Positions 1 to 64,000 of a DNA stretch of 64,000 nt are shown here, one piece after another. This DNA comes from a virus, in the IMG/VR virus record IMGVR_UViG_3300030450_002194, positions 1-64,000 of that record. The stretch is one strand, 5' to 3'. The number at the start of each line of letters is the position of its first letter. Positions within the stretch are counted from its first letter, which is position 1. The notes under the pieces are model-generated. The model was not told the DNA's origin, made no database searches, and worked only from the letters and a program-made list of their open reading frames with translations. The position numbers were made by a program, and so were the translations under genes.

Positions 1-54
1 GCAAGGAACGTGACTCATTAACATGGAATCTAAAATAGGCTATTCTTAAAAATT

Positions 55-79
55 GACTTTTCTGGAATTAAAAAAAGTC
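55..79 (-). terminator. Candidate terminator hairpin at the end of the left operon
   Basis: A 7-bp inverted repeat (GACTTTT paired with AAAAGTC) lies in an AT-rich stretch just beyond the last minus-strand gene. The 126 bases at the left edge hold no other ORF that I can support. A transcript end here fits, but the hairpin is short and unproven. Confidence 0.35.
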
Positions 80-126
80 GATTTTCTAAATTGCCAGATT
101 ATGAAATTTTGAAAATAAAAAAAAAT

Positions 127-288
127 TTAGTGAGCCTCCGCTAAGGGTAAGATTTTTTCAGACCAGAGAGCATTACACTCCCTGCATTCCCAAATCTTAA
201 CCCTTTGCGGAGAACCCACATAGAAACCTAGAATCCTTCTAGGAATCGTTTCCTCACCACAATTATTACATTGTTCCCTAAGTGCCAC
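127..288 (-). CDS. Small zinc-ribbon protein (53 aa)
   Basis: Two cysteine pairs (Cys-Asn-Asn-Cys near residue 7 and Cys-Arg-Glu-Cys near residue 35) form a zinc ribbon. The start is GTG, with GAGGA seven to eight bases upstream, and the gene overlaps the end of the preceding membrane-protein gene by 11 bases. No catalytic residues are visible, so a DNA, RNA or protein adaptor role is possible. It is the last gene of the left-arm operon in this window. Confidence 0.6.
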   Translation of the reverse strand: MALREQCNNCGEETIPRRILGFYVGSPQRVKIWECRECNALWSEKILPLAEAH

Positions 289-433
289 GTTGTTGTTCCT
301 CACTAATTAGTACATCCATGTATTCTTCTATAGTCTGGTTTGATACTTTTTCTGAACCAAACGCAGCGAAGAATAGTAAACTAATAGCAAGTATAAACAC
401 AATCCATAGAACTATTTCTAAAGTTGATGCCAT
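278..433 (-). CDS. Small single-span membrane protein (51 aa)
   Basis: The first 25 residues form one hydrophobic helix (Ile-Val-Leu-Trp-Ile-Val-Phe-Ile-Leu and on), followed by a polar acidic tail. The start codon overlaps the exonuclease stop by one base (TAATG), which implies coupled translation. Function is unknown. It is one of several tiny membrane proteins scattered through this operon. Confidence 0.6.
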   Translation of the reverse strand: MASTLEIVLWIVFILAISLLFFAAFGSEKVSNQTIEEYMDVLISEEQQRGT

Positions 434-1056
434 TACCAATCTACCTCCATTGTTGTTTCTTCTTCATTGTCTATTGAATATCCTTTCACAAATCCCTCAT
501 CTTTGCCGTGTTTCCACAGGTCGTATACAAGTTGACAATCCTTTAAACAATATTCTGCAACCTCTGAATATTTTCCTTCTTTCCAAATAACAGGTGCATC
601 TGCACTATCCATAGTTTTAGCATCACCCAATGTATGCTTAACTAAATTACTTAAACTATATCTTTGTCCAGTAGCAGAACTAACTAATCTACTAGTATCA
701 ATATATGCCTTCTTATTGAAATACTTATTGATACAATAAATATCCATAGAATCTCTAAGCACAGGTAAATCAAATGCTGCAATATTATGTCCTAATAAAA
801 CACCACCCTTCTGTATGTGGTCATCTAAGTCAAACTTCAATTGCCTTAGTGATTTAACTATTGTTCCTCCCTTTGTTAAATCATCTACTGCCTTATCAAT
901 ATAAACAGTACCAACATCTCCATCCCATGTACAAACTACAGATGGCATAAACATATGGGTATTACCCCACCCACCTATTTCGTGAGCAAAGTTCTTTGTT
1001 TCAATATCTAATGCTAATACATTATTTACCAAATAAACCAACTCCAAATATAGCAC
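433..1056 (-). CDS. DnaQ-like 3'-5' exonuclease
   Basis: An RNase H-fold DEDD exonuclease of about 200 aa. Exo I is Asp-Ile-Glu-Thr (residues 17-20), Exo II is in Gly-His-Asn-Ile-Ala-Ala-Phe-Asp (89-96), and Exo III is in Tyr-Cys-Leu-Lys-Asp (169-173). The family removes mismatched or 3'-terminal nucleotides, so a proofreading or end-processing role beside the viral polymerase is likely. Exo motifs start very close to the N-terminus. The frame opens with GTG at 1056 and overlaps the small gene upstream, so the true start may be a few codons downstream. Confidence 0.8.
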   Translation of the reverse strand: MLYLELVYLVNNVLALDIETKNFAHEIGGWGNTHMFMPSVVCTWDGDVGTVYIDKAVDDLTKGGTIVKSLRQLKFDLDDHIQKGGVLLGHNIAAFDLPVLRDSMDIYCINKYFNKKAYIDTSRLVSSATGQRYSLSNLVKHTLGDAKTMDSADAPVIWKEGKYSEVAEYCLKDCQLVYDLWKHGKDEGFVKGYSIDNEEETTMEVDW

Positions 1057-1141
1057 TTATTGTTGTAGTGCCCAATCCTAATGCTCGTCTAAACGGTCTA
1101 GGGTTATTCATTTTACGAAATGCCTTATCAAGCCTGCTCAT
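1022..1141 (-). CDS. Tiny basic/hydrophobic protein (39 aa)
   Basis: A basic N-terminal half (several Arg and Lys) is followed by a short Gly-rich hydrophobic segment (Ile-Ser-Ala-Ile-Phe-Gly-Val-Gly-Leu-Phe) that could touch a membrane. A strong Shine-Dalgarno GGAGGT lies about seven bases before ATG. The gene overlaps the tail of the DUF4177-like gene and the head of the exonuclease gene. Function unknown. Confidence 0.5.
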   Translation of the reverse strand: MSRLDKAFRKMNNPRPFRRALGLGTTTISAIFGVGLFGK

Positions 1142-1385
1142 CTGAACTACCTCCCCATAAACTCTTTAGTGTTCTTTCTCTTTCTGCCTTCGGTTCAATA
1201 ACCTTTGGTGGGGCTTTTTGCCGCCTCAAGAAAGTAACTACTCTTTCTTCGCCTATTGTTAGATTATCATATGCTTCCCAACCATCATCGCCTTCTGCAT
1301 TTAGATTATCTATCATATTCTTAGGCCCATTTAATATGCTGAATACAAGAAATTTATACTCATACTTAGCACCCTCATAACTCAT
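1128..1385 (-). CDS. DUF4177-like small protein
   Basis: An 85-aa protein with the order Tyr-Glu-Tyr-Lys-Phe near the N-terminus, then a Leu-Asn segment, Asp-Gly-Trp-Glu, and Phe-Leu-Arg-Arg. This matches the DUF4177 pattern of a small beta-rich domain with a conserved Gly-Trp-Glu. Biochemical role is unknown. The C-terminal 30 residues are charged and probably flexible. It overlaps the helicase stop by four bases. Confidence 0.5.
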   Translation of the reverse strand: MSYEGAKYEYKFLVFSILNGPKNMIDNLNAEGDDGWEAYDNLTIGEERVVTFLRRQKAPPKVIEPKAERERTLKSLWGGSSDEQA

Positions 1386-2839
1386 TTTATATCCTCCTTT
1401 AATTTTACATAAACACTTTTGTTTATTCTGTTTTCTTCAAAGTATTCCCCAATAGATTTCTTCCACCAATTGTAAATAGTTTGCTGTCCCTTTTGTGTTT
1501 TCTTTCTAACCTCGCCAAGTAATCGCGTCTTATGCACCCATCCATCGTCACTATCCATTTCACGATATACAGATTTAAACACTCCTAAATTAGCGGTTTG
1601 GGCAACAGTAACCTTCTCTACCCGTAGGGCTTCATCTAGCCAAGATACGAGGCTCTTATAACATTGTCGAACTACAGAAGCCGCCTGTTGCACATTTTTC
1701 TGTGTAACTACAAATCTTTTACTTTTATCCTTTATGCTTGGGGCTTCGGCTACTGCACATAATACAGCCAATTTTTGGATATGTTTTAATATCCTGTTAA
1801 TAAAAGTTTCAACCGCTTGAAACACTTCTGGTCTACTATGGCTAATATATTCCTCCATCAGAATACATTCTCTCAGTAATGCATCTTTAGCATCACCTGT
1901 AATACTTAACACCTTTAAGGGGTCTCCATCAACTTCATCAAATCTCTCCTTAACAGTATCATATATTGTTGCTAGGCTCTTTGCATATTTTAACTTTGGT
2001 GCTTCTTTTTCCTGTATGTCACCGAAATCAGAAATCAGTTTCCTCCTCATTTTCTTTTGAACATCTTGAGGCACTTCCCAAATAAACATTAACAGTCTTT
2101 GAAGCACACCTTTTTCTGTGATAACAGAAGTCAATGTCTTAGGTATATAGGATGTTCCATATACTGAACGCTTACATATACACTCAATTGGGTCTTCTCC
2201 TTGTTTCAGTTTCTTAGAAATAATATAGGTCTCTCCCCACATAGTATTCATAAATGTATTCAAATATACAATTGCGTTTTCTTTATGTTGTGATTGTTTA
2301 AACACACCAGAATATTCAAACTCATCCCAAATTGCCATGCCTTCTCCATCTAATTGTCCAGGAACAGGCACATCAACCTCAATTGTTCTAGTCCTACCAT
2401 CTTCGTCTTCTACCTCTTCCTTTCTTCTTTCAAAGGAACCTATTAATGCAGCATCAGTATAATCAGTAATGTCAAACACACTAAAATTAGTACCATGTTT
2501 TTCATTTATCATTCTAAATGTCTCATCAACTATTGGCATATACCAATTAGTTAATGTAGACTTACCAGTTCCTGATGTTTGCAGCCACAATACTTGTAAT
2601 CGTGTATCATCAACATTTATACCGCTTGGTATTGCTATCATATCTTTCACCAATTGTCCTACCATTGCAAAAAATGATAGGGTTGCGGGTGTATAATTAT
2701 AGTTAGATGCCTTAACCGCATCATTGGTATAACTCACCGCTACAGCAGGTAGTTTAATCTCCGCTGGAGATTCCTGCACTCCATTATCTATAAAATTATA
2801 GTATAGTTCATCTTCATCTTCATATCTTCTATTATTCAT
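1382..2839 (-). CDS. P-loop ATPase, likely replicative helicase
   Basis: A 485-aa ATPase with Walker A Thr-Ser-Gly-Thr-Gly-Lys-Ser-Thr (residues 88-95) and Walker B-like Ile-Trp-Asp-Glu-Phe-Glu (170-175). The C-terminal 80 residues look like a winged-helix DNA-binding domain. The layout resembles DUF3987-type or primase-associated helicases of phages and archaeal plasmids. It lies in one operon with the primase, XPF-like and Cas4-like genes, which supports a replicative unwinding role. An MCM identity seems unlikely because MCM-specific motifs are not evident. Confidence 0.6.
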   Translation of the reverse strand: MNNRRYEDEDELYYNFIDNGVQESPAEIKLPAVAVSYTNDAVKASNYNYTPATLSFFAMVGQLVKDMIAIPSGINVDDTRLQVLWLQTSGTGKSTLTNWYMPIVDETFRMINEKHGTNFSVFDITDYTDAALIGSFERRKEEVEDEDGRTRTIEVDVPVPGQLDGEGMAIWDEFEYSGVFKQSQHKENAIVYLNTFMNTMWGETYIISKKLKQGEDPIECICKRSVYGTSYIPKTLTSVITEKGVLQRLLMFIWEVPQDVQKKMRRKLISDFGDIQEKEAPKLKYAKSLATIYDTVKERFDEVDGDPLKVLSITGDAKDALLRECILMEEYISHSRPEVFQAVETFINRILKHIQKLAVLCAVAEAPSIKDKSKRFVVTQKNVQQAASVVRQCYKSLVSWLDEALRVEKVTVAQTANLGVFKSVYREMDSDDGWVHKTRLLGEVRKKTQKGQQTIYNWWKKSIGEYFEENRINKSVYVKLKEDIK

Positions 2840-3513
2840 ATCATCACCTTATCTTCACTATTTAATACATCTATTATTCTGTTTGCTATTGTTGTGCCTA
2901 TTCCATCTAATTTTGTTAATTCTTCTATTTCTGCTTCGCCTATTTCCATTAGTGACCCAAACTCGTCTATCAACATTTGGGCCTTCATCTCACTTACACC
3001 TTTTATTGTTCCTAATAAATTCACTCTTAAATCATCTGTTGTTATGCTTTTTAATAAACTTGGGCTTATTACATTTCTATCTATTGGTCTCATCTTACAT
3101 ATCGTTGTCATTATTTGTGCTGCTTTTCTTGGGCCTTCAACCCAAAATAACTTCACATCAGTATCTAACGTTATCTTTCCTATCGCCCCGTAGAACTTAT
3201 TCCTTATTAATTGTTCCGGCATGTCTATATTAACATAGCCTGGATAAGCAAGGGCTTGATGTATAGACCCATGAATAATGAGAATACAATGTTCATAATG
3301 TCTATCCATATTATCTAGTTGATTCCAAAGCCGCTTATTAATTACTGATTGTAAAAAATCTATTGTTGACTTTGCCTCAAAACAAACATCATTAAATACA
3401 TAGTCTCCTATTTCAATCCATTGTTTCTCGGTCATTATATTTAATCTAATACATTCTTGCTTAACTGCCGCAGTTAAATCAGAGTTTTCCCTACTATCTA
3501 TAATTAATTTCAT
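2836..3513 (-). CDS. XPF/ERCC4-family structure-specific nuclease
   Basis: The ERCC4 nuclease core is readable: Asp-Ser-Arg-Glu (6-9), Gly-Asp-Tyr-Val (36-39), Phe-Glu-Ala-Lys-Ser (45-49) and Asp-Phe (52-53), corresponding to the GDY...ERK...DF order. The usual ERK is EAK here. The last 60 residues form a helix-hairpin-helix pair with Gly-Ile-Gly. No helicase domain is present, as in short archaeal XPF. It would cut branched DNA during replication or recombination. ATG at 3513 is chosen because it overlaps the upstream TGA; GTG at 3522 is an alternative. Confidence 0.8.
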   Translation of the reverse strand: MKLIIDSRENSDLTAAVKQECIRLNIMTEKQWIEIGDYVFNDVCFEAKSTIDFLQSVINKRLWNQLDNMDRHYEHCILIIHGSIHQALAYPGYVNIDMPEQLIRNKFYGAIGKITLDTDVKLFWVEGPRKAAQIMTTICKMRPIDRNVISPSLLKSITTDDLRVNLLGTIKGVSEMKAQMLIDEFGSLMEIGEAEIEELTKLDGIGTTIANRIIDVLNSEDKVMI

Positions 3514-3644
3514 CCTAACCACCCAAATATTTCTGCCATAATAATAGAAGCCACTACTAGATTTACTAACCCCACTAATGTTCTAACTAATGCCAACGTT
3601 CCGAAATGTAATTCAGACCAATGTTCTACATCATCTCCGTTCAT
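3510..3644 (-). CDS. Single-span membrane protein (44 aa)
   Basis: A polar acidic N-terminus is followed by a long hydrophobic helix (residues 17-42). Both ends overlap neighbours by ATGA, placing it firmly inside the operon between primase and XPF-like nuclease. Function unknown. Confidence 0.6.
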   Translation of the reverse strand: MNGDDVEHWSELHFGTLALVRTLVGLVNLVVASIIMAEIFGWLG

Positions 3645-4636
3645 TCTGGATACCTCCAACATTTGCCTACACAATAACCTTGTGGTATTAATTTACCTTC
3701 ACAACTTGGCGCATGATAACCACCATTAACAATGAACCTTACATTCTTTGCTGTCACTGGGGCATTCCAATCTAACCATACATCTTCTTTAGATGCTATT
3801 GTTTCTAATTCTTTCATTATCACTTGAACCATTTCCTCTTTCTTATCATTTGTGATTTCACGTTCACCTATTGCTAATATATCTCTATACCATTGTACCA
3901 AATATACTCTAGCAAAATGTCCAGGATTTTCTACCATAATAGAATTATACAAACATGGTAGTATCGGTAATTCTCCTGGTGGTTTTGGTGGTACTACTTC
4001 TATATCTGAAACACTTATTGGTTTAACCCATCTCCAAGCCTGCTTTATCTTACCATAAGTTACTGAAGGATGATTACCTGTTTTTGCTTTTTGTAGAATA
4101 AAATTAAGCCCGTTATTTATATCTGTCATATTCAAAGGAATACAAAAATACGGCCCCTCACTACTAAGATTAACTGTGTTAGGTATTCTTCTAAGCCGAT
4201 TAGTTTGAACACCAGTGTTATCAAGTGTGCTCGTAAGCCTTGCGAGCCTTGTAAATGTTGATTGAATGCTTCTAATATCATCGGCAACTTCACCATATAT
4301 TATAATATGAAAACCCTTCCCACTAAAATACATCTTATGTATTGTGTCATCTCTATGTAATTTGTTTACAACAGTTATAAAATCTTCAAATGCTGCATCT
4401 AACGGCATCCCATGTGCATCAAAATCTAAAAACATTCTATCTAATATAACAGAAGAATCTACTTTACTATCTATTGCAAAATGCTCAAAGTCATATACTG
4501 TAGTATAACAATTCATCTTACCGTTAAACGCATTAACCCACGTAACAAACTCACGTTGATTTCTTACTATTACTCTTTTCATCTGTGGTGCGTTTGGAAG
4601 ATGGCTTCCTGCCCACACTTCTCTTGGGTACTTCAT
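3641..4636 (-). CDS. Archaeo-eukaryotic primase (AEP) with cysteine-rich C-terminus
   Basis: The AEP catalytic signature is visible: Phe-Leu-Asp-Phe-Asp (69-73, metal-binding DxD), Ser-Gly-Lys-Gly-Phe-His (105-110) and a basic Arg-Leu-Arg-Arg-Ile-Pro strand near 150. The C-terminus has a conserved Cys-x-x-x-Leu...Gly-x-Cys-x-x-x-Cys pattern like the tail seen in viral PriS/PriL-type primases. It would lay primers for the viral PolB. The first 30 codons overlap the preceding gene by 86 bases in another frame, so a later ATG (near 4582) is an alternative start. Confidence 0.75.
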   Translation of the reverse strand: MKYPREVWAGSHLPNAPQMKRVIVRNQREFVTWVNAFNGKMNCYTTVYDFEHFAIDSKVDSSVILDRMFLDFDAHGMPLDAAFEDFITVVNKLHRDDTIHKMYFSGKGFHIIIYGEVADDIRSIQSTFTRLARLTSTLDNTGVQTNRLRRIPNTVNLSSEGPYFCIPLNMTDINNGLNFILQKAKTGNHPSVTYGKIKQAWRWVKPISVSDIEVVPPKPPGELPILPCLYNSIMVENPGHFARVYLVQWYRDILAIGEREITNDKKEEMVQVIMKELETIASKEDVWLDWNAPVTAKNVRFIVNGGYHAPSCEGKLIPQGYCVGKCWRYPE

Positions 4637-4916
4637 CTTTATCATCCTTAAAATTTACATTTGCTGTTTGCAGTTCTATTTTTATTACTTCTGCTATTTT
4701 ATCACTTAATTGTTCTAACACCTTCTCTTGGAAAAACTCACCAAAGAGAACATCTGAATATACTTCTACATTCCATATTAAATCCATTTTAGATTTAGTT
4801 TCTAAATCATCATACAATTCATTTGCTAAACTAACAATAACATTGTTAATATCACTTAACTCTTGAAAAGTCCAACTCTTTCCTTTTAATTTATTTCTTA
4901 CTTTTTCGCTAATCAT
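4551..4916 (-). CDS. Hypothetical protein with basic low-complexity tail
   Basis: 121 aa. The N-terminal 90 residues are predicted helical and mixed-charge; the last 30 are rich in Lys, Arg and Ser. The start ATG overlaps the nuclease stop (ATGA). The basic tail is encoded in the stretch that also encodes the primase N-terminus, so its low-complexity character may partly reflect the overlap. No family recognised. Confidence 0.5.
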   Translation of the reverse strand: MISEKVRNKLKGKSWTFQELSDINNVIVSLANELYDDLETKSKMDLIWNVEVYSDVLFGEFFQEKVLEQLSDKIAEVIKIELQTANVNFKDDKDEVPKRSVGRKPSSKRTTDEKSNSKKST

Positions 4917-5779
4917 AGCCACTCACTTTCCTGTGCCGCAGGGCATATACTCATAAAACTACAATGTTGACAGGTATTGTAATAATACTTAGCATCAAAT
5001 TGTTGTAGTTCATATGCTTTAATTAATTTTGCTATACCATTATATACAGCAGTAATACTTTGTTTCTTAACCTTTTCTACCTGTAAGTAATTAGATTGTG
5101 GATAATACCATCCCCAATTAGTTATAGGAATATTAGGGTCTAACCCAGCATCAAGTATTGTTTCTTCTGGTGCATTCTCTACCAAGATTTTATAAAACGC
5201 TAATTCCTTTCTCATCATTGTCAATTTATAATCCTTCCAAGGGCCAGTCTTTAATTCAAGAGGAATATAATTTCCATCTTGAATAAACATTCTATCTATA
5301 ATCCCTTGAAGATGAACCTTATAATCTCGCTCTAATATACACTTCGGGTTTATTGCATGAGGTATAGTTATTTCTGCATCCATCATAACCTCATTAATCA
5401 CCGGCAAGTAATCATGTAGTTTGTCATCTTTTCGGGCTTCTATAAACCTCTCTGCCTCAAAAACAGATATTATCCTATACATCTCAGTATAGTCATCTAT
5501 AGGATGTAATCCCATATTATACGTCACCAACTCATCATAAGTTAGGTTCTCTGCCTTCTTAATGTCAAAAGCATTAAAGAAGTCTTCCCTGCTATCGTGG
5601 ACAGCAGTACCCTTTATCATGGCTTCCGTAGTCGCTTGAGGTAATCTCAAAGGATACGAAAACTTATATTTCATAGGACACCAGTTAAACGTTCCAAATG
5701 AAGACTTTGTTATTTTTAATATAGGTTCATCTTCATTATCATAGGTTTCTGGATACCATTTATATGTAAATTCTCTCAT
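4913..5779 (-). CDS. Cas4/RecB-like PD-(D/E)XK exonuclease with iron-sulfur cysteines
   Basis: 288 aa. One cysteine at residue 34 (Phe-Asn-Trp-Cys-Pro) and three near the C-terminus (270, 273, 279) match the four-cysteine iron-sulfur cage of Cas4/AddB-type nucleases. The core has Gly-Thr-Ala-Val-His near residue 57 and Leu-Glu-Leu-Lys-Thr (nuclease motif II/III) near 173. No CRISPR or cas genes are nearby, so a replication or recombination nuclease, as in other archaeal viruses, is more likely than adaptation. Confidence 0.8.
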   Translation of the reverse strand: MREFTYKWYPETYDNEDEPILKITKSSFGTFNWCPMKYKFSYPLRLPQATTEAMIKGTAVHDSREDFFNAFDIKKAENLTYDELVTYNMGLHPIDDYTEMYRIISVFEAERFIEARKDDKLHDYLPVINEVMMDAEITIPHAINPKCILERDYKVHLQGIIDRMFIQDGNYIPLELKTGPWKDYKLTMMRKELAFYKILVENAPEETILDAGLDPNIPITNWGWYYPQSNYLQVEKVKKQSITAVYNGIAKLIKAYELQQFDAKYYYNTCQHCSFMSICPAAQESEWL

Positions 5780-5780
5780 T

Positions 5781-6695
5781 TTACCACCACTCTGTTAGAT
5801 TTGTTTGATTAATGTCAACACTAATCGGGGTCAAATCCCAACCCATTGCTTTGTAAATTGGTTCTGCTTTCTTAACAATAGACTCAGCATAATGTCTATA
5901 ATCGGGTATAAACTTCATAGTATCAAAATCTATTAATCCGGGTGCTGCTAGATATGTTGGTCTCTTATGCTGACCACTTACTGGATTAATATACTTAGGT
6001 CTAGTTACATCGTCTGCTGCTCGGATATACATATAAGAATCATCAATAGGTATACCATACGTTTGATTCCACCAAAGAACACCTTCTATTCCACCACCAA
6101 CACTAGGTTGCTTGCCCATTAAGGTTTTAAGTATTAGGTCTTTACCACACTTTACACAAAACGTATTGGCAGAAAACTTCTTTCTAAGTTCTAAAACTTC
6201 CTCTAAACCATATTCTTTAGAACACGAAGCACATTTATATGTAAAACGCTCAGGTCTAAATCTACTTCTATTAGAGATATTTTTAATATCAACCTGCCCA
6301 TTCAATACTCTTTGATATTCAGCCTTTAGATAATTAGTTATTTCTGATTCAGACTCTTGTGCTACCCATCTCTGTAAAACCTCTAATTGAATTGTCTTTG
6401 CTAACTTTGTTATTGCTACTCGTTTAGCAGCAAAACCAGTCATTACAAATTCAGGTTCTTCTAAGGTCTCACCATCTTTCCATGAAATTAATCCAGCATT
6501 TCTATTTTTAGTCACACCAACTCCTAATGATTCATAATACTTTTCAAACTCCAAAGTAACTGGATGTTCTTCCAGATTCATTGCATTAGGAAATATACCT
6601 CTAACATGGTTATTTAATAATGCCAATGTTTCTTCTGCTCGGTCCATTGGCATTTGTACATAAATAGAATCCGTGTGTCCATAAACTACTTTCAT
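5781..6695 (-). CDS. Family-B DNA polymerase, C-terminal part (palm motif C, thumb, PIP motif)
   Basis: This 304-aa protein begins almost exactly at motif C: residues 5-10 are Tyr-Gly-His-Thr-Asp-Ser (canonical YGDTDS, His in place of the first Asp). It carries a four-cysteine zinc insertion around residues 155-185, then the thumb. The C-terminus Gln-Thr-Asn-Leu-Thr-Glu-Trp-Trp fits a PCNA-interacting peptide (Q-x-x-L-x-x-aromatic-aromatic). With the product at 7168-8835 it would rebuild one polymerase. A split before motif C is known in Methanothermobacter PolB. No intein residues are visible at the junction. Confidence 0.85.
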   Translation of the reverse strand: MKVVYGHTDSIYVQMPMDRAEETLALLNNHVRGIFPNAMNLEEHPVTLEFEKYYESLGVGVTKNRNAGLISWKDGETLEEPEFVMTGFAAKRVAITKLAKTIQLEVLQRWVAQESESEITNYLKAEYQRVLNGQVDIKNISNRSRFRPERFTYKCASCSKEYGLEEVLELRKKFSANTFCVKCGKDLILKTLMGKQPSVGGGIEGVLWWNQTYGIPIDDSYMYIRAADDVTRPKYINPVSGQHKRPTYLAAPGLIDFDTMKFIPDYRHYAESIVKKAEPIYKAMGWDLTPISVDINQTNLTEWW

Positions 6696-6848
6696 TTATA
6701 ATCCACCCTTCTTCTTTACATACAAATAAAGCACTGCTTCTTCTATACACGCACCACAAACACTACCATACTTTGTAGATTGTAATGCAATAGTATTGCC
6801 ATCTTTATTCTTACCATCGTAAGTACCACAATTAAAACAAGGCTTCAT
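6696..6848 (-). CDS. Tiny zinc-ribbon protein (50 aa)
   Basis: Cysteine pairs at residues 4/7 and 31/34 form a zinc ribbon. It lies inside the gap of the split polymerase and starts with ATG overlapping the previous stop. Function unknown. Confidence 0.55.
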   Translation of the reverse strand: MKPCFNCGTYDGKNKDGNTIALQSTKYGSVCGACIEEAVLYLYVKKKGGL

Positions 6849-6943
6849 GTCCTCACTTCCTGCTTACAATAGGTACATTTTCCTTTTTCATCCATACAAC
6901 TTTGCATCTTATTAAATTGACAATTGCAATAATATTTTTTCAT
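6845..6943 (-). CDS. Tiny cysteine-rich protein (32 aa)
   Basis: Five cysteines in 32 residues (Cys-x-Cys, a central Cys, then Cys-x-x-Cys) suggest a minimal zinc knuckle. It overlaps both neighbours by four bases. Very short, but the overlaps and an upstream AAGGA-type ribosome site support translation. Confidence 0.45.
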   Translation of the reverse strand: MKKYYCNCQFNKMQSCMDEKGKCTYCKQEVRT

Positions 6944-7068
6944 TTTAATCCTTTCTCCTTTCTTTCTTTTCTTTTCATGGCTAAATAACATTTACCACAT
7001 AGGTCTCTTCTATTACTAGAAGACACTCTCTTATATCCCCCACATTTTGAACATTTATAATCACTCAT
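6940..7068 (-). CDS. Tiny zinc-ribbon protein with basic tail (42 aa)
   Basis: Two Cys-x-x-Cys pairs (residues 6/9 and 24/27) followed by a Lys/Arg-rich helix. The arrangement suggests nucleic-acid binding. It is one of three zinc-binding microproteins between the two polymerase genes. Confidence 0.55.
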   Translation of the reverse strand: MSDYKCSKCGGYKRVSSSNRRDLCGKCYLAMKRKERKEKGLK

Positions 7069-7069
7069 T

Positions 7070-7171
7070 TTACGGTCTCCTTATAGTAGTTTCACTAAAC
7101 GCTTTTAATATAAAGTGTACACAAATTATGTAAAGTCCTATTACTGGAAGTGTACATAATAAATCCGTCAT
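7070..7171 (-). CDS. Tiny membrane protein (33 aa)
   Basis: One hydrophobic helix (Leu-Pro-Val-Ile-Gly-Leu-Tyr-Ile-Ile-Cys-Val) covers most of the protein. The start overlaps the polymerase stop (ATGA). Function unknown. Confidence 0.45.
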   Translation of the reverse strand: MTDLLCTLPVIGLYIICVHFILKAFSETTIRRP

Positions 7172-8835
7172 ATTTCCATCACCTTAAACGCTGCTTCTCT
7201 AATGGCTTCTCTAGCACTAGCAGTAATACTAGCGGCTAAATCTATATCTGCCCAACCAAATCCCTGGTAGGCAACAATTCCGTAAAAAGAAGCCATCAAT
7301 CTTTTTACGGCTAACTGGTTATTGTTCCACTTTATGTAATCTTCCTTAGATTCTGCGGCCTTCATCTTTTTCTTATAATCATTCCGCAATTCTTTCAATT
7401 CTAAAACCGCTCTAGGTAAAAGACCTAACTCATCAGTTTTATAATAAAGCATTTCTTTCTCATCTTCATCAGTGAAATCCCTAGGTGTTAGAATATTAAC
7501 ACCAAAAACAGTTGGTTCAATTGATTTAGTTTCCCATGAGATGTTTCGTGCAATCATCATACTCGGATAAAGTCCAGCAAAGTCAAAGGCGGCTACACCT
7601 AGATGTAAACCATTTGTTCCTTCTGTCATAGGGTCATAAATCATTGCACCTTGATAATCAACCTTATCTCCATGTTCACCAGTAGGTGCTTTCCAAGTTG
7701 CATTACGCATAAAGTATATCCCACCCATATTACTTGCATAGAAGCAAGCATCGAATGGGGCCTTTAGTAATCTTTGTAAAGCAATTACTGCTTCAGATGT
7801 AAAGTTTTCTTCATCAATTCTAACAAGAAGCATAACGTCAACGGCTGCATAATCGAGATAATGCTTAGTGTCTTCTAACCATCCTCTAGAGAAAAACTCA
7901 TTCTTATCTGGAAACTTCTCAGATACTAGTTTCTTCTCACCTAACACTATATCAGCAACATAATCTAATGCTAATGACGGTAAGGTTCCTCTTTGTGCGT
8001 CATTCCACTGGCGTTCAAAAGCCAAGTCTAGATTTAATACTAGCCTTCCTCTAACTGGTTGTTCTATAGGGCTGTAATTGTTCACGTTTTTGGAAAGTTT
8101 GATACCTTCATCGAAATAAACCCCCTTCACATCGTTATATGGCGATAATTTTCTGGGGTCAAGCCCATTAGCATGGAGTCTTTCGATTAATTTTGGCAGG
8201 TCGAATTTAGAACCGAACCAAGAAATCATCATATCTGGGTCTTCTTTTCTAAGTCGCCCTACAAAAGTCTCTAACATTTCTCTCTCCGTTAGGAAACCTT
8301 CACCAATAAGATTTCTTTTAGGTGGAGTATCTCTAGGAAGCCAATATAAAACTCTATTTCTTTTAGTATAGTTATCATAGAAAACCATACAAGTAATAGC
8401 CCCATCGTGTTCTCCCCCCTGTTGCCATTCTAAATCCCAATACCATTTCCTAAGATTATACTCTGGCATCTGCTTAATGTTATCAACAGCATATCTATAA
8501 TGATAGGCTACATCTGCTTCAAATGTTTCCTTCCATTCTTTCCTTAATGTTCTCATATATCCAGGTTTAGGAGGATACCAAGTTACTTTCTTTAAGGGGG
8601 TTCCATCTAAAGATTTAGAACCATCTATCTCATAGGAAAGAGTAATGTCTACTCTACTCCCAAAATCTCTAAATGTGATTCTATCAATATTTCTATCTGT
8701 TGTTTTAATATAGAAATATGGAGGAGCATCATTATAGGATACTGTTTCCTCTTGTCTATTATCATTTTCATCTCGCCATCTAAGGGCTATCATATTATTT
8801 TTATCTATCGTACTAATTATCATATTCTCACTCAT
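7168..8835 (-). CDS. Family-B DNA polymerase, N-terminal part (exonuclease, motifs A and B)
   Basis: 555 aa with the 3'-5' exonuclease (Exo I Asp-Leu-Glu-Trp, then an Asp-Pro-Asp-Met-Met-Ile-Ser-Trp strand and a Tyr-x-x-x-Asp Exo III), palm motif A Asp-Phe-Ala-Gly-Leu-Tyr-Pro-Ser and motif B Lys-Arg-Leu-Met-Ala-Ser-Phe-Tyr-Gly. The ORF stops just before motif C, which is supplied by the gene at 5781-6695; 472 bases and four microgenes separate them. ATG at 8835 is chosen because it overlaps the PCNA stop; TTG at 8853 is less likely. Confidence 0.9.
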   Translation of the reverse strand: MSENMIISTIDKNNMIALRWRDENDNRQEETVSYNDAPPYFYIKTTDRNIDRITFRDFGSRVDITLSYEIDGSKSLDGTPLKKVTWYPPKPGYMRTLRKEWKETFEADVAYHYRYAVDNIKQMPEYNLRKWYWDLEWQQGGEHDGAITCMVFYDNYTKRNRVLYWLPRDTPPKRNLIGEGFLTEREMLETFVGRLRKEDPDMMISWFGSKFDLPKLIERLHANGLDPRKLSPYNDVKGVYFDEGIKLSKNVNNYSPIEQPVRGRLVLNLDLAFERQWNDAQRGTLPSLALDYVADIVLGEKKLVSEKFPDKNEFFSRGWLEDTKHYLDYAAVDVMLLVRIDEENFTSEAVIALQRLLKAPFDACFYASNMGGIYFMRNATWKAPTGEHGDKVDYQGAMIYDPMTEGTNGLHLGVAAFDFAGLYPSMMIARNISWETKSIEPTVFGVNILTPRDFTDEDEKEMLYYKTDELGLLPRAVLELKELRNDYKKKMKAAESKEDYIKWNNNQLAVKRLMASFYGIVAYQGFGWADIDLAASITASAREAIREAAFKVMEI

Positions 8836-9604
8836 TTCTAATATAGGGTGCAATCACCATTTTTCTATTCGGCCCTGTTATTACTATTGGTTTATTATCC
8901 CCACTCCAAAGAGCCATTACATTTTTCACACAAAATTTACCAATTGGTGCAGAAAATTCTACAGTTAAGTCTTCTCTAGAAGGAGTACCAACTAAGGCAA
9001 TCGTTCTATCTACAAACTCTGTTCTATGAAAGTTAGAAGATGAGATAGTTATGTCACTTTGTCCTGCAATATATTCTATCTTAAAGGATGCTGTTCCAAC
9101 CAAGTTACAAAACTTAATTGCATTCGCTAATTCTTCACCGTTTACCATAAGCATACAAGGTAGTTGTGTTTTACCAAAAACTACTGGTTCACCAGTCTTA
9201 ATACTAAGACCCCTAATCATAGAAATTAGGCCCATGTTATTGTGTTCTACTAATACTGGTACTTTAATAGAAGTCCTACCCATATTGAAAGCAATATTAG
9301 ATTCCCCAATACTAATCTTTAAACTTCCTGCTTTGAGATTTTTAAGGTACTTCATAATCTTTTCAATATCAAATATAAACATATATTCTTTTTGTGGTTC
9401 TCCCTCTATATCTATTGTCACACTAATAGCACTTTTATCATTACCATTAAGTAACTCTAATCTAGTATCTTTAATAATGCCAACAGCAGTATTGCTGATA
9501 ACACCAACTTTAGATACAGTCGAGGACTTATATTTGCCTCTCAGCCAAATTGCCTCAACCGCATCTCTAAATTTATCTAAATCACAGTTTATTATTTTAC
9601 TCAT
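8828..9604 (-). CDS. PCNA-like sliding clamp
   Basis: 258 aa, the usual PCNA length. Two similar halves are joined by a linker near residue 125. The C-terminal strands Leu-Thr-Val-Glu-Phe-Ser-Ala-Pro, then Asp-Asn-Lys-Pro-Ile-Val-Ile and Met-Val-Ile-Ala-Pro, follow the archaeal PCNA pattern that forms the PIP-binding pocket. It would tether the viral polymerase, whose C-terminus carries a PIP motif. The start ATG overlaps the recombinase stop by four bases. Confidence 0.85.
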   Translation of the reverse strand: MSKIINCDLDKFRDAVEAIWLRGKYKSSTVSKVGVISNTAVGIIKDTRLELLNGNDKSAISVTIDIEGEPQKEYMFIFDIEKIMKYLKNLKAGSLKISIGESNIAFNMGRTSIKVPVLVEHNNMGLISMIRGLSIKTGEPVVFGKTQLPCMLMVNGEELANAIKFCNLVGTASFKIEYIAGQSDITISSSNFHRTEFVDRTIALVGTPSREDLTVEFSAPIGKFCVKNVMALWSGDNKPIVITGPNRKMVIAPYIRNE

Positions 9605-10497
9605 AGTTTTCCCTCTCGTAGTTCTGGAATCCCAAACCATTTATTATCACCGTTGGTGGTGAAAATAGTCCATTCCTGTCCTACAAGGGAGGGATTCGTT
9701 TTACTAGCCGTTAATTTGGCTACATAGTTTGTGGTCTTTCCCTTCATTACCTTTTCAATATGAATCATCTGCACGAATCTAGCAGGTGTTGATTTATGCC
9801 AATCAGGTACTTCTCCTATAGGAGTAGGTACATTGATATTATCATACACAGGTTTCATATGTGTAATCAAAAACCTATCACATTCTAAACTACATACTAA
9901 GTCTAGTAATCTGTTATAGATTCTATTCCTAATCTTCCAATCAAGTGTAGATACTCTTACTGAATCAGTAGCATGAACGATACTACCTTCCTTAGTTTGT
10001 TGCTTTACTAGCAACTCTCTAAGCACATCGCTTGAGCCTTCAAATGCCTTATCTACTCCATCAAGGCAGAAGGATTTAACATCTCCTGTCTTAATCAAGT
10101 CCTTAGCATATTGGCAAAAACTATTTGCATTATTAAAGGTCTCTTCCCAATCAGTAGAACCATCTGTTCTAACTTCTATTGGGCTAAAGATAACTATGTT
10201 ATCATCTCTATCCCAAGCAGAATCCCACGTTGGTTCAGCCCCATTATCAAAATCCAAAATAAGAATCTTCTTACCTTCTTTTACTTCTTCTTCAGTTCTA
10301 GAATCTAAAACCAATCCGGTCTTACCCACCTTTGGGTTACCCGTTATTGAGCATAGATTATAACTTCTATCCCTATTTAGTCTGGCCTGTATTTGTGCCA
10401 ATATCTTTTTCTTTTGTTCTGCGAAAAAGTCTGGGTTATTAACTCCATCATCACTTCCCGCATTTCCTTTCTTATCTTTAGTCCAATCCATATTCAT
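9601..10497 (-). CDS. Sak4/RadA-like RecA-fold ATPase
   Basis: 298 aa with Walker A Gly-Asn-Pro-Lys-Val-Gly-Lys-Thr (residues 53-60) and a Walker B-like strand Ser-Phe-Cys-Leu-Asp-Gly-Val-Asp. Size and layout fit Sak4-type single-strand annealing ATPases, a short RadA relative found in phages. It sits beside PCNA and the SSB-like gene. It may pair strands during recombination-dependent replication. A full RadA with an N-terminal HhH domain is excluded by length. Confidence 0.7.
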   Translation of the reverse strand: MNMDWTKDKKGNAGSDDGVNNPDFFAEQKKKILAQIQARLNRDRSYNLCSITGNPKVGKTGLVLDSRTEEEVKEGKKILILDFDNGAEPTWDSAWDRDDNIVIFSPIEVRTDGSTDWEETFNNANSFCQYAKDLIKTGDVKSFCLDGVDKAFEGSSDVLRELLVKQQTKEGSIVHATDSVRVSTLDWKIRNRIYNRLLDLVCSLECDRFLITHMKPVYDNINVPTPIGEVPDWHKSTPARFVQMIHIEKVMKGKTTNYVAKLTASKTNPSLVGQEWTIFTTNGDNKWFGIPELREGKL

Positions 10498-10717
10498 CGC
10501 CTATTTTTAATTCTAATGTGTCTTGATAGACAGCATCCACTATATCTCTTAAGTCGTCCTCCGCAACCTTAACTCTAATTTCTTTACCAGAAGGTAAATG
10601 AAGTTTCACCCAATAATCTCCGGTGTCTTCATTAACTCTCCAAGTAAGAAATTCTACTGAGTCAAGATGTAACGCATAACTACTTCCATGTATTATTCTA
10701 TTTGTAATACTATACAT
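10478..10717 (-). CDS. Hypothetical 79-aa protein
   Basis: Small mixed alpha/beta protein with an acidic C-terminus. GAGGA precedes the ATG by six to seven bases, just after the GC hairpin that follows the SSB-like gene. The last codons overlap the Sak4-like start. No family recognised. Confidence 0.6.
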   Translation of the reverse strand: MYSITNRIIHGSSYALHLDSVEFLTWRVNEDTGDYWVKLHLPSGKEIRVKVAEDDLRDIVDAVYQDTLELKIGDEYGLD

Positions 10718-10732
10718 TTTAATTCCTCTTTT

Positions 10733-10749
10733 GGGGGCTTTGCACCCCC
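10733..10749 (-). terminator. GC-rich hairpin after the SSB-like gene
   Basis: A 5-bp all-GC stem (GGGGG/CCCCC) with a 7-base loop lies between the SSB-like stop and the next ribosome site. On the minus strand it is followed by AAAA, not a T-run. Partial termination, RNA processing or 3'-end protection are all possible and would let the SSB be made in excess. Confidence 0.45.
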
Positions 10750-10785
10750 TCGTTGGTCACTACTACCAATAAGATATAATTATAC

Positions 10786-12018
10786 TCAGAACCAGTCCAA
10801 GTCTTCTTCTTCTGCTGCAACGAATGGTTCTGCAACAACACCCATGTTGTTAATACATAGCACACCGCTTAGGTTTAATGAAACATCTCTCATGCTACCA
10901 TCATCATTTCGCCCTTGAGAAGTTCTGCCTACAACCAATACACTTGAATTGATACCAAAATCAATATCAAGGTGTGCTGGAACCCAGCAAGTTGTTCCTG
11001 CCCATCCTGCTGCATCATAGTTATAATCAGCATTAACATCTGTTATAGTCAACCTTCTGCTACCAATCTTGTTAGGTGTAGCATTAATGTTTGTCACAGT
11101 CCCATCTGTAATAACAAACTTTTCAGCAAAGTTTCTATCTGCTACAGAAGCATGATACCTGTTAAGGTCAATCAATGGGCTATAGTTATCCAATGCATGT
11201 TCCATAGTATAGTTTTGCATATCAGTAATGCTTGGTTCTGCAACTCTTGTGTCATCTGTTAGGTCAGCATTCATCTTCAAACTCTCAAGGGTTCCGGTCT
11301 TAAAACCATAAATCCTGTTTGGAGTGTTGCTATCCCTAATGCAATCAAAGTGTAGAAGCCTAAAGGTTCTAGGTGTAAACTTCTTTGCAGCCTCTCCCTT
11401 GTAAGAGAAGTAATACATTCCTTCTTCACCATCAACCTCACCCAAGAAAACCCCTTGCATTCTGCTTTGTGAAGCAGGTAGTGGCTTTCCATAGTTAGGG
11501 TTCTTCCTTTCACCATATGCAGCAATATTATCTAGTGGAATAATCCACTGTGCAGTATCAACCTCCATATGATTGTCTGGTAGAGCATCAACAACCTTTT
11601 CTTGTACAGCACCATCAAAGGTTCTACTTACAACAAACTTTTCTACTCCACTTACGAGGGTTTGTGTTGCTACTGCAACCCTACCAGAATCATAGGTTGT
11701 TGTTGGCTCTCTGCTGTATTGCTCAAATATCTGATTGTTAAGCCTAGCCCCCATATCCATTGGCTCATTCACAGATAGGAAATAACCAGTAGCCTTCTTA
11801 ATGAAGGAACCACCGCCCGTTTCCTGCGCAGGTGCATCCTTATACTGGTATGCCCCGCTAAACCATTGCCTAAACAATGACAATGCCAGTAGCATGTCGC
11901 TTGTTGGGTCAAGGGTATTTGTCTTGCAGATTTCAAAATACTTTTCCTCTACAATACTTACTTCCATTTCTAGTTTTTCACTAGCCTTATTTATTTCATT
12001 ACGTACTTTTTCTTCCAT
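10786..12018 (-). CDS. Putative single-stranded DNA-binding protein with acidic tail
   Basis: 410 aa. The C-terminus is a strongly acidic tail ending Asp-Leu-Asp-Trp-Phe, the same design as SSB, T4 gp32 and T7 gp2.5 tails that recruit partners. The middle and C-terminal thirds are beta-rich with OB-fold-like strands. Neighbours (Sak4-like, PCNA, PolB, RFC) fit. Codon choice looks richer in AAC/AAG/CTA than many neighbours, and a hairpin follows the gene, consistent with high expression. ATG at 12018 has AGGA about 10 bases upstream; 12027 is an alternative. The fold is inferred, not shown. Confidence 0.55.
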   Translation of the reverse strand: MEEKVRNEINKASEKLEMEVSIVEEKYFEICKTNTLDPTSDMLLALSLFRQWFSGAYQYKDAPAQETGGGSFIKKATGYFLSVNEPMDMGARLNNQIFEQYSREPTTTYDSGRVAVATQTLVSGVEKFVVSRTFDGAVQEKVVDALPDNHMEVDTAQWIIPLDNIAAYGERKNPNYGKPLPASQSRMQGVFLGEVDGEEGMYYFSYKGEAAKKFTPRTFRLLHFDCIRDSNTPNRIYGFKTGTLESLKMNADLTDDTRVAEPSITDMQNYTMEHALDNYSPLIDLNRYHASVADRNFAEKFVITDGTVTNINATPNKIGSRRLTITDVNADYNYDAAGWAGTTCWVPAHLDIDFGINSSVLVVGRTSQGRNDDGSMRDVSLNLSGVLCINNMGVVAEPFVAAEEEDLDWF

Positions 12019-12023
12019 AATAT

Positions 12024-12131
12024 TCATTTCCTTTTATTTTTTCTTTCTGCTTCCATATTCCTGTGATAGCGTTCCCAGGTCATACCTTCTGTATGAGTAA
12101 TCCACTTCCAAAGTCGCTTTAACAACTTCAT
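12024..12131 (-). CDS. Tiny basic protein (35 aa)
   Basis: Rich in Lys, Arg and Trp, probably one amphipathic helix. It overlaps the stop of the EF-hand-like gene by ATGA and runs into the leader of the SSB-like gene. Function unknown. Confidence 0.45.
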   Translation of the reverse strand: MKLLKRLWKWITHTEGMTWERYHRNMEAERKNKRK

Positions 12132-12391
12132 CTTTCTTCCTCATGTGGTATGAGTTTCTTCTTTCTACGCTCGTAGATAATTTCTAATAACGCTTCTGCG
12201 CTAATTACAATTCCTGCTAATACCCAAAAGGTATCAGAGTTAACTTTTATTATTCCCATTGTATTTAAGATAGGCAATACTATTAAAAGCAATCCACCTA
12301 ATAGAATAATTTCATATCTTAACATCAAATGCTTAAAGTCATTCATATCAACAACCCCATCATCATTGAAATCTAATATTTTTCTAGCCAT
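12128..12391 (-). CDS. EF-hand-like loop plus two membrane helices
   Basis: 87 aa. Residues 6-17 read Asp-Phe-Asn-Asp-Asp-Gly-Val-Val-Asp-Met-Asn-Asp, close to a calcium-binding EF-hand/dockerin loop (D-x-N-x-D-G-x-x-D-x-x-D). Two hydrophobic helices follow (about 25-45 and 55-73), then a basic tail. A membrane-anchored calcium-binding role is possible but unproven. ATG at 12391 is chosen for GGAAGGT six bases upstream. Confidence 0.55.
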   Translation of the reverse strand: MARKILDFNDDGVVDMNDFKHLMLRYEIILLGGLLLIVLPILNTMGIIKVNSDTFWVLAGIVISAEALLEIIYERRKKKLIPHEEER

Positions 12392-12392
12392 A

Positions 12393-12473
12393 TTAAAACC
12401 TTCCATAGTCATCTCTTACAAACAATAACCGATACAAAACAAAGCACACTATTACTACTATTATGCCGTCCAT
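12393..12473 (-). CDS. Tiny hydrophobic protein (26 aa)
   Basis: Almost entirely one membrane helix with a short charged tail. The start overlaps the RFC stop (TAATG). Very short, so confidence is modest. Confidence 0.35.
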   Translation of the reverse strand: MDGIIVVIVCFVLYRLLFVRDDYGRF

Positions 12474-13375
12474 TATATCATCTGTCCTATTAACCAAGAA
12501 GCCAGAACCTTCGGAGTCATGTTACTACTTCTCCACTCAGCCTCCCCGATTACTCTTAGATACTTAAACTTCTGCATTGGTTCTAAATCAGAATCAACAA
12601 ATACATCGTGTAAATTCTGACAAACAACTTTCATATCTACCGATAGGTAAACAAGTTTATGCAGTTGTGCGAGTCCTCCATTATAATCTTTATTTAGAAC
12701 AGCATCTCTTATTTGGTGGTAAGGTTCATGTGTTCTCTCTATTAGCATTGTTATAGGGGTATTGCTATTTACTGAGGCTTGTATCTCAGTGATTCCCCTA
12801 CGCAAGTCACCTTGCAAGGTAGTAATAAAGGTATCGAAATCTTTCTCTTCCGGTTGAGTTTTACCCTCCTTATTGAGAATATTAATCAATACCTCCTTTA
12901 TCTGGGCATTACTCAATGCTGTAAAACCATAGTTAGCACACCTAGATTGTAAAGGTGCTATTATCTTATGTCTATGATTACATGTAATAACAAATCTCAC
13001 ATTGCTACTAAACCTTTCCATTATTCTTTTCAATGCATTTTGAGCGTCCGGTGTCATACCGTCCATCTCATCTAGTAATATTATCTTATGAGGTACATCT
13101 CCTACCTTCATTGAAGTAGCCACTTCTTTAATAGTAGTTCTAACTACCTCTAACTTCCTATCATCTGATGCATTGATTTCATAAAAGTTTGATTGTTTAT
13201 CATCTCCTAAGATTATATTAGCCACCACATTAGCAGCAGCAGTTTTGCCTACACCCGCAGGCCCATACAATATTAGGTTGGGCATTATATCCCAATTCTT
13301 TACATCGTTTACAAATTTATCTTGTCCTACTATCTGTTCAATAGTAGAAGGTCTATACTTTTCTGTCCATAACAT
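12473..13375 (-). CDS. Replication factor C small subunit
   Basis: 300 aa AAA+ clamp-loader subunit. Visible: the N-terminal Trp-x-Glu-Lys-Tyr-Arg-Pro RFC box, Walker A Gly-Pro-Ala-Gly-Val-Gly-Lys-Thr (39-46), Walker B Leu-Leu-Asp-Glu-Met-Asp, sensor 1 Thr-Cys-Asn-His, and the Ser-Arg-Cys arginine-finger motif. It would load the viral PCNA. No canonical RFC large subunit is in the window; the ATPase at 14183-15025 is a candidate partner. Confidence 0.9.
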   Translation of the reverse strand: MLWTEKYRPSTIEQIVGQDKFVNDVKNWDIMPNLILYGPAGVGKTAAANVVANIILGDDKQSNFYEINASDDRKLEVVRTTIKEVATSMKVGDVPHKIILLDEMDGMTPDAQNALKRIMERFSSNVRFVITCNHRHKIIAPLQSRCANYGFTALSNAQIKEVLINILNKEGKTQPEEKDFDTFITTLQGDLRRGITEIQASVNSNTPITMLIERTHEPYHQIRDAVLNKDYNGGLAQLHKLVYLSVDMKVVCQNLHDVFVDSDLEPMQKFKYLRVIGEAEWRSSNMTPKVLASWLIGQMI

Positions 13376-13377
13376 TT

Positions 13378-13719
13378 TTATTCCTCCAATCTAATTTTAC
13401 ATTGAGGGCATCTAATTTTCAAATCCTCAATACTATTCTTAATATCTACCTTTGCATTATAATGCTCATCCGGCAAATATGAAAAATCTGGTAATGCAGG
13501 TAAAGGTGATTTATGATTCATACCCCTACGCAACATCTCTTCTGCTAGTTCATCGTGTCTCTTCTGATACGAAGAAAGTTCTATTTGAACTACAGGTTCA
13601 ACTCTCTTTGTAACTCTAAACTTCTTATGGAAACTAGGAATGAACTTATGCAGTTCTCCATGTTCTCCTAACAAGTGTTGATTACACATTAATTTTGGGT
13701 CTATCATCCACATTCTCAT
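13378..13719 (-). CDS. Pyrimidine-dimer DNA glycosylase-like protein
   Basis: 113 aa. The N-terminus Met-Arg-Met-Trp-Met-Ile-Asp-Pro-Lys-Leu-Met-Cys, then Gln-His-Leu-Leu-Gly-Glu-His, then Arg-His-Asp-Glu-Leu-Ala-Glu-Glu-Met and His-Lys-Ser-Pro-Leu match the pyrimidine-dimer glycosylase/endonuclease V-related family (Pyr_excise). Such enzymes excise UV photoproducts, which fits a virus of sunlit water. A C-terminal Cys-Pro-Gln-Cys pair is an extra feature. Confidence 0.75.
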   Translation of the reverse strand: MRMWMIDPKLMCNQHLLGEHGELHKFIPSFHKKFRVTKRVEPVVQIELSSYQKRHDELAEEMLRRGMNHKSPLPALPDFSYLPDEHYNAKVDIKNSIEDLKIRCPQCKIRLEE

Positions 13720-13926
13720 TTATTCTTCCTCCCATAGTTTCTTATCCCAAGGGTTTACCATAACAATATAATCATTAACAAACACGTTGACACAGGGGAT
13801 ACAAACTGAACCCCCATCTACTTCAACATACTTTCTTATACCAAACATAACTCTATTAGTATGATTACAAACTACACACTTTTCTATTTTGTTTTGTGAT
13901 TCATTTCCTACATACCAAATAGTCAT
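13720..13926 (-). CDS. Zinc-ribbon protein (68 aa)
   Basis: Cys-Val-Val-Cys (residues 17-20) and Cys-Ile-Pro-Cys (42-45) bracket a short beta-rich domain; the tail is acidic. It abuts the glycosylase-like gene. Specific function unknown. Confidence 0.55.
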   Translation of the reverse strand: MTIWYVGNESQNKIEKCVVCNHTNRVMFGIRKYVEVDGGSVCIPCVNVFVNDYIVMVNPWDKKLWEEE

Positions 13927-14183
13927 TCTTCTTCACTTCCTATATATTCCCACACAGTAGTCTTATTGACTTTTTTCTTATAAATTGCAAAGTCCTTAGA
14001 TTGCTTTAATAGGTTACCAACCTGAGTAATACTAGATTGAGTATATCTATGTATTTTGCCTGTGTTTTTATTTCTATATGTATTTAAATATTCTAACGCT
14101 TCTCTTGCATGAAATGTATTATGCTTTTTACCAAATTCTCTAAGTGCTTTCATTCTATATACATGTTTAATTTTTCCGGCCAT
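13923..14183 (-). CDS. Probable winged-helix DNA-binding protein
   Basis: 86 aa with a basic helical N-terminus and a segment (Thr-Phe-His-Ala-Arg-Glu-Ala-Leu-Glu-Tyr-Leu ... Ser-Ser-Ile-Thr-Gln-Val-Gly-Asn-Leu-Leu) that reads like a winged-helix recognition helix, ending in a beta-hairpin. Likely a small transcription regulator. Overlaps both neighbours by one to four bases. Confidence 0.45.
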   Translation of the reverse strand: MAGKIKHVYRMKALREFGKKHNTFHAREALEYLNTYRNKNTGKIHRYTQSSITQVGNLLKQSKDFAIYKKKVNKTTVWEYIGSEEE

Positions 14184-15025
14184 TATAAATAATCCTCCAG
14201 TGTTACTGTCTTCTCTTCTTTTTTCTTAGAAACAATCTGTTTCTTAATGCCTGCTGCTGTCCTATCAACAGGTGATAGTTTACTATATACATAGTTTTGA
14301 AACTCATTGTCTTGTTTCAACAGTTCTAATAAATCATAGTCAGTTGCCCTAAGTCCTATCTTTCTACATATTAGTGGTCTTCTATCATAAGCCTTCCTTC
14401 TAGGAGGGCTAAATGAAATTGGTGCGCCAGGATGCGCATATGCTATTAACTCATAGAGATAGTCAGAAGACCATCTTCTTTTAACTTTAGCATCTATTAG
14501 TGCTATCTTCCCAGAGTTAAGGGAAGTCATAACCCAAGTTAATAACATCTCATCATATGGTTTATTATGCTTTAACATATCTGCAACTTTATCTCTGTCC
14601 TTAGACCTAAGATAAATATTAATCATTTCAAATATATTCTTATCTAAGCCAGTATCAATCTCTTCTGTATTAACACAACCATTTTCTTTAAGTTTAATCT
14701 GAGCATGGTTAATACTACCTGCTCTTTTTAATTTACACATGTCGTATAATTTCTTAGGTACATCTTTCTGATTAATAGAAGTCAACACAATTGTTCCTTT
14801 GTATTCTAACAATGTTTGTATTATCAAATCTACATTGGGTTTGTGATGTGCCTCTTCTATTAATATACCCCTATCAACGGGGATACTAAAGTTGTCCTCT
14901 ATATCATATTCATTCGCGTATCTAATGATAGGATTATCTGGTAAGCATTCTAATGCTTTAGTTGTCTTTCCTGTCCCACTTTTTCCTACATATATCAACG
15001 GTCTTATAGTATTTCTATTCATCAT
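14183..15025 (-). CDS. AAA-type ATPase, candidate second clamp-loader subunit
   Basis: 280 aa with Walker A Gly-Lys-Ser-Gly-Thr-Gly-Lys-Thr (residues 14-21), Walker B-like Gly-Ile-Leu-Ile-Glu-Glu-Ala, and sensor 1-like Leu-Thr-Ser-Ile-Asn. The N-terminal ATPase is short and the C-terminal half helical, the shape of a clamp-loader subunit. The basic C-terminus ends Thr-Leu-Glu-Asp-Tyr-Leu, which is weakly PIP-like. Two genes separate it from RFC small subunit. A general viral AAA ATPase is the alternative. Confidence 0.5.
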   Translation of the reverse strand: MMNRNTIRPLIYVGKSGTGKTTKALECLPDNPIIRYANEYDIEDNFSIPVDRGILIEEAHHKPNVDLIIQTLLEYKGTIVLTSINQKDVPKKLYDMCKLKRAGSINHAQIKLKENGCVNTEEIDTGLDKNIFEMINIYLRSKDRDKVADMLKHNKPYDEMLLTWVMTSLNSGKIALIDAKVKRRWSSDYLYELIAYAHPGAPISFSPPRRKAYDRRPLICRKIGLRATDYDLLELLKQDNEFQNYVYSKLSPVDRTAAGIKKQIVSKKKEEKTVTLEDYL

Positions 15026-15239
15026 TTTTATTCCTCATCGCCATAATGTCTGTATATTCAACATTACATTTAGGACATTCAACCTGTAAGAAGAAAACTT
15101 TAGTACCATCTGGTTCTTGTGATACATTTGTAGTAAATACAATGTATCTAAAACCACACTCTTTACATCCGTCCTCTATCGTTGCTGCCACGCTATTTTC
15201 TAATAACGCTATGTCCTTCGATGAAAATGTTGTCATCAT
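15015..15239 (-). CDS. Zinc-ribbon protein (74 aa)
   Basis: Cys-Lys-Glu-Cys (25-28) and Cys-Pro-Lys-Cys (55-58) frame an otherwise beta-rich core. Overlaps both neighbours. Function unknown. Confidence 0.55.
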   Translation of the reverse strand: MMTTFSSKDIALLENSVAATIEDGCKECGFRYIVFTTNVSQEPDGTKVFFLQVECPKCNVEYTDIMAMRNKNDE

Positions 15240-15634
15240 AGTTCACCTTTAATTTGTAAGATTCTTTCCAATCCTTCTAAGGTGTGGTGTTCACCCGAAT
15301 CTAATATTTCAATTATCTCTTCAAAGTCATTCCAATTATCTTTGGCATCTGGTAAATCGTCAGGTATTACTTGACAAAGTTTCCATATATTTGTTAGCCC
15401 TCCTATTGTTAGGATAGGCCTAGGTCTGCTTTTATGTTCTTTTTCTTTGTAGTTAGATTCTACCCCATGTTGTAATAGTGTACGTTGTACACCTAGTAAA
15501 AAGTTAGAGGCCCCACGTATATTTACTCTAACCCTTACTCTATATCCTATCTGTAGTTTTGCAGCCTTTGCGACATGCACTTCTGGCTTTGCAATAGATA
15601 GGAGTATTCCTTGTAATTGCCCTTTACTATACAT
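15236..15634 (-). CDS. LAGLIDADG-related single-domain protein
   Basis: 132 aa. The N-terminal helix, a basic strand (Gly-Tyr-Arg-Val-Arg-Val-Arg-Val), Asn-Phe-Leu-Leu-Gly-Val-Gln-Arg-Thr-Leu and a second strand Pro-Ile-Leu-Thr-Ile-Gly-Gly resemble a degenerate LAGLIDADG fold. The acidic catalytic residues of active homing nucleases are not evident, so it may be a domesticated DNA-binding protein. Confidence 0.4.
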   Translation of the reverse strand: MYSKGQLQGILLSIAKPEVHVAKAAKLQIGYRVRVRVNIRGASNFLLGVQRTLLQHGVESNYKEKEHKSRPRPILTIGGLTNIWKLCQVIPDDLPDAKDNWNDFEEIIEILDSGEHHTLEGLERILQIKGEL

Positions 15635-16103
15635 TATTTTCCCTCAAATATATCTTGTAATCTTTTGCTAGTTCTCTGTTCTGCGGCCACTTACCAAAAC
15701 CTTGGTATTGGTCTAATTCTAGCCAATGCCAATGTGCTGCTGTCACTCTATCATCACCTGCATTCTCAGCGTTAGTTTCTGCTCTATCGGCTAACATCAT
15801 TACAAGATATTCTAAATGTTCAGCAACAAAATAAGCCAAGTCATGTGATACTGGCATATCAATTTGTTCTTTGATTAACTTCATGTAATGAAACCTAGTC
15901 ATTCTTTTACGATTAACAGGTGGGGGTTTAGGTATTACAAGTTGGTTTTTCTCGTCCACAAAAGGGACTAATTTGGCATCCATCTTTCGATACCGACCCC
16001 TACTTTCCTCCCCAACCTTCTTCAAAAACGCCACGCCGTCCTCTATTTTTACACAAGTATAGGGTAAATGCTCTAATAGGGTCATTGAGCCTACGGTAAT
16101 CAC
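15627..16103 (-). CDS. Hypothetical protein with a histone-fold-like segment
   Basis: 158 aa. Residues 70-125 form a long helix pattern (Leu-Ala-Tyr-Phe-Val-Ala-Glu-His-Leu-Glu-Tyr-Leu ... Asp-Asp-Arg-Val-Thr-Ala-Ala-His) with the spacing of a histone fold, where Arg-Val-Thr precedes the last helix. GTG at 16103 directly follows the ligase TAA; ATG at 16085 is an alternative. Chromatin or TAF-like roles are speculative. Confidence 0.4.
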   Translation of the reverse strand: MITVGSMTLLEHLPYTCVKIEDGVAFLKKVGEESRGRYRKMDAKLVPFVDEKNQLVIPKPPPVNRKRMTRFHYMKLIKEQIDMPVSHDLAYFVAEHLEYLVMMLADRAETNAENAGDDRVTAAHWHWLELDQYQGFGKWPQNRELAKDYKIYLRENNV

Positions 16104-17627
16104 TTACATCAACTCCTTCACCCTTTGGAGGGTATCGGCTTCAGCAGCATACTTGTCGTGCCGTATCCGCATTGAGCGAGGGAACCTCAAACCAATGTTT
16201 CCGTCAGCATCATTAGAGATTAAATCACTTGTTACTTGCAATACAATTCTAGGCACAAAGAAATACTTATCTCCTTCATACTTTTCTATTCCTTTCCTAA
16301 GTTCGGAAGTAAGATACTGTAAATCATCATCTGAAAAACCAGTACCAACCTTTCCTACTTCAACATAATCACTACCATCCTTTACTGATATTCCAAACGT
16401 ACCAAACCATCCACTTCTTTTACCTTTGCCGTATTGAGCAGAAGTAATAACTACATCTAACTCAATTCGCGGTGGCTTATACTTCAACCATCCTTTGCTT
16501 CTCTTACCTGGTTCATAAGCCATGTCTGCATCTTTAATCATAATACCTTCAAAGCCCCAATCAATAGCCAGATTATATGCTGCTTCAATAGTAGTATCCT
16601 CAAACCTAGTTGCAATATAAGGAGATTCAACGTTCTCTTCAAGTTTAATAATTCTGTCTGCCAAGGGTTCCTCTAGTAAAGACCTACCTTGGATTGATAG
16701 AATATCAAACACTGCTAATTGAATTGGGCATCGTTCTATTGCCTTCGCCTTATCTTTCATATGAACTCTCTTTGCTAATAACTTATGTTCAGCAGGAGAA
16801 CCATCTCTATTGATAGGATAGATTTCAGCATCAACGATACAATCAGAACACAATACATGTCCGGCTAGTATCTCGTCAACCAAATCTGCAAATTGATTAG
16901 TAACAAGGTTGCCCTTTCTATTAAAAATCATAACACTTTCTTTTTGAGGTAAGTAATGAATTTGGTATCTATTACCATCATACTTAACATCAATGATGTG
17001 ATTGCTTGGCTTTTCCTTTCCTTTCCTTGCCTTTGCTAACATTGGTGTCACCCACAACCCATGTGTTAATTCAACGCTAGGAATAAACCCTTGTTCTAAT
17101 TCAGCACAAATATCTGTGGCAGTATTAAAATGATAATACTTCTTAATATCAGAAATAGTATGCCCATAATGTTTAGCCAGTGCCTTTAGCGGTATGTTAT
17201 TGTTCACACCATTTCTAGGCTTACGCAACCAATAACGTACAAACCACTTCTTTTCTCTAGCACTCATCTTATTAAGGTTCTCAGCAAATAGAGTATATGA
17301 TGCACTTTCAATCCTTGAGCAATCCATATTCAATAGTTGCCAAAACCCCTGAATAGTAATATCTGAATCAGTTTCATTACCTAAATCAATTTCAGCCATT
17401 GCTTCCCCAAAATCACCCCATGTATAAACTGAGGTTTTCACTTCGTCTTCAAATAAACCAAGTGCATTGGCTATCCAAGTCATCGCTCTAGATTCTGCAA
17501 TATTATTTACTGCATATTCTATAGATAATATATTTATCACTAGATGCTTAGAATCAAAAGAAGATAAAGATTCAGATATAGTAGTTACTTTATCAGTAGG
17601 CCTTTGGTCTTCTAATAGTTCACACAT
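16104..17627 (-). CDS. ATP-dependent DNA ligase
   Basis: 507 aa, normal for an archaeal ligase. The N-terminal 190 residues are the helical DNA-binding domain. Motif I is Val-Lys-Tyr-Asp-Gly-Asn-Arg (Lys is adenylated), motif III Asp-Ala-Glu, motif IV Glu-Gly-Ile-Met-Ile-Lys, and motif V Trp-Leu-Lys-Tyr-Lys-Pro, followed by an OB fold. It would seal Okazaki fragments and repair nicks. Confidence 0.92.
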   Translation of the reverse strand: MCELLEDQRPTDKVTTISESLSSFDSKHLVINILSIEYAVNNIAESRAMTWIANALGLFEDEVKTSVYTWGDFGEAMAEIDLGNETDSDITIQGFWQLLNMDCSRIESASYTLFAENLNKMSAREKKWFVRYWLRKPRNGVNNNIPLKALAKHYGHTISDIKKYYHFNTATDICAELEQGFIPSVELTHGLWVTPMLAKARKGKEKPSNHIIDVKYDGNRYQIHYLPQKESVMIFNRKGNLVTNQFADLVDEILAGHVLCSDCIVDAEIYPINRDGSPAEHKLLAKRVHMKDKAKAIERCPIQLAVFDILSIQGRSLLEEPLADRIIKLEENVESPYIATRFEDTTIEAAYNLAIDWGFEGIMIKDADMAYEPGKRSKGWLKYKPPRIELDVVITSAQYGKGKRSGWFGTFGISVKDGSDYVEVGKVGTGFSDDDLQYLTSELRKGIEKYEGDKYFFVPRIVLQVTSDLISNDADGNIGLRFPRSMRIRHDKYAAEADTLQRVKELM

Positions 17628-17637
17628 TCTGGCAAAG

Positions 17638-17868
17638 TTAGCAAGTGAAATTATTATCCCTCCCTACTTGTATTTTACCATAAGCAGCCCACACCATTTT
17701 TTCTGTTACGGTATTAGTGTCTGCTTCCATAAGTGTCATTAGAATAAGGTTAGTTAATGTCTTAGTTATTATCTCATCTACTGCATCATCTACTCCCTTT
17801 CTAATATGAGCACCTGCTGGCAAATACTTTCTAAACTCTTCTCTAATCTTCCTCTTGCTCAATGTCAT
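17638..17868 (-). CDS. Histone-fold-like small protein
   Basis: About 76 aa. After a short basic N-terminus comes a pattern of short helix, long helix, short helix (Gly-Ala-His-Ile-Arg-Lys-Gly-Val-Asp-Asp-Ala-Val ... Thr-Asn-Thr-Val-Thr-Glu-Lys-Met-Val-Trp-Ala-Ala) typical of archaeal histone or CBF/NF-Y folds. It may compact or mark viral DNA. Starts at 17883 and 17874 are also possible; 17868 leaves GAGGTT nine bases upstream. Confidence 0.45.
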   Translation of the reverse strand: MTLSKRKIREEFRKYLPAGAHIRKGVDDAVDEIITKTLTNLILMTLMEADTNTVTEKMVWAAYGKIQVGRDNNFTC

Positions 17869-18082
17869 CCTCATCAACCTCATTATTTTTTACTGCCTTC
17901 TCAATTGCTCTTAACAATTTCTTAGCCTCTTTCATATTTACTCTAGTTCCCTTACGGGTAACCTTTCCATTTTCATACCATCGAATATCTAGAATATCTA
18001 TATTCCAATAATTACCTGTTCTCACAACTAATTCTTGGGTAGCATTTCTAGGTATTCTTGCTATTATCTTTTCATCATTCAT
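17843..18082 (-). CDS. PC4-like single-strand DNA-binding coactivator
   Basis: 79 aa. The strands Asn-Ile-Asp-Ile-Leu-Asp-Ile-Arg-Trp-Tyr, then Lys-Gly-Thr-Arg-Val-Asn-Met-Lys-Glu-Ala-Lys-Lys-Leu-Leu fit the PC4/p15 fold (beta sheet with DIR and TxxG signatures, then one helix). An acidic tail follows. PC4 proteins bind single-stranded DNA and modulate transcription. It lies beside the histone-fold-like gene and overlaps it. Confidence 0.6.
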   Translation of the reverse strand: MNDEKIIARIPRNATQELVVRTGNYWNIDILDIRWYENGKVTRKGTRVNMKEAKKLLRAIEKAVKNNEVDEDDIEQEED

Positions 18083-18495
18083 GTTGACATACCTTCTTTA
18101 AATTCTTTTAATCCTTGCATACTATAAAAGTATCTTGGTGCAGCAAATTCGTCTAACCTATTGGCTATCCATATTGCACCGCCTAAACTGCTGATTTGAA
18201 CAACTTCAAATTGTCCTACTTCTGTTTCAAGTAATTCAACAGTTTCCACTTCTGGAACTAGACCCGTTACCCTAGTAAGTTCAGAAGCGACAACGCTAAG
18301 ATTCTCAGAAACATATTTTATTATATGCCCTCTTTGAATAGGTATCTTAGCGTCCACTGTAATTCTAATCTTACCATCAAAACCACAGGCCTTACAGCCC
18401 CTCCCCTTTATTGCCTCTGACTCTGCACATATTGGGCAGGGTATCTCAGCAGGTAAAGGGGCTGGGAACCGTATAGTCACTGCTTGTGGTTTCAT
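18079..18495 (-). CDS. Zinc-knuckle protein (138 aa)
   Basis: Cys-Pro-Ile-Cys and Cys-Lys-Ala-Cys pairs near residues 20-37 with Gly-rich spacing resemble half of a DnaJ-type zinc knuckle. The remainder is a mixed alpha/beta domain with no known motif. Function unknown. Confidence 0.5.
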   Translation of the reverse strand: MKPQAVTIRFPAPLPAEIPCPICAESEAIKGRGCKACGFDGKIRITVDAKIPIQRGHIIKYVSENLSVVASELTRVTGLVPEVETVELLETEVGQFEVVQISSLGGAIWIANRLDEFAAPRYFYSMQGLKEFKEGMST

Positions 18496-18932
18496 TCGTT
18501 ACCAGTCCATTCTCTATATACACAATAGTATTCTATTGTTATATCATATGGGAAATCAGGAGTGTAGATAGTTGCATTCCCTAAATCGGGTGCATATCCA
18601 CTACCAAACAAAAACCCACTTTGGTTTAAGTATCCTTCTAATTCAAAAGTAAAGTTAGAGAATACAATTTGATTCTCCACTACTTCAAAACTTAGATGGG
18701 TTGCATTTAATATTACAACCTGTAATTCTAACCATGTGCTGCTATTACCTACTGTAAGTATTGGTGCAGTTGAATTGTTCTCACCAAACATTACAGTATA
18801 ATTGCCACTCATTGTTTCCCAACCACTTACAGTTATTACTGTTCCTTCTTCGTCAGTAGGTGCATCTGGTATAGCATCAGCACACCCCGCTAACATTACT
18901 GTCACCATTAATAGTGCCATTATCTTCTTCAT
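18492..18932 (-). CDS. Lipoprotein with many N-glycosylation sequons
   Basis: 146 aa. A signal peptide with lipobox Met-Leu-Ala-Gly-Cys (cysteine near residue 17) predicts a lipid-anchored, exported protein. The mature part is beta-rich with at least six Asn-x-Ser/Thr sites, suggesting surface glycosylation. It could alter the infected cell surface, for instance in superinfection exclusion; that is inference. ATG at 18932 has AAGGTGA upstream and is preferred to the frame opening at 18941. Confidence 0.6.
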   Translation of the reverse strand: MKKIMALLMVTVMLAGCADAIPDAPTDEEGTVITVSGWETMSGNYTVMFGENNSTAPILTVGNSSTWLELQVVILNATHLSFEVVENQIVFSNFTFELEGYLNQSGFLFGSGYAPDLGNATIYTPDFPYDITIEYYCVYREWTGNE

Positions 18933-18937
18933 TTCAT

Positions 18938-19063
18938 TCACCTTTCGCTTAACTCTAGCATTTGGTCTACGATTGCTAGATTTGCTCTTATAGCATTCAT
19001 TGCTGCAACTATTACAGCCTTGTCTTTTTTACTCATTTTATCACTTTTCTCGTTACTAATCAT
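18938..19063 (-). CDS. Small helical protein (41 aa)
   Basis: Polar N-terminus then one amphipathic helix (Ala-Val-Ile-Val-Ala-Ala-Met-Asn-Ala-Ile). It overlaps the JAMM stop by four bases and its tail runs into the lipoprotein ribosome site. Function unknown. Confidence 0.5.
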   Translation of the reverse strand: MISNEKSDKMSKKDKAVIVAAMNAIRANLAIVDQMLELSER

Positions 19064-19569
19064 TCTTCTTCACCTTTACAGTTACTACAACATGTTTCTT
19101 CGTTGGTTGTGTTTCCCCATGTAAATTGGCTGAATACCTCATAGTGGTCTTTACCGTCTTCACCTACTCTAAAGTATACTGAATACTTTTCGCCGTTCCC
19201 CAACACGGTGGCGGAGTTTAAGAACCTTTCATACATCGAAATTGTACGTAGGTCTGTGCCGCTAAAATAAGCCTTTCCAAATGGATGTGTGTGAATCCAT
19301 TCTTTAAGCGGAAAGCGCATACCTTCTGTTTCGTCCTGTCCACCAAAGGTTACAAACCCCGGTGAACCCACACTTATGAACAAGCGGTCATTCCCATCAA
19401 TGACTACTTGAACTTCTCTTGGCTTATCAAAAGCCGACATTGACATGTCCCATATCCTTTGGTGAAAGATATGTTCATTCATGTTAAAACCATCTTGGAT
19501 AACATCTTTCCAAAAAGGTTCTACAACATCAAAGTCTTCCCCACGTACATCTTGAAGATAATTACTCAC
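19060..19569 (-). CDS. JAMM/MPN+ metalloprotease, putative deconjugase
   Basis: 169 aa. The JAMM zinc signature is complete: His-Thr-His-Pro followed by Ser-x-x-Asp with exact spacing (His-x-His-x7-Ser-x-x-Asp, about residues 94-107). An upstream catalytic Glu is probably in the N-terminal half. The C-terminus has Cys-Cys-x-x-Cys and an acidic tail. JAMM enzymes remove or mature ubiquitin-like proteins. An E1-like gene lies 0.7 kb away in the same operon and a Gly-Gly Ubl-like gene 7 kb away. Confidence 0.75.
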   Translation of the reverse strand: MSNYLQDVRGEDFDVVEPFWKDVIQDGFNMNEHIFHQRIWDMSMSAFDKPREVQVVIDGNDRLFISVGSPGFVTFGGQDETEGMRFPLKEWIHTHPFGKAYFSGTDLRTISMYERFLNSATVLGNGEKYSVYFRVGEDGKDHYEVFSQFTWGNTTNEETCCSNCKGEEE

Positions 19570-20240
19570 TTCAATGCCTCCAATTGTCTTTCAAGTTTCT
19601 CAGCCTTTCTTTTAATTCTAAGAACCTTTCTGGTACTTCGCCACTCACTAAACCTAAACCATAGGCTTCTGTTCTTACAACCAGCACAACACTCACATTC
19701 CTGTGTTATCTTTACTTCTTCGGTTTTAATAGAAGTAGTCATCTTCTTCCCTGCAATTAGAGTATTGAGATATTCTGGCTTTGTCTTGCTTATCCTATTC
19801 AATCTAGTTTGGCAGCCCTTTACGCTTCTCTTTAGATGGGTTGCTACTGATTCTCTTTCTCTTGTGTCAGAAGACCAGTTTCTAACTAGATACATGTCGT
19901 CTTTTGGACTCCACTTCATTCTACTATTTCCTGTTAATATTACTTTTCTTGTCACTTTCTTCACCTCTGTTGGTTTGGGTTGAATAACCTCTTCAACCAG
20001 TTTCTTTGCCTTCTTATCATCAGTCCACTTAATCTTAGACTGTTGGGTTAATTGGGTCTTTTTTGTCTTGATTGCATTGAATGAGCGTTCAACATAATCA
20101 CTCCCTTTGATACGCTTGAAGTGGTCATTAAATACCATCCAAACAACCGCAACAGTAAAGGGTCTTCCATCTGTTTGCGTCTTATTATTGATTACTTCCC
20201 ATAAGTATTCTTCTTCTTCTTTTGTCCATTTCTTTCCCAT
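19566..20240 (-). CDS. Myb/SANT-like DNA-binding protein
   Basis: 224 aa. Two Trp-containing helical repeats, one starting Lys-Trp-Thr-Lys-Glu-Glu-Glu-Glu-Tyr-Leu near residue 5 and one Lys-Trp-Ser-Pro-Lys-Asp-Asp-Met-Tyr-Leu near 110, look like SANT/Myb units. A cluster of four Cys (Cys-x-Cys-Cys-x-x-Cys) and a basic coiled tail follow. It lies between JAMM and E1 genes, so it might be a regulator or a target; neither is shown. ATG at 20240 is preferred over 20252. Confidence 0.5.
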   Translation of the reverse strand: MGKKWTKEEEEYLWEVINNKTQTDGRPFTVAVVWMVFNDHFKRIKGSDYVERSFNAIKTKKTQLTQQSKIKWTDDKKAKKLVEEVIQPKPTEVKKVTRKVILTGNSRMKWSPKDDMYLVRNWSSDTRERESVATHLKRSVKGCQTRLNRISKTKPEYLNTLIAGKKMTTSIKTEEVKITQECECCAGCKNRSLWFRFSEWRSTRKVLRIKRKAEKLERQLEALK

Positions 20241-20244
20241 AATA

Positions 20245-20850
20245 TCACACATTTATTATTATTTTATCTGCTACGTTTTCCCCATTAAACCAGCGTTGAA
20301 TCCATTGCGCCCCATATCCTGCTATTGCTACATGAGTAAAATGTAATGTTGTCTTATCACCAGTCTCACCAAAGTCTGCACCTTGACAGGAGAAGGAACC
20401 TTCTGGCCCTGTTAAAAATGTTTCACTAAACTTCGGGTCTGTTAAATAACTAATCAGTGCTCCGTTGCGTCCTTGTGCTCTTAAGTCTAGCCATGCATTA
20501 CCACAGTCTTCTTGAAAGCCTTCTGCATATAGTAACTTTCTAACATCCAAATTATCAGCACAACAAATCACTAGGTCATAACCATCTATTTGCTTTCTAG
20601 TTAGAATAGGGAAATGAATCCCTAGCCTAATGCCAGAATCATTATAATGATTCATACACTTAGTCTTCATCTTCATAGCAGATACTTTGTTTAGGTCTAA
20701 ATCACCCACATTAAAGTTTTGATAACTTAGATTCTTTTCTTCTACAGTATCAGGGTCTGCAATAGTTATATCATACAACCCTGTCTTATGTAGGACGGGG
20801 GCCAAATAGCCCCCTATCCCACCTACGCCTATTATTAATATTTTTCTCAT
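20245..20850 (-). CDS. E1/ThiF/MoeB-like ubiquitin-activating enzyme
   Basis: 201 aa Rossmann adenylation domain: Gly-Val-Gly-Gly-Ile-Gly-Gly (residues 7-13) for ATP, Asp-Pro-Asp-Thr-Val-Glu-Glu-Lys-Asn-Leu (about 32-41) matching the DxDxVxxSNLNRQ motif, then Cys-Cys-Ala-Asp-Asn and a late Phe-Ser-Cys that could be the thiolating cysteine. It would adenylate the C-terminal glycine of a ubiquitin-like protein. Close linkage to JAMM supports a conjugation cycle rather than thiamin or molybdopterin synthesis, for which no other genes are seen. Confidence 0.75.
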   Translation of the reverse strand: MRKILIIGVGGIGGYLAPVLHKTGLYDITIADPDTVEEKNLSYQNFNVGDLDLNKVSAMKMKTKCMNHYNDSGIRLGIHFPILTRKQIDGYDLVICCADNLDVRKLLYAEGFQEDCGNAWLDLRAQGRNGALISYLTDPKFSETFLTGPEGSFSCQGADFGETGDKTTLHFTHVAIAGYGAQWIQRWFNGENVADKIIINV

Positions 20851-20856
20851 TTTAAT

Positions 20857-21771
20857 TCACCTTATTCCTGCACAAAACGATTCTACATCCAACAGTAAGA
20901 GTTTATCTTTATCCACTCCTAACATTGGAAATAGTTTCTTTGAAGTTATTCTTTGCGCTACTGCTGTGCATTGGCAAGCATCGCAAATTGATTGTTGAGT
21001 ATGTTCAACCTTACCTATTTTTCTCAATAGAGTTGTCATCCATAAGGCAGAAGCCATATGACTCTTAGAGAAATGTATGTCATGTTTTGTTACAACTTCA
21101 TTAACATAACTTACAACTGTTCTAGCATCTTGGATAAATACTCTTTCGGATTTTAAGTCCGAACCGATGCGTTCCACCCAAGCATCTAATGGCATGTTCT
21201 GTAGAATATTTGATTTACCTAAGTATCTAGCAAAGTGCCTAGCACATTTAGATACCTTATGAGAATCTTCATTATTCTTAGCAGCCAATTCCGATATTGT
21301 TATTGGTATGCCACTCTCTCTTAAACACAATACAACTAAGGCACATGCTCTTAGTGGTATGGGTATTCCTCTAAACTTGTGGTCAAGATATAACTTTCTA
21401 TAATAGTCATGTACTCTATCTCTAAGGGGATTGTTAGGAAGGAATGGTGATAATACCATATTACATTCTAACAAGCCCTTTTGCATAGAAACGTTCTTCT
21501 TATCTCTATACCTAGTTTGTGTTCTCTTTAATTGAGAAGAAAGTCTTTTATTAGAAACATTATCATCCCCTATCCAAGAACCCATAGTATTAGCAGTATC
21601 TGCTTCTGTTAGGTAAGAGTTTCTAGCCCCATCATAATCCTCAGTTAAAACTCGTTGTTGCTTATCTTCAAAAATATGTGTTACTTGAACATAACCACAA
21701 CCCTTACAGATGGTTTCACCCATCCTATCATCTACATAAAATTCTATTCCACTACATTCATCACATTTCAT
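20857..21771 (-). CDS. Transcription initiation factor B (TFB)
   Basis: 304 aa, typical TFB length. The N-terminal zinc ribbon is Cys-Asp-Glu-Cys and Cys-Lys-Gly-Cys within the first 30 residues. A B-finger-like linker and two cyclin-like helical repeats follow. A viral TFB could redirect host RNA polymerase to viral promoters such as the TATA elements in the central region. ATG at 21771 overlaps the preceding stop (ATGA); TTG at 21789 is less likely. Confidence 0.85.
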   Translation of the reverse strand: MKCDECSGIEFYVDDRMGETICKGCGYVQVTHIFEDKQQRVLTEDYDGARNSYLTEADTANTMGSWIGDDNVSNKRLSSQLKRTQTRYRDKKNVSMQKGLLECNMVLSPFLPNNPLRDRVHDYYRKLYLDHKFRGIPIPLRACALVVLCLRESGIPITISELAAKNNEDSHKVSKCARHFARYLGKSNILQNMPLDAWVERIGSDLKSERVFIQDARTVVSYVNEVVTKHDIHFSKSHMASALWMTTLLRKIGKVEHTQQSICDACQCTAVAQRITSKKLFPMLGVDKDKLLLLDVESFCAGIR

Positions 21772-23132
21772 ATTATCAACTTCTGCCAATTAAAACCTAT
21801 ATTATTATTTATCTCTTCCCATTCAACACCAAATCTAGATTCTTTCTCTCCTTCCAAAACAGAACGAGGTATATACTTTGCTATAGTAGAAACTAACTTT
21901 ACTGTTACGTTATCATTCAACAAGGCTAATGCTCTTGCTGCATATTGGTCACCTAAACTTGAATTGGTGTGAATATTATCAATACAAATCGGTCCTCTAA
22001 AGTGGCCCTTAAATACTGTATAATCATCACCATCAATTTCCGGGGTTCTAAAGTTTCGGTTCTTAGTATTAGGCCCATCATCAACAAACACAAAGGTTTT
22101 CACCTTTTGAGTCTGTGTCTTATATGCCGAATTAATGATAACCCAATCAGCCAATCTTCCTCTAACAAACATAACCTTATATCCATCTTCTACATCTATA
22201 ATCTTAATCCTATTTGGATACTTAACTTCTAGGCTTGCCATTAATTCCTTCGCTCTATTCTCAACCATATCAGAAGTTCTATTTTGTACAAGAAATTCTT
22301 CCATTAGTTGGAGTTGAGATGACGTTGGTTCTTCTCCCATTAGTCTAGTCCAAAGTTTCTTCGGTGTCATGTTTGCCCATGTCTTTGCTCTAGCATGTTC
22401 ATGATAGAAATAGTTAACCATAATATCTAAGTCATTAATTTCAATTGGGGCCCAAATTCCATCTGATATTTCTAACACTGCTTCAGTATTACTAATTAGT
22501 CTAGTATTTAATCTACAGTTTACCTTCTCCCTTTCCTTAATATTGAAGTAAAAGAATGGTGTTCTGTTCTCCAATACATAAGTTACATTCTCAGGCATTG
22601 TTATCATTCTAATTATATACTCCAACAACGCGGTTGGTTCTGTTTCAAAGCATGAGCGATAGATAAATCTTGATAGAGCAAAGAGCAGGTTTTTCTTTCT
22701 TACTCTTTGATTCATCAATTGATAGTAAGTCTGTCCCTTTTCAACCATTACAGCCATATTAGTTTCTGGCAATACAAAGGCCATCTTAAAGGTCTGTGGT
22801 GCAGTATAACGATTACTTCGCCTAGACCCCCAGCCTAAAACTTCTTGAAGAGTATTCTTTAACTCTATAATAAGAGGCTCTCCTTTATGATATGCTCTAG
22901 ACTGAATGTGTGAATTAATCACATACTTACCATCTTCAAAGTCTACTGTCCTCATATGATTATGATATATATCACGCCCATAAGATGTTGTCCTCTGAGT
23001 ATGGCGTTCCAATTGCCTTATTGAATATGTAGAATACAAGTCTACATGTGTAGAATTATAACTACTATTATCATCATCAGCAGTGTATATTCTAAATTCA
23101 CATTCATATTTATTTCCGTAATGGTCAAACAT
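21768..23132 (-). CDS. Hypothetical 454-aa protein with an E2-like cysteine segment
   Basis: No confident family. Near residues 383-393 the stretch Gly-His-Phe-Arg-Gly-Pro-Ile-Cys-Ile-Asp-Asn resembles the active-site line of ubiquitin-conjugating enzymes (His-Pro-Asn...Gly-x-Ile-Cys-Leu-Asp). PRTRC-type and other prokaryotic E2-like proteins carry comparable C-terminal domains in E1/JAMM/Ubl operons. The N-terminal 250 residues are beta-rich with no motif I recognise. Treat the E2 idea as a hypothesis. Confidence 0.4.
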   Translation of the reverse strand: MFDHYGNKYECEFRIYTADDDNSSYNSTHVDLYSTYSIRQLERHTQRTTSYGRDIYHNHMRTVDFEDGKYVINSHIQSRAYHKGEPLIIELKNTLQEVLGWGSRRSNRYTAPQTFKMAFVLPETNMAVMVEKGQTYYQLMNQRVRKKNLLFALSRFIYRSCFETEPTALLEYIIRMITMPENVTYVLENRTPFFYFNIKEREKVNCRLNTRLISNTEAVLEISDGIWAPIEINDLDIMVNYFYHEHARAKTWANMTPKKLWTRLMGEEPTSSQLQLMEEFLVQNRTSDMVENRAKELMASLEVKYPNRIKIIDVEDGYKVMFVRGRLADWVIINSAYKTQTQKVKTFVFVDDGPNTKNRNFRTPEIDGDDYTVFKGHFRGPICIDNIHTNSSLGDQYAARALALLNDNVTVKLVSTIAKYIPRSVLEGEKESRFGVEWEEINNNIGFNWQKLII

Positions 23133-23134
23133 AT

Positions 23135-23536
23135 TTATTTCTCCTTTGGTTTATATTCGTTCTTGAGCCTAAAGTCTGGGGGTTTCTGAACAAAGTGGCC
23201 CATATGATAAAAGGTTCTCCAACCCTTTTTCTTTCTTTGTTCCCATATCTTCTTATCTTTATTATACCAATCTGTTTCCTTAAGGTTTTGTAGATATGGT
23301 AGTTTGCATCCTTTCATAAAAGCATACACTACAATAACATCCTTTGGTAGTTTCTTAAACTGAGTCCAAGAATAAGTCTTGTTCTCAATAACTGGTCTTT
23401 CTAGACCATTACCCCTATCTCTACCGAAACCATCACTTCTCTTCCTATGCATCTTATTATCTCTAAGATACTTTTGAAGTCCGTTTATAATATCGGCCTT
23501 AGTAAAATCCTTATAAAAATCTGTTACATCATTCAT
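23135..23536 (-). CDS. Hypothetical basic protein (133 aa)
   Basis: Rich in Lys, Arg and aromatics with no cysteine pairs or membrane segment; likely nucleic-acid binding on composition alone. Its start overlaps the zinc-ribbon gene upstream by eight bases. No family recognised. Confidence 0.55.
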   Translation of the reverse strand: MNDVTDFYKDFTKADIINGLQKYLRDNKMHRKRSDGFGRDRGNGLERPVIENKTYSWTQFKKLPKDVIVVYAFMKGCKLPYLQNLKETDWYNKDKKIWEQRKKKGWRTFYHMGHFVQKPPDFRLKNEYKPKEK

Positions 23537-23972
23537 TTATATCTACCTCCACATACTCAACGTCCTTAACAAAGTAACCAGTGTGTAGTCTAACATTAAA
23601 CTTACCCAATGGTACTATGCTGATAAATTCTAACTCAAGCCTCTTTCTTCTCTCGTTGAATTTATACTTCCAGATTATATGCTTATCTCTCCAACGTGTG
23701 CATTGGAACTTCTTCCTTCTTGCAACCTTTTCAATGTTTGCTGCAATCTTTAACACGTCTTCCACGTCTGCATCTGGCACTCTTTCTTCAAGCCTCTCAA
23801 TAAAATGTGGGGTAAAAATTGCCCAAAAGAAATGAAACCCGTCTTCCTTAATCACCTTATGGTGTTCGGCAGAAAAGGGGTTAAAATACTTGCCACATGC
23901 TTGGCATTGCATCTTACCATTTCTTAATACTTCAAAGTTATTACTTCCACATCTACAGTCACTAAATCTCAT
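23529..23972 (-). CDS. Zinc ribbon fused to a RelE/BrnT-like domain
   Basis: 147 aa. Residues 5-30 hold a Cys-x-Cys ... Cys-x-x-Cys zinc ribbon. From residue 48 the order His-Phe-Ile-Glu-Arg-Leu-Glu-Glu-Arg, Arg-Arg-Lys-Lys-Phe and a C-terminal beta sheet resembles small RelE/BrnT-type folds. No antitoxin-like gene is adjacent, so toxin activity is not claimed. Confidence 0.4.
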   Translation of the reverse strand: MRFSDCRCGSNNFEVLRNGKMQCQACGKYFNPFSAEHHKVIKEDGFHFFWAIFTPHFIERLEERVPDADVEDVLKIAANIEKVARRKKFQCTRWRDKHIIWKYKFNERRKRLELEFISIVPLGKFNVRLHTGYFVKDVEYVEVDINE

Positions 23973-24300
23973 TTTTATTCGCCTCTATATAATTTGCTAA
24001 TTGTTTTATTTCTAATAATTTATTACTAAATCCTTTATCATCTTTCACTATCACAGCGCATATGAAAATGCGCCTAAGATAGCGTAGGTAATCTCTTACC
24101 ATAAACTTGCCATTGATGGCATCCTGTGTTGCCCTTCTAAAAGATGCCTTTAAACTATCCGCATCAGCATACGGATATAGGCTATTTTTAGATGTTAAAG
24201 TTGGCAACACATGCTCAACGGCATCTATCTCTTCAGACAGTAAGTCCTTAATTAATGCAATATGCTCTGGTGTGCGTATAATCTGATAACTATATTTCAC
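23962..24300 (-). CDS. Hypothetical helical protein (about 112 aa)
   Basis: Mostly helical, moderately basic. The frame stays open to 24351 through the end of the reductase gene. GTG at 24300 is proposed because it has GGTG just upstream and limits the overlap to 11 bases, but ATG at 24327 or 24351 cannot be excluded. Function unknown. Confidence 0.5.
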   Translation of the reverse strand: MKYSYQIIRTPEHIALIKDLLSEEIDAVEHVLPTLTSKNSLYPYADADSLKASFRRATQDAINGKFMVRDYLRYLRRIFICAVIVKDDKGFSNKLLEIKQLANYIEANKNEI

Positions 24301-26176
24301 ACGCCCCACCGCCACACGCCGGTTCATCACCGAAATTGGTATCATCATCATATTCTATTATTTGCGTAAGGTCTATTGCCTTTAGAGATTTCATCATTTG
24401 TTCATACTTAGCCTTAGTGCAAGCCTCAAATGGGGCTTGTACATATACGCTCTCATCATTTGGGAAACAGGATAATCCATTATAGAAATGCCTGTTAAGC
24501 CACATCCATTCTCCTACTTCATCCCATTCATCGGGGTTAACATAAACTGTTGCAGATACATTGTGAGTATTCTGCCCACTAGAATGTCCTGGGTTTACCC
24601 ATCTAATGCTTGTGTTCTTTACTCTTTCTAAGAACATAAAGGTATCTTCTTGCTTCTTCCACAATGCGCCAGCAGGTGCTTTTTGTGGTATCTCAATAAT
24701 CCTACCATCCGGGTTAAACTCATCATCTACTATTAACTCAGGATGATTTTCACTTAGATGCTTACAAATGGCTTCTTGTCTGCCTACCCTTATTCTTCTA
24801 ATGTAATAGTCATTATGCCACGCATGAATACCAGATGAAGAACCGCATACCATTGATGCAGTTCCACTAGGCTTAACACACGTTAACCTTGCGGCTGGAT
24901 TAATACCCATTACTTTAGCCCATTCCTTGTTTACTTCTTTAGCCATGTAAACAGTTCCTGTTATATCTAAATTTGTCACTTTGTTAGAAGCGAGTCCTGT
25001 CATTGATACACCAAGTAAAGAATCCTTCTCTGTTGTTGTCTTCCATATATCTCTTAAGTAATGGAAGTCTGTATAAGATGCTTGTAGAGTACCTAGTATA
25101 GTGGCTGCTCTAACTCGCTCATTCAAATCTTCTTGGTCTACAACAGTAGAAGAATTTATTTCAGTCAAATTACAGAATTGATATGGTCTAAGAGCAATCT
25201 CGCAGCAGGGATTTGTTCCCCAATCTTTATCATTAGTTAGATAAATGCCAGGTTCTCCAGAACCTCCTGCTTGAACCCTATCCCATATCTCATCAAAGTA
25301 ATCCTTCTTTATTCTATGTCTAAGCAATACAACAGAATTGTTTGCTCTAAATCGCTGAGAGTCAGTTTGTTGCCATCCTTTCCCTGCCTTACAATTCATC
25401 ATGTGCATATCATTAGCACTAAATAAAGCAATTAAAGCAGCCCTTCTATTTCCGCCTGCTGTTACTGCGTCTGCTAAATGACACAAAATATCATGGCATT
25501 CCAACGTTGTTAGTTGGCTACCATCTTCTTTAGTTTGAAGAATGTTTTCAACCATTACCATACATTTCCTCAATGGTTCTGGGCCTGGGGCCTTTCCTCC
25601 CCTAGTCTTCAATCTTGTTCCCTTTGGTCTAATATCATCATAAATAAACCTAGGTCTTTGAGTTAATTCACCAGTATAGGAACGAAAGAGTTCCTTTACT
25701 GCGTCTGCCCAACCCATGATAGAATCTTGAATTACTATCTTTCTTGTTCTATCCCTGTTTGGTTGCTTAATCTCTGGCAGTTGTCTTACATGGTGTTGTT
25801 GAACCGAATAACCTAATCCAGTTCCATTCATCAGTAGAAACATTGCTTCATGAAAGCATTCTACTGAATCAACAGGCATGTAAGCACAATTGTAGATACT
25901 ATTAGGTGATACTTCTATTGCCTTCCCTGCATATTGCATTGAACGCATTGACGGAAGTATCTTAAATTTCCTCACTTGATTATTATAAATATCTACTACT
26001 TCCTTATAATAATGTGAGTCTTCATCATGCCCTAATTCTTTTAACTTTGCTAAATGCATTTGTAGATTTCTATCTACAATCATATCCCATGATTCCTTCT
26101 TAAACTCTAAAGGAAGCCACTTGGCATACTTCATGTATATAGTTATGTCACTCATTATTTTACTTGCTAATTCCAT
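24290..26176 (-). CDS. nrdJ: Class II (B12-dependent) ribonucleotide reductase
   Basis: 628 aa, monomeric-type NrdJ/RTPR. Visible: Asn-Cys-Ala-Tyr at the first redox Cys, Gly-Thr-Gly-Leu-Gly, Asn-Pro-Cys-Cys-Glu-Ile carrying the thiyl Cys and catalytic Glu, Cys-Asn-Leu, Pro-Ser-Gly-Thr, and a C-terminal Cys-Gly-Gly-Gly-Ala-Cys shuttle pair. It reduces ribonucleotides using adenosylcobalamin and needs no oxygen or small subunit. It would enlarge the dNTP pool, but the cobalamin must come from the host. ATG at 26176 has AAGGTG upstream. Confidence 0.9.
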   Translation of the reverse strand: MELASKIMSDITIYMKYAKWLPLEFKKESWDMIVDRNLQMHLAKLKELGHDEDSHYYKEVVDIYNNQVRKFKILPSMRSMQYAGKAIEVSPNSIYNCAYMPVDSVECFHEAMFLLMNGTGLGYSVQQHHVRQLPEIKQPNRDRTRKIVIQDSIMGWADAVKELFRSYTGELTQRPRFIYDDIRPKGTRLKTRGGKAPGPEPLRKCMVMVENILQTKEDGSQLTTLECHDILCHLADAVTAGGNRRAALIALFSANDMHMMNCKAGKGWQQTDSQRFRANNSVVLLRHRIKKDYFDEIWDRVQAGGSGEPGIYLTNDKDWGTNPCCEIALRPYQFCNLTEINSSTVVDQEDLNERVRAATILGTLQASYTDFHYLRDIWKTTTEKDSLLGVSMTGLASNKVTNLDITGTVYMAKEVNKEWAKVMGINPAARLTCVKPSGTASMVCGSSSGIHAWHNDYYIRRIRVGRQEAICKHLSENHPELIVDDEFNPDGRIIEIPQKAPAGALWKKQEDTFMFLERVKNTSIRWVNPGHSSGQNTHNVSATVYVNPDEWDEVGEWMWLNRHFYNGLSCFPNDESVYVQAPFEACTKAKYEQMMKSLKAIDLTQIIEYDDDTNFGDEPACGGGACEI

Positions 26177-26178
26177 CT

Positions 26179-26562
26179 TTAACACCTTACGTTTTTTCTA
26201 TATGGCATTTCTGCTAGATTGGTAAATGCCGATACCCATTCGCCGGACCTTTTAATAGCCCATTGTTTCTCTATTTTTACTTCCCATTCAGGAAAGGTTT
26301 CTATTGCGCTTTCCCCATAAACTTTCTTCATATCTTCAAAGTTTGTGAAGGTTAAGCCATCATATACTATTTGCATTTCTCCATCGCAAACAATTATTGC
26401 TTTGGAACTATATGCAAAGATATGACCTAATGGATAAAAGTCTGCTCTAACCACAGCCAATCCATCGTGAGTCATATAATCATCTTTTATCTCCCAACCA
26501 AATATTTTCATTATATTTGGGAAGACACTCTCTTCTATAAAATTAATATTATCCTTTAACAT
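26179..26562 (-). CDS. Hypothetical 127-aa protein
   Basis: Mixed alpha/beta with several Trp and Tyr; no cysteine pairs or membrane helix. A 69-bp gap separates it from the Ubl-like gene upstream and holds a small inverted repeat (CCCT/GGGG), so it may begin a new transcript segment. Function unknown. Confidence 0.55.
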   Translation of the reverse strand: MLKDNINFIEESVFPNIMKIFGWEIKDDYMTHDGLAVVRADFYPLGHIFAYSSKAIIVCDGEMQIVYDGLTFTNFEDMKKVYGESAIETFPEWEVKIEKQWAIKRSGEWVSAFTNLAEMPYRKNVRC

Positions 26563-26631
26563 AGTTATGCCCCCTTGTGTGAGGGCGAGCCGCAGAAGGC
26601 TATTCTTACGACTCGACCCTCAATACCAGTA

Positions 26632-26835
26632 TTACTGGATACCGCCAACAATGGCGGGTATTAAGTCTACGGATTCTACTGAATCCCAACTAACTTCGGA
26701 AATCATTTCCCTTGAAGTTAAATCACCATCAATAACAACCCAATGTGAAGGGTGGTCATTTATTTGGTCTATTACCTGAGATTGGGTTGAAACCATCTCA
26801 GTGTGTCCTGTTTCGTTAATTATTGTCAACAACAT
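26632..26835 (-). CDS. Ubiquitin-like (MoaD/ThiS/SAMP-type) protein ending Gly-Gly-Ile-Gln
   Basis: 67 aa, the size of a small beta-grasp protein. It opens with a beta strand, has a central Trp-Val-Val-Ile-Asp-Gly-Asp, and ends Val-Asp-Leu-Ile-Pro-Ala-Ile-Val-Gly-Gly-Ile-Gln. The Pro-x-x-x-Gly-Gly tail is that of MoaD/ThiS/SAMP modifiers. Two residues follow the Gly-Gly, so cleavage, for which the viral JAMM is a candidate, would be needed before E1 activation. ATG has GAGGA seven bases upstream. Confidence 0.6.
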   Translation of the reverse strand: MLLTIINETGHTEMVSTQSQVIDQINDHPSHWVVIDGDLTSREMISEVSWDSVESVDLIPAIVGGIQ

Positions 26836-26874
26836 ACATATTCCTCGGTAAATTTTCTATACGCTCACGCCTTA

Positions 26875-27072
26875 TTAATCTTGCGTTTGCCTACCTTCCA
26901 ATAACCTTGCGGTCAGAAGGTTAATGGTTTCCTCGTATTTATTTACTAACACAGCCATATTCCTATTAGCCGTTACTAGGGATTGATACCCTACACTTAA
27001 CTGGTTAAGTTGCTCAGTCGCCTTTACTAACTCTTCTTCCAGTTCCTTTTTTGTCTTGGTTTTATCACTCAT
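26875..27072 (-). CDS. Coiled-coil protein (65 aa)
   Basis: After a Lys-rich start, residues 12-60 show a regular heptad pattern (Leu, Val, Leu, Leu, Val spaced 3-4), so it is probably a dimeric coiled coil. The start overlaps the previous stop by ATGA. Role unknown. Confidence 0.55.
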   Translation of the reverse strand: MSDKTKTKKELEEELVKATEQLNQLSVGYQSLVTANRNMAVLVNKYEETINLLTARLLEGRQTQD

Positions 27073-28223
27073 GTCCAATCACTTGCTCCTTTGTTCTTTA
27101 TTTTCTTTATCTCAGTGCTTGCGTCATGCTTAGAGATTTCGTCAAGGTCGCCTTCAAACCCTAATCGAATTAAATAGTCCTTCTGGCGTTGGGTGGCAGG
27201 TTCTACCTTTCCATCACCGTCTAGAATCTCCCATAATTTCTGCACTTGATTCTCTGATAAAATTGTTCCCTTTGTCATCTTCTGCTTTACATCTTTTAGG
27301 AATCTTTCTTCCCAATTGTCCTTACCCTGTTCAGGAACGAAGGGTTTTAGTCCATAGTATTCGCAGGCCGTTGTAAATTCCTCTTTATGTGTAATCTCAT
27401 CGAGGGTACTCACAACTTTTTCTTTCCTTTCAAACTCTCGTTGCTTCCTACGCTGTTCTCTTTTTGCATATTCTTCTAGGCTCTCGGCCCTTCTCTCAAG
27501 AATTTTGTCCTGTTTTGCCACATCTGCTTCGGCCTTCTCCACGTTAAAGAAGAACATCATCAAATCATTGTAAAGTTTCTGATTAGGCCAACCCTTCCTA
27601 TTAGACTGTGACTTTGGATTATCGGGATGGTTCCATCTCCATACAATAGAAGCCATTCTATATCCTGGGGTTCCAAACTTTCCTTCTGATGCCTTACGTA
27701 GAAAGGTCTTATCTCTATACATCTTGTAAGTAGCATCATAATATCTCCCTTTCTTTCTAACGTTAACTCTAAGGTCTAAGTCCTTAACCCTGTTAAACAT
27801 TCTAGTAAATTCATCCCCATGAAGTTTCCACCATGCATTTTTCTTTAATGCTTCTACTCTAACAGTAATCCATTCCTCTATCATTTCATCAGTAATCTGG
27901 TCATCTGCCAAACCTGTTTCTTCTTTGATAGCCCTAAAGATTAGGTAAGAGTTAATGTGGTCTGAACCTACGCATTCTCTTACATCTGTTTCAGTATTAT
28001 GAATCTCAAAATGGTATACAATGTCATGTCCACACAAACACTTGTGTATGTGATTTGTTGCCCAATCAGGTGCATCACCTAATCCATTCCACCATACATT
28101 GCCAGTAGCAATCCATTCATGTTTAGCATCATCATAGTTATCAGCCTTAGATAGATTAACCATGTTGCTTATTAGTTTCTTATCCCATCGGCCTTCGCCT
28201 AGTTCTCTATTTGGTTTAACCAT
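27069..28223 (-). CDS. Hypothetical coiled-coil protein with C-terminal phage-type domain
   Basis: 384 aa. The N-terminal third has Cys-Leu-Cys-Gly-His plus a further Cys and His that could bind zinc. Residues 220-270 are a highly charged coiled coil. The C-terminus Ala-Thr-x-x-Gln-x-x-Tyr-Leu-x-x-Leu-Gly-Phe ... Ala-Ser-x-x-Ile matches a short helical motif common in phage recombination or replication proteins. Function unknown. Confidence 0.5.
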   Translation of the reverse strand: MVKPNRELGEGRWDKKLISNMVNLSKADNYDDAKHEWIATGNVWWNGLGDAPDWATNHIHKCLCGHDIVYHFEIHNTETDVRECVGSDHINSYLIFRAIKEETGLADDQITDEMIEEWITVRVEALKKNAWWKLHGDEFTRMFNRVKDLDLRVNVRKKGRYYDATYKMYRDKTFLRKASEGKFGTPGYRMASIVWRWNHPDNPKSQSNRKGWPNQKLYNDLMMFFFNVEKAEADVAKQDKILERRAESLEEYAKREQRRKQREFERKEKVVSTLDEITHKEEFTTACEYYGLKPFVPEQGKDNWEERFLKDVKQKMTKGTILSENQVQKLWEILDGDGKVEPATQRQKDYLIRLGFEGDLDEISKHDASTEIKKIKNKGASDWT

Positions 28224-28312
28224 TATCTCATCACCACTATCTTACATCTCTTTAGTTTCTCGGAGTAGTATTTGTTTTCTCCTAGTTCTCTATTACAACA
28301 AGGACAAATCAT
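28223..28312 (-). CDS. Tiny zinc-knuckle protein (29 aa)
   Basis: Cys-Pro-Cys-Cys at residues 3-6 plus one later Cys in a Lys-rich chain. TAATG and ATGA overlaps on both sides support translation. Function unknown. Confidence 0.45.
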   Translation of the reverse strand: MICPCCNRELGENKYYSEKLKRCKIVVMR

Positions 28313-28548
28313 AAGCCATGCCCCGCTGATATAGGATAACCTCTAAAGAATTGATAACGAGGGTATTCCTTCATCATTGATTTTATAGCATACATAAGAT
28401 TCTTTCTTTGTTCTGGGTTTTTATCTCCCGTTTCAATTAACATTTCTGCTAATTGTATTACGTCATCAGGAATATCCATGTCTTCTGCTTTGCATATTTC
28501 AATCTGCTTTTTAATCTTTTTTACTTGATTGTCCCAAACTATATCCAT
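28309..28548 (-). CDS. Short member of a three-gene viral paralogue family
   Basis: 79 aa. Residues 25-65 (Val-Ile-Gln-Leu-Ala-Glu-Met-Leu-Ile-Glu-Thr-Gly-Asp-Lys-Asn, an Arg, then Ala-Ile-Lys-Ser-Met-Met-Lys-Glu) closely match the protein at 31931-32440 and more distantly the one at 34279-34818. The shared helical domain has the pattern Leu-x-x-x-Gly-Asp-x5-Arg-x6-Ile. This copy lacks the second domain. Function unknown. Confidence 0.6.
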   Translation of the reverse strand: MDIVWDNQVKKIKKQIEICKAEDMDIPDDVIQLAEMLIETGDKNPEQRKNLMYAIKSMMKEYPRYQFFRGYPISAGHGL

Positions 28549-28724
28549 TATTCTTCCTCCGCATCATGCATTGCATTAAATGCTAACCATGCAGCAGCAG
28601 CCCAAAGCCACTCATCATCATTAACATCATAACTGATTATCAATTGAATAATCTGTTCCATTCCTTCGTCTATCCCGCCTTCACTAATTGCTCTGGCTAA
28701 CATTGTCTTATACTTATCTTTCAT
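28548..28724 (-). CDS. Small acidic helical protein (58 aa)
   Basis: Helical, with a Trp-Leu-Trp-Ala-Ala-Ala-Ala-Trp segment and an acidic tail. TAATG overlap with the following gene. Function unknown. Confidence 0.5.
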   Translation of the reverse strand: MKDKYKTMLARAISEGGIDEGMEQIIQLIISYDVNDDEWLWAAAAWLAFNAMHDAEEE

Positions 28725-28854
28725 ATAAATACCTCACAACTATAAATATTCCTAATCCTAGTGTCATTCCTACAAATATCCAAAATGGCAGGAAGTCTGA
28801 GTATTCAAACTCTAGACTATTAATCCACTTTGGGTCTTCTACTACGTCAATCAT
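28714..28854 (-). CDS. Single-span membrane protein (46 aa)
   Basis: An acidic soluble N-terminus precedes one membrane helix (Trp-Ile-Phe-Val-Gly-Met-Thr-Leu-Gly-Leu-Gly-Ile-Phe-Ile-Val-Val) and a basic end. Overlaps its neighbours. Function unknown. Confidence 0.55.
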   Translation of the reverse strand: MIDVVEDPKWINSLEFEYSDFLPFWIFVGMTLGLGIFIVVRYLYER

Positions 28855-29048
28855 GCTCTCACCTTTTGACTGTAATCAAACCAGTCTATAAATCTTTCAC
28901 CATATTCTGGGAATACAGTAAAAATAGTTCCACTACAAAGATGAACCTCAATTGAGTCATCTCCTTTCTCTGTAATTGCAGCGATTTGTTCAAATGTAAA
29001 CCGCGTCATTCCTGTCTCTGTTCTAAATTTTAGTTTTCTGTTATTCAT
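28851..29048 (-). CDS. Hypothetical 65-aa protein
   Basis: Beta-rich small protein with a basic N-terminus. Operon context and overlaps support it as a gene; no family recognised. Confidence 0.5.
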   Translation of the reverse strand: MNNRKLKFRTETGMTRFTFEQIAAITEKGDDSIEVHLCSGTIFTVFPEYGERFIDWFDYSQKVRA

Positions 29049-29050
29049 TT

Positions 29051-29173
29051 CTATTCCTCTTTTTTCTTTTTCTTAATTGTTAAAGGAGTGACTTGGCAAT
29101 CCTCACACAAGTCATCCATTTGTGTCATCCATTCTTTACAGATTGGACATTTTATTGTGACTCTCCCCGACAT
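29051..29173 (-). CDS. Tiny zinc-ribbon protein with Lys tail (40 aa)
   Basis: Cys-Pro-Ile-Cys (9-12) and Cys-Glu-Asp-Cys (23-26) form a zinc ribbon; five consecutive Lys near the end suggest nucleic-acid binding. Confidence 0.55.
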   Translation of the reverse strand: MSGRVTIKCPICKEWMTQMDDLCEDCQVTPLTIKKKKKEE

Positions 29174-29178
29174 TATTT

Positions 29179-29421
29179 CTACTCCATCTTTTGAAAGTGT
29201 CTTTGGTCTCTAAGATGAGAAGTTAGAAGTTCATCTATCTTCCCAAATAAAGCCTCTGCACAACCACCGATTGTCTTACGGTGTAAAGATAGCCATATTG
29301 CGTAATCCCTATTTATTATTACTTTGGGCTGGTCATCATCATCCATTGTTATTACAATGGGAGGCATTTCAATATCCTCAATTAAACTGAATTGGATTTC
29401 CCTTGTTTCTCCTTCCAACAT
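29179..29421 (-). CDS. Hypothetical 80-aa protein
   Basis: Acidic beta-rich first half and helical second half. ATG directly follows the previous stop codon. Function unknown. Confidence 0.5.
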   Translation of the reverse strand: MLEGETREIQFSLIEDIEMPPIVITMDDDDQPKVIINRDYAIWLSLHRKTIGGCAEALFGKIDELLTSHLRDQRHFQKME

Positions 29422-29814
29422 TCAGTCTACCCCCATGCCTTTATCTCTTGTTTCCTTGAGCCTTTTCTCTTGTTCAAAATTATTCTTTTGAATCTCCAAC
29501 TCGTTGTCTAAATTCATCAATCTCATGTTTGCTGAATCAACAACCTGTGCTTCTGTCAGCACCGTCCATTTTGGCATATGTAGCCATTCTACTTGCATTA
29601 CCAATGGGTATGCAATACTCACTACTTCACCCGTTCCCGTCTTAAGGTTCAAGAAGGAGTTTGCCATTGGCATATTGATATATACCATCTCTCCTTCGAC
29701 AACCTTCATATTGTCACTATAGTCCTCAGACTCCTTATACTTGTCCATTGAGTAAGTAACTCTCATTTTTAATGTGTTTGCTTTTTTCCAACTTTTCATC
29801 TTATTCCCCCGCAT
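29422..29814 (-). CDS. Hypothetical protein with C-terminal coiled coil
   Basis: 130 aa. The middle is beta-rich and the last 45 residues are a charged coiled coil. ATG at 29814 or 29799 are both preceded by purine-rich ribosome sites. Function unknown. Confidence 0.5.
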   Translation of the reverse strand: MRGNKMKSWKKANTLKMRVTYSMDKYKESEDYSDNMKVVEGEMVYINMPMANSFLNLKTGTGEVVSIAYPLVMQVEWLHMPKWTVLTEAQVVDSANMRLMNLDNELEIQKNNFEQEKRLKETRDKGMGVD

Positions 29815-29836
29815 ATTCCTCTTCTTCCAGTACCTC

Positions 29837-29980
29837 TTAAGGGTTTGCCCTCACGTTGTTAAACCATTTAGCATAACGCCTTTCTTCTTGCTTGATTATG
29901 CAAGAGCATGGTTCTGGAATATATTCGCCTAATGCGATTTGTTTCATTATTACACCTTTTATACATTTATTACATTTCAT
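29837..29980 (-). CDS. Tiny zinc-binding protein (47 aa)
   Basis: Cys-Asn-Lys-Cys (3-6) and Cys-Ser-Cys (25-27) are likely zinc ligands; the tail is basic. It is the first protein gene downstream of the tRNA on the minus strand. Confidence 0.5.
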   Translation of the reverse strand: MKCNKCIKGVIMKQIALGEYIPEPCSCIIKQEERRYAKWFNNVRANP

Positions 29981-30015
29981 GTTATTACCTTTTATTTTAT
30001 TTTAATTATTTGAAT

Positions 30016-30102
30016 TGGTTGCGGGAGGGGGATTTGAACCCCCGAAGCACTACGCACCGAATCTTAAGTCCGGCCCCTTTGACCATACTTGGGAATCCCG
30101 CA
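30016..30102 (-). tRNA. tRNA-Leu (anticodon UAA), 3' CCA encoded
   Basis: Reading the minus strand, the acceptor arms pair over 7 bp if the first base is U. The anticodon stem pairs 5 bp around the loop C-U-U-A-A-G-A, giving UAA at 30064-30066. The variable arm is long, as in tRNA-Leu, and the T-arm is a perfect 5-bp GGGGG/CCCCC stem with loop UUCAAAU. Discriminator A and CCA are encoded. The U1-A72 pair is unusual. Viral genes here use TTA for Leu heavily, so the tRNA may relieve codon limitation. Confidence 0.85.
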
Positions 30103-30121
30103 TTGAATCTTGAGACAAGGG

Positions 30122-30185
30122 AAAGGACGCAGGTGACAAAACGATGCACCTTTACACTAGGAGAGTAATAGAAGTCTCGTCCTTT
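30122..30185 (-). ncRNA. Candidate 64-nt structured RNA beside the tRNA
   Basis: The ends are perfect 8-base complements (AAAGGACG with CGTCCTTT), and an inner hairpin pairs AGGTG with CACCT. A TATA box lies about 30 bases upstream, so an archaeal transcript would start at or just before the outer stem and run into tRNA-Leu. It could be a leader processed with the tRNA, a decayed tRNA or a small viral RNA. No T-loop consensus is present. Confidence 0.45.
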
Positions 30186-30214
30186 TTATCATGCAAACCT
30201 TGCTCAATAGTGAG

Positions 30215-30222
30215 TTTATAAA
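30215..30222 (-). promoter_or_regulatory. TATA box for the small RNA / tRNA-Leu transcript
   Basis: TTTATAAA, a strong archaeal box A, placed 25-30 bases before the structured RNA on the minus strand. The element is a palindrome, so direction is inferred from what lies downstream. Confidence 0.5.
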
Positions 30223-30652
30223 TATGAATGAAATTATATAGATAGGGGTAATGTTTTATTCGCATCGCCTTTAAATCCCTAAGTGCTACTATTATTAAAT
30301 AATTGTTTCGCTACTATTGTCGGGTAGTGTTCAGTAATTAAATTGTACAACTAATTTCTATCGTACTATAATTCTTCCCAGATAAAGGCGTCCATTTTTA
30401 CTTGCAAACCTATCTCCCACTTTTAGTGGTTGACGTGTGAATTAAACCAGAAAATATTTCAAACGTCAAAACCCAATCATATTTATAATTTCATGGTTTC
30501 TGATTGGGGTTGAGTTGTTGTAGGAAAAGCAAACGATACAATTACTTGTGCCGAGCATCATCGCTGTATTGTGCAAATTGATTTTTATGTCAACAGGGGC
30601 GCACATTCATGCTTATTACTTACAAACCTACTTGTTCCTATGTCAAGGAATC
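30223..30652. other. Non-coding stretch with TATA-like motifs and one hairpin
   Basis: About 430 bases without a credible gene. It has several AT-rich TATA-like sites (for example around 30270 and 30485) and an 8-bp inverted repeat CCCAATCA/TGATTGGG near 30472-30508 that brackets ATTTATAA. It probably holds promoters or a transcript end between the regulator gene and the tRNA. Confidence 0.4.
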
Positions 30653-31204
30653 TTACTCTTTCATGTGAACTAATAACAGAACTAGATAGCCTATCAAATC
30701 TTTCACTACATCTTCATCAGATTCTAGTGAAGCATTTCCTTGCATCAACCTATTCAGTTTGTCATCTATTCTAACTTTAATCTGCTCAGTCTTATCAGCC
30801 GTTGAAAAGATTCTTATTGGCTGTAGTGCAGAGTCACCATACTGTTGATTCTTACTCAACAAGAAGGTAGTTATTTCTGTCATAGTCTTTGAAATCTTAA
30901 ACGATGATGAGTCTTTATCTACAGACCAATCATGTTTATGTTCATCTGCGCTTGGTTCATACTTCTTATATGTATTACCAAGTGCTGCTCTAAGGTGGTT
31001 TGTTGTCACCTTAGAAGTTTTCTTTTTCTTAACCTCCTTAGAAGAGTGCTTCTTCTTGAGCACACCCTTGTGTTGTAGGTTATATACTTTCTGCGTTACT
31101 GACGCAAAACTCCGCTTCATTGTAGCGGCTATCTCTTTTGAGGTCTTACCTTCCTTGTATAAGTCAGATAACCTCTTTATGTCTTCCTTTGTCCACTTCA
31201 CCAT
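30653..31204 (-). CDS. HTH (Myb-like) protein fused to nucleotide-modification domain NMAD1/DUF1599
   Basis: 183 aa. Residues 2-50 are a Trp-Thr-Lys-Glu-Asp helix-turn-helix, followed by a Lys-rich linker. The C-terminal 75 residues carry Lys-Asn-Gln-Gln-Tyr-Gly-Asp-Ser, Arg-Ile-Asp-Asp-Lys-Leu-Asn-Arg-Leu and Asp-Leu-Ile-Gly-Tyr-Leu, the signature of DUF1599, a family predicted to act on modified nucleotides in phages. A regulator that senses or pairs with modified-base metabolism is possible. ATG at 31204 is preferred. It is the first gene of the left arm. Confidence 0.65.
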   Translation of the reverse strand: MVKWTKEDIKRLSDLYKEGKTSKEIAATMKRSFASVTQKVYNLQHKGVLKKKHSSKEVKKKKTSKVTTNHLRAALGNTYKKYEPSADEHKHDWSVDKDSSSFKISKTMTEITTFLLSKNQQYGDSALQPIRIFSTADKTEQIKVRIDDKLNRLMQGNASLESDEDVVKDLIGYLVLLLVHMKE

Positions 31205-31807
31205 GTTATTCACTTCATGTTAAACAGTTTTAATTCCAGAGCGATGTTAATTACACATCGTTTCTACTTTGCTGGAAAGGTCATTTTGATTTACTTAGCC
31301 CCCTGTAAGTGCCTCAAATTGAGTGTGTTGTAATTCGTTTCCATTTTTCCATCATTTACACCCCCCCGTCAGGGGAGGAGGAGGAGGAGAGAGAGAGAGA
31401 GAAGAAGAGTAGTGTAAATGTTATAATATTGTAATTAATATATAATAACATAGTTATACTACCTTAACTCTCTCATATTGCCTCACTCTCATTTCCAACT
31501 CAATTGGAAATGTGGAAACGTGTTGCCTCCTTATCATATCATATAGGATATGTCATATTGATATGTGTATCCATAATGGATATATTATACATAGATAGCC
31601 TTCTCGGTACATATAGAATAATGGACGCTGTTATATGTTAGAACATTTTACGCCATTAATTCTGATATGTATAAGTAGGCCATTGGTGGAATACGTGCTT
31701 AAGAGGCCATTGATATTAATTGCCACCGACAATACTATCCAATCGAGGGACTATATAAGAGATGCCGCACCCCTCGACACCCTTCTCTAATAATAGAATT
31801 ATCTCAA
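31205..31807. other. Non-coding AT-rich region with polypurine tract
   Basis: No gene found. It holds a 40-base purine-only tract with GGA and GA repeats (31371-31410) and an AT-rich block. An 8-9 bp hairpin CATTTCCAA/TTGGAAATG lies at 31490-31512, and iterated ATATG-type words at 31535-31605 include TATCCAT/ATGGATA. A TATATAAG box sits near 31753. This mix suits a replication origin or unwinding element between divergent arms; that is inference. Confidence 0.4.
31371..31412 (+). repeat. Polypurine (GGA)n(GA)n tract
   Basis: An uninterrupted run of A and G over about 40 bases, with GGA then GA then GAA repeats. Such tracts can form triplexes or slip during replication. Confidence 0.8.
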
Positions 31808-31861
31808 ACCATATGGTATCAACAACTTTGTCCAGTTGAAACCTGATTTTGAGGAGTCCGA

Positions 31862-31889
31862 CAGGAAAGGGCGACTAATCCCCTTCCTG
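31862..31889 (-). terminator. Hairpin after the 31931-32440 gene
   Basis: A 10-position stem with one mismatch (CAGGAAaGGG with CCCcTTCCTG) about 40 bases beyond the stop codon. Probable transcript end or stabiliser; no strong T-run follows. Confidence 0.5.
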
Positions 31890-31930
31890 CCAGACAAGAA
31901 ATGCTGCTAACTAAGGCGTGAAAGAAGGGA

Positions 31931-32440
31931 TTACTCCTCTTCCTCCACATAGTCGTATTCTGCACAAGCAGACAGTCCATCTAGTGAACCATCCCACTCA
32001 CCGGCCTTGTACAGTTCCCTTGCGGTCTGCTTTGCCTTCTTAGCAAGTGTATTAGCGTAATCGTTTGCATCAACGAAAACTGGTGGGCCTGCACTCTTTC
32101 CATGCTTTCTTAGCAATGGCTGAGAATACTGTGCGGTACTCTCAAAGAAGGCATATGCTGCCTCCCTTATTGCTTCTGCTGCTGAATCCACTACAACAGA
32201 TGCTGCTGCGGGTAATAGCCCTTGATTACCCCTGCGCCAAACAACCTTACCTGAAGGGAAATCCTTCAGCATTGCCTTTATTGATAGAGCCAATGCAGCC
32301 CTATTGTCTACGTTATTATCACCAGTTTCAATTAACATTGTTGCTAGTGACCTTACATCTCCGGGTATTGCGCTATCCACATCACCCTCGATGCATGAAT
32401 TAACCTTCATCTTTACTGATTCCCAATTTACTTCATCCAT
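31931..32440 (-). CDS. Cassette-encoded paralogue A (169 aa)
   Basis: Two parts. Residues 22-65 share Leu-Ala-x-Met-Leu-Ile-Glu-Thr-Gly-Asp and the following Arg/Ile pattern with the protein at 28309-28548. Residues 100-160 share His-Gly-Lys-Ser-Ala-Gly ... Trp-Asp-Gly-Ser with the protein at 34279-34818. The tail is acidic (Glu-Glu-Glu-Glu). Codon use is more GC-rich than in the left arm. GGAAGTG lies eight bases before ATG and TATA box TTATATAC about 60 bases upstream. It is alone in its cassette. Function unknown. Confidence 0.7.
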   Translation of the reverse strand: MDEVNWESVKMKVNSCIEGDVDSAIPGDVRSLATMLIETGDNNVDNRAALALSIKAMLKDFPSGKVVWRRGNQGLLPAAASVVVDSAAEAIREAAYAFFESTAQYSQPLLRKHGKSAGPPVFVDANDYANTLAKKAKQTARELYKAGEWDGSLDGLSACAEYDYVEEEE

Positions 32441-32501
32441 AATATTCACTTCCTTATTTCTTTCTTGCCCCGTTAGCGGCACTTCTCTCATATTCATAGA
32501 G

Positions 32502-32509
32502 TATATAAG
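32502..32509 (-). promoter_or_regulatory. TATA box of the 31931-32440 cassette gene
   Basis: On the minus strand TTATATAC directly follows the boundary hairpin (GGTTTC/GAAACC) attached to CCATATGG, the same order as the three plus-strand cassette promoters. The distance to ATG is about 60 bases. Confidence 0.55.
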
Positions 32510-32535
32510 AGGTTTCAAACAAAGCGAAACCATAT

Positions 32536-32680
32536 GGTAATGAGGTTTTTTCGGGGATACAAGGAAACAAGGCTAGAAAAACACGCGAATTTTCCTTAGT
32601 CTAAAATCTTAGTGCGTTTTCTGCACCTGTATTTCCAGTGCATTTGCTATTTAACATAGCCTTATTTTACGCTCATTACC
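32536..32680. repeat. Module closed by 9-bp terminal inverted repeat
   Basis: The module begins GGTAATGAG and ends CTCATTACC, perfect complements immediately inside the two palindromic sites. An internal hairpin GCTAT-TTAAC-ATAGC is a variant of the conserved apical loop. No gene found. Confidence 0.65.
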
Positions 32681-32706
32681 ATATGGTTATATTAAAGGGA
32701 TATAGT

Positions 32707-32796
32707 CATGGTATCACAGTAAAATGGGCTGGTGCAGACTAGCGTAAATCGTTAGGCTGCACAATTTGCATTAAGCAAAGCCCTTGGGATACCATG
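32707..32796. repeat. Nested hairpin with ATTAA apex
   Basis: Outer stem CATGGTATC/GATACCATG, next GGGCT/AGCCC, next TGCAG/CTGCA, and a mini-hairpin TTTGC-ATTAA-GCAAA at 32765-32779. Stems are perfect and separated by unpaired bulges. Could fold as RNA or single-stranded DNA. Confidence 0.65.
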
Positions 32797-32894
32797 TCTA
32801 GATAACGTAATAATAATCCCAACAGCCAAGTGAGGCACTATCATAAAGGACACTGGACTAAAGACGAGTTACTTACACAAGTCCAGTGCTACCA

Positions 32895-32998
32895 GTAATT
32901 GACGTTAAACCATGATTTCATCATTGGCTATACATAGACATACAAGCCTGGGCTTAATGCCCTTAACGGCATATATGTCTGTCTATTCCATCAATTAC
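32895..32998. repeat. Nested hairpin with TTAAT apex
   Basis: Outer stem GTAATTGA/TCAATTAC, next ATAGACATA with TATGTCTgTCTAT (one bulged base), apex GGGC-TTAAT-GCCC at 32950-32962. A separate 9-bp hairpin CACTGGACT/AGTCCAGTG precedes it at 32851-32888. Confidence 0.65.
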
Positions 32999-33083
32999 CG
33001 GTTGCACAGGCCACGCGTAACTAACTCCTCTTTACTCGCTGATGTCCTTAACCGTACCATATGGGTGTAACCCTTAAGGGAAC

Positions 33084-33209
33084 GGAAATTATTTTTTGTG
33101 CTTCGGACATTGTTCTACACTTCCTTTGCTTCTACTGTAACTTAGTTAGATGCTTAATGCATCTCTCGCAGGAAGAGATAGAACCTGCCTCCGCAAAAAA
33201 ATAAGTTCC
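33084..33209. repeat. Nested hairpin with TTAAT apex
   Basis: Outer arms GGAAATTATTTTTTG and CAAAAAAATAAGTTCC pair with one or two interruptions; apex AGATGC-TTAAT-GCATCT at 33148-33164 is a perfect 6-bp stem. Confidence 0.65.
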
Positions 33210-33257
33210 TTCTTCGACCCATATGGTGGCATCAAGTAGGAGGTGATTGATTGAGAA

Positions 33258-33452
33258 TCATTCAAGCCAATTGTCGTCCATAGGAGGGAAGGCTCTTAGA
33301 ATCGCAGAGTCTTTCTCTGGGCCGTCAGGCAAAGATTCAAGAAGCCTAATCTTCTTATGGTCTACATATGTTATGTATACGATGAACATCATCATTACTC
33401 CTAACAATACAATCACTGGCATTACTTCATTTAACCCTAATTCTGTGGTCAT
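33258..33452 (-). CDS. Cassette-encoded single-span membrane protein (64 aa)
   Basis: A short acidic N-terminus is followed by one membrane helix (Val-Met-Pro-Val-Ile-Val-Leu-Leu-Gly-Val-Met-Met-Met-Phe-Ile-Val) and a charged cytoplasmic-type tail. It fills one module. The start ATG-ACC lies in the 3' arm of a hairpin GGTCATG/CATGACC that abuts CCATATGG, so access to the start may be controlled by RNA folding. The frame is open further upstream to 33548, but that would cross the site. Function unknown. Confidence 0.6.
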   Translation of the reverse strand: MTTELGLNEVMPVIVLLGVMMMFIVYITYVDHKKIRLLESLPDGPEKDSAILRAFPPMDDNWLE

Positions 33453-33619
33453 GTCTGCTGACGCATGACCATATGGTAGAGGGTCAATTAAGTGCCGGAG
33501 GGACTTAATGTAAGCCATGCGGTCCTCGACCAGATAAAAATGGGGCACATTGTAAGATTGTATTATACATCACAAACTACACACCTTCGGTGCCGTTTGC
33601 TCAAAATAATATCAATCAT

Positions 33620-33636
33620 TTTGGCTTAATGCCAAA
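33620..33636. repeat. Hairpin TTTGGC-TTAAT-GCCAAA
   Basis: A perfect 6-bp stem with the conserved TTAAT loop, directly adjacent to the palindrome starting at 33636. Confidence 0.65.
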
Positions 33637-33667
33637 CCATATGGAATTAGAAAAGATACAAGATGGT

Positions 33668-33856
33668 TTAGAAGCCATCGTCAGGAGGTGTCCAATAGCA
33701 ATATGCTATTTCGCTTCTAGTCATATTATCAAATGGTATGGAACAATCATACCTGGGGTCATAGATAGACAGATATAGCATATATGCTAACAGGGCAAAC
33801 GTTAGTAGGCTTATAAGCCAAAGTTGTTTCTTTTCGTCAAGATTCCATAAGGTCAT
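33668..33856 (-). CDS. Cassette-encoded single-span membrane protein (62 aa)
   Basis: A polar N-terminus, then one long membrane helix (Leu-Trp-Leu-Ile-Ser-Leu-Leu-Thr-Phe-Ala-Leu-Leu-Ala-Tyr-Met-Leu-Tyr-Leu), then an exposed tail with two cysteines. The start ATG-ACC is again the 3' arm of a hairpin (GGTCAT/ATGACC) next to the palindromic site. Alone in its module. Unrelated in sequence to the 64-aa protein apart from topology. Confidence 0.6.
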   Translation of the reverse strand: MTLWNLDEKKQLWLISLLTFALLAYMLYLSIYDPRYDCSIPFDNMTRSEIAYCYWTPPDDGF

Positions 33857-33956
33857 TTGACGCTAACGCATGACCATATGGTAGTTAAAGTAGTTATAGG
33901 CGTTACGAGAAACGAGAGCCGCTTACACTTAACTTGCCACATGAGGTACGTATCGC

Positions 33957-34004
33957 GGAAAACTATCCACTTTGTTCTTGACTTAATGTCAAGTTCCGTT
34001 TTCC
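33957..34004. repeat. Nested hairpin with TTAAT apex
   Basis: Outer GGAAAAC/GTTTTCC, inner CTTGAC-TTAAT-GTCAAG at 33977-33993. No ORF in this module. Confidence 0.65.
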
Positions 34005-34053
34005 ACTCACGACCATATGGGCAAGTAGAATGAGAATGGAGCGTTAAAGGTGC

Positions 34054-34149
34054 GAAATCTACAATACTGGCAAGTATTTTCTGATACAGGCATTAAGCCG
34101 GTGCTATGCACTATCTTACCTACAATACTTGCCAGGGCAGGTAGATTTC
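34054..34149. repeat. Nested hairpin with ATTAA apex
   Basis: Outer GAAATCTAC/GTAGATTTC (9 bp), then CTGGCAAGTATT/AATACTTGCCAG (12 bp, perfect), then GGC-ATTAA-GCC at 34089-34099. One of the clearest examples of the module design. Confidence 0.75.
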
Positions 34150-34204
34150 TTCCTTTATGACCCTATGGGGGCTACACCCATATGGTAGGTTACTTTGTTA
34201 AAGA

Positions 34205-34220
34205 CTACCTTAAATAATCC
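34205..34220 (+). promoter_or_regulatory. Promoter of the 34279-34818 cassette gene
   Basis: CTACC-TTAAATA-ATCC follows the boundary hairpin; AAATATAGAGATACGG lies just downstream and probably marks the transcript start. The same block recurs at 34895 and 35919, so it is a repeated cassette promoter. Confidence 0.55.
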
Positions 34221-34278
34221 ATCAAATATAGAGATACGGTGGCGACCGAACCCACCTATACTCACAGGAGTGATAAAT

Positions 34279-34818
34279 ATGGTTGATTACAGCATGGAAG
34301 ACAGCGTATGGAGCAACAAGAAAGAACACATTGCCGAGTGGTTTACTGCAAACCCAGAGCATGAAGGTAGGAGAGTCATTGTGGACGGATTGTTCGCAAT
34401 AGGCGATTCTCAGCCAGACCTCAGAAAGAGGCACTGGTCGAGCATTAGCGGAGTATTCGCAGATTTGGATAACTCCCCTATTGGCGGTGGAAGGAAGTCA
34501 CTAATGACAACCGCCGTTAAGTCCGACTTTGACAAGTACCTCGGTACATTCAGAGAGAACATGGCAACAGTCGTGTACCCACTGGTTTCCGGTACTGCAA
34601 AGACACACGGAAAGTCCGGTGGCATCCTTTACGCCACTATGGAAGATGGGGCATCCGAGTACGCAGACGATATGACGAAGAAAGAGAGGCTATTCTTGAA
34701 TGCCGCTTTCAACGCATACACCACGAACAACACCGAGAAGAGGTATTTCTGGGACGGTTCGTACAACGAGGATGGTTATCCAGTAATAACCGATAATGGG
34801 GGTCAAGAAGAGGAATAG
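34279..34818 (+). CDS. Cassette-encoded paralogue C (179 aa)
   Basis: It shares with the protein at 31931-32440 both the Gly-Asp-x5-Arg-x6-Ile helical domain (residues 35-75) and a later His-Gly-Lys-Ser-Gly-Gly ... Trp-Asp-Gly-Ser domain; the tail is also acidic. It faces the opposite way, so paralogues bracket the divergent region. GC and codon use are higher than in the arms. GGAGTGAT lies six bases before ATG. The transcript ends carry complementary 10-base arms GGTGGCGACC (34238) and GGTCGCCACC (34827), which could circularise the mRNA ends. Function unknown. Confidence 0.7.
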   Translation: MVDYSMEDSVWSNKKEHIAEWFTANPEHEGRRVIVDGLFAIGDSQPDLRKRHWSSISGVFADLDNSPIGGGRKSLMTTAVKSDFDKYLGTFRENMATVVYPLVSGTAKTHGKSGGILYATMEDGASEYADDMTKKERLFLNAAFNAYTTNNTEKRYFWDGSYNEDGYPVITDNGGQEEE

Positions 34819-34894
34819 GGGTGTTTGGTCGCCACCCTCCCTTCGGGGACTTGTTTACAAAGTTATTGTCCATATGGTAATGGGCTTTGTAAAC

Positions 34895-34911
34895 ATTACC
34901 TTAAATAGTCC
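34895..34911 (+). promoter_or_regulatory. Promoter of the 35035-35235 cassette gene
   Basis: ATTACC-TTAAATA-GTCC directly follows the hairpin GGTAATG/CATTACC of the boundary element. The TATA-like TTAAATA sits about 25-30 bases before the structured leader. Confidence 0.55.
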
Positions 34912-34928
34912 ATATAATGTATAGAATC

Positions 34929-35016
34929 AGACGGGGCAACCAATACCCATTAACACAGTATATTGCCGCCGAGCATTCAATGCCTGTGAGGGGTCACTTG
35001 GTTTAATGCCCCGTCT
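34929..35016 (+). ncRNA. Structured 5' leader of the 35035-35235 gene
   Basis: A 10-bp perfect stem AGACGGGGCA/TGCCCCGTCT encloses a second stem AACCAA/TTGGTT and about 50 further bases. A short ACCC/GGGT hairpin then partly covers the ribosome site GGTGA. The arrangement suits a cis-regulatory RNA such as a thermosensor or protein-binding leader; no known riboswitch class is recognised. Confidence 0.5.
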
Positions 35017-35034
35017 ACCCAATGGGTGAATCTC

Positions 35035-35235
35035 ATGTCAGAAGATAAAACAATTATTCAACAGATTAACGAACCAAAGTATGTTATTGAATTAGCACAC
35101 AAGAAATCAGGGTCAGCCCTTGTGCTATCAATCAACAAATTGAGAGTATCGGGTGATAATCTGGAACAGGTCATGTCTGAGTTAAATTCAGCATTAAATG
35201 ACTATCTTGGCATAACTGGGGATGACACCAGTTAG
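35035..35235 (+). CDS. Cassette-encoded small protein (66 aa)
   Basis: Mixed alpha/beta, no Cys, with a Leu-Val-Leu-Ser-Ile-Asn strand and a Met-x-x-Leu-x-x-Ala-Leu helix. ATG at 35035 is chosen because GGGTGA lies six bases upstream; GTG at 35026 is an alternative. It lies alone between paired boundary elements. No family recognised. Confidence 0.6.
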   Translation: MSEDKTIIQQINEPKYVIELAHKKSGSALVLSINKLRVSGDNLEQVMSELNSALNDYLGITGDDTS

Positions 35236-35330
35236 TCAGGTATTGATTACAAAGTTCAATACCATATGATAGTAACGTAGTGGTGTTTGTAAACTAAGTC
35301 GCGGTAACTTGTTAGCGTGGCTACTGTGAG

Positions 35331-35347
35331 TGACGCATTAAGCGTCA
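35331..35347. repeat. Hairpin TGACGC-ATTAA-GCGTCA
   Basis: Perfect 6-bp stem with the conserved ATTAA loop in a module that also has two copies of GTTTGTAAAC (near 35286 and 35370). Confidence 0.65.
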
Positions 35348-35440
35348 GTTAAACGTAGCGAGTATAGGGTAGTTTGTAAACAACTATCTGATTGCTCACG
35401 TATTCACAATCATATGGTGGTAAAGATAGAAGAATCTATG

Positions 35441-35572
35441 TCAGTCGGTGAAACCGAGTGTCTTGCGCATATGGAGATACTGTTCTTCATCAGACAGTAT
35501 CTCGTACAAGATATTACTCAGTGTTTCAGCGCATTCAAATAGTTCTTCCTTGGTAACCTTATTTCCGGTCAC
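35441..35572 (-). CDS. Cassette-encoded small helical protein (43 aa, GTG start)
   Basis: Read on the minus strand from GTG-ACC: a helical, acidic protein (Lys-Glu-Glu-Leu-Phe-Glu-Cys-Ala-Glu-Thr-Leu ... Leu-Tyr-Glu-Ile-Leu). The start is again in the 3' arm of a GGTCA/TGACC hairpin beside CCATATGG. The leader GGTCATGCGTTAGC is nearly identical to that of the 33668-33856 gene, which is the main reason to call this short frame a gene. Function unknown. Confidence 0.5.
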   Translation of the reverse strand: MTGNKVTKEELFECAETLSNILYEILSDEEQYLHMRKTLGFTD

Positions 35573-35741
35573 TTATTGCTAACGCATGACCATATGGTGA
35601 CGAGTGGGAAAACAGTAGTTACATTAAGTAAAAAGCATAGCGTCAGTTTTCGTGCGCTGTGACCTAATGAGGCAAGTTAAGCGAGCGGCTACATCACATG
35701 TACGCCTACGTACTTATACTACCATATGGTTATTAATCACG

Positions 35742-35838
35742 CTTGCGAGAATTGCAAACGTCAGGTGTTAATTTGCCAAGTATGCGCATTAAGCGCAGAA
35801 CTAAGTGTCAGGTAAATTAACTTGCAATCCGAAGCAAG
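35742..35838. repeat. Nested hairpin with ATTAA apex
   Basis: Four stacked stems: CTTGC/GCAAG, ATTGCAA/TTGCAAT, GTTAATTT/AAATTAAC and TGCGC-ATTAA-GCGCA (35783-35797). A second simple hairpin GTTTAGCG/CGCTAAAC closes the module at 35848-35890. Confidence 0.75.
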
Positions 35839-35918
35839 GGTTATAGTGTTTAGCGGTAATCACCTTAAGGTTCTTAACGCTTCGCTAAACCATATGGTAG
35901 TGAAACTTTGTGTTAGCA

Positions 35919-35933
35919 CTACCTTAAGTAGTC
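35919..35933 (+). promoter_or_regulatory. Promoter of the candidate long non-coding RNA
   Basis: CTACC-TTAAGTA-GTC follows the boundary hairpin GGTAGTG/CACTACC, then TTAAATATAGAGATACG, almost identical to the block before the 34279 gene. Confidence 0.55.
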
Positions 35934-35944
35934 TATTAAATATA

Positions 35945-36318
35945 GAGATACGTCCTTGACGGAGGACACCGGAGTGGCTGAATATCACCGTTGTTAGGGT
36001 GAAAGGCACACATCTAGGGGTCATAGTGGCCCATCGAGCCGACTAAAGAAAACGGTAGGCAGTACAAACGCCCTTAGCGGGGTTAGATGTGGTATGTGCG
36101 GGTAAAGCAATATAACACTGTTATTGAAACTGACACCCATTGCACATTGAGAGAAACTAGAAATAGGCTTCTCTTCTCCACCCTTGAGCCAGTTTTGCAC
36201 ATTTCTGGCACTTAACCAAAAAATGTCGCATCTCAATAGTGAGTAAGACAACGACTTGTAACAATATAGTTAGCGCAAGTGGAAATCGTTGCATCATTAT
36301 TGAGATGAGGTCTTTTTT
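35945..36318 (+). ncRNA. Candidate ~370-nt structured non-coding RNA
   Basis: It is framed by a cassette promoter and a terminator-like end. It opens with hairpin GTCCT/AGGAC, then a long domain closed by ACATCTA/TAGATGT and GCACA/TGTGC. GCCAG/CTGGC and GAGAGAA/TTCTCT hairpins follow. It ends with nested ATCTCAATA/TATTGAGAT, CAACGA/TCGTTG, CTTG/CAAG and TAAC/GTTA just before six T at 36313-36318. Plus-strand ORFs are absent. No known RNA family is recognised. Confidence 0.5.
36230..36318 (+). terminator. Nested hairpin followed by T6
   Basis: Outer 9-bp stem ATCTCAATA/TATTGAGAT with three inner stems, then TCTTTTTT. T-runs terminate archaeal polymerase; the hairpin may protect the 3' end. 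Confidence 0.5.
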
Positions 36319-36357
36319 ACAAAGTTATTACCATATGGGTTTAAGTTCTACAGATAT

Positions 36358-36482
36358 AACTTAAGATAGCAATTAGGCGGACGAAGTCGCGCCGAAAGCA
36401 AAAGTAATCGTAGGATGCATTAAGCATCAGCGTAGCGTAGTAATTAGTTTTGTTGGAGGGAACGTAATTCCTATCTTAAGTT
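36358..36482. repeat. Nested hairpin with ATTAA apex
   Basis: Outer stem AACTTAAGATAG/CTATCTTAAGTT is a perfect 12 bp. Inside are GGCG/CGCC and the apex GATGC-ATTAA-GCATC at 36414-36428. The module then closes with a hairpin ATGTTCT/AGAACAT ending ACC. Confidence 0.7.
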
Positions 36483-36582
36483 CTACACAGAACAATTACC
36501 CTCAATTTGGGGTCATGTTCTAATTACTGAGAACATGTTACCATATGGATATGACTAACGATTAGTGTCCAGGAAAGCGTTA

Positions 36583-36597
36583 ATCACATTAAGTGAT
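36583..36597. repeat. Hairpin ATCAC-ATTAA-GTGAT
   Basis: Perfect 5-bp stem with the conserved loop in a 124-bp module that holds no gene. Confidence 0.6.
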
Positions 36598-36674
36598 AGC
36601 AGGAGTCTTAGCCTTATGTTTAGGGATGATATAAACTACGTTTTGATAACTACGTTTATTACTACCATATGGTT

Positions 36675-36738
36675 GCTGAAAGAGATAACGGCGAAATTCA
36701 TCAAAACAAATGAATTGAGCCGTAGTCTCTGTAACAGC
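36675..36738. repeat. Four-step hairpin without ATTAA apex
   Basis: GCTG/CAGC, AGAGA/TCTCT, ACGGC/GCCGT and AATTCAT/ATGAATT stack with 2-4 base internal loops around a loop CAAAACAA. The same module later has GGTGC-ATAAT-GCACC at 36848-36862, a loop variant. Confidence 0.65.
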
Positions 36739-36927
36739 AGTGGAGTACCTACGAAACGTACCCCAATTCTATGCTGTCTTATGTTATACACTCCTTCTGG
36801 TCTTATATGGAACCACACTATATACCTTCAGTCGTTATGCTTTGCATGGTGCATAATGCACCTGTTACCACTCCTTCTAATTATAGGTGGAACCTATGAC
36901 CATATGGATGAGAAAGGTTTCAGTCGG

Positions 36928-37006
36928 GATACGCTGAAGCATGGCGAGATGTTATTGCATTAAGCAATAGCGATACGCGTGTATGGAGGCATGTCTGGTG
37001 CGTATC
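36928..37006. repeat. Nested hairpin with ATTAA apex
   Basis: Outer GATACGC/GCGTATC with apex TATTGC-ATTAA-GCAATA at 36953-36969. A closing hairpin GTTAATCAC/GTGATTAAC follows at 37044-37076. Confidence 0.65.
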
Positions 37007-37482
37007 TTGCTGGGCCAATCTTGCATCCTGATAGGATGTTTTGGTTAATCACTTTTCCTTACTTTACGTGATTAACGTCACACCATATGGTCGGTGAGGT
37101 TGAGGTGTCGAAGACGGTGGTGCTTGCACCTTGGCATCATCGAAGACATACGAAGTAATAATGTCTGAGATATGCCAAATAGTCGTAGGCCCCTCATAAT
37201 GCACCCAGACCTTATGAGAGGAGTTGATTTATACGTGTAGTCTTTAACTTTGTTAAAGCCAACTTTAACTTAATGTTTTAAATAAATAAACTTAACCTCA
37301 TATGGTAGTGCAAGAGCGATACAGCAAACAACAACTGTATCAAACTTGATAGGAGATATGAAAACACACTCTTGCAACTATCCTCATCGGCTCACCACTT
37401 AGCGGTAGCATATGGGTGTAGCCCTGACAGGGTGCATAATAACTTGCAAATCTCCGCTGGAACTTCGTAACATTGTTTAACA

Positions 37483-37499
37483 AGAGGCTTAATGCCTCT
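37483..37499. repeat. Hairpin AGAGGC-TTAAT-GCCTCT
   Basis: Perfect 6-bp stem with TTAAT loop inside a module bounded at 37407 and 37550. Confidence 0.65.
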
Positions 37500-37566
37500 A
37501 TACTTTACGAAGATTCCAGTCTCCGTTTGCAAGTAATTATCATTTCATGCCCATATGGAAAGGTGG

Positions 37567-37637
37567 GGTATAAAGTCTTCAGCGCAGCATGTAGGCATTA
37601 AGCAGGGTGCTAAGCACCCAATGCTGCGATTTATACC
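37567..37637. repeat. Nested hairpin with TAA apex
   Basis: GGTATAAA/TTTATACC, then CGCAGCAT/ATGCTGCG, then GGGTGC-TAA-GCACCC. A second nested pair, GTAGAGTATA/TATACTCTAC around GTGTTGTCT/AGACAACAC, follows at 37675-37759 in the same module. Confidence 0.65.
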
Positions 37638-37817
37638 TTACAATCCCCAAGCATTAGGGTTGTATTGTCTTTGTGTAGAGTATACGCTCTTACGAACTAG
37701 TGTTGTCTTATCTCCTGGAGACAACACTCAGTTCTCCACTATCGTAGCATATACTCTACTGCTGAGTATACCAACCATATGGATAGTAAGGCTTACGGTA
37801 GGCTTACCGTAGCGAGT

Positions 37818-37888
37818 CGATAGTGTACTTACATTAAGTAAGAGCAGAGGTAATAAACGTAGTTTATGCCAGGATGCGTTTGCTATCG
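37818..37888. repeat. Nested hairpin with ATTAA apex
   Basis: CGATAG/CTATCG encloses CTTAC-ATTAA-GTAAG at 37828-37842; TACGGTA/TACCGTA lies just upstream. Confidence 0.6.
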
Positions 37889-37972
37889 GGCGAGACGGTG
37901 GTAAGACTAGTGGGGCCATTAAATCCTGATGGGGTGTTTCACACCATATGGTATGAGTTACGGTTTACCAAG

Positions 37973-38091
37973 GTTTACAGGGTTAAGTAAGAGTACGCTA
38001 CAGTGGGGAACAAGTATAGATGCATTAAGCATCGAACAAAGTGGAATGCAGTTCCCGGATATGTAGCGTAGTCTTAGTTAAGACTGTAAAC
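37973..38091. repeat. Nested hairpin with ATTAA apex
   Basis: Four perfect stems: GTTTACAG/CTGTAAAC, TACGCTAC/GTAGCGTA, GGGAAC/GTTCCC and GATGC-ATTAA-GCATC (38019-38033). The cleanest example of stacked complementary arms in the array. Confidence 0.75.
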
Positions 38092-38150
38092 TGGTGTGGC
38101 CGATAATACGCAATACCAGAACATAGGGTAGTTATCACTACGTTCATTGC

Positions 38151-38262
38151 TTAAAGGAAGGAGTTAAACTGTAGAACTCCGATGCTCTGGCTTAACGCCT
38201 GTCCCGCTGAATCTAGCGGGAACCGCATGTTTATCTTCATTCTACAGAGCCTCCTCCTTTAA
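38151..38262. repeat. Nested hairpin with TTAAC apex
   Basis: TTAAAGGA/TCCTTTAA, CTGTAGAA/TTCTACAG, a side hairpin CCCGCT/AGCGGG and GGC-TTAAC-GCC. It is the last module before the right arm. Confidence 0.6.
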
Positions 38263-38290
38263 CCGTCACTCCGTTTCACTACCATATGGC

Positions 38291-38657
38291 TTTGCCTTCG
38301 ATTTTTTTTCTTATTGTTTAATCATTCTTTATCCAATGTTGGCATAAGATTTTGTTCTTCCAAAGCCTAATTTGATATACTACCCGTAGGGGTGTCCATA
38401 TAGAGAAGCGTCAGGTGTGCTAACTCTAGTAATTAAACATAAATAAATTCGCGGTGCTGTGATATGAACAAAGGATACAATGAAGTATTAACCTTCGTTT
38501 AACCACAGCCCATTGATAGGTAAATAAAAAGCATAGGCTTATCCTGGGAATGCACAAAGTTTAGGTTAAAAAAAAACGCAAGTGCCACATAAATTACAGC
38601 CCAAATTTCAAAAAATAAAGGTCTAAAAAATTCCACCACACAAAAGAGGTAAAAAGC
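38291..38657 (+). promoter_or_regulatory. Leader and probable promoter of the right-arm operon
   Basis: 367 bases without a gene. AT-rich; CATAAATAAATT near 38439-38450 is the best TATA candidate, and GAGGT lies nine bases before the first ATG. An A-run and low-complexity AT sequence fill the rest. Confidence 0.35.
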
Positions 38658-39068
38658 ATGCATTGGGAAAACGTGATAAAGAGAAGAGATATAGGTAATG
38701 TGTATATACCTAGTAAAAGAGACCAAGGAGATGGACCGTATAATGCTTATCGAATGGTGACTACAGAATTAGGACAGGGGAGTTTAGGGCTTCCTGAACC
38801 ATTGGATTCTAAAATTATGTCTATGTTTGATAAATTAGGCATGGGTCATCCAATTAAAGTACATGAAATACCCAAAGGTAGATGGGTTCCAAAGAACGAT
38901 AGAATGGGCGGTCAATTTTATATTACTATAATTGACAGAAATGGAAGAGTTAGAAATTTAGGTGAATCTCCTAGTGGCTGGATAATGTCTGATAAAATAA
39001 GTCAGGGTACAGTAGGCTTTCGGTTAGAAGAAGACGAAATAGGCTTAACTGCTTGGTTTGATGAATAA
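38658..39068 (+). CDS. Right-arm protein with N-terminal MxW motif (136 aa)
   Basis: Begins Met-His-Trp-Glu-Asn-Val-Ile-Lys, the shared right-arm N-terminal motif. The rest is a mixed alpha/beta domain with a Gly-Arg-Trp-Val-Pro segment and no cysteine. First gene of the right arm, preceded by GAGGT. Function unknown; delivery into the particle is inferred from the motif. Confidence 0.6.
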   Translation: MHWENVIKRRDIGNVYIPSKRDQGDGPYNAYRMVTTELGQGSLGLPEPLDSKIMSMFDKLGMGHPIKVHEIPKGRWVPKNDRMGGQFYITIIDRNGRVRNLGESPSGWIMSDKISQGTVGFRLEEDEIGLTAWFDE

Positions 39069-39077
39069 GGTGAAAAC

Positions 39078-39770
39078 ATGCATTGGGCCAATCATCTAAA
39101 GAAGCAAAAGAAGAACTGGGCAGTTGATGGCAGGGATTATTCTAAAATAAAAAAAGACCCAAGACCCAAACCAGCCCATGATTTTAGAGTAGCAAGGTTT
39201 CCCAGGCAGTATTTACGTGATGAAGACGGAGAATGGTTTTATAGAGATAAAGACGGACCCCCAGCCTATCCTGAAAGGTTGTCTTGTGATGCTATGTTAA
39301 TGTTAGGTTATTTTTGGTTTTTAAAGCATGTAAAACGGACCTCTAGAAAAAAGGTAATTTCTGGTAAAAAGTTTACATTTGCTGATTTAGGATTTCCACC
39401 AATGCGTGTGTTTAAAAATTCTCCTGTAATTTTTGCTTATTTGAGAACACCACCAAGAGTACCGGATGATTTTTCTAAGTTAAATAATGCTGTACGTTTT
39501 TCGGATGTTACTAATTTGATGAAAGCACTAAAATCAATTTTAGATGCTGGTTATTTACAGCGTGATATTCATATGAAAAATATGGTAGTGAGTATGTTAT
39601 CATGGTACAACAAGACTGGATGTGATTTTGGTGAGTTAATGGATGATTTAGATATAATATCTACAGATATGCGTGAAGTGCATCTAAAACAAAAATTACG
39701 TGATAAAGCGCAATTTAACACGAATCAGAATAAACGAGTAAAGATAAATGGCCAATGGAAGATGATATAA
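39078..39770 (+). CDS. Right-arm basic protein with N-terminal MxW motif (230 aa)
   Basis: Begins Met-His-Trp-Ala-Asn-His-Leu-Lys-Lys, then a Lys/Arg-rich stretch. The middle is hydrophobic and aromatic (Met-Leu-Met-Leu-Gly-Tyr-Phe-Trp-Phe). Overall strongly basic, so nucleic-acid contact inside a particle is conceivable. AAGGTGAAAAC precedes the ATG. Function unknown. Confidence 0.6.
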   Translation: MHWANHLKKQKKNWAVDGRDYSKIKKDPRPKPAHDFRVARFPRQYLRDEDGEWFYRDKDGPPAYPERLSCDAMLMLGYFWFLKHVKRTSRKKVISGKKFTFADLGFPPMRVFKNSPVIFAYLRTPPRVPDDFSKLNNAVRFSDVTNLMKALKSILDAGYLQRDIHMKNMVVSMLSWYNKTGCDFGELMDDLDIISTDMREVHLKQKLRDKAQFNTNQNKRVKINGQWKMI

Positions 39771-40180
39771 TGAATTGGTTTGATATTATTAAAAATGTGG
39801 AAATAGATGAAACCGAGTTAAATGCTCGGGAATTTGCAGAAGAGAATTGTTGTGCTAATATATGGAAATCTATTGCTCAAGAACAACGTGAAGTTTTTAA
39901 CTATTTACGGAAGACTCCTTTATGGCATAGCAGAAAAACTACAGAGGGATGTAGTATGCTGATAGAATGGTTAAGGGAAGGTGCAGTGGGTAACATAAAT
40001 ACTACTGCATGGGACTTCCCAACAATGGGCGTTAGTTCTATTAGAGAAGAAGATTATAACGATTGGATAACACGAATGGGAAAACACATTTATAATCAGA
40101 AAAAGGGCTGGTTACAAGATTATGTAGATTGTCGTAATTTACAGGACAATGGCAATCGCCCGCAACTTGGAATGTATTAG
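39770..40180 (+). CDS. Right-arm protein with MxW motif (136 aa)
   Basis: Starts Met-Asn-Trp-Phe-Asp-Ile-Ile-Lys at an ATG that overlaps the previous stop (TAATG); the longer frame from 39755 would hide the motif. Mostly helical with several Trp. Function unknown. Confidence 0.6.
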   Translation: MNWFDIIKNVEIDETELNAREFAEENCCANIWKSIAQEQREVFNYLRKTPLWHSRKTTEGCSMLIEWLREGAVGNINTTAWDFPTMGVSSIREEDYNDWITRMGKHIYNQKKGWLQDYVDCRNLQDNGNRPQLGMY

Positions 40181-40189
40181 GTGATGAAT

Positions 40190-40642
40190 ATGACTGATTT
40201 TTTGGTATTAAGAGATTCTTGGAGAGATGCTTTATTGAAAGAATATGAATCTGGCGATGGTATGATGTTTCCCGACCCGTTTGATGATGGAACAATGTTA
40301 GAAGTTAATGTAGATACTGGCGATGATGATGAGTGTTGTGAAATGATTAAACAAAAATATGCAGACGTTTTAAGTTACCAATACCAATATCCTAGAAAAC
40401 AGAACCCTAATACTGGTAAATGGGAATTTGTAGATAAACAGGGTTATGTACCTTTATCAGAATTTTCAAAATATAATATTGATTGTAATAGAATAAGACA
40501 ATCATTAGAAAGAAATGCCTATAGGGACGCGGGTACTGACCCCGCAGCAAAGCAAATGAGAAAAGACCATTATGCTAAGATAATTAAAGAGTGGGACGAG
40601 TGTGAAAAATCAACAAATAGTTGGAAGAATGAATTAAGGTGA
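40190..40642 (+). CDS. Right-arm protein with displaced motif (150 aa)
   Basis: The motif appears at residues 10-17 as Ser-Trp-Arg-Asp-Ala-Leu-Leu-Lys rather than at the extreme N-terminus. ATG at 40190 is used because AGGTGATGAAT is directly upstream. Acidic N-terminal half, Lys-rich C-terminal half. Function unknown. Confidence 0.55.
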   Translation: MTDFLVLRDSWRDALLKEYESGDGMMFPDPFDDGTMLEVNVDTGDDDECCEMIKQKYADVLSYQYQYPRKQNPNTGKWEFVDKQGYVPLSEFSKYNIDCNRIRQSLERNAYRDAGTDPAAKQMRKDHYAKIIKEWDECEKSTNSWKNELR

Positions 40643-40646
40643 TAGT

Positions 40647-41120
40647 ATGTGTAAAGACTGTTGGAAGGATGTATTAAAGAGTGAAGAAGAAGATGATGAT
40701 GAAATATTTCATAAAATCTTTGGTGAAGATGAAGATGAAAGTGATTTAGATTATGGTACAAGAGATAGAGCCAGTGCCTCTAAATTTGGGTTTACTGATA
40801 GAGAAAAAGTCGGTGAATTTGATACACAAGAACAAGAGGATAGGTTTCATCATGGTATAAAATGTCATTATTGTGATGAAGAGGCCGAATGGAAATGTCT
40901 TAATGGGTTAAGGGATGGGTGTGCATATAGTGGCCCATCTAATGATGGTATTCAAGTATGTGGCGCAAACAGTTTATTTGCAGAAGATAATCCAGAAAGG
41001 TATCCCAATGGACATAAGGACTATGCTCTTGAAGTAAACTCTGGACATGATTTTGTAGAAATAGACCAATATTTTACTTTTGACAAGAATAGGGGCTATC
41101 ATCATAAAGACCACAGGTGA
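40647..41120 (+). CDS. Acidic zinc-binding right-arm protein (157 aa)
   Basis: Starts Met-Cys-Lys-Asp-Cys-Trp-Lys-Asp-Val-Leu-Lys, a motif variant shifted by three residues. A very acidic stretch (15-35) is followed by Cys-His-Tyr-Cys near residue 72 and further cysteines that may bind zinc. Function unknown. Confidence 0.6.
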   Translation: MCKDCWKDVLKSEEEDDDEIFHKIFGEDEDESDLDYGTRDRASASKFGFTDREKVGEFDTQEQEDRFHHGIKCHYCDEEAEWKCLNGLRDGCAYSGPSNDGIQVCGANSLFAEDNPERYPNGHKDYALEVNSGHDFVEIDQYFTFDKNRGYHHKDHR

Positions 41121-41127
41121 AAGAAAT

Positions 41128-41214
41128 ATGGCAGATAGACACCCTAATGGAGATTGTAAATTCTTTAAGGATTTTATGAAAAGTTTAATTGAAGCAGAGG
41201 AGGAAGATGAATGA
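41128..41214 (+). CDS. Tiny acidic right-arm protein (28 aa)
   Basis: One amphipathic helix with an acidic end. ATG overlap into the next gene and an upstream purine-rich site (GGTGAAAGAAAT) support it. Function unknown. Confidence 0.45.
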   Translation: MADRHPNGDCKFFKDFMKSLIEAEEEDE

Positions 41215-41765
41215 ATTGGGAAGATGTATTAAAGGTCAGAAGAAGACCAAGAAAGAAAAAGGCACAACCGGCTAATCCGTTTGCAGGAGAATCTAAAGAT
41301 TTTAAAGATACGGTAGCAGGTAAGTTAGAAGCCGAAGCAGCCGCAGCAGCAGAAAGACAAGCAAAATTAGATGAAGAAACTAAATTAACGCCTAGAGGCA
41401 GAGTTAAGTTTCATAAGTTAACTGAAACAGAAGAAGGAGGACATAAACTAAAGGACGATTTACCACTATCAGGTAAAAGGAAACCTAGGAGTCGAAAAGG
41501 TGTATTAGCCAAAGATAGATGTACCCTGTGTGGAACGAGGATTAGGTATTCAGAAGCCAAAAAACTATCAAGAGGTAAAAGCGACCCTAATAAAAACCTT
41601 GGATATTGTGAAAAATGTGCTGGGCTTTTAGCAGGTACTGTAAGTTCTAAAACTTTTACACCGTTAGATACTGCTGCCTTTAAAAGAGGACGTGGAAAGG
41701 CTACTAGTAGTCCTAGAAAACATTGGCATGGCAGGGGCCAACGTAAGCGATATGATAAATCCTGA
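41211..41765 (+). CDS. Basic zinc-ribbon right-arm protein with MxW motif (184 aa)
   Basis: Met-Asn-Trp-Glu-Asp-Val-Leu-Lys leads into a basic stretch, then an Ala/Glu coiled coil (40-65). Near residues 104-142 Cys-Thr-Leu-Cys and Cys-Glu-Lys-Cys form a zinc ribbon. A basic tail ends the chain. It may package with DNA. Function unknown. Confidence 0.6.
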   Translation: MNWEDVLKVRRRPRKKKAQPANPFAGESKDFKDTVAGKLEAEAAAAAERQAKLDEETKLTPRGRVKFHKLTETEEGGHKLKDDLPLSGKRKPRSRKGVLAKDRCTLCGTRIRYSEAKKLSRGKSDPNKNLGYCEKCAGLLAGTVSSKTFTPLDTAAFKRGRGKATSSPRKHWHGRGQRKRYDKS

Positions 41766-41777
41766 GAGGTTGAGAAT

Positions 41778-41930
41778 ATGACTTGGAAAGAACATTTAGT
41801 AAAGGCTTGGATGCCTAAATGCTTTGGGTGTGATATTCCAATGGAAAAGGTAACTGAAAAAATAATGGGTAAAAGACACAAGGCTAGATTTAAATGTCCA
41901 GAATGTGGTGCAGTTGAGGTGTTTAGATGA
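41778..41930 (+). CDS. Small zinc-ribbon right-arm protein with MxW motif (50 aa)
   Basis: Met-Thr-Trp-Lys-Glu-His-Leu-Val-Lys is a one-residue-longer motif variant. Cys-Phe-Gly-Cys and Cys-Pro-Glu-Cys make a complete zinc ribbon that fills the rest. The stop overlaps the next ATG. Confidence 0.6.
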   Translation: MTWKEHLVKAWMPKCFGCDIPMEKVTEKIMGKRHKARFKCPECGAVEVFR

Positions 41931-42727
41931 ATTGGTTTGATATAATAAAAATTTCTGAAGATGAATTAGATTCAGTTAAACCTTGGATTAGAGATGAACT
42001 ATCAGAAGGCAAGAAAGATAAAGGGGCAGCCTATAGTAGATTAAGAAGAAAACTTGGTAGAATACCAACACCGGAAGAAATAAATGAACAACTTAAAGTA
42101 AGACCACATAGAAGGAAACACGGTACGTCTATATTTAGCAAAGACCCAGGAGCATATAATAGAGCCTATAATAGACTAAGATATAAACTTGGTAGAAACC
42201 CTAATCAGGATGAAATTGTTGCAGAAATAAATAATCCAACTTATAGTGGGTATCACCCCACTAATGACCCTACACGCACAAGTAGGAAAGAACATAAAGA
42301 GAGACTTAAAGAAGAGAATCCAATTCCGGAAAGAAGAATGGCTGATTTAAAGGGCGATTTAATTGTTAATACGCTTGAAGTGTTTATGTCAGAATTTTTT
42401 GATATAGATTTATTGGAGATAGCAGGAAAAACAACTGACAATGATAACAGACGTTTTATTCATCTTCAGAAATATTTAGATAATTTCACAGATAATGAAT
42501 TTAAAATTTTATCTAACATGGAAAATGACATTCCTGCAATGGCGGAAACATTGCTTGAGTTATTAGATAGTTTTAACCCAAACAAGAACAAGAATGAATA
42601 TACACGTAGACGTAAGAAAGGCTTGCCGCATATACCTGGTCTCCTATCTTCTAAAAAGAAGAAGAAGAAACGCGGCCCTAAGCCGAAGAAACCTGACCCT
42701 TTATCAGAGAGGAGGGATATAATATGA
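41927..42727 (+). CDS. Right-arm basic protein with MxW motif (266 aa)
   Basis: Met-Asn-Trp-Phe-Asp-Ile-Ile-Lys, then two related basic segments (each with Tyr-x-Arg-Leu-Arg-x-Lys-Leu-Gly-Arg, near residues 36 and 80) that look like an internal duplication. A helical core and a Lys-rich tail (around 240-255) follow. Likely nucleic-acid binding. Function unknown. Confidence 0.6.
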   Translation: MNWFDIIKISEDELDSVKPWIRDELSEGKKDKGAAYSRLRRKLGRIPTPEEINEQLKVRPHRRKHGTSIFSKDPGAYNRAYNRLRYKLGRNPNQDEIVAEINNPTYSGYHPTNDPTRTSRKEHKERLKEENPIPERRMADLKGDLIVNTLEVFMSEFFDIDLLEIAGKTTDNDNRRFIHLQKYLDNFTDNEFKILSNMENDIPAMAETLLELLDSFNPNKNKNEYTRRRKKGLPHIPGLLSSKKKKKKRGPKPKKPDPLSERRDII

Positions 42728-43026
42728 GTTGGGAAGATATAATAAAAAGTAGACAAGCATGTTGTAAAAAAGCAAAAGGGGAGTTTCTTCTTCAAACTGT
42801 TATAGGATTAAAAGGCAGAGGTATGAAATATACTCAAGACGATTTAGATGTGTTTTCTAAGGGTGTTGCTAGAGCAGACTGTGATGGCTTTAAATTAAAA
42901 GTGTCTAAGTGGGCAAAAGGTCAAGAATTACCAAAGGGGCCACAAGGATTAATAAGACAAATAGCAGCCGATGTAACAATTAAATATTGGAGAGAATGTT
43001 TAGACCGAGATAGGGATTATGTATGA
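42724..43026 (+). CDS. Right-arm protein with MxW motif (100 aa)
   Basis: Met-Ser-Trp-Glu-Asp-Ile-Ile-Lys, then Cys-Cys at residues 13-14 and later single cysteines. Overlaps both neighbours by ATGA. Partly resembles the C-terminal half of the product of 43023-43493 in spacing (Trp, Glu-Cys/Asn-Cys, Leu), so they may be distant paralogues. Confidence 0.55.
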   Translation: MSWEDIIKSRQACCKKAKGEFLLQTVIGLKGRGMKYTQDDLDVFSKGVARADCDGFKLKVSKWAKGQELPKGPQGLIRQIAADVTIKYWRECLDRDRDYV

Positions 43027-43493
43027 GTAATTGGGAAGACATTCTCAAAAGAGAACTTACTGGTAAGCGCGTAATGTGTAAAAGATGTGGTAAAAGAAGA
43101 TTAAGTTCTAGTGCTGTATTTGCTGGGTCTACTCAATGTGCTACTTGCAATAGACGATTTGGTGCAGATAAAGGCGGTGGACAATTTAAAGTTAAAAAGA
43201 ATCTTAATGTAGAAATAGCCAGACGTGTTTTAGAAGGCCCAGCCATTAATAATGATGATGAGAATTATGACCTTTGTTGTGAGCATGCTAGAGAAGCAAT
43301 TGAAAGACAATTACGTGCTTATGGAGAAATAGGTGAGGGTGTATTAGCAAGTCCTGAATGGAGAAATTATAATTGCGAGAATTTAAGGACTGAATTAGAA
43401 TTATGGTCTGCTATGGATATGCCAGGAATGCAACAAATAGTAGAAGCATGGGATAAATGTGCAGAAATGGGTGGTGCAAATGACCTGGTTTGA
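43023..43493 (+). CDS. Zinc-ribbon right-arm protein with MxW-type motif (156 aa)
   Basis: Met-Ser-Asn-Trp-Glu-Asp-Ile-Leu-Lys, with one residue inserted. Cys-Lys-Arg-Cys and Cys-Ala-Thr-Cys form a zinc ribbon within residues 19-42. A helical C-terminal half has a Cys-Cys-Glu-His segment. Function unknown. Confidence 0.6.
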   Translation: MSNWEDILKRELTGKRVMCKRCGKRRLSSSAVFAGSTQCATCNRRFGADKGGGQFKVKKNLNVEIARRVLEGPAINNDDENYDLCCEHAREAIERQLRAYGEIGEGVLASPEWRNYNCENLRTELELWSAMDMPGMQQIVEAWDKCAEMGGANDLV

Positions 43494-43833
43494 TTTAGTT
43501 AAATCTTCAGAAATGAAGGAATTTGAAATGCTTGCTGAGAAGTATGCAAAACCTAATGATATGAAACACTTAGATTATCTTAGAAAGAAACACGGTAAGA
43601 AGAGTAATGAATTTTATGATACTTTAGAAAAGCAAGTTGAGAATTACTTGACTGAGGATTGGGTTTCTATTCAAGATATTATAAAATCATTAAGAGAACA
43701 AAACCCTGGGCTAAAAGATTCAGATGAAAACTTGACAGCATTCTTACGCAAGAGATTAGAGGCTATGGATATTAAAAAGAAACAAGAACCAGCAGTAGGT
43801 AGAACTGGTAAGAAAACATTCTATAAGGTGTAA
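43480..43833 (+). CDS. Right-arm protein with MxW motif and HTH-like core (117 aa)
   Basis: Met-Thr-Trp-Phe-Asp-Leu-Val-Lys at an ATG inside the last codons of the previous gene. Residues 50-90 (Trp-Val-Ser-Ile-Gln-Asp-Ile-Ile-Lys-Ser-Leu ... Thr-Ala-Phe-Leu-Arg-Lys-Arg-Leu) read like a winged helix. Function unknown. Confidence 0.55.
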   Translation: MTWFDLVKSSEMKEFEMLAEKYAKPNDMKHLDYLRKKHGKKSNEFYDTLEKQVENYLTEDWVSIQDIIKSLREQNPGLKDSDENLTAFLRKRLEAMDIKKKQEPAVGRTGKKTFYKV

Positions 43834-43835
43834 TT

Positions 43836-46232
43836 ATGTTAAAGGCTTGGAAAATTAGTAGCAAGGTTGGTTCTGAAGAAGACGCAGGAACTATGTGGGC
43901 TGACTTTTTAAAGACTCATGGATATAGTCCTGTTCAAGCATTTCCTCCTAATACTAAAGCGGGAACTTCTAGAATTGCAGGTGATGCTGAATTTCAAAGA
44001 AAGAGTTCAATTTTGAATCATCTATTTAAACCCACTTGGAAATCTCATACCTATTATGCTAAGACTAAAAAAGGCAATATTCCATTATATACAAAAACCA
44101 GAGGAATAGTTGCAGGAACAGAATTACGGTTATGGAGTGGATTTCAAGGGATTAGAGATTTACTAGGTGATAAGATACCTGACCCGAAGGATGATAAAAA
44201 AACTATTTCTAGAAGAAAAACTATGGATGTAGAATCTCCAACAAAAACAGCAATAGAAGCAATTGAAATTATAGATGAGGCAAAGAAAAAGAATCCAGAA
44301 TTTACTGGAAATAAACCTCCCACCAATTGGGCTAGTTTATTCGCGGGTGATGTTGATGCACAAGAAGAATGGCTAGAAGAAAATTATCCTGACTATCATA
44401 AATATCTTGTGGAAACATTACACAAACCCACAAGTGCAGAATCAACATTAGATGAATTAGTTATGACTCCTGAAAAAGCAAGGCTTTTAAGAAAAATAGA
44501 GAGCAGTATTAAAAGAGACTTTCCTAAACTATCTGAAGAAATTTACAAAGAACATGTAGAATTAGATAATAATAAATGGATAATAGTTATATTTGCTAAT
44601 AATAACTTAAAACCCAGAGCAGAAGGATTAGGATTTGTAAATCTTTTTGCCAAAGATTATTTTCAAACACTACAAGATTCTGATGAAGTGTCAGATTATA
44701 TGAAAAAAGCATTACAGCAATTACAAAGTGAAGAAGCAAAATTGACTGGGGCAGATAGCGAATACTTTATTAGAGCACCGCAGGGTAAGAAAATCAAACC
44801 CAAGGTCTCTAAATGGTTAAATAAATTAAAGAGAAGTGAAACAGTGTTTGATGACATAAAGAAAGAAAACAGCGATTGGTATGAATTACTAAAAGCCAAG
44901 AAAGATGATGAGAAGGGTTCTTCTAAGAAACCTATAGACCCTGATAATGAGGGGAATATAAGAGACAGAAAAATACAAGATAAAGAACTTTGGTCTGGTG
45001 ATTGGGAAAAAGATGAAAATATGAAGGTAGACCCTACTACTAATAGAAAGAGAACTGCCCCGGAGTCAGAAAAGGCAAGAGGTAGGACAGCAGAAAACAC
45101 CACATGTTGTATTATAATTAAAGAAGCCATAGCAGATTTTATTCAATTAAGTAAGCCTGCAATTATGAATGGATTTGGAAGACCAGGCATTAGGTCATTG
45201 ATTGATGAAAATTTACCTTGTATGGATATGGAGAGAGAGTGGAATCTTGAGAACGAAAGCCTTGGAGAAATAGTATTCAATTTTAATGGAATGGAAACAT
45301 TAGACGGGGATTATTTTGAAGGTGATGGTACTGTTGTAATTAACCCCTTAGAACCCGCACCATTTGATAAATATGCAGGACAATTAACATTACTTCCGAA
45401 ACAGCGATGGCAAGCAGAAGATATAAGACAAGGTAGAGATGTACGCGGTTATGGAAGCCACGAACAAAATTATGGTGGGCCTCATTTAACCTTAGTACAA
45501 CAATTTTTAAGGTGTGAAGAAGGTCAAATGTCAGAAGATGACAAAAAGCCTTTAAATTTAAGAACTGGTGATGAAGCAGATGTATTAGACGCATTTAGCG
45601 ATAAAGGTTTAGATGAAATGACTCTTCGTAGGTTAAGAAAGAAAATTGCACAGATATGGGTTCAAAGATATGGTGGTAGAGATTCAACCCCCGCGATGAT
45701 GAGAAGAGAAGAAGAAAAAATGAAAAGGGTATGGCCTCATGGACATGCTATTTATTTTAATAGACCTGGACAACAAAAGTTAGATAGTGGACAGGTTTCT
45801 CTTAGTGAAAAAACAGAAGAAGAGTTTACCCGTGAAAGAGTTGATGACTATTTAGATGAAATATTACGGTGGAAGAAATCAAAGAAAGACCATAGAGGTA
45901 GACTTGTTTCACCTAAAGTTGACAGAGACTATCTTCGACCGGAGGTAGCAACAGAACGTGGTATTCCTGACCCCAAGGGTTCTGGTAGAAAACCAGTAAT
46001 TATTTGGGTTATGCTTGATACTGACGACCAGAAAGAACACGTTAATGAGTTAAAGGGTGAAATAGCACTAAACGGCTGGGCTGATAAAATTGAATGGAAG
46101 GAAGTAAAGGATGCAGATGACACTACTGTGAGTGAAATAAATAAACTTGGTGTGTTACCAGTATTACAACACGGCACACACTTTGTTTCTGGGAAAGTAT
46201 TAGGGGCTTATTTGGAGGACTTATTTGGTTGA
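43836..46232 (+). CDS. Large right-arm protein with C-terminal thioredoxin-like domain (798 aa)
   Basis: The N-terminus Met-Leu-Lys-Ala-Trp-Lys-Ile-Ser is a degenerate form of the motif. Residues 1-550 are charged, with no family recognised. The last 80 residues (Val-Ile-Ile-Trp-Val-Met-Leu-Asp strand, then Leu-Gly-Val-Leu-Pro-Val-Leu and Gly-Lys-Val-Leu-Gly-Ala-Tyr-Leu) look like a thioredoxin/glutaredoxin fold with its cis-Pro but without the Cys-x-x-Cys. A structural or scaffold role is more likely than redox activity. Confidence 0.55.
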   Translation: MLKAWKISSKVGSEEDAGTMWADFLKTHGYSPVQAFPPNTKAGTSRIAGDAEFQRKSSILNHLFKPTWKSHTYYAKTKKGNIPLYTKTRGIVAGTELRLWSGFQGIRDLLGDKIPDPKDDKKTISRRKTMDVESPTKTAIEAIEIIDEAKKKNPEFTGNKPPTNWASLFAGDVDAQEEWLEENYPDYHKYLVETLHKPTSAESTLDELVMTPEKARLLRKIESSIKRDFPKLSEEIYKEHVELDNNKWIIVIFANNNLKPRAEGLGFVNLFAKDYFQTLQDSDEVSDYMKKALQQLQSEEAKLTGADSEYFIRAPQGKKIKPKVSKWLNKLKRSETVFDDIKKENSDWYELLKAKKDDEKGSSKKPIDPDNEGNIRDRKIQDKELWSGDWEKDENMKVDPTTNRKRTAPESEKARGRTAENTTCCIIIKEAIADFIQLSKPAIMNGFGRPGIRSLIDENLPCMDMEREWNLENESLGEIVFNFNGMETLDGDYFEGDGTVVINPLEPAPFDKYAGQLTLLPKQRWQAEDIRQGRDVRGYGSHEQNYGGPHLTLVQQFLRCEEGQMSEDDKKPLNLRTGDEADVLDAFSDKGLDEMTLRRLRKKIAQIWVQRYGGRDSTPAMMRREEEKMKRVWPHGHAIYFNRPGQQKLDSGQVSLSEKTEEEFTRERVDDYLDEILRWKKSKKDHRGRLVSPKVDRDYLRPEVATERGIPDPKGSGRKPVIIWVMLDTDDQKEHVNELKGEIALNGWADKIEWKEVKDADDTTVSEINKLGVLPVLQHGTHFVSGKVLGAYLEDLFG

Positions 46233-46233
46233 A

Positions 46234-46395
46234 ATGGGCTGGTTTGATTTCCTTAAAATTGCTACCGCAGTTACTACAGGTTCAACCTATGGTGGAGAAT
46301 CAAACGAAGCAACAGATGCACTATATAATTTAAAGTTTGGAGAAGGATTAGAAGAAGAAGAATGGGAGGATTGGATGCATGGTAAAGAAAGATAA
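46234..46395 (+). CDS. Small right-arm protein with MxW motif (53 aa)
   Basis: Met-Gly-Trp-Phe-Asp-Phe-Leu-Lys, then a Gly/Thr-rich stretch and an acidic helix. Begins immediately after the preceding stop and overlaps the next gene by 17 bases. It consists of little more than the motif plus a tail. Confidence 0.55.
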   Translation: MGWFDFLKIATAVTTGSTYGGESNEATDALYNLKFGEGLEEEEWEDWMHGKER

Positions 46396-47524
46396 GAAAA
46401 GAAAGGCATCAAAGCCTATTAAAGAAAAAGGTAATTCTGCCATCCAAGAATTTGATTATGGTAAGTTCCAAACTATGTTTGATAAGTGGAAGTCTGAATG
46501 TGCGGCTAGTGGTTCTAAGATAGGAATGGCATCTAGTGCATCTTTATTAGACTTAATAGAAAATCACGGTATTGCTGCTAGACCTTATACTAAAGATAAA
46601 GTGAGTAGAGATAAAGGCGCAGGCAGTATTGTAGAAATGTTAGACGAGTGGGATACTGATGCTGCTATTTTAGAAACTGTTGATATATTGGCTTTGGATA
46701 AGGTTATGAAAAAGTTAGATGACATGAGAGATTCTGATACTGACCCTAGAAATATTAGATTTACTGTGCCTATCCCTGATGAGATAGATGATGATACTGG
46801 TAATTATGATGATGAGGATGTAACAGAAGTATTTGGACATTATAGAACAGCAGATTATGTAGAATATAGAAACATATTAGCAGACATAACCGGGTCTAAA
46901 GTTAATAAAGAAACAATCAGCGCAGTTAATCCAAAATGGTATGCTACAGGAAGTGATGGAAAGAACACAGCAAAGCCTCCAATGTGGCAAGCATTATTTG
47001 CAACAGGTGATGGTGACGTAGTTAAATACGGATTATATCATATTTGTCAAGAAGCCAAGAAATTAGTTAAAACGGCTAAGATTACTAACGTTAAATTAAA
47101 GATAGACGATGATGGTGCTGGGTTATTGGCTGCTGATATTTATAAGATACCTGCTGTTAAGAAGTGGATTAATCAGGTTGTAGGTACTGCTACTTCTCCT
47201 GGCCCTGGAATAAATAGTAAAACATTACATTGGCAAGATAGACCAATGCATAGAGAAGCAACATCTCAACAGTTTCCAGTAGCAGGTTTAAAGCAAAGTG
47301 AATTTATTAAGAGAGCCGCCAACTTTGATAAATATGTAGGAACACTAGAAACATTTAGTTTAGATATTACAAGGAGACAAGTTAGAAAACTAGCAACATT
47401 AACTGGTAATTGTAAGAAGTATGCTGGTAGAGATGTTGTGCACCACGTTAGTAAAGATTTGAAAAAGAAGAAGAAAAAGGAGGTAAAGAAGTCATGGACG
47501 GAAATAATTGGTACGACATATTAA
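46379..47524 (+). CDS. Lys-rich right-arm protein without the motif (381 aa)
   Basis: Begins with a strongly basic stretch and ends with a Lys-rich tail; the centre is mixed alpha/beta with an acidic Asp-Asp-Asp-Thr-Gly-Asn region. No family recognised. It is one of few right-arm proteins lacking the N-terminal motif. Confidence 0.6.
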   Translation: MVKKDKKRKASKPIKEKGNSAIQEFDYGKFQTMFDKWKSECAASGSKIGMASSASLLDLIENHGIAARPYTKDKVSRDKGAGSIVEMLDEWDTDAAILETVDILALDKVMKKLDDMRDSDTDPRNIRFTVPIPDEIDDDTGNYDDEDVTEVFGHYRTADYVEYRNILADITGSKVNKETISAVNPKWYATGSDGKNTAKPPMWQALFATGDGDVVKYGLYHICQEAKKLVKTAKITNVKLKIDDDGAGLLAADIYKIPAVKKWINQVVGTATSPGPGINSKTLHWQDRPMHREATSQQFPVAGLKQSEFIKRAANFDKYVGTLETFSLDITRRQVRKLATLTGNCKKYAGRDVVHHVSKDLKKKKKKEVKKSWTEIIGTTY

Positions 47525-47847
47525 AGATAAGAAGAGAAGATTTGCACCGTAGTCCTACTAGAGTAGTAGGTGGACAAGTAATACGAAACATTACCCCACT
47601 TCCAACACCAACTAAAGAACAAAAAGTAAAGTTAACTTATGAAAACTTTAAAAGAAGAAATACTCACTATTGGGATGAGGCAAGGGGTTTACCAGGAAAT
47701 GGTGAAGTAGCCGCCTTAGATTCTATAGTTATGGAATATTTAAATGAGACAATCACTGATAAGCCCCCGACACCAGAAGAAAGAACTGCTTTATGGGAAG
47801 GGTTAAAGGATGTAGCAGAAGGACATATGGGAACACTATATAGGTGA
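47494..47847 (+). CDS. Right-arm protein with motif at residues 4-11 (117 aa)
   Basis: Asn-Asn-Trp-Tyr-Asp-Ile-Leu-Lys follows Met-Asp-Gly. The rest is basic then helical, with a Tyr-Trp-Asp-Glu segment. The first 31 bases overlap the preceding gene in another frame. Function unknown. Confidence 0.55.
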   Translation: MDGNNWYDILKIRREDLHRSPTRVVGGQVIRNITPLPTPTKEQKVKLTYENFKRRNTHYWDEARGLPGNGEVAALDSIVMEYLNETITDKPPTPEERTALWEGLKDVAEGHMGTLYR

Positions 47848-47851
47848 TAAA

Positions 47852-48508
47852 ATGGTTAAGAGAAAAAGATGTAAACTTTGTAATCACGAAGACCGTGATG
47901 ATATAGAAGCAGCGTTAGAAACAATGGCTAGAAGGCCAGACGCTATAGATTTAGAATATGATTGGCCTAGTGGAACTACCGCTAAACATCAAAGAAATCA
48001 CATGGGAGAATATTATGATGCATCTAATCCTAGATGTAAAATCTGTACACATGAGTTAAGGCCCCTTATTGAAGAACAACTAAGAGAAGGAGATGTGACC
48101 CCAGATTTGATAGCAAGAATGGCTGATTGTTCAGAAGAGCAGGTTAAGCGGCACATGAGGAAACATTTGCAGCCGTTGGTTCAGAAGGCGGCGGCAAGCA
48201 TTATAGCCGTGAAGGAAGTGGACGAGGTTGAGTCACTAACAAAGATTCTAGTACGATTAGAAGATAAGTTAGACTTGCTGTTTGACCAAGATGAAATACA
48301 TCCAAAATACATTGATAGTTTAACTAAGTTAGCAAAAGAAGTAAGAGAAAGTCTTCGTTATCTATTAGAATTTAAGGGTAAGTTAGTACACAAGAGACAG
48401 GACACAATTATAGTAGCACAAATGCAGATTGTTCAAGAAGTATTAGCACAAAATCATCCACAAGTTTGGCTCGATGTAAAAACTAAAATGGAGGAGAAAA
48501 TGGCATGA
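47852..48508 (+). CDS. Duplicated zinc-finger protein, candidate small terminase or DNA-binding factor
   Basis: 218 aa, no N-terminal motif. Two repeats of Cys-Lys-x-Cys-x-His-x...-Ile-Glu ... His-x3-His occupy residues 7-50 and 61-100, each with a helix between ligands. A long helical C-terminal region follows. Size, the DNA-binding look and a position upstream of TerL suggest a small terminase, but no terminase motif proves it. Confidence 0.45.
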   Translation: MVKRKRCKLCNHEDRDDIEAALETMARRPDAIDLEYDWPSGTTAKHQRNHMGEYYDASNPRCKICTHELRPLIEEQLREGDVTPDLIARMADCSEEQVKRHMRKHLQPLVQKAAASIIAVKEVDEVESLTKILVRLEDKLDLLFDQDEIHPKYIDSLTKLAKEVRESLRYLLEFKGKLVHKRQDTIIVAQMQIVQEVLAQNHPQVWLDVKTKMEEKMA

Positions 48509-48669
48509 GTTGGGAAATTATAATTAAAGCAAGAAAACATTGCTCATGGTGTGGTAATCCTAAAGGTTGGAATGGTAAAAATTGCATTAGTTGTAATAGG
48601 GCAGATGATGAAGAAATGGTAGAAACTCATACAGAAATGTCTGATGAAGAAAGGAGGAAGTTACAATGA
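48505..48669 (+). CDS. Small zinc-ribbon protein with MxW motif (54 aa)
   Basis: Met-Ser-Trp-Glu-Ile-Ile-Ile-Lys, then Cys-Ser-Trp-Cys and Cys-Ile-Ser-Cys, then an acidic helix. ATGA overlaps on both sides. Confidence 0.6.
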   Translation: MSWEIIIKARKHCSWCGNPKGWNGKNCISCNRADDEEMVETHTEMSDEERRKLQ

Positions 48670-49112
48670 GTTGGAAGAATATTTTAAAGAATGATGCAAT
48701 ACTAAAGATACAAAGAGCGACAGACCCTAATACTGGGATTGTCTATACCAAAGACCCTACTAAGACGGCAATGAAGGGTTTGACTACAGATGCTAAGATA
48801 CTTCATGCCGCAGGTCGAACTCCGGGTAGTAGTCTTATCTCTTATGATAATAGTGGATTTAGTCATACTAGTAGCGGGCATCAAGCCTATGGAGTATCAC
48901 AAGGTTCTCAGACTAGGTGGTTTTGTTTATCATGCCATGTAGAATTTAGAATGCCTGATGATGCTGAAGATGAACAAAGACAAGCAGATAGGGATGAAGG
49001 AAGAGAAGTTCATCAAACTCCCCCTTACGGAATTGGTAGTCAAGGATTTAACATACAAGAGTATGGTAACACTCAAGCAGTTAATCAGAGAAGACAGGGG
49101 GGACAACAATGA
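48666..49112 (+). CDS. Right-arm protein with MxW motif (148 aa)
   Basis: Met-Ser-Trp-Lys-Asn-Ile-Leu-Lys. A Gly/Ser/Thr-rich middle leads to one Cys-Leu-Ser-Cys-His near residue 82 and a Gln-rich polar tail, so much of it may be disordered. Function unknown. Confidence 0.6.
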   Translation: MSWKNILKNDAILKIQRATDPNTGIVYTKDPTKTAMKGLTTDAKILHAAGRTPGSSLISYDNSGFSHTSSGHQAYGVSQGSQTRWFCLSCHVEFRMPDDAEDEQRQADRDEGREVHQTPPYGIGSQGFNIQEYGNTQAVNQRRQGGQQ

Positions 49113-49390
49113 GTTGGTTTGATATAATTAAAGGAAGATGGATTTCTAGAAAAGAAAGAAATAGAATAGAGGATGCAATTACTTCTGTTGAAGGAGTAAC
49201 AATTAAGGCTTTAACAATGACTAAAAAAATGCACATGAAATATTCTTTAACTTATCAAGGAGAACATGCACCTACTAATGCACCTGTAGATTTTACAATT
49301 ATAATAAGCACAAATTCTAGAGATGCTAGAATAAAGAGAGACATTAAATCTGCTTTAGAAAGAATGAATGTATTTATAGGAGAATGGTAA
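49109..49390 (+). CDS. Right-arm protein with MxW motif (93 aa)
   Basis: Met-Ser-Trp-Phe-Asp-Ile-Ile-Lys, then a small alpha/beta domain with strands Val-Thr-Ile-Lys-Ala and Asp-Phe-Thr-Ile-Ile-Ile-Ser. Function unknown. Confidence 0.6.
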   Translation: MSWFDIIKGRWISRKERNRIEDAITSVEGVTIKALTMTKKMHMKYSLTYQGEHAPTNAPVDFTIIISTNSRDARIKRDIKSALERMNVFIGEW

Positions 49391-49391
49391 T

Positions 49392-49622
49392 ATGGTAGAA
49401 TGGGAATATTTAGTTAAGGCAGACCCAGGCAATGCTCCTATGTTTTCTCCTCCTATGGATGGCGATATATTTGAAGATGAAATAGATGAAATAGAAAAGA
49501 ATGCTAAAGCATTGATGAGAATTGCTAAAATGTATGCTGGTCATGATAAATCAGACATAGATAATTTATATGATGAAATTCTAAATAGTTTAAATCAACT
49601 GTTAACAATATATAACAAGTGA
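49392..49622 (+). CDS. Right-arm protein with MxW-type motif (76 aa)
   Basis: Met-Val-Glu-Trp-Glu-Tyr-Leu-Val-Lys, a longer variant. Acidic helical remainder. Function unknown. Confidence 0.55.
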   Translation: MVEWEYLVKADPGNAPMFSPPMDGDIFEDEIDEIEKNAKALMRIAKMYAGHDKSDIDNLYDEILNSLNQLLTIYNK

Positions 49623-49627
49623 TTATT

Positions 49628-49804
49628 ATGAGTTGGAAAAATCTCTTAAAAGAAGATAAAGGATTAGGAGACACTATTGAAAGAGTTACTACTGCAACTG
49701 GAATAAAGAAAGCCGTAGATTATGTATCAGAAAAGACAGGTAAAGACTGTGGGTGTTCAAAGCGCAAGGCAAAATTAAATGAGAGGTTTAGTTATGGAAA
49801 TTAA
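49628..49804 (+). CDS. Small right-arm protein with MxW motif (58 aa)
   Basis: Met-Ser-Trp-Lys-Asn-Leu-Leu-Lys, then a Thr/Gly segment and Cys-Gly-Cys-Ser. ATG at 49628 is used; the upstream ATG at 49625 and ATT codons lack a better ribosome site. Function unknown. Confidence 0.55.
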   Translation: MSWKNLLKEDKGLGDTIERVTTATGIKKAVDYVSEKTGKDCGCSKRKAKLNERFSYGN

Positions 49805-50363
49805 AAAGAAGGATTATACTAGAGTTTATGATTTTATTCTTGCTGAGTTAGAGGCAGATGGCTATGGGGCAATGGTTGAATATTTAGAACAAAATCCTCC
49901 TAAGAAAACACAGGGAACTTTGTATAGTGTTGACATAGTAAATGCTTTGATAGCAGCAAAGAATGTTGCGGGACCACAACTGGGCGCATTAGATTTAGCA
50001 AATTTAGATTCTGTTAAAAATCATGGTAACTTACGTCAGATGCTTAATCATAAAGAAGAAGGCAAATGGTTTAGGACATTAAAGGCAATGGGTGGTTCAA
50101 AAACTGGTGCTAAACAGATTTCATTAGTTTGGACTAAAACCGATTTAGACACAGGTAATGAGCAAAACAATGAAGATGATGATGAATGTATATGTGATGC
50201 ATGTGAAGAAGCATATCCTTTTTGGAAGAATCCAAATACAGTAGAGCAATTATGTGATTCTTGCTTTAAACAAGAAGTTAATGTATCGGGTGGAGACCAC
50301 GGATTTCAACCTTGGGATTGTGAAAAAGATGAATACTATCAATATAGGGAGGATGTACCATGA
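49794..50363 (+). CDS. Zinc-binding right-arm protein (189 aa)
   Basis: No MxW motif at the proposed start (ATG at 49794 after GAGAGGTTTAGTT). A helical N-terminal domain is followed by Cys-Ile-Cys-Asp-Ala-Cys and Cys-Asp-Ser-Cys near residues 121-152, probably one zinc site. Acidic tail. Function unknown. Confidence 0.55.
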   Translation: MEIKKKDYTRVYDFILAELEADGYGAMVEYLEQNPPKKTQGTLYSVDIVNALIAAKNVAGPQLGALDLANLDSVKNHGNLRQMLNHKEEGKWFRTLKAMGGSKTGAKQISLVWTKTDLDTGNEQNNEDDDECICDACEEAYPFWKNPNTVEQLCDSCFKQEVNVSGGDHGFQPWDCEKDEYYQYREDVP

Positions 50364-51271
50364 ACTGGTGGAATACGATAAGAAAACAAGAGATAAGAAA
50401 GACACCTTATTATCGACAAGGTAATAAGTATTACTGGATGCAATTGGAAGATATTCCAGGATTAGCGAAAATGTTTACCAGAGGGAATTTCCCTGCTGAG
50501 AAGTTTATAAATAGAGGAATGAAAGCAAAGGCACATTTGTTAGATTCTAACAGGTGGTATCCTAGTATATCACAAAGAAAACACGCACTGCTTTTAGTGA
50601 ATATATTAAATACGGAAACAGGAGAAAGAGAGTTTCCTTGGGCTGTAGGTAAAATAGAAACTGAACACAGCAGGGCTACACAAAGAGAGAAAAATCTTGC
50701 TGCTGGTGATACTCCGTTTGATTTGCATCCAAAAGATATTGGTGTGGCGGTTATTTTGCAGGATGCTAATGCCGGTAAAGGTAGTAATAACTTTAAGTGT
50801 ATTATAAATCTATACGTACCAAAAGACAATGAGTTATGGGAACAAATACAATCTACGGTTACACTTGGAAGTGTACCAGAAGATTATGATTTAACTAATG
50901 GGGCAGCAGCAGCATTATTAATTATGACCCAAATGATTCTAAAAAGAGGCAAGAATCCGGTTTACAAGGAACAACAAGCAGCCTTTGAAGAATTTGGCAT
51001 TGGGCCATTAAGTAGAGATACTGAAAGCAAATACATAAAGGAGTTAGTAGATAAAGGATTATTCCGAAGAGAATTTCAACACGGCTCTCCAAGTATGAGA
51101 GGATACCCTCAACCAACTAATAAGGGACACGGTGTCAGTAATAGGTTTGAAATGAAACATGGAGATTTCTTTGGTTCATTCAAAGCAGAAGTTAGGGCTA
51201 ACCCCGATAAAAAGTTCAAGATACAGCAGTTTGGCGGCGGGGCGAGCGACTTTGAGAGTGAGTTTGCTTGA
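50360..51271 (+). CDS. Right-arm protein with MxW motif (303 aa)
   Basis: Met-Asn-Trp-Trp-Asn-Thr-Ile-Arg, basic N-terminal region, then an alpha/beta core (Ile-Gly-Val-Ala-Val-Ile-Leu, Ile-Ile-Asn-Leu-Tyr-Val) and a Gly-rich end. No family recognised. Confidence 0.6.
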   Translation: MNWWNTIRKQEIRKTPYYRQGNKYYWMQLEDIPGLAKMFTRGNFPAEKFINRGMKAKAHLLDSNRWYPSISQRKHALLLVNILNTETGEREFPWAVGKIETEHSRATQREKNLAAGDTPFDLHPKDIGVAVILQDANAGKGSNNFKCIINLYVPKDNELWEQIQSTVTLGSVPEDYDLTNGAAAALLIMTQMILKRGKNPVYKEQQAAFEEFGIGPLSRDTESKYIKELVDKGLFRREFQHGSPSMRGYPQPTNKGHGVSNRFEMKHGDFFGSFKAEVRANPDKKFKIQQFGGGASDFESEFA

Positions 51272-51280
51272 TGTGGTTAA

Positions 51281-53233
51281 ATGAGTTGGGCTGAATTATT
51301 GAAAGCATTACCAGACCCTGTTTCATTACCTGGGTTTTTGCTCAATGATGAGGGTCTAACTCATTTAATCACTCAAGCAAAGGGTGAAGATAAGAAAAAC
51401 ATTCTTAGCACTAGAAAAAAAGCACAAGAATTAGAATCTGGAAAGGGTATTCCAGAGGGTTTAGATGCGAAGGCTGTTCAAGCCAACGCAGAGAAACTTG
51501 TTGTTAAATTAAGTGAAATAATTACTGATTCTAATAAGAAATCTCAAGACTCTTTGGAGAGCAACCTACAGAAGATTATTGAAGAAAAAGATAAACAGGG
51601 CCTTATGGAATTTGTTACTAAAACCCCAGTTAGAAAATGGACTAATAAAATACGAGATAAAAAGAAGAAATTATTAACAGATAATAAGAAAGCAATTTTA
51701 GAATTTATTGAACTTGATGATACTGATTTATTTTATTTTGATACTTCAGAATTTTCAATAAGTTCTACTAAACCTACGGGAGATTCAGATTGGCATTCTA
51801 AAATCGAAGAATTAAAAACTCAATTAGATGATACTGATGTTACTATTACTGGAGGAGATACTGTTACTATTCAATTTCCAGAGATAACTTCTTGGCCTGA
51901 TATGAAAAATGTTTTAGATGTTGCACAAATTAGAATTGCAGGTAAAGGGAAGTCGAAGGCCTCAACTGCTGAAGATATATTATTATTTGAGAAAAAAGGA
52001 AAGTTTACAAAGTCTCCATTATTAGAGTTATATATCAAGGGAGATGCACCCAAGAATGTTCAGGATAAAGTTAAAGATGCAGATATCAAAAATTACACTA
52101 ATACTGTAACTGATTCTAAAGATGCCTTAAGTTATTTAAAGTGTGTTTCTTACAAGGGTCTAAGAAAAGATATAATGTTTATGCCAGTTCCTTTAATTCA
52201 GGGTGGTTCTAAGAAAGTTACTAGAGATGCTAAGATTCAATTATTAGGGTCCGAATTAAGACCAGCAGTATCAGCATCATTAGCAGGTCTTTTAAAGGCA
52301 TCAACATTTGACTTATCAAACTTAGTAAAAGAAGGAATGGTAGAAAGTGAAACTAAATATGTGTCTCCTAGACTAAGAACTATTTTAGAATCTGATGAAG
52401 ATGTTGCTGTTGGTGGTTTAACTGCTGAACAAATTAGCACATTAAAAATTAAGTTTAAAAAGACAAAAGAAATGCCTCTTTTTATTAGCAGATTAAAGGG
52501 AACTGATAAATCTATCTTTAATAGATTGAATGATGAATTAATAGGCAAGAAGCCTAACTTGTTCAATGAGAAAGAAAAGGAATTGTTTGAATCTCTTAAG
52601 GATACAAATCCAATAACAATTAAGAAGAAAATGAATAGTTTTTATAAAACAGATATAGATACTAGAACCGCCAGATTAATAGGTCAAGCAGTTAGCAAAG
52701 GTGACCCATTTACTAAGGTAGAAGGTGGCTATAAGTTTGACCATAGGAAAATACCTATGGAGTTTGATGACTTAAAGGATTTAGTATATGAATTAAAAAC
52801 CCTTAGACAAACTTTACAATCTTCTGAAGAACAAGAGGATAAAGAAAAGATTACTCTTAATTTAGAAGATAGTTTAAAAACTTATACTAAGGGTTTTACT
52901 GTTAATCAATCTGGTTCCGCAAATCCAGCAGACATGTTACATTTCTTATATATCTTAGATTTATACTATGGTAGAACAAACTTTAAATCGGTTGCTAGAA
53001 AGTTTAAAAGAGGACAGGTAGAACCACAAGAAGTAATAAAGTCGGCTGAGACTAATTTTTCTAAAATCATTGAGGCATTTGTTGGACAAGTAAAAGCAAA
53101 GATTGATGATATTTTAGAAGATAAAGAAAAGTATCAAAGAGCATTAACTATTGATAAAGATAGTAAAGCCTATAAATTATTTAAGACTTTAGAAGAAAAA
53201 GAACTGATTAAATCTACGGAGGCCACAGAATGA
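51281..53233 (+). CDS. Large charged right-arm protein with MxW motif (650 aa)
   Basis: Met-Ser-Trp-Ala-Glu-Leu-Leu-Lys. Long helical, Lys/Glu/Asp-rich with few aromatics and no cysteine pairs; possible coiled coils around 25-110 and 560-650. It could be a core or scaffold component. Function unknown. Confidence 0.55.
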   Translation: MSWAELLKALPDPVSLPGFLLNDEGLTHLITQAKGEDKKNILSTRKKAQELESGKGIPEGLDAKAVQANAEKLVVKLSEIITDSNKKSQDSLESNLQKIIEEKDKQGLMEFVTKTPVRKWTNKIRDKKKKLLTDNKKAILEFIELDDTDLFYFDTSEFSISSTKPTGDSDWHSKIEELKTQLDDTDVTITGGDTVTIQFPEITSWPDMKNVLDVAQIRIAGKGKSKASTAEDILLFEKKGKFTKSPLLELYIKGDAPKNVQDKVKDADIKNYTNTVTDSKDALSYLKCVSYKGLRKDIMFMPVPLIQGGSKKVTRDAKIQLLGSELRPAVSASLAGLLKASTFDLSNLVKEGMVESETKYVSPRLRTILESDEDVAVGGLTAEQISTLKIKFKKTKEMPLFISRLKGTDKSIFNRLNDELIGKKPNLFNEKEKELFESLKDTNPITIKKKMNSFYKTDIDTRTARLIGQAVSKGDPFTKVEGGYKFDHRKIPMEFDDLKDLVYELKTLRQTLQSSEEQEDKEKITLNLEDSLKTYTKGFTVNQSGSANPADMLHFLYILDLYYGRTNFKSVARKFKRGQVEPQEVIKSAETNFSKIIEAFVGQVKAKIDDILEDKEKYQRALTIDKDSKAYKLFKTLEEKELIKSTEATE

Positions 53234-55767
53234 GTAAAGCAATAGTTGCAGATTATATTGGTCTTCTTTGGAGAGAGTTCTCTTCAAAACATTCTAACAA
53301 AGATGTTGATTCTTTCCTAGATTCTATAGGAGAATTAGAATTTGATGAAGCGCATCTAGCCCCGTCACATATTGAAATGTTTAAAGAAGGAGAAAACAGG
53401 TCAACACTTCTTACAAACGTTAGAAATGACTTAAGAGAAAAAGACTTTTCTGAGAATTATATTTCAGAATATATTGACCAATTAGAAAAAGTCAGACCAT
53501 CAGATATTTTGGTAAGAGTTATTACAAATGATATTTTAGAATATTTCCAGTATAATAATGAGAAGATAAAAATAAGTGACTTAAGAAGTTCTTTAGATAA
53601 CCAAAACCTTACCACTAATAATGTAGATGATTCTACTAAGGAAGCATTAAAAGAACAACTTAAATTTTATCTAAGACAAAATACCAAATATGAAAGTGGG
53701 CTTCAATCTTTATTAGATGAATTAGAAGAAACGGCTCCGCGTGGGTTTAATAAAATAACAAGGAGAGTAAGTTCTATTACACATGTAGACCCTAGTAATG
53801 CAGAAGATAGACTGGAACTTTATGATTTCTATGAAGAAAGATTTCCTTTGTATCTAGAAATGAAAAATACTATTAGAGAAGTTTTAACTCTTTGGGATAG
53901 AGTAGAAGAAATGTTTGAAGGTGAGGGTGATAATAGAAAATCTACAGGTAAATTCCAAGCAAGAGAAGGTGAGGAAGAATATATTGAAGAGTTGGATAAC
54001 GAATTAGAAGAACTAAAAGAAATTCATAATTTGATGGATGATAAATTAAATTATATTTTGAAAGTCCCTGCTATACCATTTAACGTTACTACTTCTAAAG
54101 ATTCAAGTGTTAGTGAAAATGTAAGGGGCATGGTTTTAGAAAAGATAAAGGGTATTTTGGGTCATGATGCATCCGAGATTATACAAGAGATACAAGACGA
54201 TGATGATGAATTTACATATGGCGAAGATGAAATGCAAACTGTTGGCTATGATAATCCAGAAGAAGAAAGTCAACCTATGGCTGAAATAAACCTTGAAGAA
54301 AAGGATGAAGTTCAAGAAGAAATGGATGACTTATTACAAGATATATCTAATATAAATATGATGCATGAAGTTGACCCGCTATATGTAATTGCATCAGAGG
54401 CTGGTATTTTAAAGAGAAAGTATACTGTTGAATCTTGGGAGAAAACAAGACAAGAAATACTAAGTAGATTAACAGATGTTGAACAAAATAATCCTGGAGT
54501 TATTTCAATCTATAAACAAATTCTAGATGAGCATGAAGAATTTAAAGAGAAATCGTTTAAACCGTTTGAGGGAGAAGATTTTTATATTCCTGCTACAGAA
54601 TCAAGCATTGCTGCTCTTATGAAGTATACTGATTTAGATGTTGATTTTGAAAAAATAGAAACCTTACACAATAGATTAGTTAAAATTATTATGAGATTAT
54701 TAGAATCAGACCTTGAACAATCTACTTATCCTATTCACATGGAATTAGAAGATATGGCTCCTGGAAAAGAAAAGACCACCAGTGGCGTGAAAGAGGAAAG
54801 GATTCCAAGAGATAAGGGACGAAAGCAACAGATGTTCCAGAATTTTAATTTATTCAGTAGAGTAAAGGTTGGTAAGAAGGGTAAGAGAAGAGAACCAGTA
54901 CAATTTGGTAAATTTGCAGATAGTCTAATGGATTTATTTGAGATTGCAGATAGATATTATGGTGACCCAATTAGAGAGTTAATGTTACCATATAAGTCAA
55001 TACCCAGTTATTTAGATGCAGACACATTAAGCGCATTAATTAATCATGGGCCTGAAAATGTTGGGCAATTAACTCTCGGTTTATATAGAGATTATTTTAT
55101 AGCATTTGTTACACCAAGAGATTTATCAAGGTTAACAGATTATTTAAAAGTTAGTAATGCTGCTAGAAAAAGCGTTGAGGATTTAGAACAAAAAGCAAAT
55201 GGTGTTTTAGATGTTCTAGAAAACATTGTTCCTGCTAATAGAGAAAACGATATACTTTGGTTTGCTAATGAGTTTAAGAAACAAGCGAGAAGAGATAGTA
55301 GTTTTAGTGCAGAAGGAGTTAGACTTCAAAATAGAGATATATCTGAGATGGGTTTTGATAGGAAGAGAAATCGAACTGCTTACCATCAAGTGTTATGGTT
55401 AATTTATAAATTTAAAGAACAATTCTTGAAAAATCCATATACAAAAACACAAATGAAAGAATTTGTTAAGGCATATACAAATCAATCTGATATGAAGTTG
55501 GCTTCATATGCACAAACAAATATATTAGAATGCCATGATGATGTTAGAAAAATGTTAGGTAAGCCTATTTATTATAACACATGTAGGTTAGATAGTTTTG
55601 ACCACATGAACGACACCATTGATATAATCAAGGAAAACTATAATATAGAGATGACTAGTTCGGATGTTGTAGGCATTGTGAATGAGTTTGACACTATGGA
55701 AACATTGGCTAAAAAATATGGCACTAGGCCAGATGTGATATATCATATTAAGGCTTTATACCGGTGA
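53230..55767 (+). CDS. Largest right-arm protein, acidic and helical (845 aa)
   Basis: No canonical motif at the start, though Leu-Leu-Trp-Arg-Glu-Phe occurs at residues 12-17. Very acidic stretches around 235-265 and 320-365. The final 30 residues (Glu-Thr-Leu-Ala-Lys-Lys-Tyr-Gly-Thr-Arg-Pro-Asp-Val-Ile-Tyr-His-Ile) look like a helix-turn-helix. Function unknown; large internal virion protein or scaffold is a guess. Confidence 0.55.
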   Translation: MSKAIVADYIGLLWREFSSKHSNKDVDSFLDSIGELEFDEAHLAPSHIEMFKEGENRSTLLTNVRNDLREKDFSENYISEYIDQLEKVRPSDILVRVITNDILEYFQYNNEKIKISDLRSSLDNQNLTTNNVDDSTKEALKEQLKFYLRQNTKYESGLQSLLDELEETAPRGFNKITRRVSSITHVDPSNAEDRLELYDFYEERFPLYLEMKNTIREVLTLWDRVEEMFEGEGDNRKSTGKFQAREGEEEYIEELDNELEELKEIHNLMDDKLNYILKVPAIPFNVTTSKDSSVSENVRGMVLEKIKGILGHDASEIIQEIQDDDDEFTYGEDEMQTVGYDNPEEESQPMAEINLEEKDEVQEEMDDLLQDISNINMMHEVDPLYVIASEAGILKRKYTVESWEKTRQEILSRLTDVEQNNPGVISIYKQILDEHEEFKEKSFKPFEGEDFYIPATESSIAALMKYTDLDVDFEKIETLHNRLVKIIMRLLESDLEQSTYPIHMELEDMAPGKEKTTSGVKEERIPRDKGRKQQMFQNFNLFSRVKVGKKGKRREPVQFGKFADSLMDLFEIADRYYGDPIRELMLPYKSIPSYLDADTLSALINHGPENVGQLTLGLYRDYFIAFVTPRDLSRLTDYLKVSNAARKSVEDLEQKANGVLDVLENIVPANRENDILWFANEFKKQARRDSSFSAEGVRLQNRDISEMGFDRKRNRTAYHQVLWLIYKFKEQFLKNPYTKTQMKEFVKAYTNQSDMKLASYAQTNILECHDDVRKMLGKPIYYNTCRLDSFDHMNDTIDIIKENYNIEMTSSDVVGIVNEFDTMETLAKKYGTRPDVIYHIKALYR

Positions 55768-55772
55768 TTAAG

Positions 55773-56129
55773 ATGTTAAAGGAAGATAAAGAATATAATG
55801 CCTTGGCTATTAAAGTAGCAACTAGAATGGCACGAATGCACATGATGCACGAAGCACAGACCCTTTGGGAAGACGTAATAGGAATTGCTATTACAATGGG
55901 GAAAGCCATAGGTATTGAGAATGAACACATTAGACAGTCTTTAGAAGAAACGTTTGATTCAAGACATGATGACCATTCTAACTATCTTGCTGACGATGAT
56001 GAGTTTATGACAATCTTAGTAGATGAATTTGGATTAGCCCTATCTTATATTGATTTTGAGGCAGTTCAAACAGAGGGAAAACATCAGTGGATGATGTTAG
56101 TAGATGATATGATGGAAGCCTTACTATGA
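55773..56129 (+). CDS. Acidic helical right-arm protein (118 aa)
   Basis: Met/His-rich first half and acidic second half, all helical. GGTGATTAAG lies just before ATG 55773, which is preferred over 55764. No motif. Function unknown. Confidence 0.55.
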   Translation: MLKEDKEYNALAIKVATRMARMHMMHEAQTLWEDVIGIAITMGKAIGIENEHIRQSLEETFDSRHDDHSNYLADDDEFMTILVDEFGLALSYIDFEAVQTEGKHQWMMLVDDMMEALL

Positions 56130-56314
56130 GGTGGACTGATGTTATTAATAATACAATGAATAGGAGTCAACATCAGGGAGATAATTTAGACGCAGGCTGG
56201 AATATAGATGGTAATATTAAGTGTGATTTATGTTGGCGGCCAGCAGTAATAGATTGTATCAAATGTAATTATAGATTATGTAATGTTCATGTAACAAGGG
56301 GTTGTAAAAGATGA
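56126..56314 (+). CDS. B-box-like zinc protein with MxW-type start (62 aa)
   Basis: Begins Met-Arg-Trp-Thr-Asp-Val-Ile. Residues 32-60 show Cys-x-x-Cys, Cys-x-x-Cys, then Cys and His in B-box-like order (Cys-Asp-Leu-Cys-Trp-Arg-Pro-Ala ... Cys-Asn-Val-His). Probably a zinc-bound protein-protein module. Confidence 0.55.
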   Translation: MRWTDVINNTMNRSQHQGDNLDAGWNIDGNIKCDLCWRPAVIDCIKCNYRLCNVHVTRGCKR

Positions 56315-56580
56315 ATTGGTTTGATATAATAAAAATAGTAAGGCGTCCTAGAGTTCCTTCCTATAAACCAGCATACGTACCTCCTTCACAAGAAGAAGTA
56401 ATGGATGAAGAAAAACATAAAACTTTAGGTGATTATGAATTACCTGAAACAGAAAAAGAATGGGATTCATTAGAAAATAGAATAACTAGAAGTACATGGT
56501 TTAGACAGACTGATAAACAAAAAAAGAAAATGATTGATTTCTTTAAGAGAAAAATATTGAGAAGGCCGCGAGATAGATGA
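56311..56580 (+). CDS. Right-arm protein with MxW motif (89 aa)
   Basis: Met-Asn-Trp-Phe-Asp-Ile-Ile-Lys followed by a Pro-rich linker, an acidic segment and a basic end. Function unknown. Confidence 0.6.
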   Translation: MNWFDIIKIVRRPRVPSYKPAYVPPSQEEVMDEEKHKTLGDYELPETEKEWDSLENRITRSTWFRQTDKQKKKMIDFFKRKILRRPRDR

Positions 56581-56581
56581 T

Positions 56582-57340
56582 ATGGTTAAGAAGCCCCGTT
56601 CTAGAGATGACCATAGAGGTTGGTTTAGCATCTTACGGAGAGGAAAAAAATCATTTATAGAAGCATTACATAACCAAGAAAAAGAAAGAAATCCTTTAGA
56701 AACTGATAATGAAGATAGGTGTAATATGATAGCCTGGGAAGCAATGCAATCATATATTGGCTCAGACCAATTTGAAATGCTCTATAATAGAGACTTTAAT
56801 ACATATGATAGAGATAAATTTTATCAAGGAGTAACTACATCAGGGCATCGTATTCCTAGTGAGATGGTAAAAATATTATTATGGTTTAGGAATCAATTAC
56901 CTCAAACTAATTTTGAAGATGATTGGAAGATGGCAGAAACTCAACTGTTCGGTTCAGACCATACAACGAACACCACAAAACTATTATTTTGTTTCCAGAA
57001 GATGGAAGAAATTTGGAATGATTTAGAATTTCAAAACAATTATTTTGCTGAATTGAAAGGTTGGTTAACAAGATGTAAAGGTGAAGGGCCGCTACATTCG
57101 GGGCCAGATGTAATAAATCCTAGACATAATAAATGGTATACTTTAAATAAAAATAGAGCAACTACCCAAAAAAAGGAACCCGAAAAAACTACAGACCAGA
57201 AAGATAGAAAAGGGAAACCCGCTAAAACCTGGGACGAATATAACAAATTGTTAGATGAACTTTTAAGTGAACAAAGGAAAACACTAGAAGACGCATTTAA
57301 AGACTCTTTCTATCGAAACCCTGGTTCTATGAATAAATAG
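56582..57340 (+). CDS. Right-arm protein with displaced motif (252 aa)
   Basis: Gly-Trp-Phe-Ser-Ile-Leu-Arg at residues 13-19 resembles the motif after a basic leader. A helical core with many Trp and a Lys-rich linker near 195-215 follow. Function unknown. Confidence 0.55.
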   Translation: MVKKPRSRDDHRGWFSILRRGKKSFIEALHNQEKERNPLETDNEDRCNMIAWEAMQSYIGSDQFEMLYNRDFNTYDRDKFYQGVTTSGHRIPSEMVKILLWFRNQLPQTNFEDDWKMAETQLFGSDHTTNTTKLLFCFQKMEEIWNDLEFQNNYFAELKGWLTRCKGEGPLHSGPDVINPRHNKWYTLNKNRATTQKKEPEKTTDQKDRKGKPAKTWDEYNKLLDELLSEQRKTLEDAFKDSFYRNPGSMNK

Positions 57341-57349
57341 GTGTTATTA

Positions 57350-57610
57350 TTGTATTGGGAGGATATATTAAAAAGGGATGCCGATAAAATAATAAAGGGT
57401 TTAGTTTGGGATTATTATAAGAAAAGAAATTTAGATGGGATAATTAAAAAAGTTTATGTTAATCGTAGAGAGGTTCCAAAGACAATTTATATAGAAGCAA
57501 GGGTAACCAAAAAGGAGGAGAACATGGCACAATTGATTGGAAGAAGAGGAATACATCCTAATAGAATCAATAAACTATTCTTTTCAAAATGGGAGGTTAA
57601 AATTATATGA
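57350..57610 (+). CDS. Possible KH-like RNA-binding protein with motif (86 aa, TTG start)
   Basis: A TTG start at 57350 would give Met-Tyr-Trp-Glu-Asp-Ile-Leu-Lys; GGTG sits six bases upstream. Residues 62-75 (Gln-Leu-Ile-Gly-Arg-Arg-Gly-Ile-His-Pro-Asn-Arg-Ile) resemble the Ile-Gly-x-x-Gly loop of a KH domain between two strands. GTG at 57341 is the alternative start. Confidence 0.45.
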   Translation: MYWEDILKRDADKIIKGLVWDYYKKRNLDGIIKKVYVNRREVPKTIYIEARVTKKEENMAQLIGRRGIHPNRINKLFFSKWEVKII

Positions 57611-58416
57611 TGAGTTGGTTTGAAGTATTGAAGGACTTTAAAACAGATTGGAAAGACCCCGAGACTGGTAAATCAAACCCTAATGTATTAGGTGTCTATG
57701 ACCCAGATGAACAAAGCGTTCATATTAATTTAGGTGCAAATGCACTTAAAAATGTATCAGAAGAAGAGGCGATAACTCTTATTACTGATACATTAACCCA
57801 TGAATATACACATATGGGTTTTAATCAAATTGCCGGTACTGTTGAGAAATATTATGAAGAATTAATTATGCTTCTAAATAAGTTTCATGGTGATGTATTA
57901 GACGCACAAAAGGCATTGCCCTTACCAGAAGAAGAAATAATAGACATAGTTCAAAAAATAGTTGGGCATAAATTAGTTGATGAATTAAATGCGACACGTT
58001 CTAATTTAAAGGATGGCCCATCAAGAGTATTAATAGAAGGCTATCATAAAGATTCTAGTAGAAAATTTGGTATTTTGCTAAAGAAATATATAAATTCTAT
58101 GAAAACAAAAACAACTGAACTTGCATCAAAACTTAGTAACGAACTTTCTGGTTCTGTGAATGAACAAAGAGGGCTTCGTGCATATTTAGATTTTGTAAAG
58201 AATTTGTCATTGGGAACATTAGAATTTTTAGACACAAAAATAGAAGGTATAATTAAATTATATGAACTGTATTATAAAAATGTTATTGCTAAATTGTCAT
58301 CACAGGAATTAAAAAACAACCCTGATTTAACCAATCAATATGTAAGAACGATGAGACGAATTGCAAAGGATGGCAATTGGCATTTATTAGAAGAATTTTG
58401 GGACAAGGAGGTATGA
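57610..58416 (+). CDS. Zinc metalloprotease with MxW motif, candidate maturation protease
   Basis: 268 aa. Met-Ser-Trp-Phe-Glu-Val-Leu-Lys at the N-terminus. Near residues 62-66 His-Glu-Tyr-Thr-His is a zinc HExxH site, with a Glu-Lys-Tyr-Tyr-Glu-Glu segment about 15 residues on that can give the third ligand. It lies just upstream of TerL and portal, where head-maturation proteases are often encoded, and carries the same peptide as its neighbours. Caudovirus head proteases are usually serine type, so this would be a variant. Confidence 0.6.
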   Translation: MSWFEVLKDFKTDWKDPETGKSNPNVLGVYDPDEQSVHINLGANALKNVSEEEAITLITDTLTHEYTHMGFNQIAGTVEKYYEELIMLLNKFHGDVLDAQKALPLPEEEIIDIVQKIVGHKLVDELNATRSNLKDGPSRVLIEGYHKDSSRKFGILLKKYINSMKTKTTELASKLSNELSGSVNEQRGLRAYLDFVKNLSLGTLEFLDTKIEGIIKLYELYYKNVIAKLSSQELKNNPDLTNQYVRTMRRIAKDGNWHLLEEFWDKEV

Positions 58417-58418
58417 GA

Positions 58419-59066
58419 ATGAATTGGAAGAATATTTTAAAGAGTGACCCTTGTACAGCAGAAACTAAAGAAATGCTCTATAATACATTAAAAAAATTAG
58501 GTGCAAACAATGAGTTATTAGATGAAATTAAAAATACTCAAATAGATGATTTAAGGGATATGATAGAAGAGTTAATTAGAACTACTCAACACCCAACACA
58601 AGCCAAAATATTTAAACAGATATTAAGAAATTGGGATATGTGTATAATTGAAGCACAAAGAAGCCCAGTACAACAAGCAAACATGGGAGGTAGTAACAAG
58701 GATTTCCCCCAAGGTTTTGATACAAAGAATGCTATGGATTTATTAAAATTTAGTCCCGATTCACATTCTGGGCCAATGGTTCTACCCCACTTTTTAACAG
58801 AAGTATTTGATATTCCTTTAAAATATGCTAGACAAAAAGTGGAAGAAATACCACATGATATTAGAACAGCATTAACTACATTTTTAGGCCATCAGGATGG
58901 TGTTATAAATATGTTAACTGAAGAAGAATTTCAGTCAGTAGCAACACATATAACTCAACCTTATAATCGAAAGGGGATATACCCAGGTATAGTACCGGGA
59001 TTATATAAATTACTTGAAATTCTTAAGAAACACGTTCATAGAAGAGATACGGAACAAGAGGAATAA
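58419..59066 (+). CDS. Right-arm protein with MxW motif, upstream of TerL (215 aa)
   Basis: Met-Asn-Trp-Lys-Asn-Ile-Leu-Lys at ATG 58419; the frame from 58377 would bury it. Helical throughout. Its position next to the large terminase makes a packaging partner thinkable, but no domain is recognised. Confidence 0.55.
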   Translation: MNWKNILKSDPCTAETKEMLYNTLKKLGANNELLDEIKNTQIDDLRDMIEELIRTTQHPTQAKIFKQILRNWDMCIIEAQRSPVQQANMGGSNKDFPQGFDTKNAMDLLKFSPDSHSGPMVLPHFLTEVFDIPLKYARQKVEEIPHDIRTALTTFLGHQDGVINMLTEEEFQSVATHITQPYNRKGIYPGIVPGLYKLLEILKKHVHRRDTEQEE

Positions 59067-59068
59067 AA

Positions 59069-60505
59069 ATGGAATTAGAAGAATTAGACTTTACTCATCG
59101 TATGGATATGGAGTTATCTAAACACTCGTTTCCATATTTCTTCCAGAATGTATTAGGAATGATGTATCCAGAATACATGGAAGAGTGGTTAGGTTTAATG
59201 GAAAGTACAGATAGAACAGTTATTATATGTTCAAGAGACCACGGGAAATCTGTATTTATGCATTCTTGGGTTGTATGGAATTTATTATTCCAAGAACCCC
59301 CATTTCAGATGCTATATATTTCATCTAACCAAAAGCAGACAATGGTTCACATGAGAGAGATTGATAGATATTTCAATCTACCAGCACTTAAACAATTTAA
59401 ACCTAGTCGTGGATGGGCTATTGGAAATATTACATTAACCAATGGAAATTCTGTTCTTGAAAGGTCGGTAGGTTCTCAGATTCGTGGTCTTCACCCGCAA
59501 GAAATTATTATTGATGACCCTTTGAAGGAATTTAGTATTGCGGGTATTAGTAGAGTCACTGATTGGTTCTTTGGAGACATGATTCCTACACTTCACCATA
59601 CAGCAAACTTAAGAATGATTGGTACTCCTTTTACTTATACTGATATTTTCTCACAGTTAGAAGAAAATCCTGCATATACAGTTAGAAAATATCCTTGTTT
59701 TAATTCATTAGAAGAACCGCTTTGGCCTGCTAGATGGGATTATGATGCTTTGGTACAAAGAAAGGCAGAAATTGGTTCATTAAAGTTTACAAGAGAATAT
59801 TTATGTATACCTGTTTCAACTGGAACCGCGCTGTTTGGTATGGAACACTTAGAAAAGGCAAAAAATAAGGATTTTGTCTTAAAATTAGGACAAAGAAAAG
59901 ATAAAGGTTACAAATATTATGTCGGTGTTGACCCTGCTATCTCTACAGATGGAGATTATAACGTAATTATGGTTTTAGAAGTAGATGATGAAATGAATAA
60001 GACGATTGTTCATGTAGACAGGTCTAAAAATGTTAAATTTAGAGAAAATATTGAGAAATTACGTTTAATTGGTGGTGTGTTTAAACCTGATAACATTCTT
60101 TATGAAACAAATACCTTCGCTAAGGCATTTACACAGGAATTAAGGGCGGTTTCTGACCTAAATGTTAGAGATTTCGATACTACGCGCCGTAAGAAGCAAG
60201 AAATCATCTTAAACTTACAAATGAACTTTGAAAATGGTAAAATTAACCTACCTTATGGTGATAATAACAGTAGGAAAATGACTTCTATGCTAATAGAGGA
60301 ATTATCCATGTTCTCTATCACCGATTCTGGTAAGTTTGAAGGAGTAGGCGCACACGATGACTTGGTTATGGCTCTTGCATTAGCAAATGCGGCCTCACAG
60401 ACGGCGACAGAAGCCTTCATACTCCTTGACGACATGGAAATCTTCGGAGGGCCGGAGAAGCCGTTAATAGGGCAGAAATCGAGCCTTATAGGATTAAATT
60501 TTTAG
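59069..60505 (+). CDS. terL: Terminase large subunit
   Basis: 478 aa. ATPase: Ile-Cys-Ser-Arg-Asp-His-Gly-Lys-Ser as Walker A (about 52-60) and Ile-Ile-Ile-Asp-Asp-Pro-Leu as Walker B (about 145-151). Nuclease: Tyr-Val-Gly-Val-Asp-Pro-Ala motif (about 287-293), then a later Asp in His-Asp-Asp-Leu-Val. It pumps DNA into the prohead and cuts concatemers. It lacks the N-terminal motif seen in its neighbours, as expected for a protein that acts outside the shell. Confidence 0.9.
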   Translation: MELEELDFTHRMDMELSKHSFPYFFQNVLGMMYPEYMEEWLGLMESTDRTVIICSRDHGKSVFMHSWVVWNLLFQEPPFQMLYISSNQKQTMVHMREIDRYFNLPALKQFKPSRGWAIGNITLTNGNSVLERSVGSQIRGLHPQEIIIDDPLKEFSIAGISRVTDWFFGDMIPTLHHTANLRMIGTPFTYTDIFSQLEENPAYTVRKYPCFNSLEEPLWPARWDYDALVQRKAEIGSLKFTREYLCIPVSTGTALFGMEHLEKAKNKDFVLKLGQRKDKGYKYYVGVDPAISTDGDYNVIMVLEVDDEMNKTIVHVDRSKNVKFRENIEKLRLIGGVFKPDNILYETNTFAKAFTQELRAVSDLNVRDFDTTRRKKQEIILNLQMNFENGKINLPYGDNNSRKMTSMLIEELSMFSITDSGKFEGVGAHDDLVMALALANAASQTATEAFILLDDMEIFGGPEKPLIGQKSSLIGLNF

Positions 60506-60519
60506 GACAGGTGGGTATT

Positions 60520-61821
60520 ATGGGTGAAAAGGGAGATAAGTACCGTCAACTAGGCGATGAGGAAGATAAAATTGATGAGATTAAGGATAATATTAATCGA
60601 ATACAAGATGATATGAAAAATGCATGGCTAGAACAGCAGCCTATCCGTGACCACGATGATGTAGTCAAGGATTATGCTAATATCTCTAATATGAACCTTA
60701 CAGACGCTAAGGCATCTTTATTCCACTACCCTAAAAAGTATGAAATTGAAGGTAAAGACATTCCTACGCTAATTAAGAACATGCGGTCTTATAGGCGCAC
60801 CTTAAAAGGAGAAACTAAAATCGCATTTACTAATTCGATAGATGAATTGATTAAAGGATATTCTGAGTATCTTGAGAAGTGTATAGATAGTATATATTGG
60901 ATAAAGAAGTATAAATACCCACTTAAGCAAATGAATTATAATGAAGATAAGTTAAGTAAGTTAAATTCAATAACTACCGCCGAAGAAAAAAGAGCCTTCA
61001 TAGATGTGCTTTGTAAGTATTGGGAGGCAGAACAAGACATTCAAGATTTACCCTATGGTAAAGAATTTTCAAGACTAACTAAAGAGATGAAGGCACATAA
61101 AAAGCAATTCACACAATTACTGAAACAAACACCTATAAGTACCTCGCCAAAGGACACAATAAGGAAAGCCATTCTAGATTCTGTTTGTGAAACTCCAGGC
61201 ATCTCTTCTAGGGAAATACACGATTCATTACCTAAGAAACTACATGATAGAAGTTCTCCTCAAATTATAGCAAAACTTGCAAAGGACGAAAATATAACTA
61301 ATATTGACGGTGCATACTATAAAATCAATGATGACATTAAAAAGAATATTTGGGCTTATACCGCAGCATTTATTGATTCAGACGGATATATTACAATGGA
61401 TAAAAATCATAACCCAAGAGTAGGATTAGTAGCAACAGGCAACAGAGGAAAGGCCTTTATGTTAGAAATGCATAAATCGCTTGGAATGGGAAGACTACAT
61501 TTAGACCAGAAATCACCGCAAGATACTAGACTCATTAATAGATTAAACTTTTATTCCGGTGGAGATATTAAGAAATTATTAACAAAATGCTTACCACATT
61601 TTAAACTTAAGAAAAACAATGCTAATGTGTTATTAGAACTTATTAAGATTAAGAAAAATGATAAGAAGAAAGATTGGTATAAAGATAGAAAAGGGGAACT
61701 ATTTAAGTTAATGAAATATTATAATCATAGTGACAATGCAAAGTTTGATTGGAAAGCATGGGATATTGATATTGATGGTATCACAAAACTAGAAGAAAAT
61801 AGTAAAATGGATGTGCTATGA
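60520..61821 (+). CDS. Winged-helix plus LAGLIDADG-like protein between TerL and portal
   Basis: 433 aa. The first 200 residues are helical and charged. Residues 205-265 form a winged helix (Ile-Ser-Ser-Arg-Glu-Ile-His-Asp). From about 280 comes Tyr-Thr-Ala-Ala-Phe-Ile-Asp-Ser-Asp-Gly-Tyr-Ile, a LAGLIDADG-type helix with its catalytic Asp, then a matching strand and helix. It may be a free-standing homing endonuclease lodged in the packaging operon, or a domesticated packaging nuclease. Confidence 0.55.
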   Translation: MGEKGDKYRQLGDEEDKIDEIKDNINRIQDDMKNAWLEQQPIRDHDDVVKDYANISNMNLTDAKASLFHYPKKYEIEGKDIPTLIKNMRSYRRTLKGETKIAFTNSIDELIKGYSEYLEKCIDSIYWIKKYKYPLKQMNYNEDKLSKLNSITTAEEKRAFIDVLCKYWEAEQDIQDLPYGKEFSRLTKEMKAHKKQFTQLLKQTPISTSPKDTIRKAILDSVCETPGISSREIHDSLPKKLHDRSSPQIIAKLAKDENITNIDGAYYKINDDIKKNIWAYTAAFIDSDGYITMDKNHNPRVGLVATGNRGKAFMLEMHKSLGMGRLHLDQKSPQDTRLINRLNFYSGGDIKKLLTKCLPHFKLKKNNANVLLELIKIKKNDKKKDWYKDRKGELFKLMKYYNHSDNAKFDWKAWDIDIDGITKLEENSKMDVL

Positions 61822-63470
61822 TGGTAGAAGAAAAAAGAAGATTTAGTATGAGAAATTTCTTTAGAAGGAGAACTCCAACTCCCAAAGACCCTAAGATATT
61901 TAATCCAGGGATACAAGAAAAAGCAACAGATTACATGATAACATCTCCTGTGTTATATCATGTAGCCCAACAATCTGTTATAGTTAGAACCTGTACCACT
62001 CAATTAAAGAATGAAATATTTAGAAGAGGGTATCTTTGGAAAGAATCATTCGCATATAAGTGTAGAGATTGTGGTCATCTCCATGATGAACCAGTTGAGG
62101 TTTGTAGTGAGTGTAAATCAGTTAGTTTGGCTAAACCAGATAAAGACCAATTAAAATATGCTAAGAAGTTTTTAGATGGTTATGTTAATAATTCTGACCA
62201 ATTATTTATAGACATTCTAAAAGAATTAGAAGACGATTTAAATATTATGGATGATGCATATATTATTCTAAAAAAGGAATATTATCTTGATGGTAACGGA
62301 GAAATTAAGATGCATAAAATAAAAGAAATATTTAGGGGTGACCCTGTTACTATGGCTATCTATACTGATGAAGATGGAGAAAAAGGAAATATAGGATTCA
62401 CTTGTTTAAATCATAGAGACCAATTACATGAAGACCCGTACCAAACATGTGATGAGTGCGGTGCTGCTACTTTCCCTGTTTATTTTATCAATAGATGTAA
62501 TGGCGAAGAACAATACTATATTAAGGGAGAAGTTTTACACTTTAGTAAATATAATCCAAGCAGGCTTTATGGTTTATCTCCTGTGTTAACATTATGGAAT
62601 CATATTACTACTTTACTTGCTATGGAAAACTATGTTAATTCATCATACTCAAAGGCTAGGATGCCAAGAGGATTACTTGCGGTGCAAACTAGAAATATTG
62701 ACTCAATGAAATCTTTCTGGCGTGGCGTTAAAGAGAAGATGGAACAAGACCCACATTTTATTCCTGTAATGGGTATAGAAGCAGAAAATGGTAAGGGTTC
62801 TATTGAATGGATTAAGTTTATGGATAGTCTTAAGGAAATGGATTATATTTCTGTTAAAGACGATTTAAGAGATAGAATTTCTGGGTTCTATGGAGTGAGT
62901 AAAGTATTTATGTCAGATAACTCTGCAAGCGGTGGATTAAACAATGAAGGTATGCAGATACTTGTAACCAACCGAGCAGTAGAAATGGCACAGACTATTT
63001 GGAATAATTATGTTTTCCCTTTCATCATTAAACAGTTTGGTATTTCAGATTGGGAATTAGTATTACCACCTTCAGAAGAAGAAGATGAAATTGCTAAATT
63101 AAGAAAGCGAGAGATAGAAGTTAACGTTGCCGCAGCAATAAAGAATCTAGGCTTTGAGGTAACAATGGACGATAAGGGGCGATTTAAGTATTCTAAAGAA
63201 CAACCACAACAAAAGGGTGGTAAAGGCGAAGGGGGAGGAGATGTTGAATTAGACCCCTATGCTGGAACAAATATAGACCAATCACAATTAGGACAAATGA
63301 TGGAACAAGGTAATAGACCTACCAAAGAAGAAGCGGGCGCACCAGCCTCAGTAAAAGGTAATAGAAATAAACCATCAAAGAGTGTTGGCCCAGATAAAAG
63401 ATTTGCAGGATTACCTCAAGATGCTGGTAATCAAAACGTAGATAAAAGAACGGAGAGAAGAACACCATGA
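61821..63470 (+). CDS. Portal protein
   Basis: About 549 aa, usual for a portal. The order after TerL, the stem-wing pattern and segments such as Val-Leu-His-Phe-Ser-Lys-Tyr-Asn-Pro, Tyr-Gly-Leu-Ser-Pro-Val and Gly-Val-Ser-Lys-Val-Phe-Met match phage portals. Two cysteine clusters (near residues 72-90 and 190-210) add zinc knuckles not typical of bacterial phages. It forms the dodecameric DNA channel. The Gln/Gly-rich tail is likely disordered. No N-terminal motif. Confidence 0.85.
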   Translation: MVEEKRRFSMRNFFRRRTPTPKDPKIFNPGIQEKATDYMITSPVLYHVAQQSVIVRTCTTQLKNEIFRRGYLWKESFAYKCRDCGHLHDEPVEVCSECKSVSLAKPDKDQLKYAKKFLDGYVNNSDQLFIDILKELEDDLNIMDDAYIILKKEYYLDGNGEIKMHKIKEIFRGDPVTMAIYTDEDGEKGNIGFTCLNHRDQLHEDPYQTCDECGAATFPVYFINRCNGEEQYYIKGEVLHFSKYNPSRLYGLSPVLTLWNHITTLLAMENYVNSSYSKARMPRGLLAVQTRNIDSMKSFWRGVKEKMEQDPHFIPVMGIEAENGKGSIEWIKFMDSLKEMDYISVKDDLRDRISGFYGVSKVFMSDNSASGGLNNEGMQILVTNRAVEMAQTIWNNYVFPFIIKQFGISDWELVLPPSEEEDEIAKLRKREIEVNVAAAIKNLGFEVTMDDKGRFKYSKEQPQQKGGKGEGGGDVELDPYAGTNIDQSQLGQMMEQGNRPTKEEAGAPASVKGNRNKPSKSVGPDKRFAGLPQDAGNQNVDKRTERRTP

Positions 63471-64000
63471 GTTGGGAAAATATCATAAAAGCAAAGAAGA
63501 TAAGGTTTAGCAAAGATGTTGGCCCAAAGAACACTACTCCTAAACCAAGTAGGTTTTCAGCCACACCTTCCCCATCAACACAAGGGTTACATGTAACTAA
63601 GTTTTATATGTTTATGAAACGTTGGTTAGCAGATACTCATACTGACAAATTTTTAGAATATTATATTCCTTATCCTGAATTAGATGACCAAGAGCGAAGG
63701 TCAGTAAGATATGCATTAGAAGATATATTGGGTGTTAGACAGCATGGCCGCCGAAAAACCGCATTTCCTGGTATTGAAGTAGTTCATTTAGCCAATGAGA
63801 ACATACAATTAGAATTTAATGACCAAAAACATTTAGAATATCGAGATAAACATATTGAAGATTCAAGAGAGGTAGCAAATACCTACTGGTGGTTAAAACC
63901 CCCTCCTTATGATTCTGAGATTCAAGATGCCTGGCTTCGTCTAACCAGTACAATTAAAACGAGTAAAAATTGGAGAAGAAAATGGGCTAACAGATATTAG
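63467..64000 (+). CDS. Right-arm protein with MxW motif after portal (177 aa)
   Basis: Met-Ser-Trp-Glu-Asn-Ile-Ile-Lys, overlapping the portal stop by four bases. Basic with many Trp and Tyr toward the end; the stop codon is the last three bases of the window. Possibly a head-completion or scaffold factor by position. Function unknown. Confidence 0.55.
   Translation: MSWENIIKAKKIRFSKDVGPKNTTPKPSRFSATPSPSTQGLHVTKFYMFMKRWLADTHTDKFLEYYIPYPELDDQERRSVRYALEDILGVRQHGRRKTAFPGIEVVHLANENIQLEFNDQKHLEYRDKHIEDSREVANTYWWLKPPPYDSEIQDAWLRLTSTIKTSKNWRRKWANRY

Follow-up and report, generated by a model that had tools for sequence, protein, structure and literature searches.

The region at 31808-38290 of the viral DNA analysed here (the window, 64,000 nucleotides in all) is probably an orientation-indifferent cassette array, in which neighbouring modules abut at a common palindrome, ACCATATGGT. 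The source record, a virus contig of 71 kb, has the gene content of a magrovirus. Magroviruses are viruses of Poseidoniales, abundant archaea of the sea, and PMC10160649 describes them as ubiquitous in the surface ocean. It displays two opposed gene clusters, a split family B polymerase, RFC, a ligase, TFB, and a terminase and portal of the tailed-virus type, all features of the Magrovirales; the assignment is one of gene content, and a search of INPHARED returned no close annotated relative.

All 23 exact copies of CCATATGG in the 64 kb lie within 31809-38289, whereas shuffled windows gave a mean of 0.97 copies and at most 4; in the full 71,005-bp record the same 23 are confined to the array interval. 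Four variants that retain the CATATG core bring the total to 27 sites, in agreement with the roughly 27 near-identical palindromes counted in the first-pass annotation, which had also considered that CCATATGG might be equally common in the arms; these have none. The consensus ACCATATGGT is a perfect 10-bp palindrome (base conservation A88 C95 C100 ATAT G100 G96 T83) with no conservation in the flanks beyond it, and no further extension of the palindrome across the site was seen. The GC content of the array is 42%, against 34-36% in the arms. The layout of the array is as follows.

31808..38290, no strand: cassette array of 27 palindromic sites, consensus ACCATATGGT, bounding 26 modules
31813..32533, minus strand: type I module 1 (the anchor), with the cl0a gene and paired terminal CTTTG hairpins
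32534..32682, no strand: short module whose ends are perfect complements (GGTAATGAG/CTCATTACC), an exceptional case
32683..34181, no strand: seven modules without CTTTG ends (sites at 32678, 33056, 33218, 33468, 33636, 33873, 34012 and 34177)
34182..34873, plus strand: type I module with the cl0b gene (34279-34818), a paralogue of cl0a; inverted in the relative G051
34874..35265, plus strand: type I module with the cl1 gene (35035-35235); inverted in G051
35266..35893, no strand: four short modules (sites at 35261, 35409, 35589, 35721 and 35889)
35894..36334, plus strand: type I module carrying a manA-like RNA (35952-36185); relocated and in inverted orientation in G051
36335..38285, no strand: ten modules, none with CTTTG ends (sites from 36330 to 38281)

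Most relatives of the window virus also carry clustered sites, restricted to a single cluster per genome with few stray copies. The sites avoid genes: across 43 arrays only 5 fall within conserved gene cores where 111 were expected. Two relatives (G020 and G022) have neither CCATATGG nor the array genes. Among relatives without CCATATGG no alternative palindrome was clearly enriched, and their contigs may be incomplete.

Comparison of these relatives shows whole modules reordered, individually inverted, gained and lost, with breakpoints no more than a few bases from the palindrome centre, while the arms of the window virus and G051 are colinear across the window. Between G052 and G053, whose flanks are 92-95% identical, 6 of the 18 orthologous modules are inverted and 3 of 12 adjacencies are kept; between G056 and G062 the corresponding numbers are 3 of 13 and 4 of 9, and these are the only two pairs that are both highly identical and rearranged in many modules. 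In G010 and G056, 6 of 9 orthologous modules are inverted and none of 4 adjacencies survives, G051 and the window virus share 7 orthologous modules of which 3 are inverted, and there are other rearranged pairs, including one clean inversion (L323/L330). Of the 128 block ends at non-colinear junctions, 65 are no more than 8 bp from the centre of a site, against about 5% expected, a statistic that is weak for the more distant pairs. The earlier reading of the array as a set of recombining modules is thus supported: gain, loss, movement and inversion all have palindrome breakpoints, and module order is not fully conserved, although some gene-rich arrays are colinear.

Every record is a metagenomic contig and some contigs, G009, G029 and G021 among them, stop at the array, as they might if the rearrangements were assembly artefacts at repeats. 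We consider this very improbable: a repeat of 10 bp is not long enough to confuse an assembler, the modules are distinct, the rearrangement is seen in several independent pairs, and module order is the same in near-identical contigs that were assembled separately (such as G005/G006 and G004/L372). The time scale of rearrangement is evolutionary, at about 90% identity between relatives. Pairs at 98% identity or more are colinear except for a replaced module, and these data therefore do not show that modules switch often within a population.

These results have mechanistic implications. Each module would supply one half-site (ATGGT...ACCAT) to the shared ACCATATGGT, and a virus- or host-encoded activity would cut and rejoin, or anneal, the DNA at this site, most probably while the genome is replicated. 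Non-consensus half-site variants were kept at 20 module ends and changed at 8; because such variants usually travel with their module, the exchange must take place in the central ATAT. The symmetry of the junction would let a module be inserted either way round and still be expressed, and the array would serve as the accessory-gene region of the genome.

A different possibility, which we hold to be appreciably less probable, is that the palindrome is mainly regulatory, an operator or promoter element, and that the rearrangements are ordinary phage mosaicism through short homology, as with the promoter stem-loops of T4-type phages. The sites do lie between genes, gene modules often carry a TATA-like box a short way in from their upstream end (25 of 83 upstream ends, against 1 of 93 downstream ends), and a Sak4-like annealing protein may be encoded. 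Furthermore, gene-rich arrays with 4-7 sites retain those sites without shuffling, being colinear at 76-93% identity, and the palindrome may therefore have another role too. Against a mainly regulatory function, sites are also found at the downstream ends of genes and around gene-less modules, no more than some 10 bp of homology is common to them, the inversion of single modules is exact at the palindrome centre, and CTTTG hairpins are paired at both module ends, which an operator would not need.

These hairpins distinguish two module classes, a new observation: type I modules, which bear a gene or the manA-like RNA, and short non-coding modules. Type I modules have an inward hairpin at both ends, with a covarying stem and CTTTG in the loop, of the form ATGGTNNNN-nn-RCTTTGT-nnn-N'N'N'N'ACC. 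CTTTG occurs at offsets 6-21 on 34% of 779 module sides, against a background of 1.4%; it is present at both ends of 131 of 178 long modules and at neither end of 207 of 221 short ones. End stems of at least 6 bp number 87, compared with 15 in chimeras. On the inward strand, G.T mismatches exceed A.C mismatches 20:11 at upstream ends and 23:4 at downstream ends, an excess at both ends as for a DNA hairpin and not an mRNA leader. We propose that the gene cassettes are probably recognised by these paired hairpins, as ends of single-stranded DNA. The hairpin arms of the first-pass annotation stand as local end hairpins on long modules, and its more general complementarity of module ends does not: beyond ATGGT/ACCAT the mean extension is 0.78, against 0.88 in re-paired controls, and a closing stem joining the two ends of a module was not above chance. 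The perfect 9-base complement that it described is real in module 32534-32682 and exceptional among the modules.

The short modules, which lack type I ends, carry lineage-specific hairpin motifs with compensatory changes. Their outer helix averages 6.45 bp, against 5.02 bp in controls, and 64 double changes preserve a base pair; both patterns support structure in the short modules. In the window, most modules of 32683..34181 contain a C[AG]TTAAG hairpin, and two have a small minus-strand ORF (33258-33456 and 33668-33856). The reading of the short modules as RNA genes is not supported, as the motif strand has no G.U preference (14 G.T:21 A.C; 15:12).

The paired ends also raise the possibility that a type I module is a non-autonomous, MITE-like element with terminal inverted repeats, and that arrays grew by repeated insertion beside existing copies at a TA target (CCA-TA-TGG). 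The inverted ends do belong to the module and not to the site, and CCATATGG would fit a pair of TGG ends flanking TA. We find this unlikely: the modules are nearly confined to one locus per genome where a mobile element would be scattered at unlinked targets, short modules are shuffled although they have no ends of this type, the window proteins scanned included no recognisable transposase, and a search of cellular genomes for the double site gave a single match, a chance one inside a coding gene. Returning to the cassette array, we see about an even chance that it represents a previously undescribed archaeal-virus recombination system, in which palindromic half-sites join any modules in either orientation, an enzyme from an unrecognised family recognises gene cassettes through their paired hairpins of single-stranded DNA, with CTTTG in the loop, and diverse structured non-coding modules are carried along.

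In keeping with the first-pass annotation, which saw no integrase, none was recognised among the approximately 50 window proteins scanned, nor was a tyrosine recombinase or an invertase, and the proteins beside the array (the HTH protein and the anchor gene product) matched no recombinase family. In the related family Aoguangviridae, an integrase is likewise not identifiable according to ICTV (PMC10768690). The recombinase may be diverged or host-encoded. Two window genes are candidate helpers.

9601..10497, minus strand: Sak4-like annealing protein, a weak match (phrog_124, E 0.0056), kept in the distant array carriers G054 and G060
16104..17627, minus strand: ATP-dependent DNA ligase

Two nucleases, one of the ERCC4 type (2836-3522) and one of the PD-(D/E)XK type (4913-5779), are also among the conserved proteins of the left arm. 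A LAGLIDADG-like protein (15236-15634) was rejected as the palindrome cutter: it is conserved, but its LxGILxSxxxPE motif is without the usual acidic catalytic residue. The cl0 protein has a confident, helical predicted structure (pLDDT 92.8) and was rejected as a recombinase, with no convincing PDB match (highest Z 4.5).

The array works like a shufflon or an integron but lacks the defining features of those families that were tested. As in the shufflon of plasmid R64 with its Rci invertase, short repeated sites bound segments whose order and orientation change, one segment or several at a time. The sfx sites of shufflons lack symmetry and are acted on by the recombinase Rci (PMC11852207), whereas the array site is a perfect 10-bp palindrome with no recombinase recognised, and its segments are whole genes and non-coding modules that are gained and lost. 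With the IntI/attC/attI integron it shares an array of small modules, mostly of one gene each, that are gained, lost and reordered at the site; in both, the common element at the breakpoints contains a hairpin that can fold and whose variable stem covaries. The integron likeness noted in the first-pass annotation thus holds in logic and not beyond it: no IntI or attI was seen here, and, unlike attC, which is conserved in structure and occurs once per cassette in direct orientation, the array site is conserved in sequence, the hairpins stand at both ends in inverted orientation on long modules only, and modules occur in both orientations, gene modules often with their own TATA-like box.

PeSL (promoter plus stem-loop) elements of T4-type phages, like the repeats of Campylobacter group II phages, are repeated elements between genes of a virus region that are linked to shuffling. 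In phages CP21 and CP220, modules are rearranged and inverted between repeat regions (PMC4546147). Such repeats are long homologous units of bacteriophages, whereas the array has a 10-bp palindromic junction with central exchange in archaeal viruses, its modules having only the palindrome and the spaced CTTTG in common. Gene modules often have a hairpin and then a TATA-like box upstream (25 of 83), but there is a downstream hairpin too, and short modules have no hairpins of this type. In cluster A mycobacteriophages a short conserved site, the stoperator, recurs some 20-30 times in narrow gaps between genes and resembles the array sites in number and placement; stoperators are asymmetric repressor sites spread genome-wide, whereas the array sites are palindromic, lie in one region and act as rearrangement breakpoints.

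We know of no exchange mechanism for the accessory genes of magroviruses. If our reading is correct, the array would be, to our knowledge, the first integron- or shufflon-like symmetric-site platform of this kind in archaeal viruses. It would supply a set of accessory modules ready for mining, its enzyme, acting on a 10-bp palindrome, could be a useful DNA-joining tool, and it makes testable how virulent viruses without integrases build mosaic accessory regions.

Searches for known RNAs and tRNA arrays found nothing inside the array but the manA-like RNA, which also occurs in the arrays of G051, G052, G053, G058 and G062. The window copy matches Rfam RF01745 at 41.9 bits (E 2.4e-8) and the best relative scores 54.3, both below the gathering threshold of 55.2. 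E-values of 1e-6 to 5e-11 across the whole model argue for a diverged relative of manA. Among the genes, the cl1 family is present in 39 of 43 arrays. The anchor module, which has a TATA-like box (TCTTATATAC) behind its upstream hairpin, has a counterpart at the corresponding end of the array in those relatives where it was mapped (G004, G005, G008, G010, G051, G056 and G062). Two conserved features lie beside the array.

31334..31800, no strand: conserved non-coding flank adjoining the anchor module (31523-31601 is 90% identical in G004), possibly an origin or leader
30653..31213, minus strand: conserved HTH protein gene adjoining the array, weakly GcrA-like (Pfam GcrA, E 0.0018), whose product matches the PHROG transcriptional regulator D5-like (E 2.6e-9)

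The main result of our analysis is that array modules are shuffled between relatives. In the closest array-bearing relative, G051 (about 80% nucleotide identity to the window), both arms are colinear with those of the window except for one small displaced 219-bp stretch. Three window modules, those with the cl0b gene (34182-34873), the cl1 gene (34874-35265) and a manA-like RNA (35894-36334), are inverted and reordered there, and alignments within the array stop at palindromes. With orthologues defined as whole-module reciprocal best matches, G051 and the window have 7 common modules, 3 of them inverted. Contigs G052 and G053, whose flanks are 92-95% identical, have 18 common modules, of which 6 are flipped with respect to the flanks, and retain 3 of 12 adjacencies; G056 and G062 have 13 (3 inverted, 4 of 9 adjacencies retained), and G010 and G056 have 9 (6 inverted, 0 of 4 retained). 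Further rearranged pairs include one with an inversion (L323/L330) and two with translocations (L328/L344 and L314/L319). Not every array is rearranged: at 76-93% identity, gene-rich arrays of 4-7 sites remain colinear, as do pairs at least 98% identical save for single replaced modules. The first-pass annotation had proposed that whole modules rearrange with breakpoints at the palindrome CCATATGG, and the aligned relatives bear this out: modules are reordered and inverted, and where colinearity breaks, 65 of 128 block ends map no more than 8 bp from a site centre (22 of 30 in the closest pair), when about 5% would be expected. The contigs of five relatives (G009, G029, G021, G035 and G064) end within or beside the array, as if assembly had been broken by strain variation there.

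The 23 exact copies of CCATATGG in the window all lie within 31809-38289, against a mean of 0.97 and a maximum of 4 in the dinucleotide-shuffled window, and the full 71,005-bp virus contig contains no others; counting variants that keep CATATG gives 27 sites in the window. Scanning for terminase identified 278 relatives. Among 50 records searched in full, CCATATGG is present in 35, nearly always in one clustered region, and a paired-site scan yielded further arrays, with at most 24 copies per record. Arrays reach the distant magroviruses G054 and G060 (terminase identity about 57%). The consensus drawn from 423 distinct sites reads A88 C95 C100 A T A T G100 G96 T83, with little conservation outside these 10 bp. 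The sites avoid genes, with 5 in conserved gene cores where 111 were expected.

Variant half-sites (ATGGG, ATGGA, ATGAT and similar) were kept with the module at 20 ends and differed at 8, and this retention was seen in rearranged and colinear modules alike. Because variant half-sites mostly stay with their module, the point of exchange is most likely the palindrome centre, within ATAT; such a symmetric centre would make module orientation irrelevant, thus explaining the inversions.

Long modules have characteristic ends that read, from the site inward, ATGGTNNNN-nn-(A/G)CTTTG(T)-nnn-N'N'N'N'ACC. The CTTTG lies at offsets 6-21 on 34% of 779 sides versus a background of 1.4%; among modules exceeding 330 bp, 131 of 178 have it at both ends, and 207 of 221 shorter ones have it at neither. 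The hairpin arms vary yet stay complementary (87 perfect stems of at least 6 bp, versus 15 in chimeric controls). Exactly four window modules are of this type (type I): those of cl0a, cl0b, cl1 and the manA-like RNA. The earlier suggestion of hairpin-arm module ends thus holds for local hairpins at type I ends, but general complementarity between module ends is absent. On the inward strand, stem mismatches of G.T and A.C type number 20:11 upstream of the gene and 23:4 downstream. Because the G.T bias runs inward at both ends, whereas an mRNA hairpin would show it on the sense strand only, these mismatches point to hairpins formed in DNA, each read on the strand that starts at its own site. A TATA-like box lies behind the hairpin at 25 of 83 upstream ends versus 1 of 93 downstream ends, so many gene modules appear to carry their own promoter. 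A strict pattern of two adjoining type I ends, run on viral contigs and 257 Gb of cellular genomes, matched 72 viral-contig stretches, almost all accompanied by magrovirus or array proteins, and had a single cellular match, within a coding gene.

Many arrays hold two copies of cl0, one of which mapped at the fixed end in seven relatives; its predicted structure is a confident helical model for which no convincing PDB relative was found. The manA-like RNA scores under the Rfam gathering threshold but aligns to the full model, at E 2.4e-8 for the window copy and E 1e-6 to 5e-11 for those of five relatives; published contexts of manA RNA are cyanophages and marine metagenomes (PMC2864571).

End hairpins are mostly absent from short modules (7 of 298 sides versus 2.3 in the control). 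Most short modules of the window lineage contain a hairpin whose [AG]TTAA loop sits on a C-G closing pair and whose stem varies freely while remaining mostly complementary; 17 such hairpins lie inside the window's array and 1 outside, and an outer helix encloses them (6.45 bp versus 5.02 bp in controls). Other lineages have other short-module motifs: ACGCTWAG together with ACGAAGTG; GCCTAAGC; and CACCCTCCC. Among double changes in orthologous short modules, 64 kept the pair and 32 did not, and shifting the pairs by two positions gave 59 double changes in total; G.U-type changes were not favoured on either strand, so the short modules may be RNAs or DNA structures. Three short modules (33258-33472, 33668-33877 and 35441-35593) have a small minus-strand ORF after a common start, GGTCATGCGTYAGC, also found in G010, G055 and G058; two of the three have a hairpin GGTCAT..ATGACC, and together they are perhaps a third module class.

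The array sits between two opposed gene clusters:

Left cluster, minus strand: replication genes (two-piece family B polymerase, RFC, ligase, TFB, ERCC4 nuclease, PD-(D/E)XK nuclease, ribonucleotide reductase)
Right cluster, plus strand: structural genes (terminase, portal)

Such a gene complement fits the order Magrovirales, whose members infect marine Poseidoniales, and on this basis the virus would be assigned there. The ICTV profile of Aoguangviridae describes two opposed clusters and a split polymerase, as here, with neither integrase nor transposase identifiable (PMC10768690). Of the proteins scanned, which included the small proteins in part, none was recognisable as a tyrosine or serine recombinase, a transposase or an HUH nuclease. 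Our best reading is that a putative activity cuts and rejoins, or anneals, DNA at the palindrome centre, most likely during replication, and that the terminal hairpins would mark gene cassettes. Candidate virus-encoded helpers are a Sak4-like annealing protein (weak phrog_124 match, E 0.0056), the ligase, two nucleases and unassigned conserved proteins. A single-domain LAGLIDADG-like protein (15236-15634) is conserved near the ligase gene and apparently lacks the acidic catalytic residue. Another protein (60511-61821) has a C-terminal LAGLIDADG-like motif, AAFIDSDGYI, and a PHROG match labelled HNH (E 6e-6). Every relative covering that stretch has it between terminase and portal (44-78% identity), so it looks like a core gene product, not a stray homing endonuclease.

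The array works like a shufflon with integron-like gain and loss, and defining features tested for each system were not found. As in shufflons, modules are inverted and reordered (PMC11852207), but the magrovirus site is symmetric where theirs is asymmetric; as in integrons, modules are gained and lost, but paired inverted hairpins replace the one attC per cassette. No integrase or Rci-type enzyme is recognised among the proteins scanned here. The array's position resembles that of promoter stem-loop shuffling in T4-type phages and of repeat regions in Campylobacter group II phages (PMC4546147), which differ in using long homology rather than 10 bp. In the open-licence magrovirus literature on palindromes or noncoding RNA, no such array is evident from titles and abstracts.

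Several other features of the genome were observed. A non-coding stretch adjoining the array (31334-31800), part of which is conserved at 90% in relatives with lower protein similarity, is possibly an origin or array leader. About 15 otherwise dissimilar right-arm proteins (38658-63500) begin with a common signature, roughly M-[SNH]-W-x-x-[IVL]-[LIV]-K (for example MSWENIIK, MNWFDIIK and MSWKNILK), which may serve in capsid targeting or as a cleavable packaging signal:

Right-arm signature proteins, examples: 41211, 41927, 42724, 47494, 48666, 51281, 57607, 63467

Within 13378-13934, a pyrimidine dimer glycosylase gene (Pfam Pyr_excise) was not found in the nine relatives compared, and 13716-13934, just after this gene, matches G051 between the two polymerase pieces.
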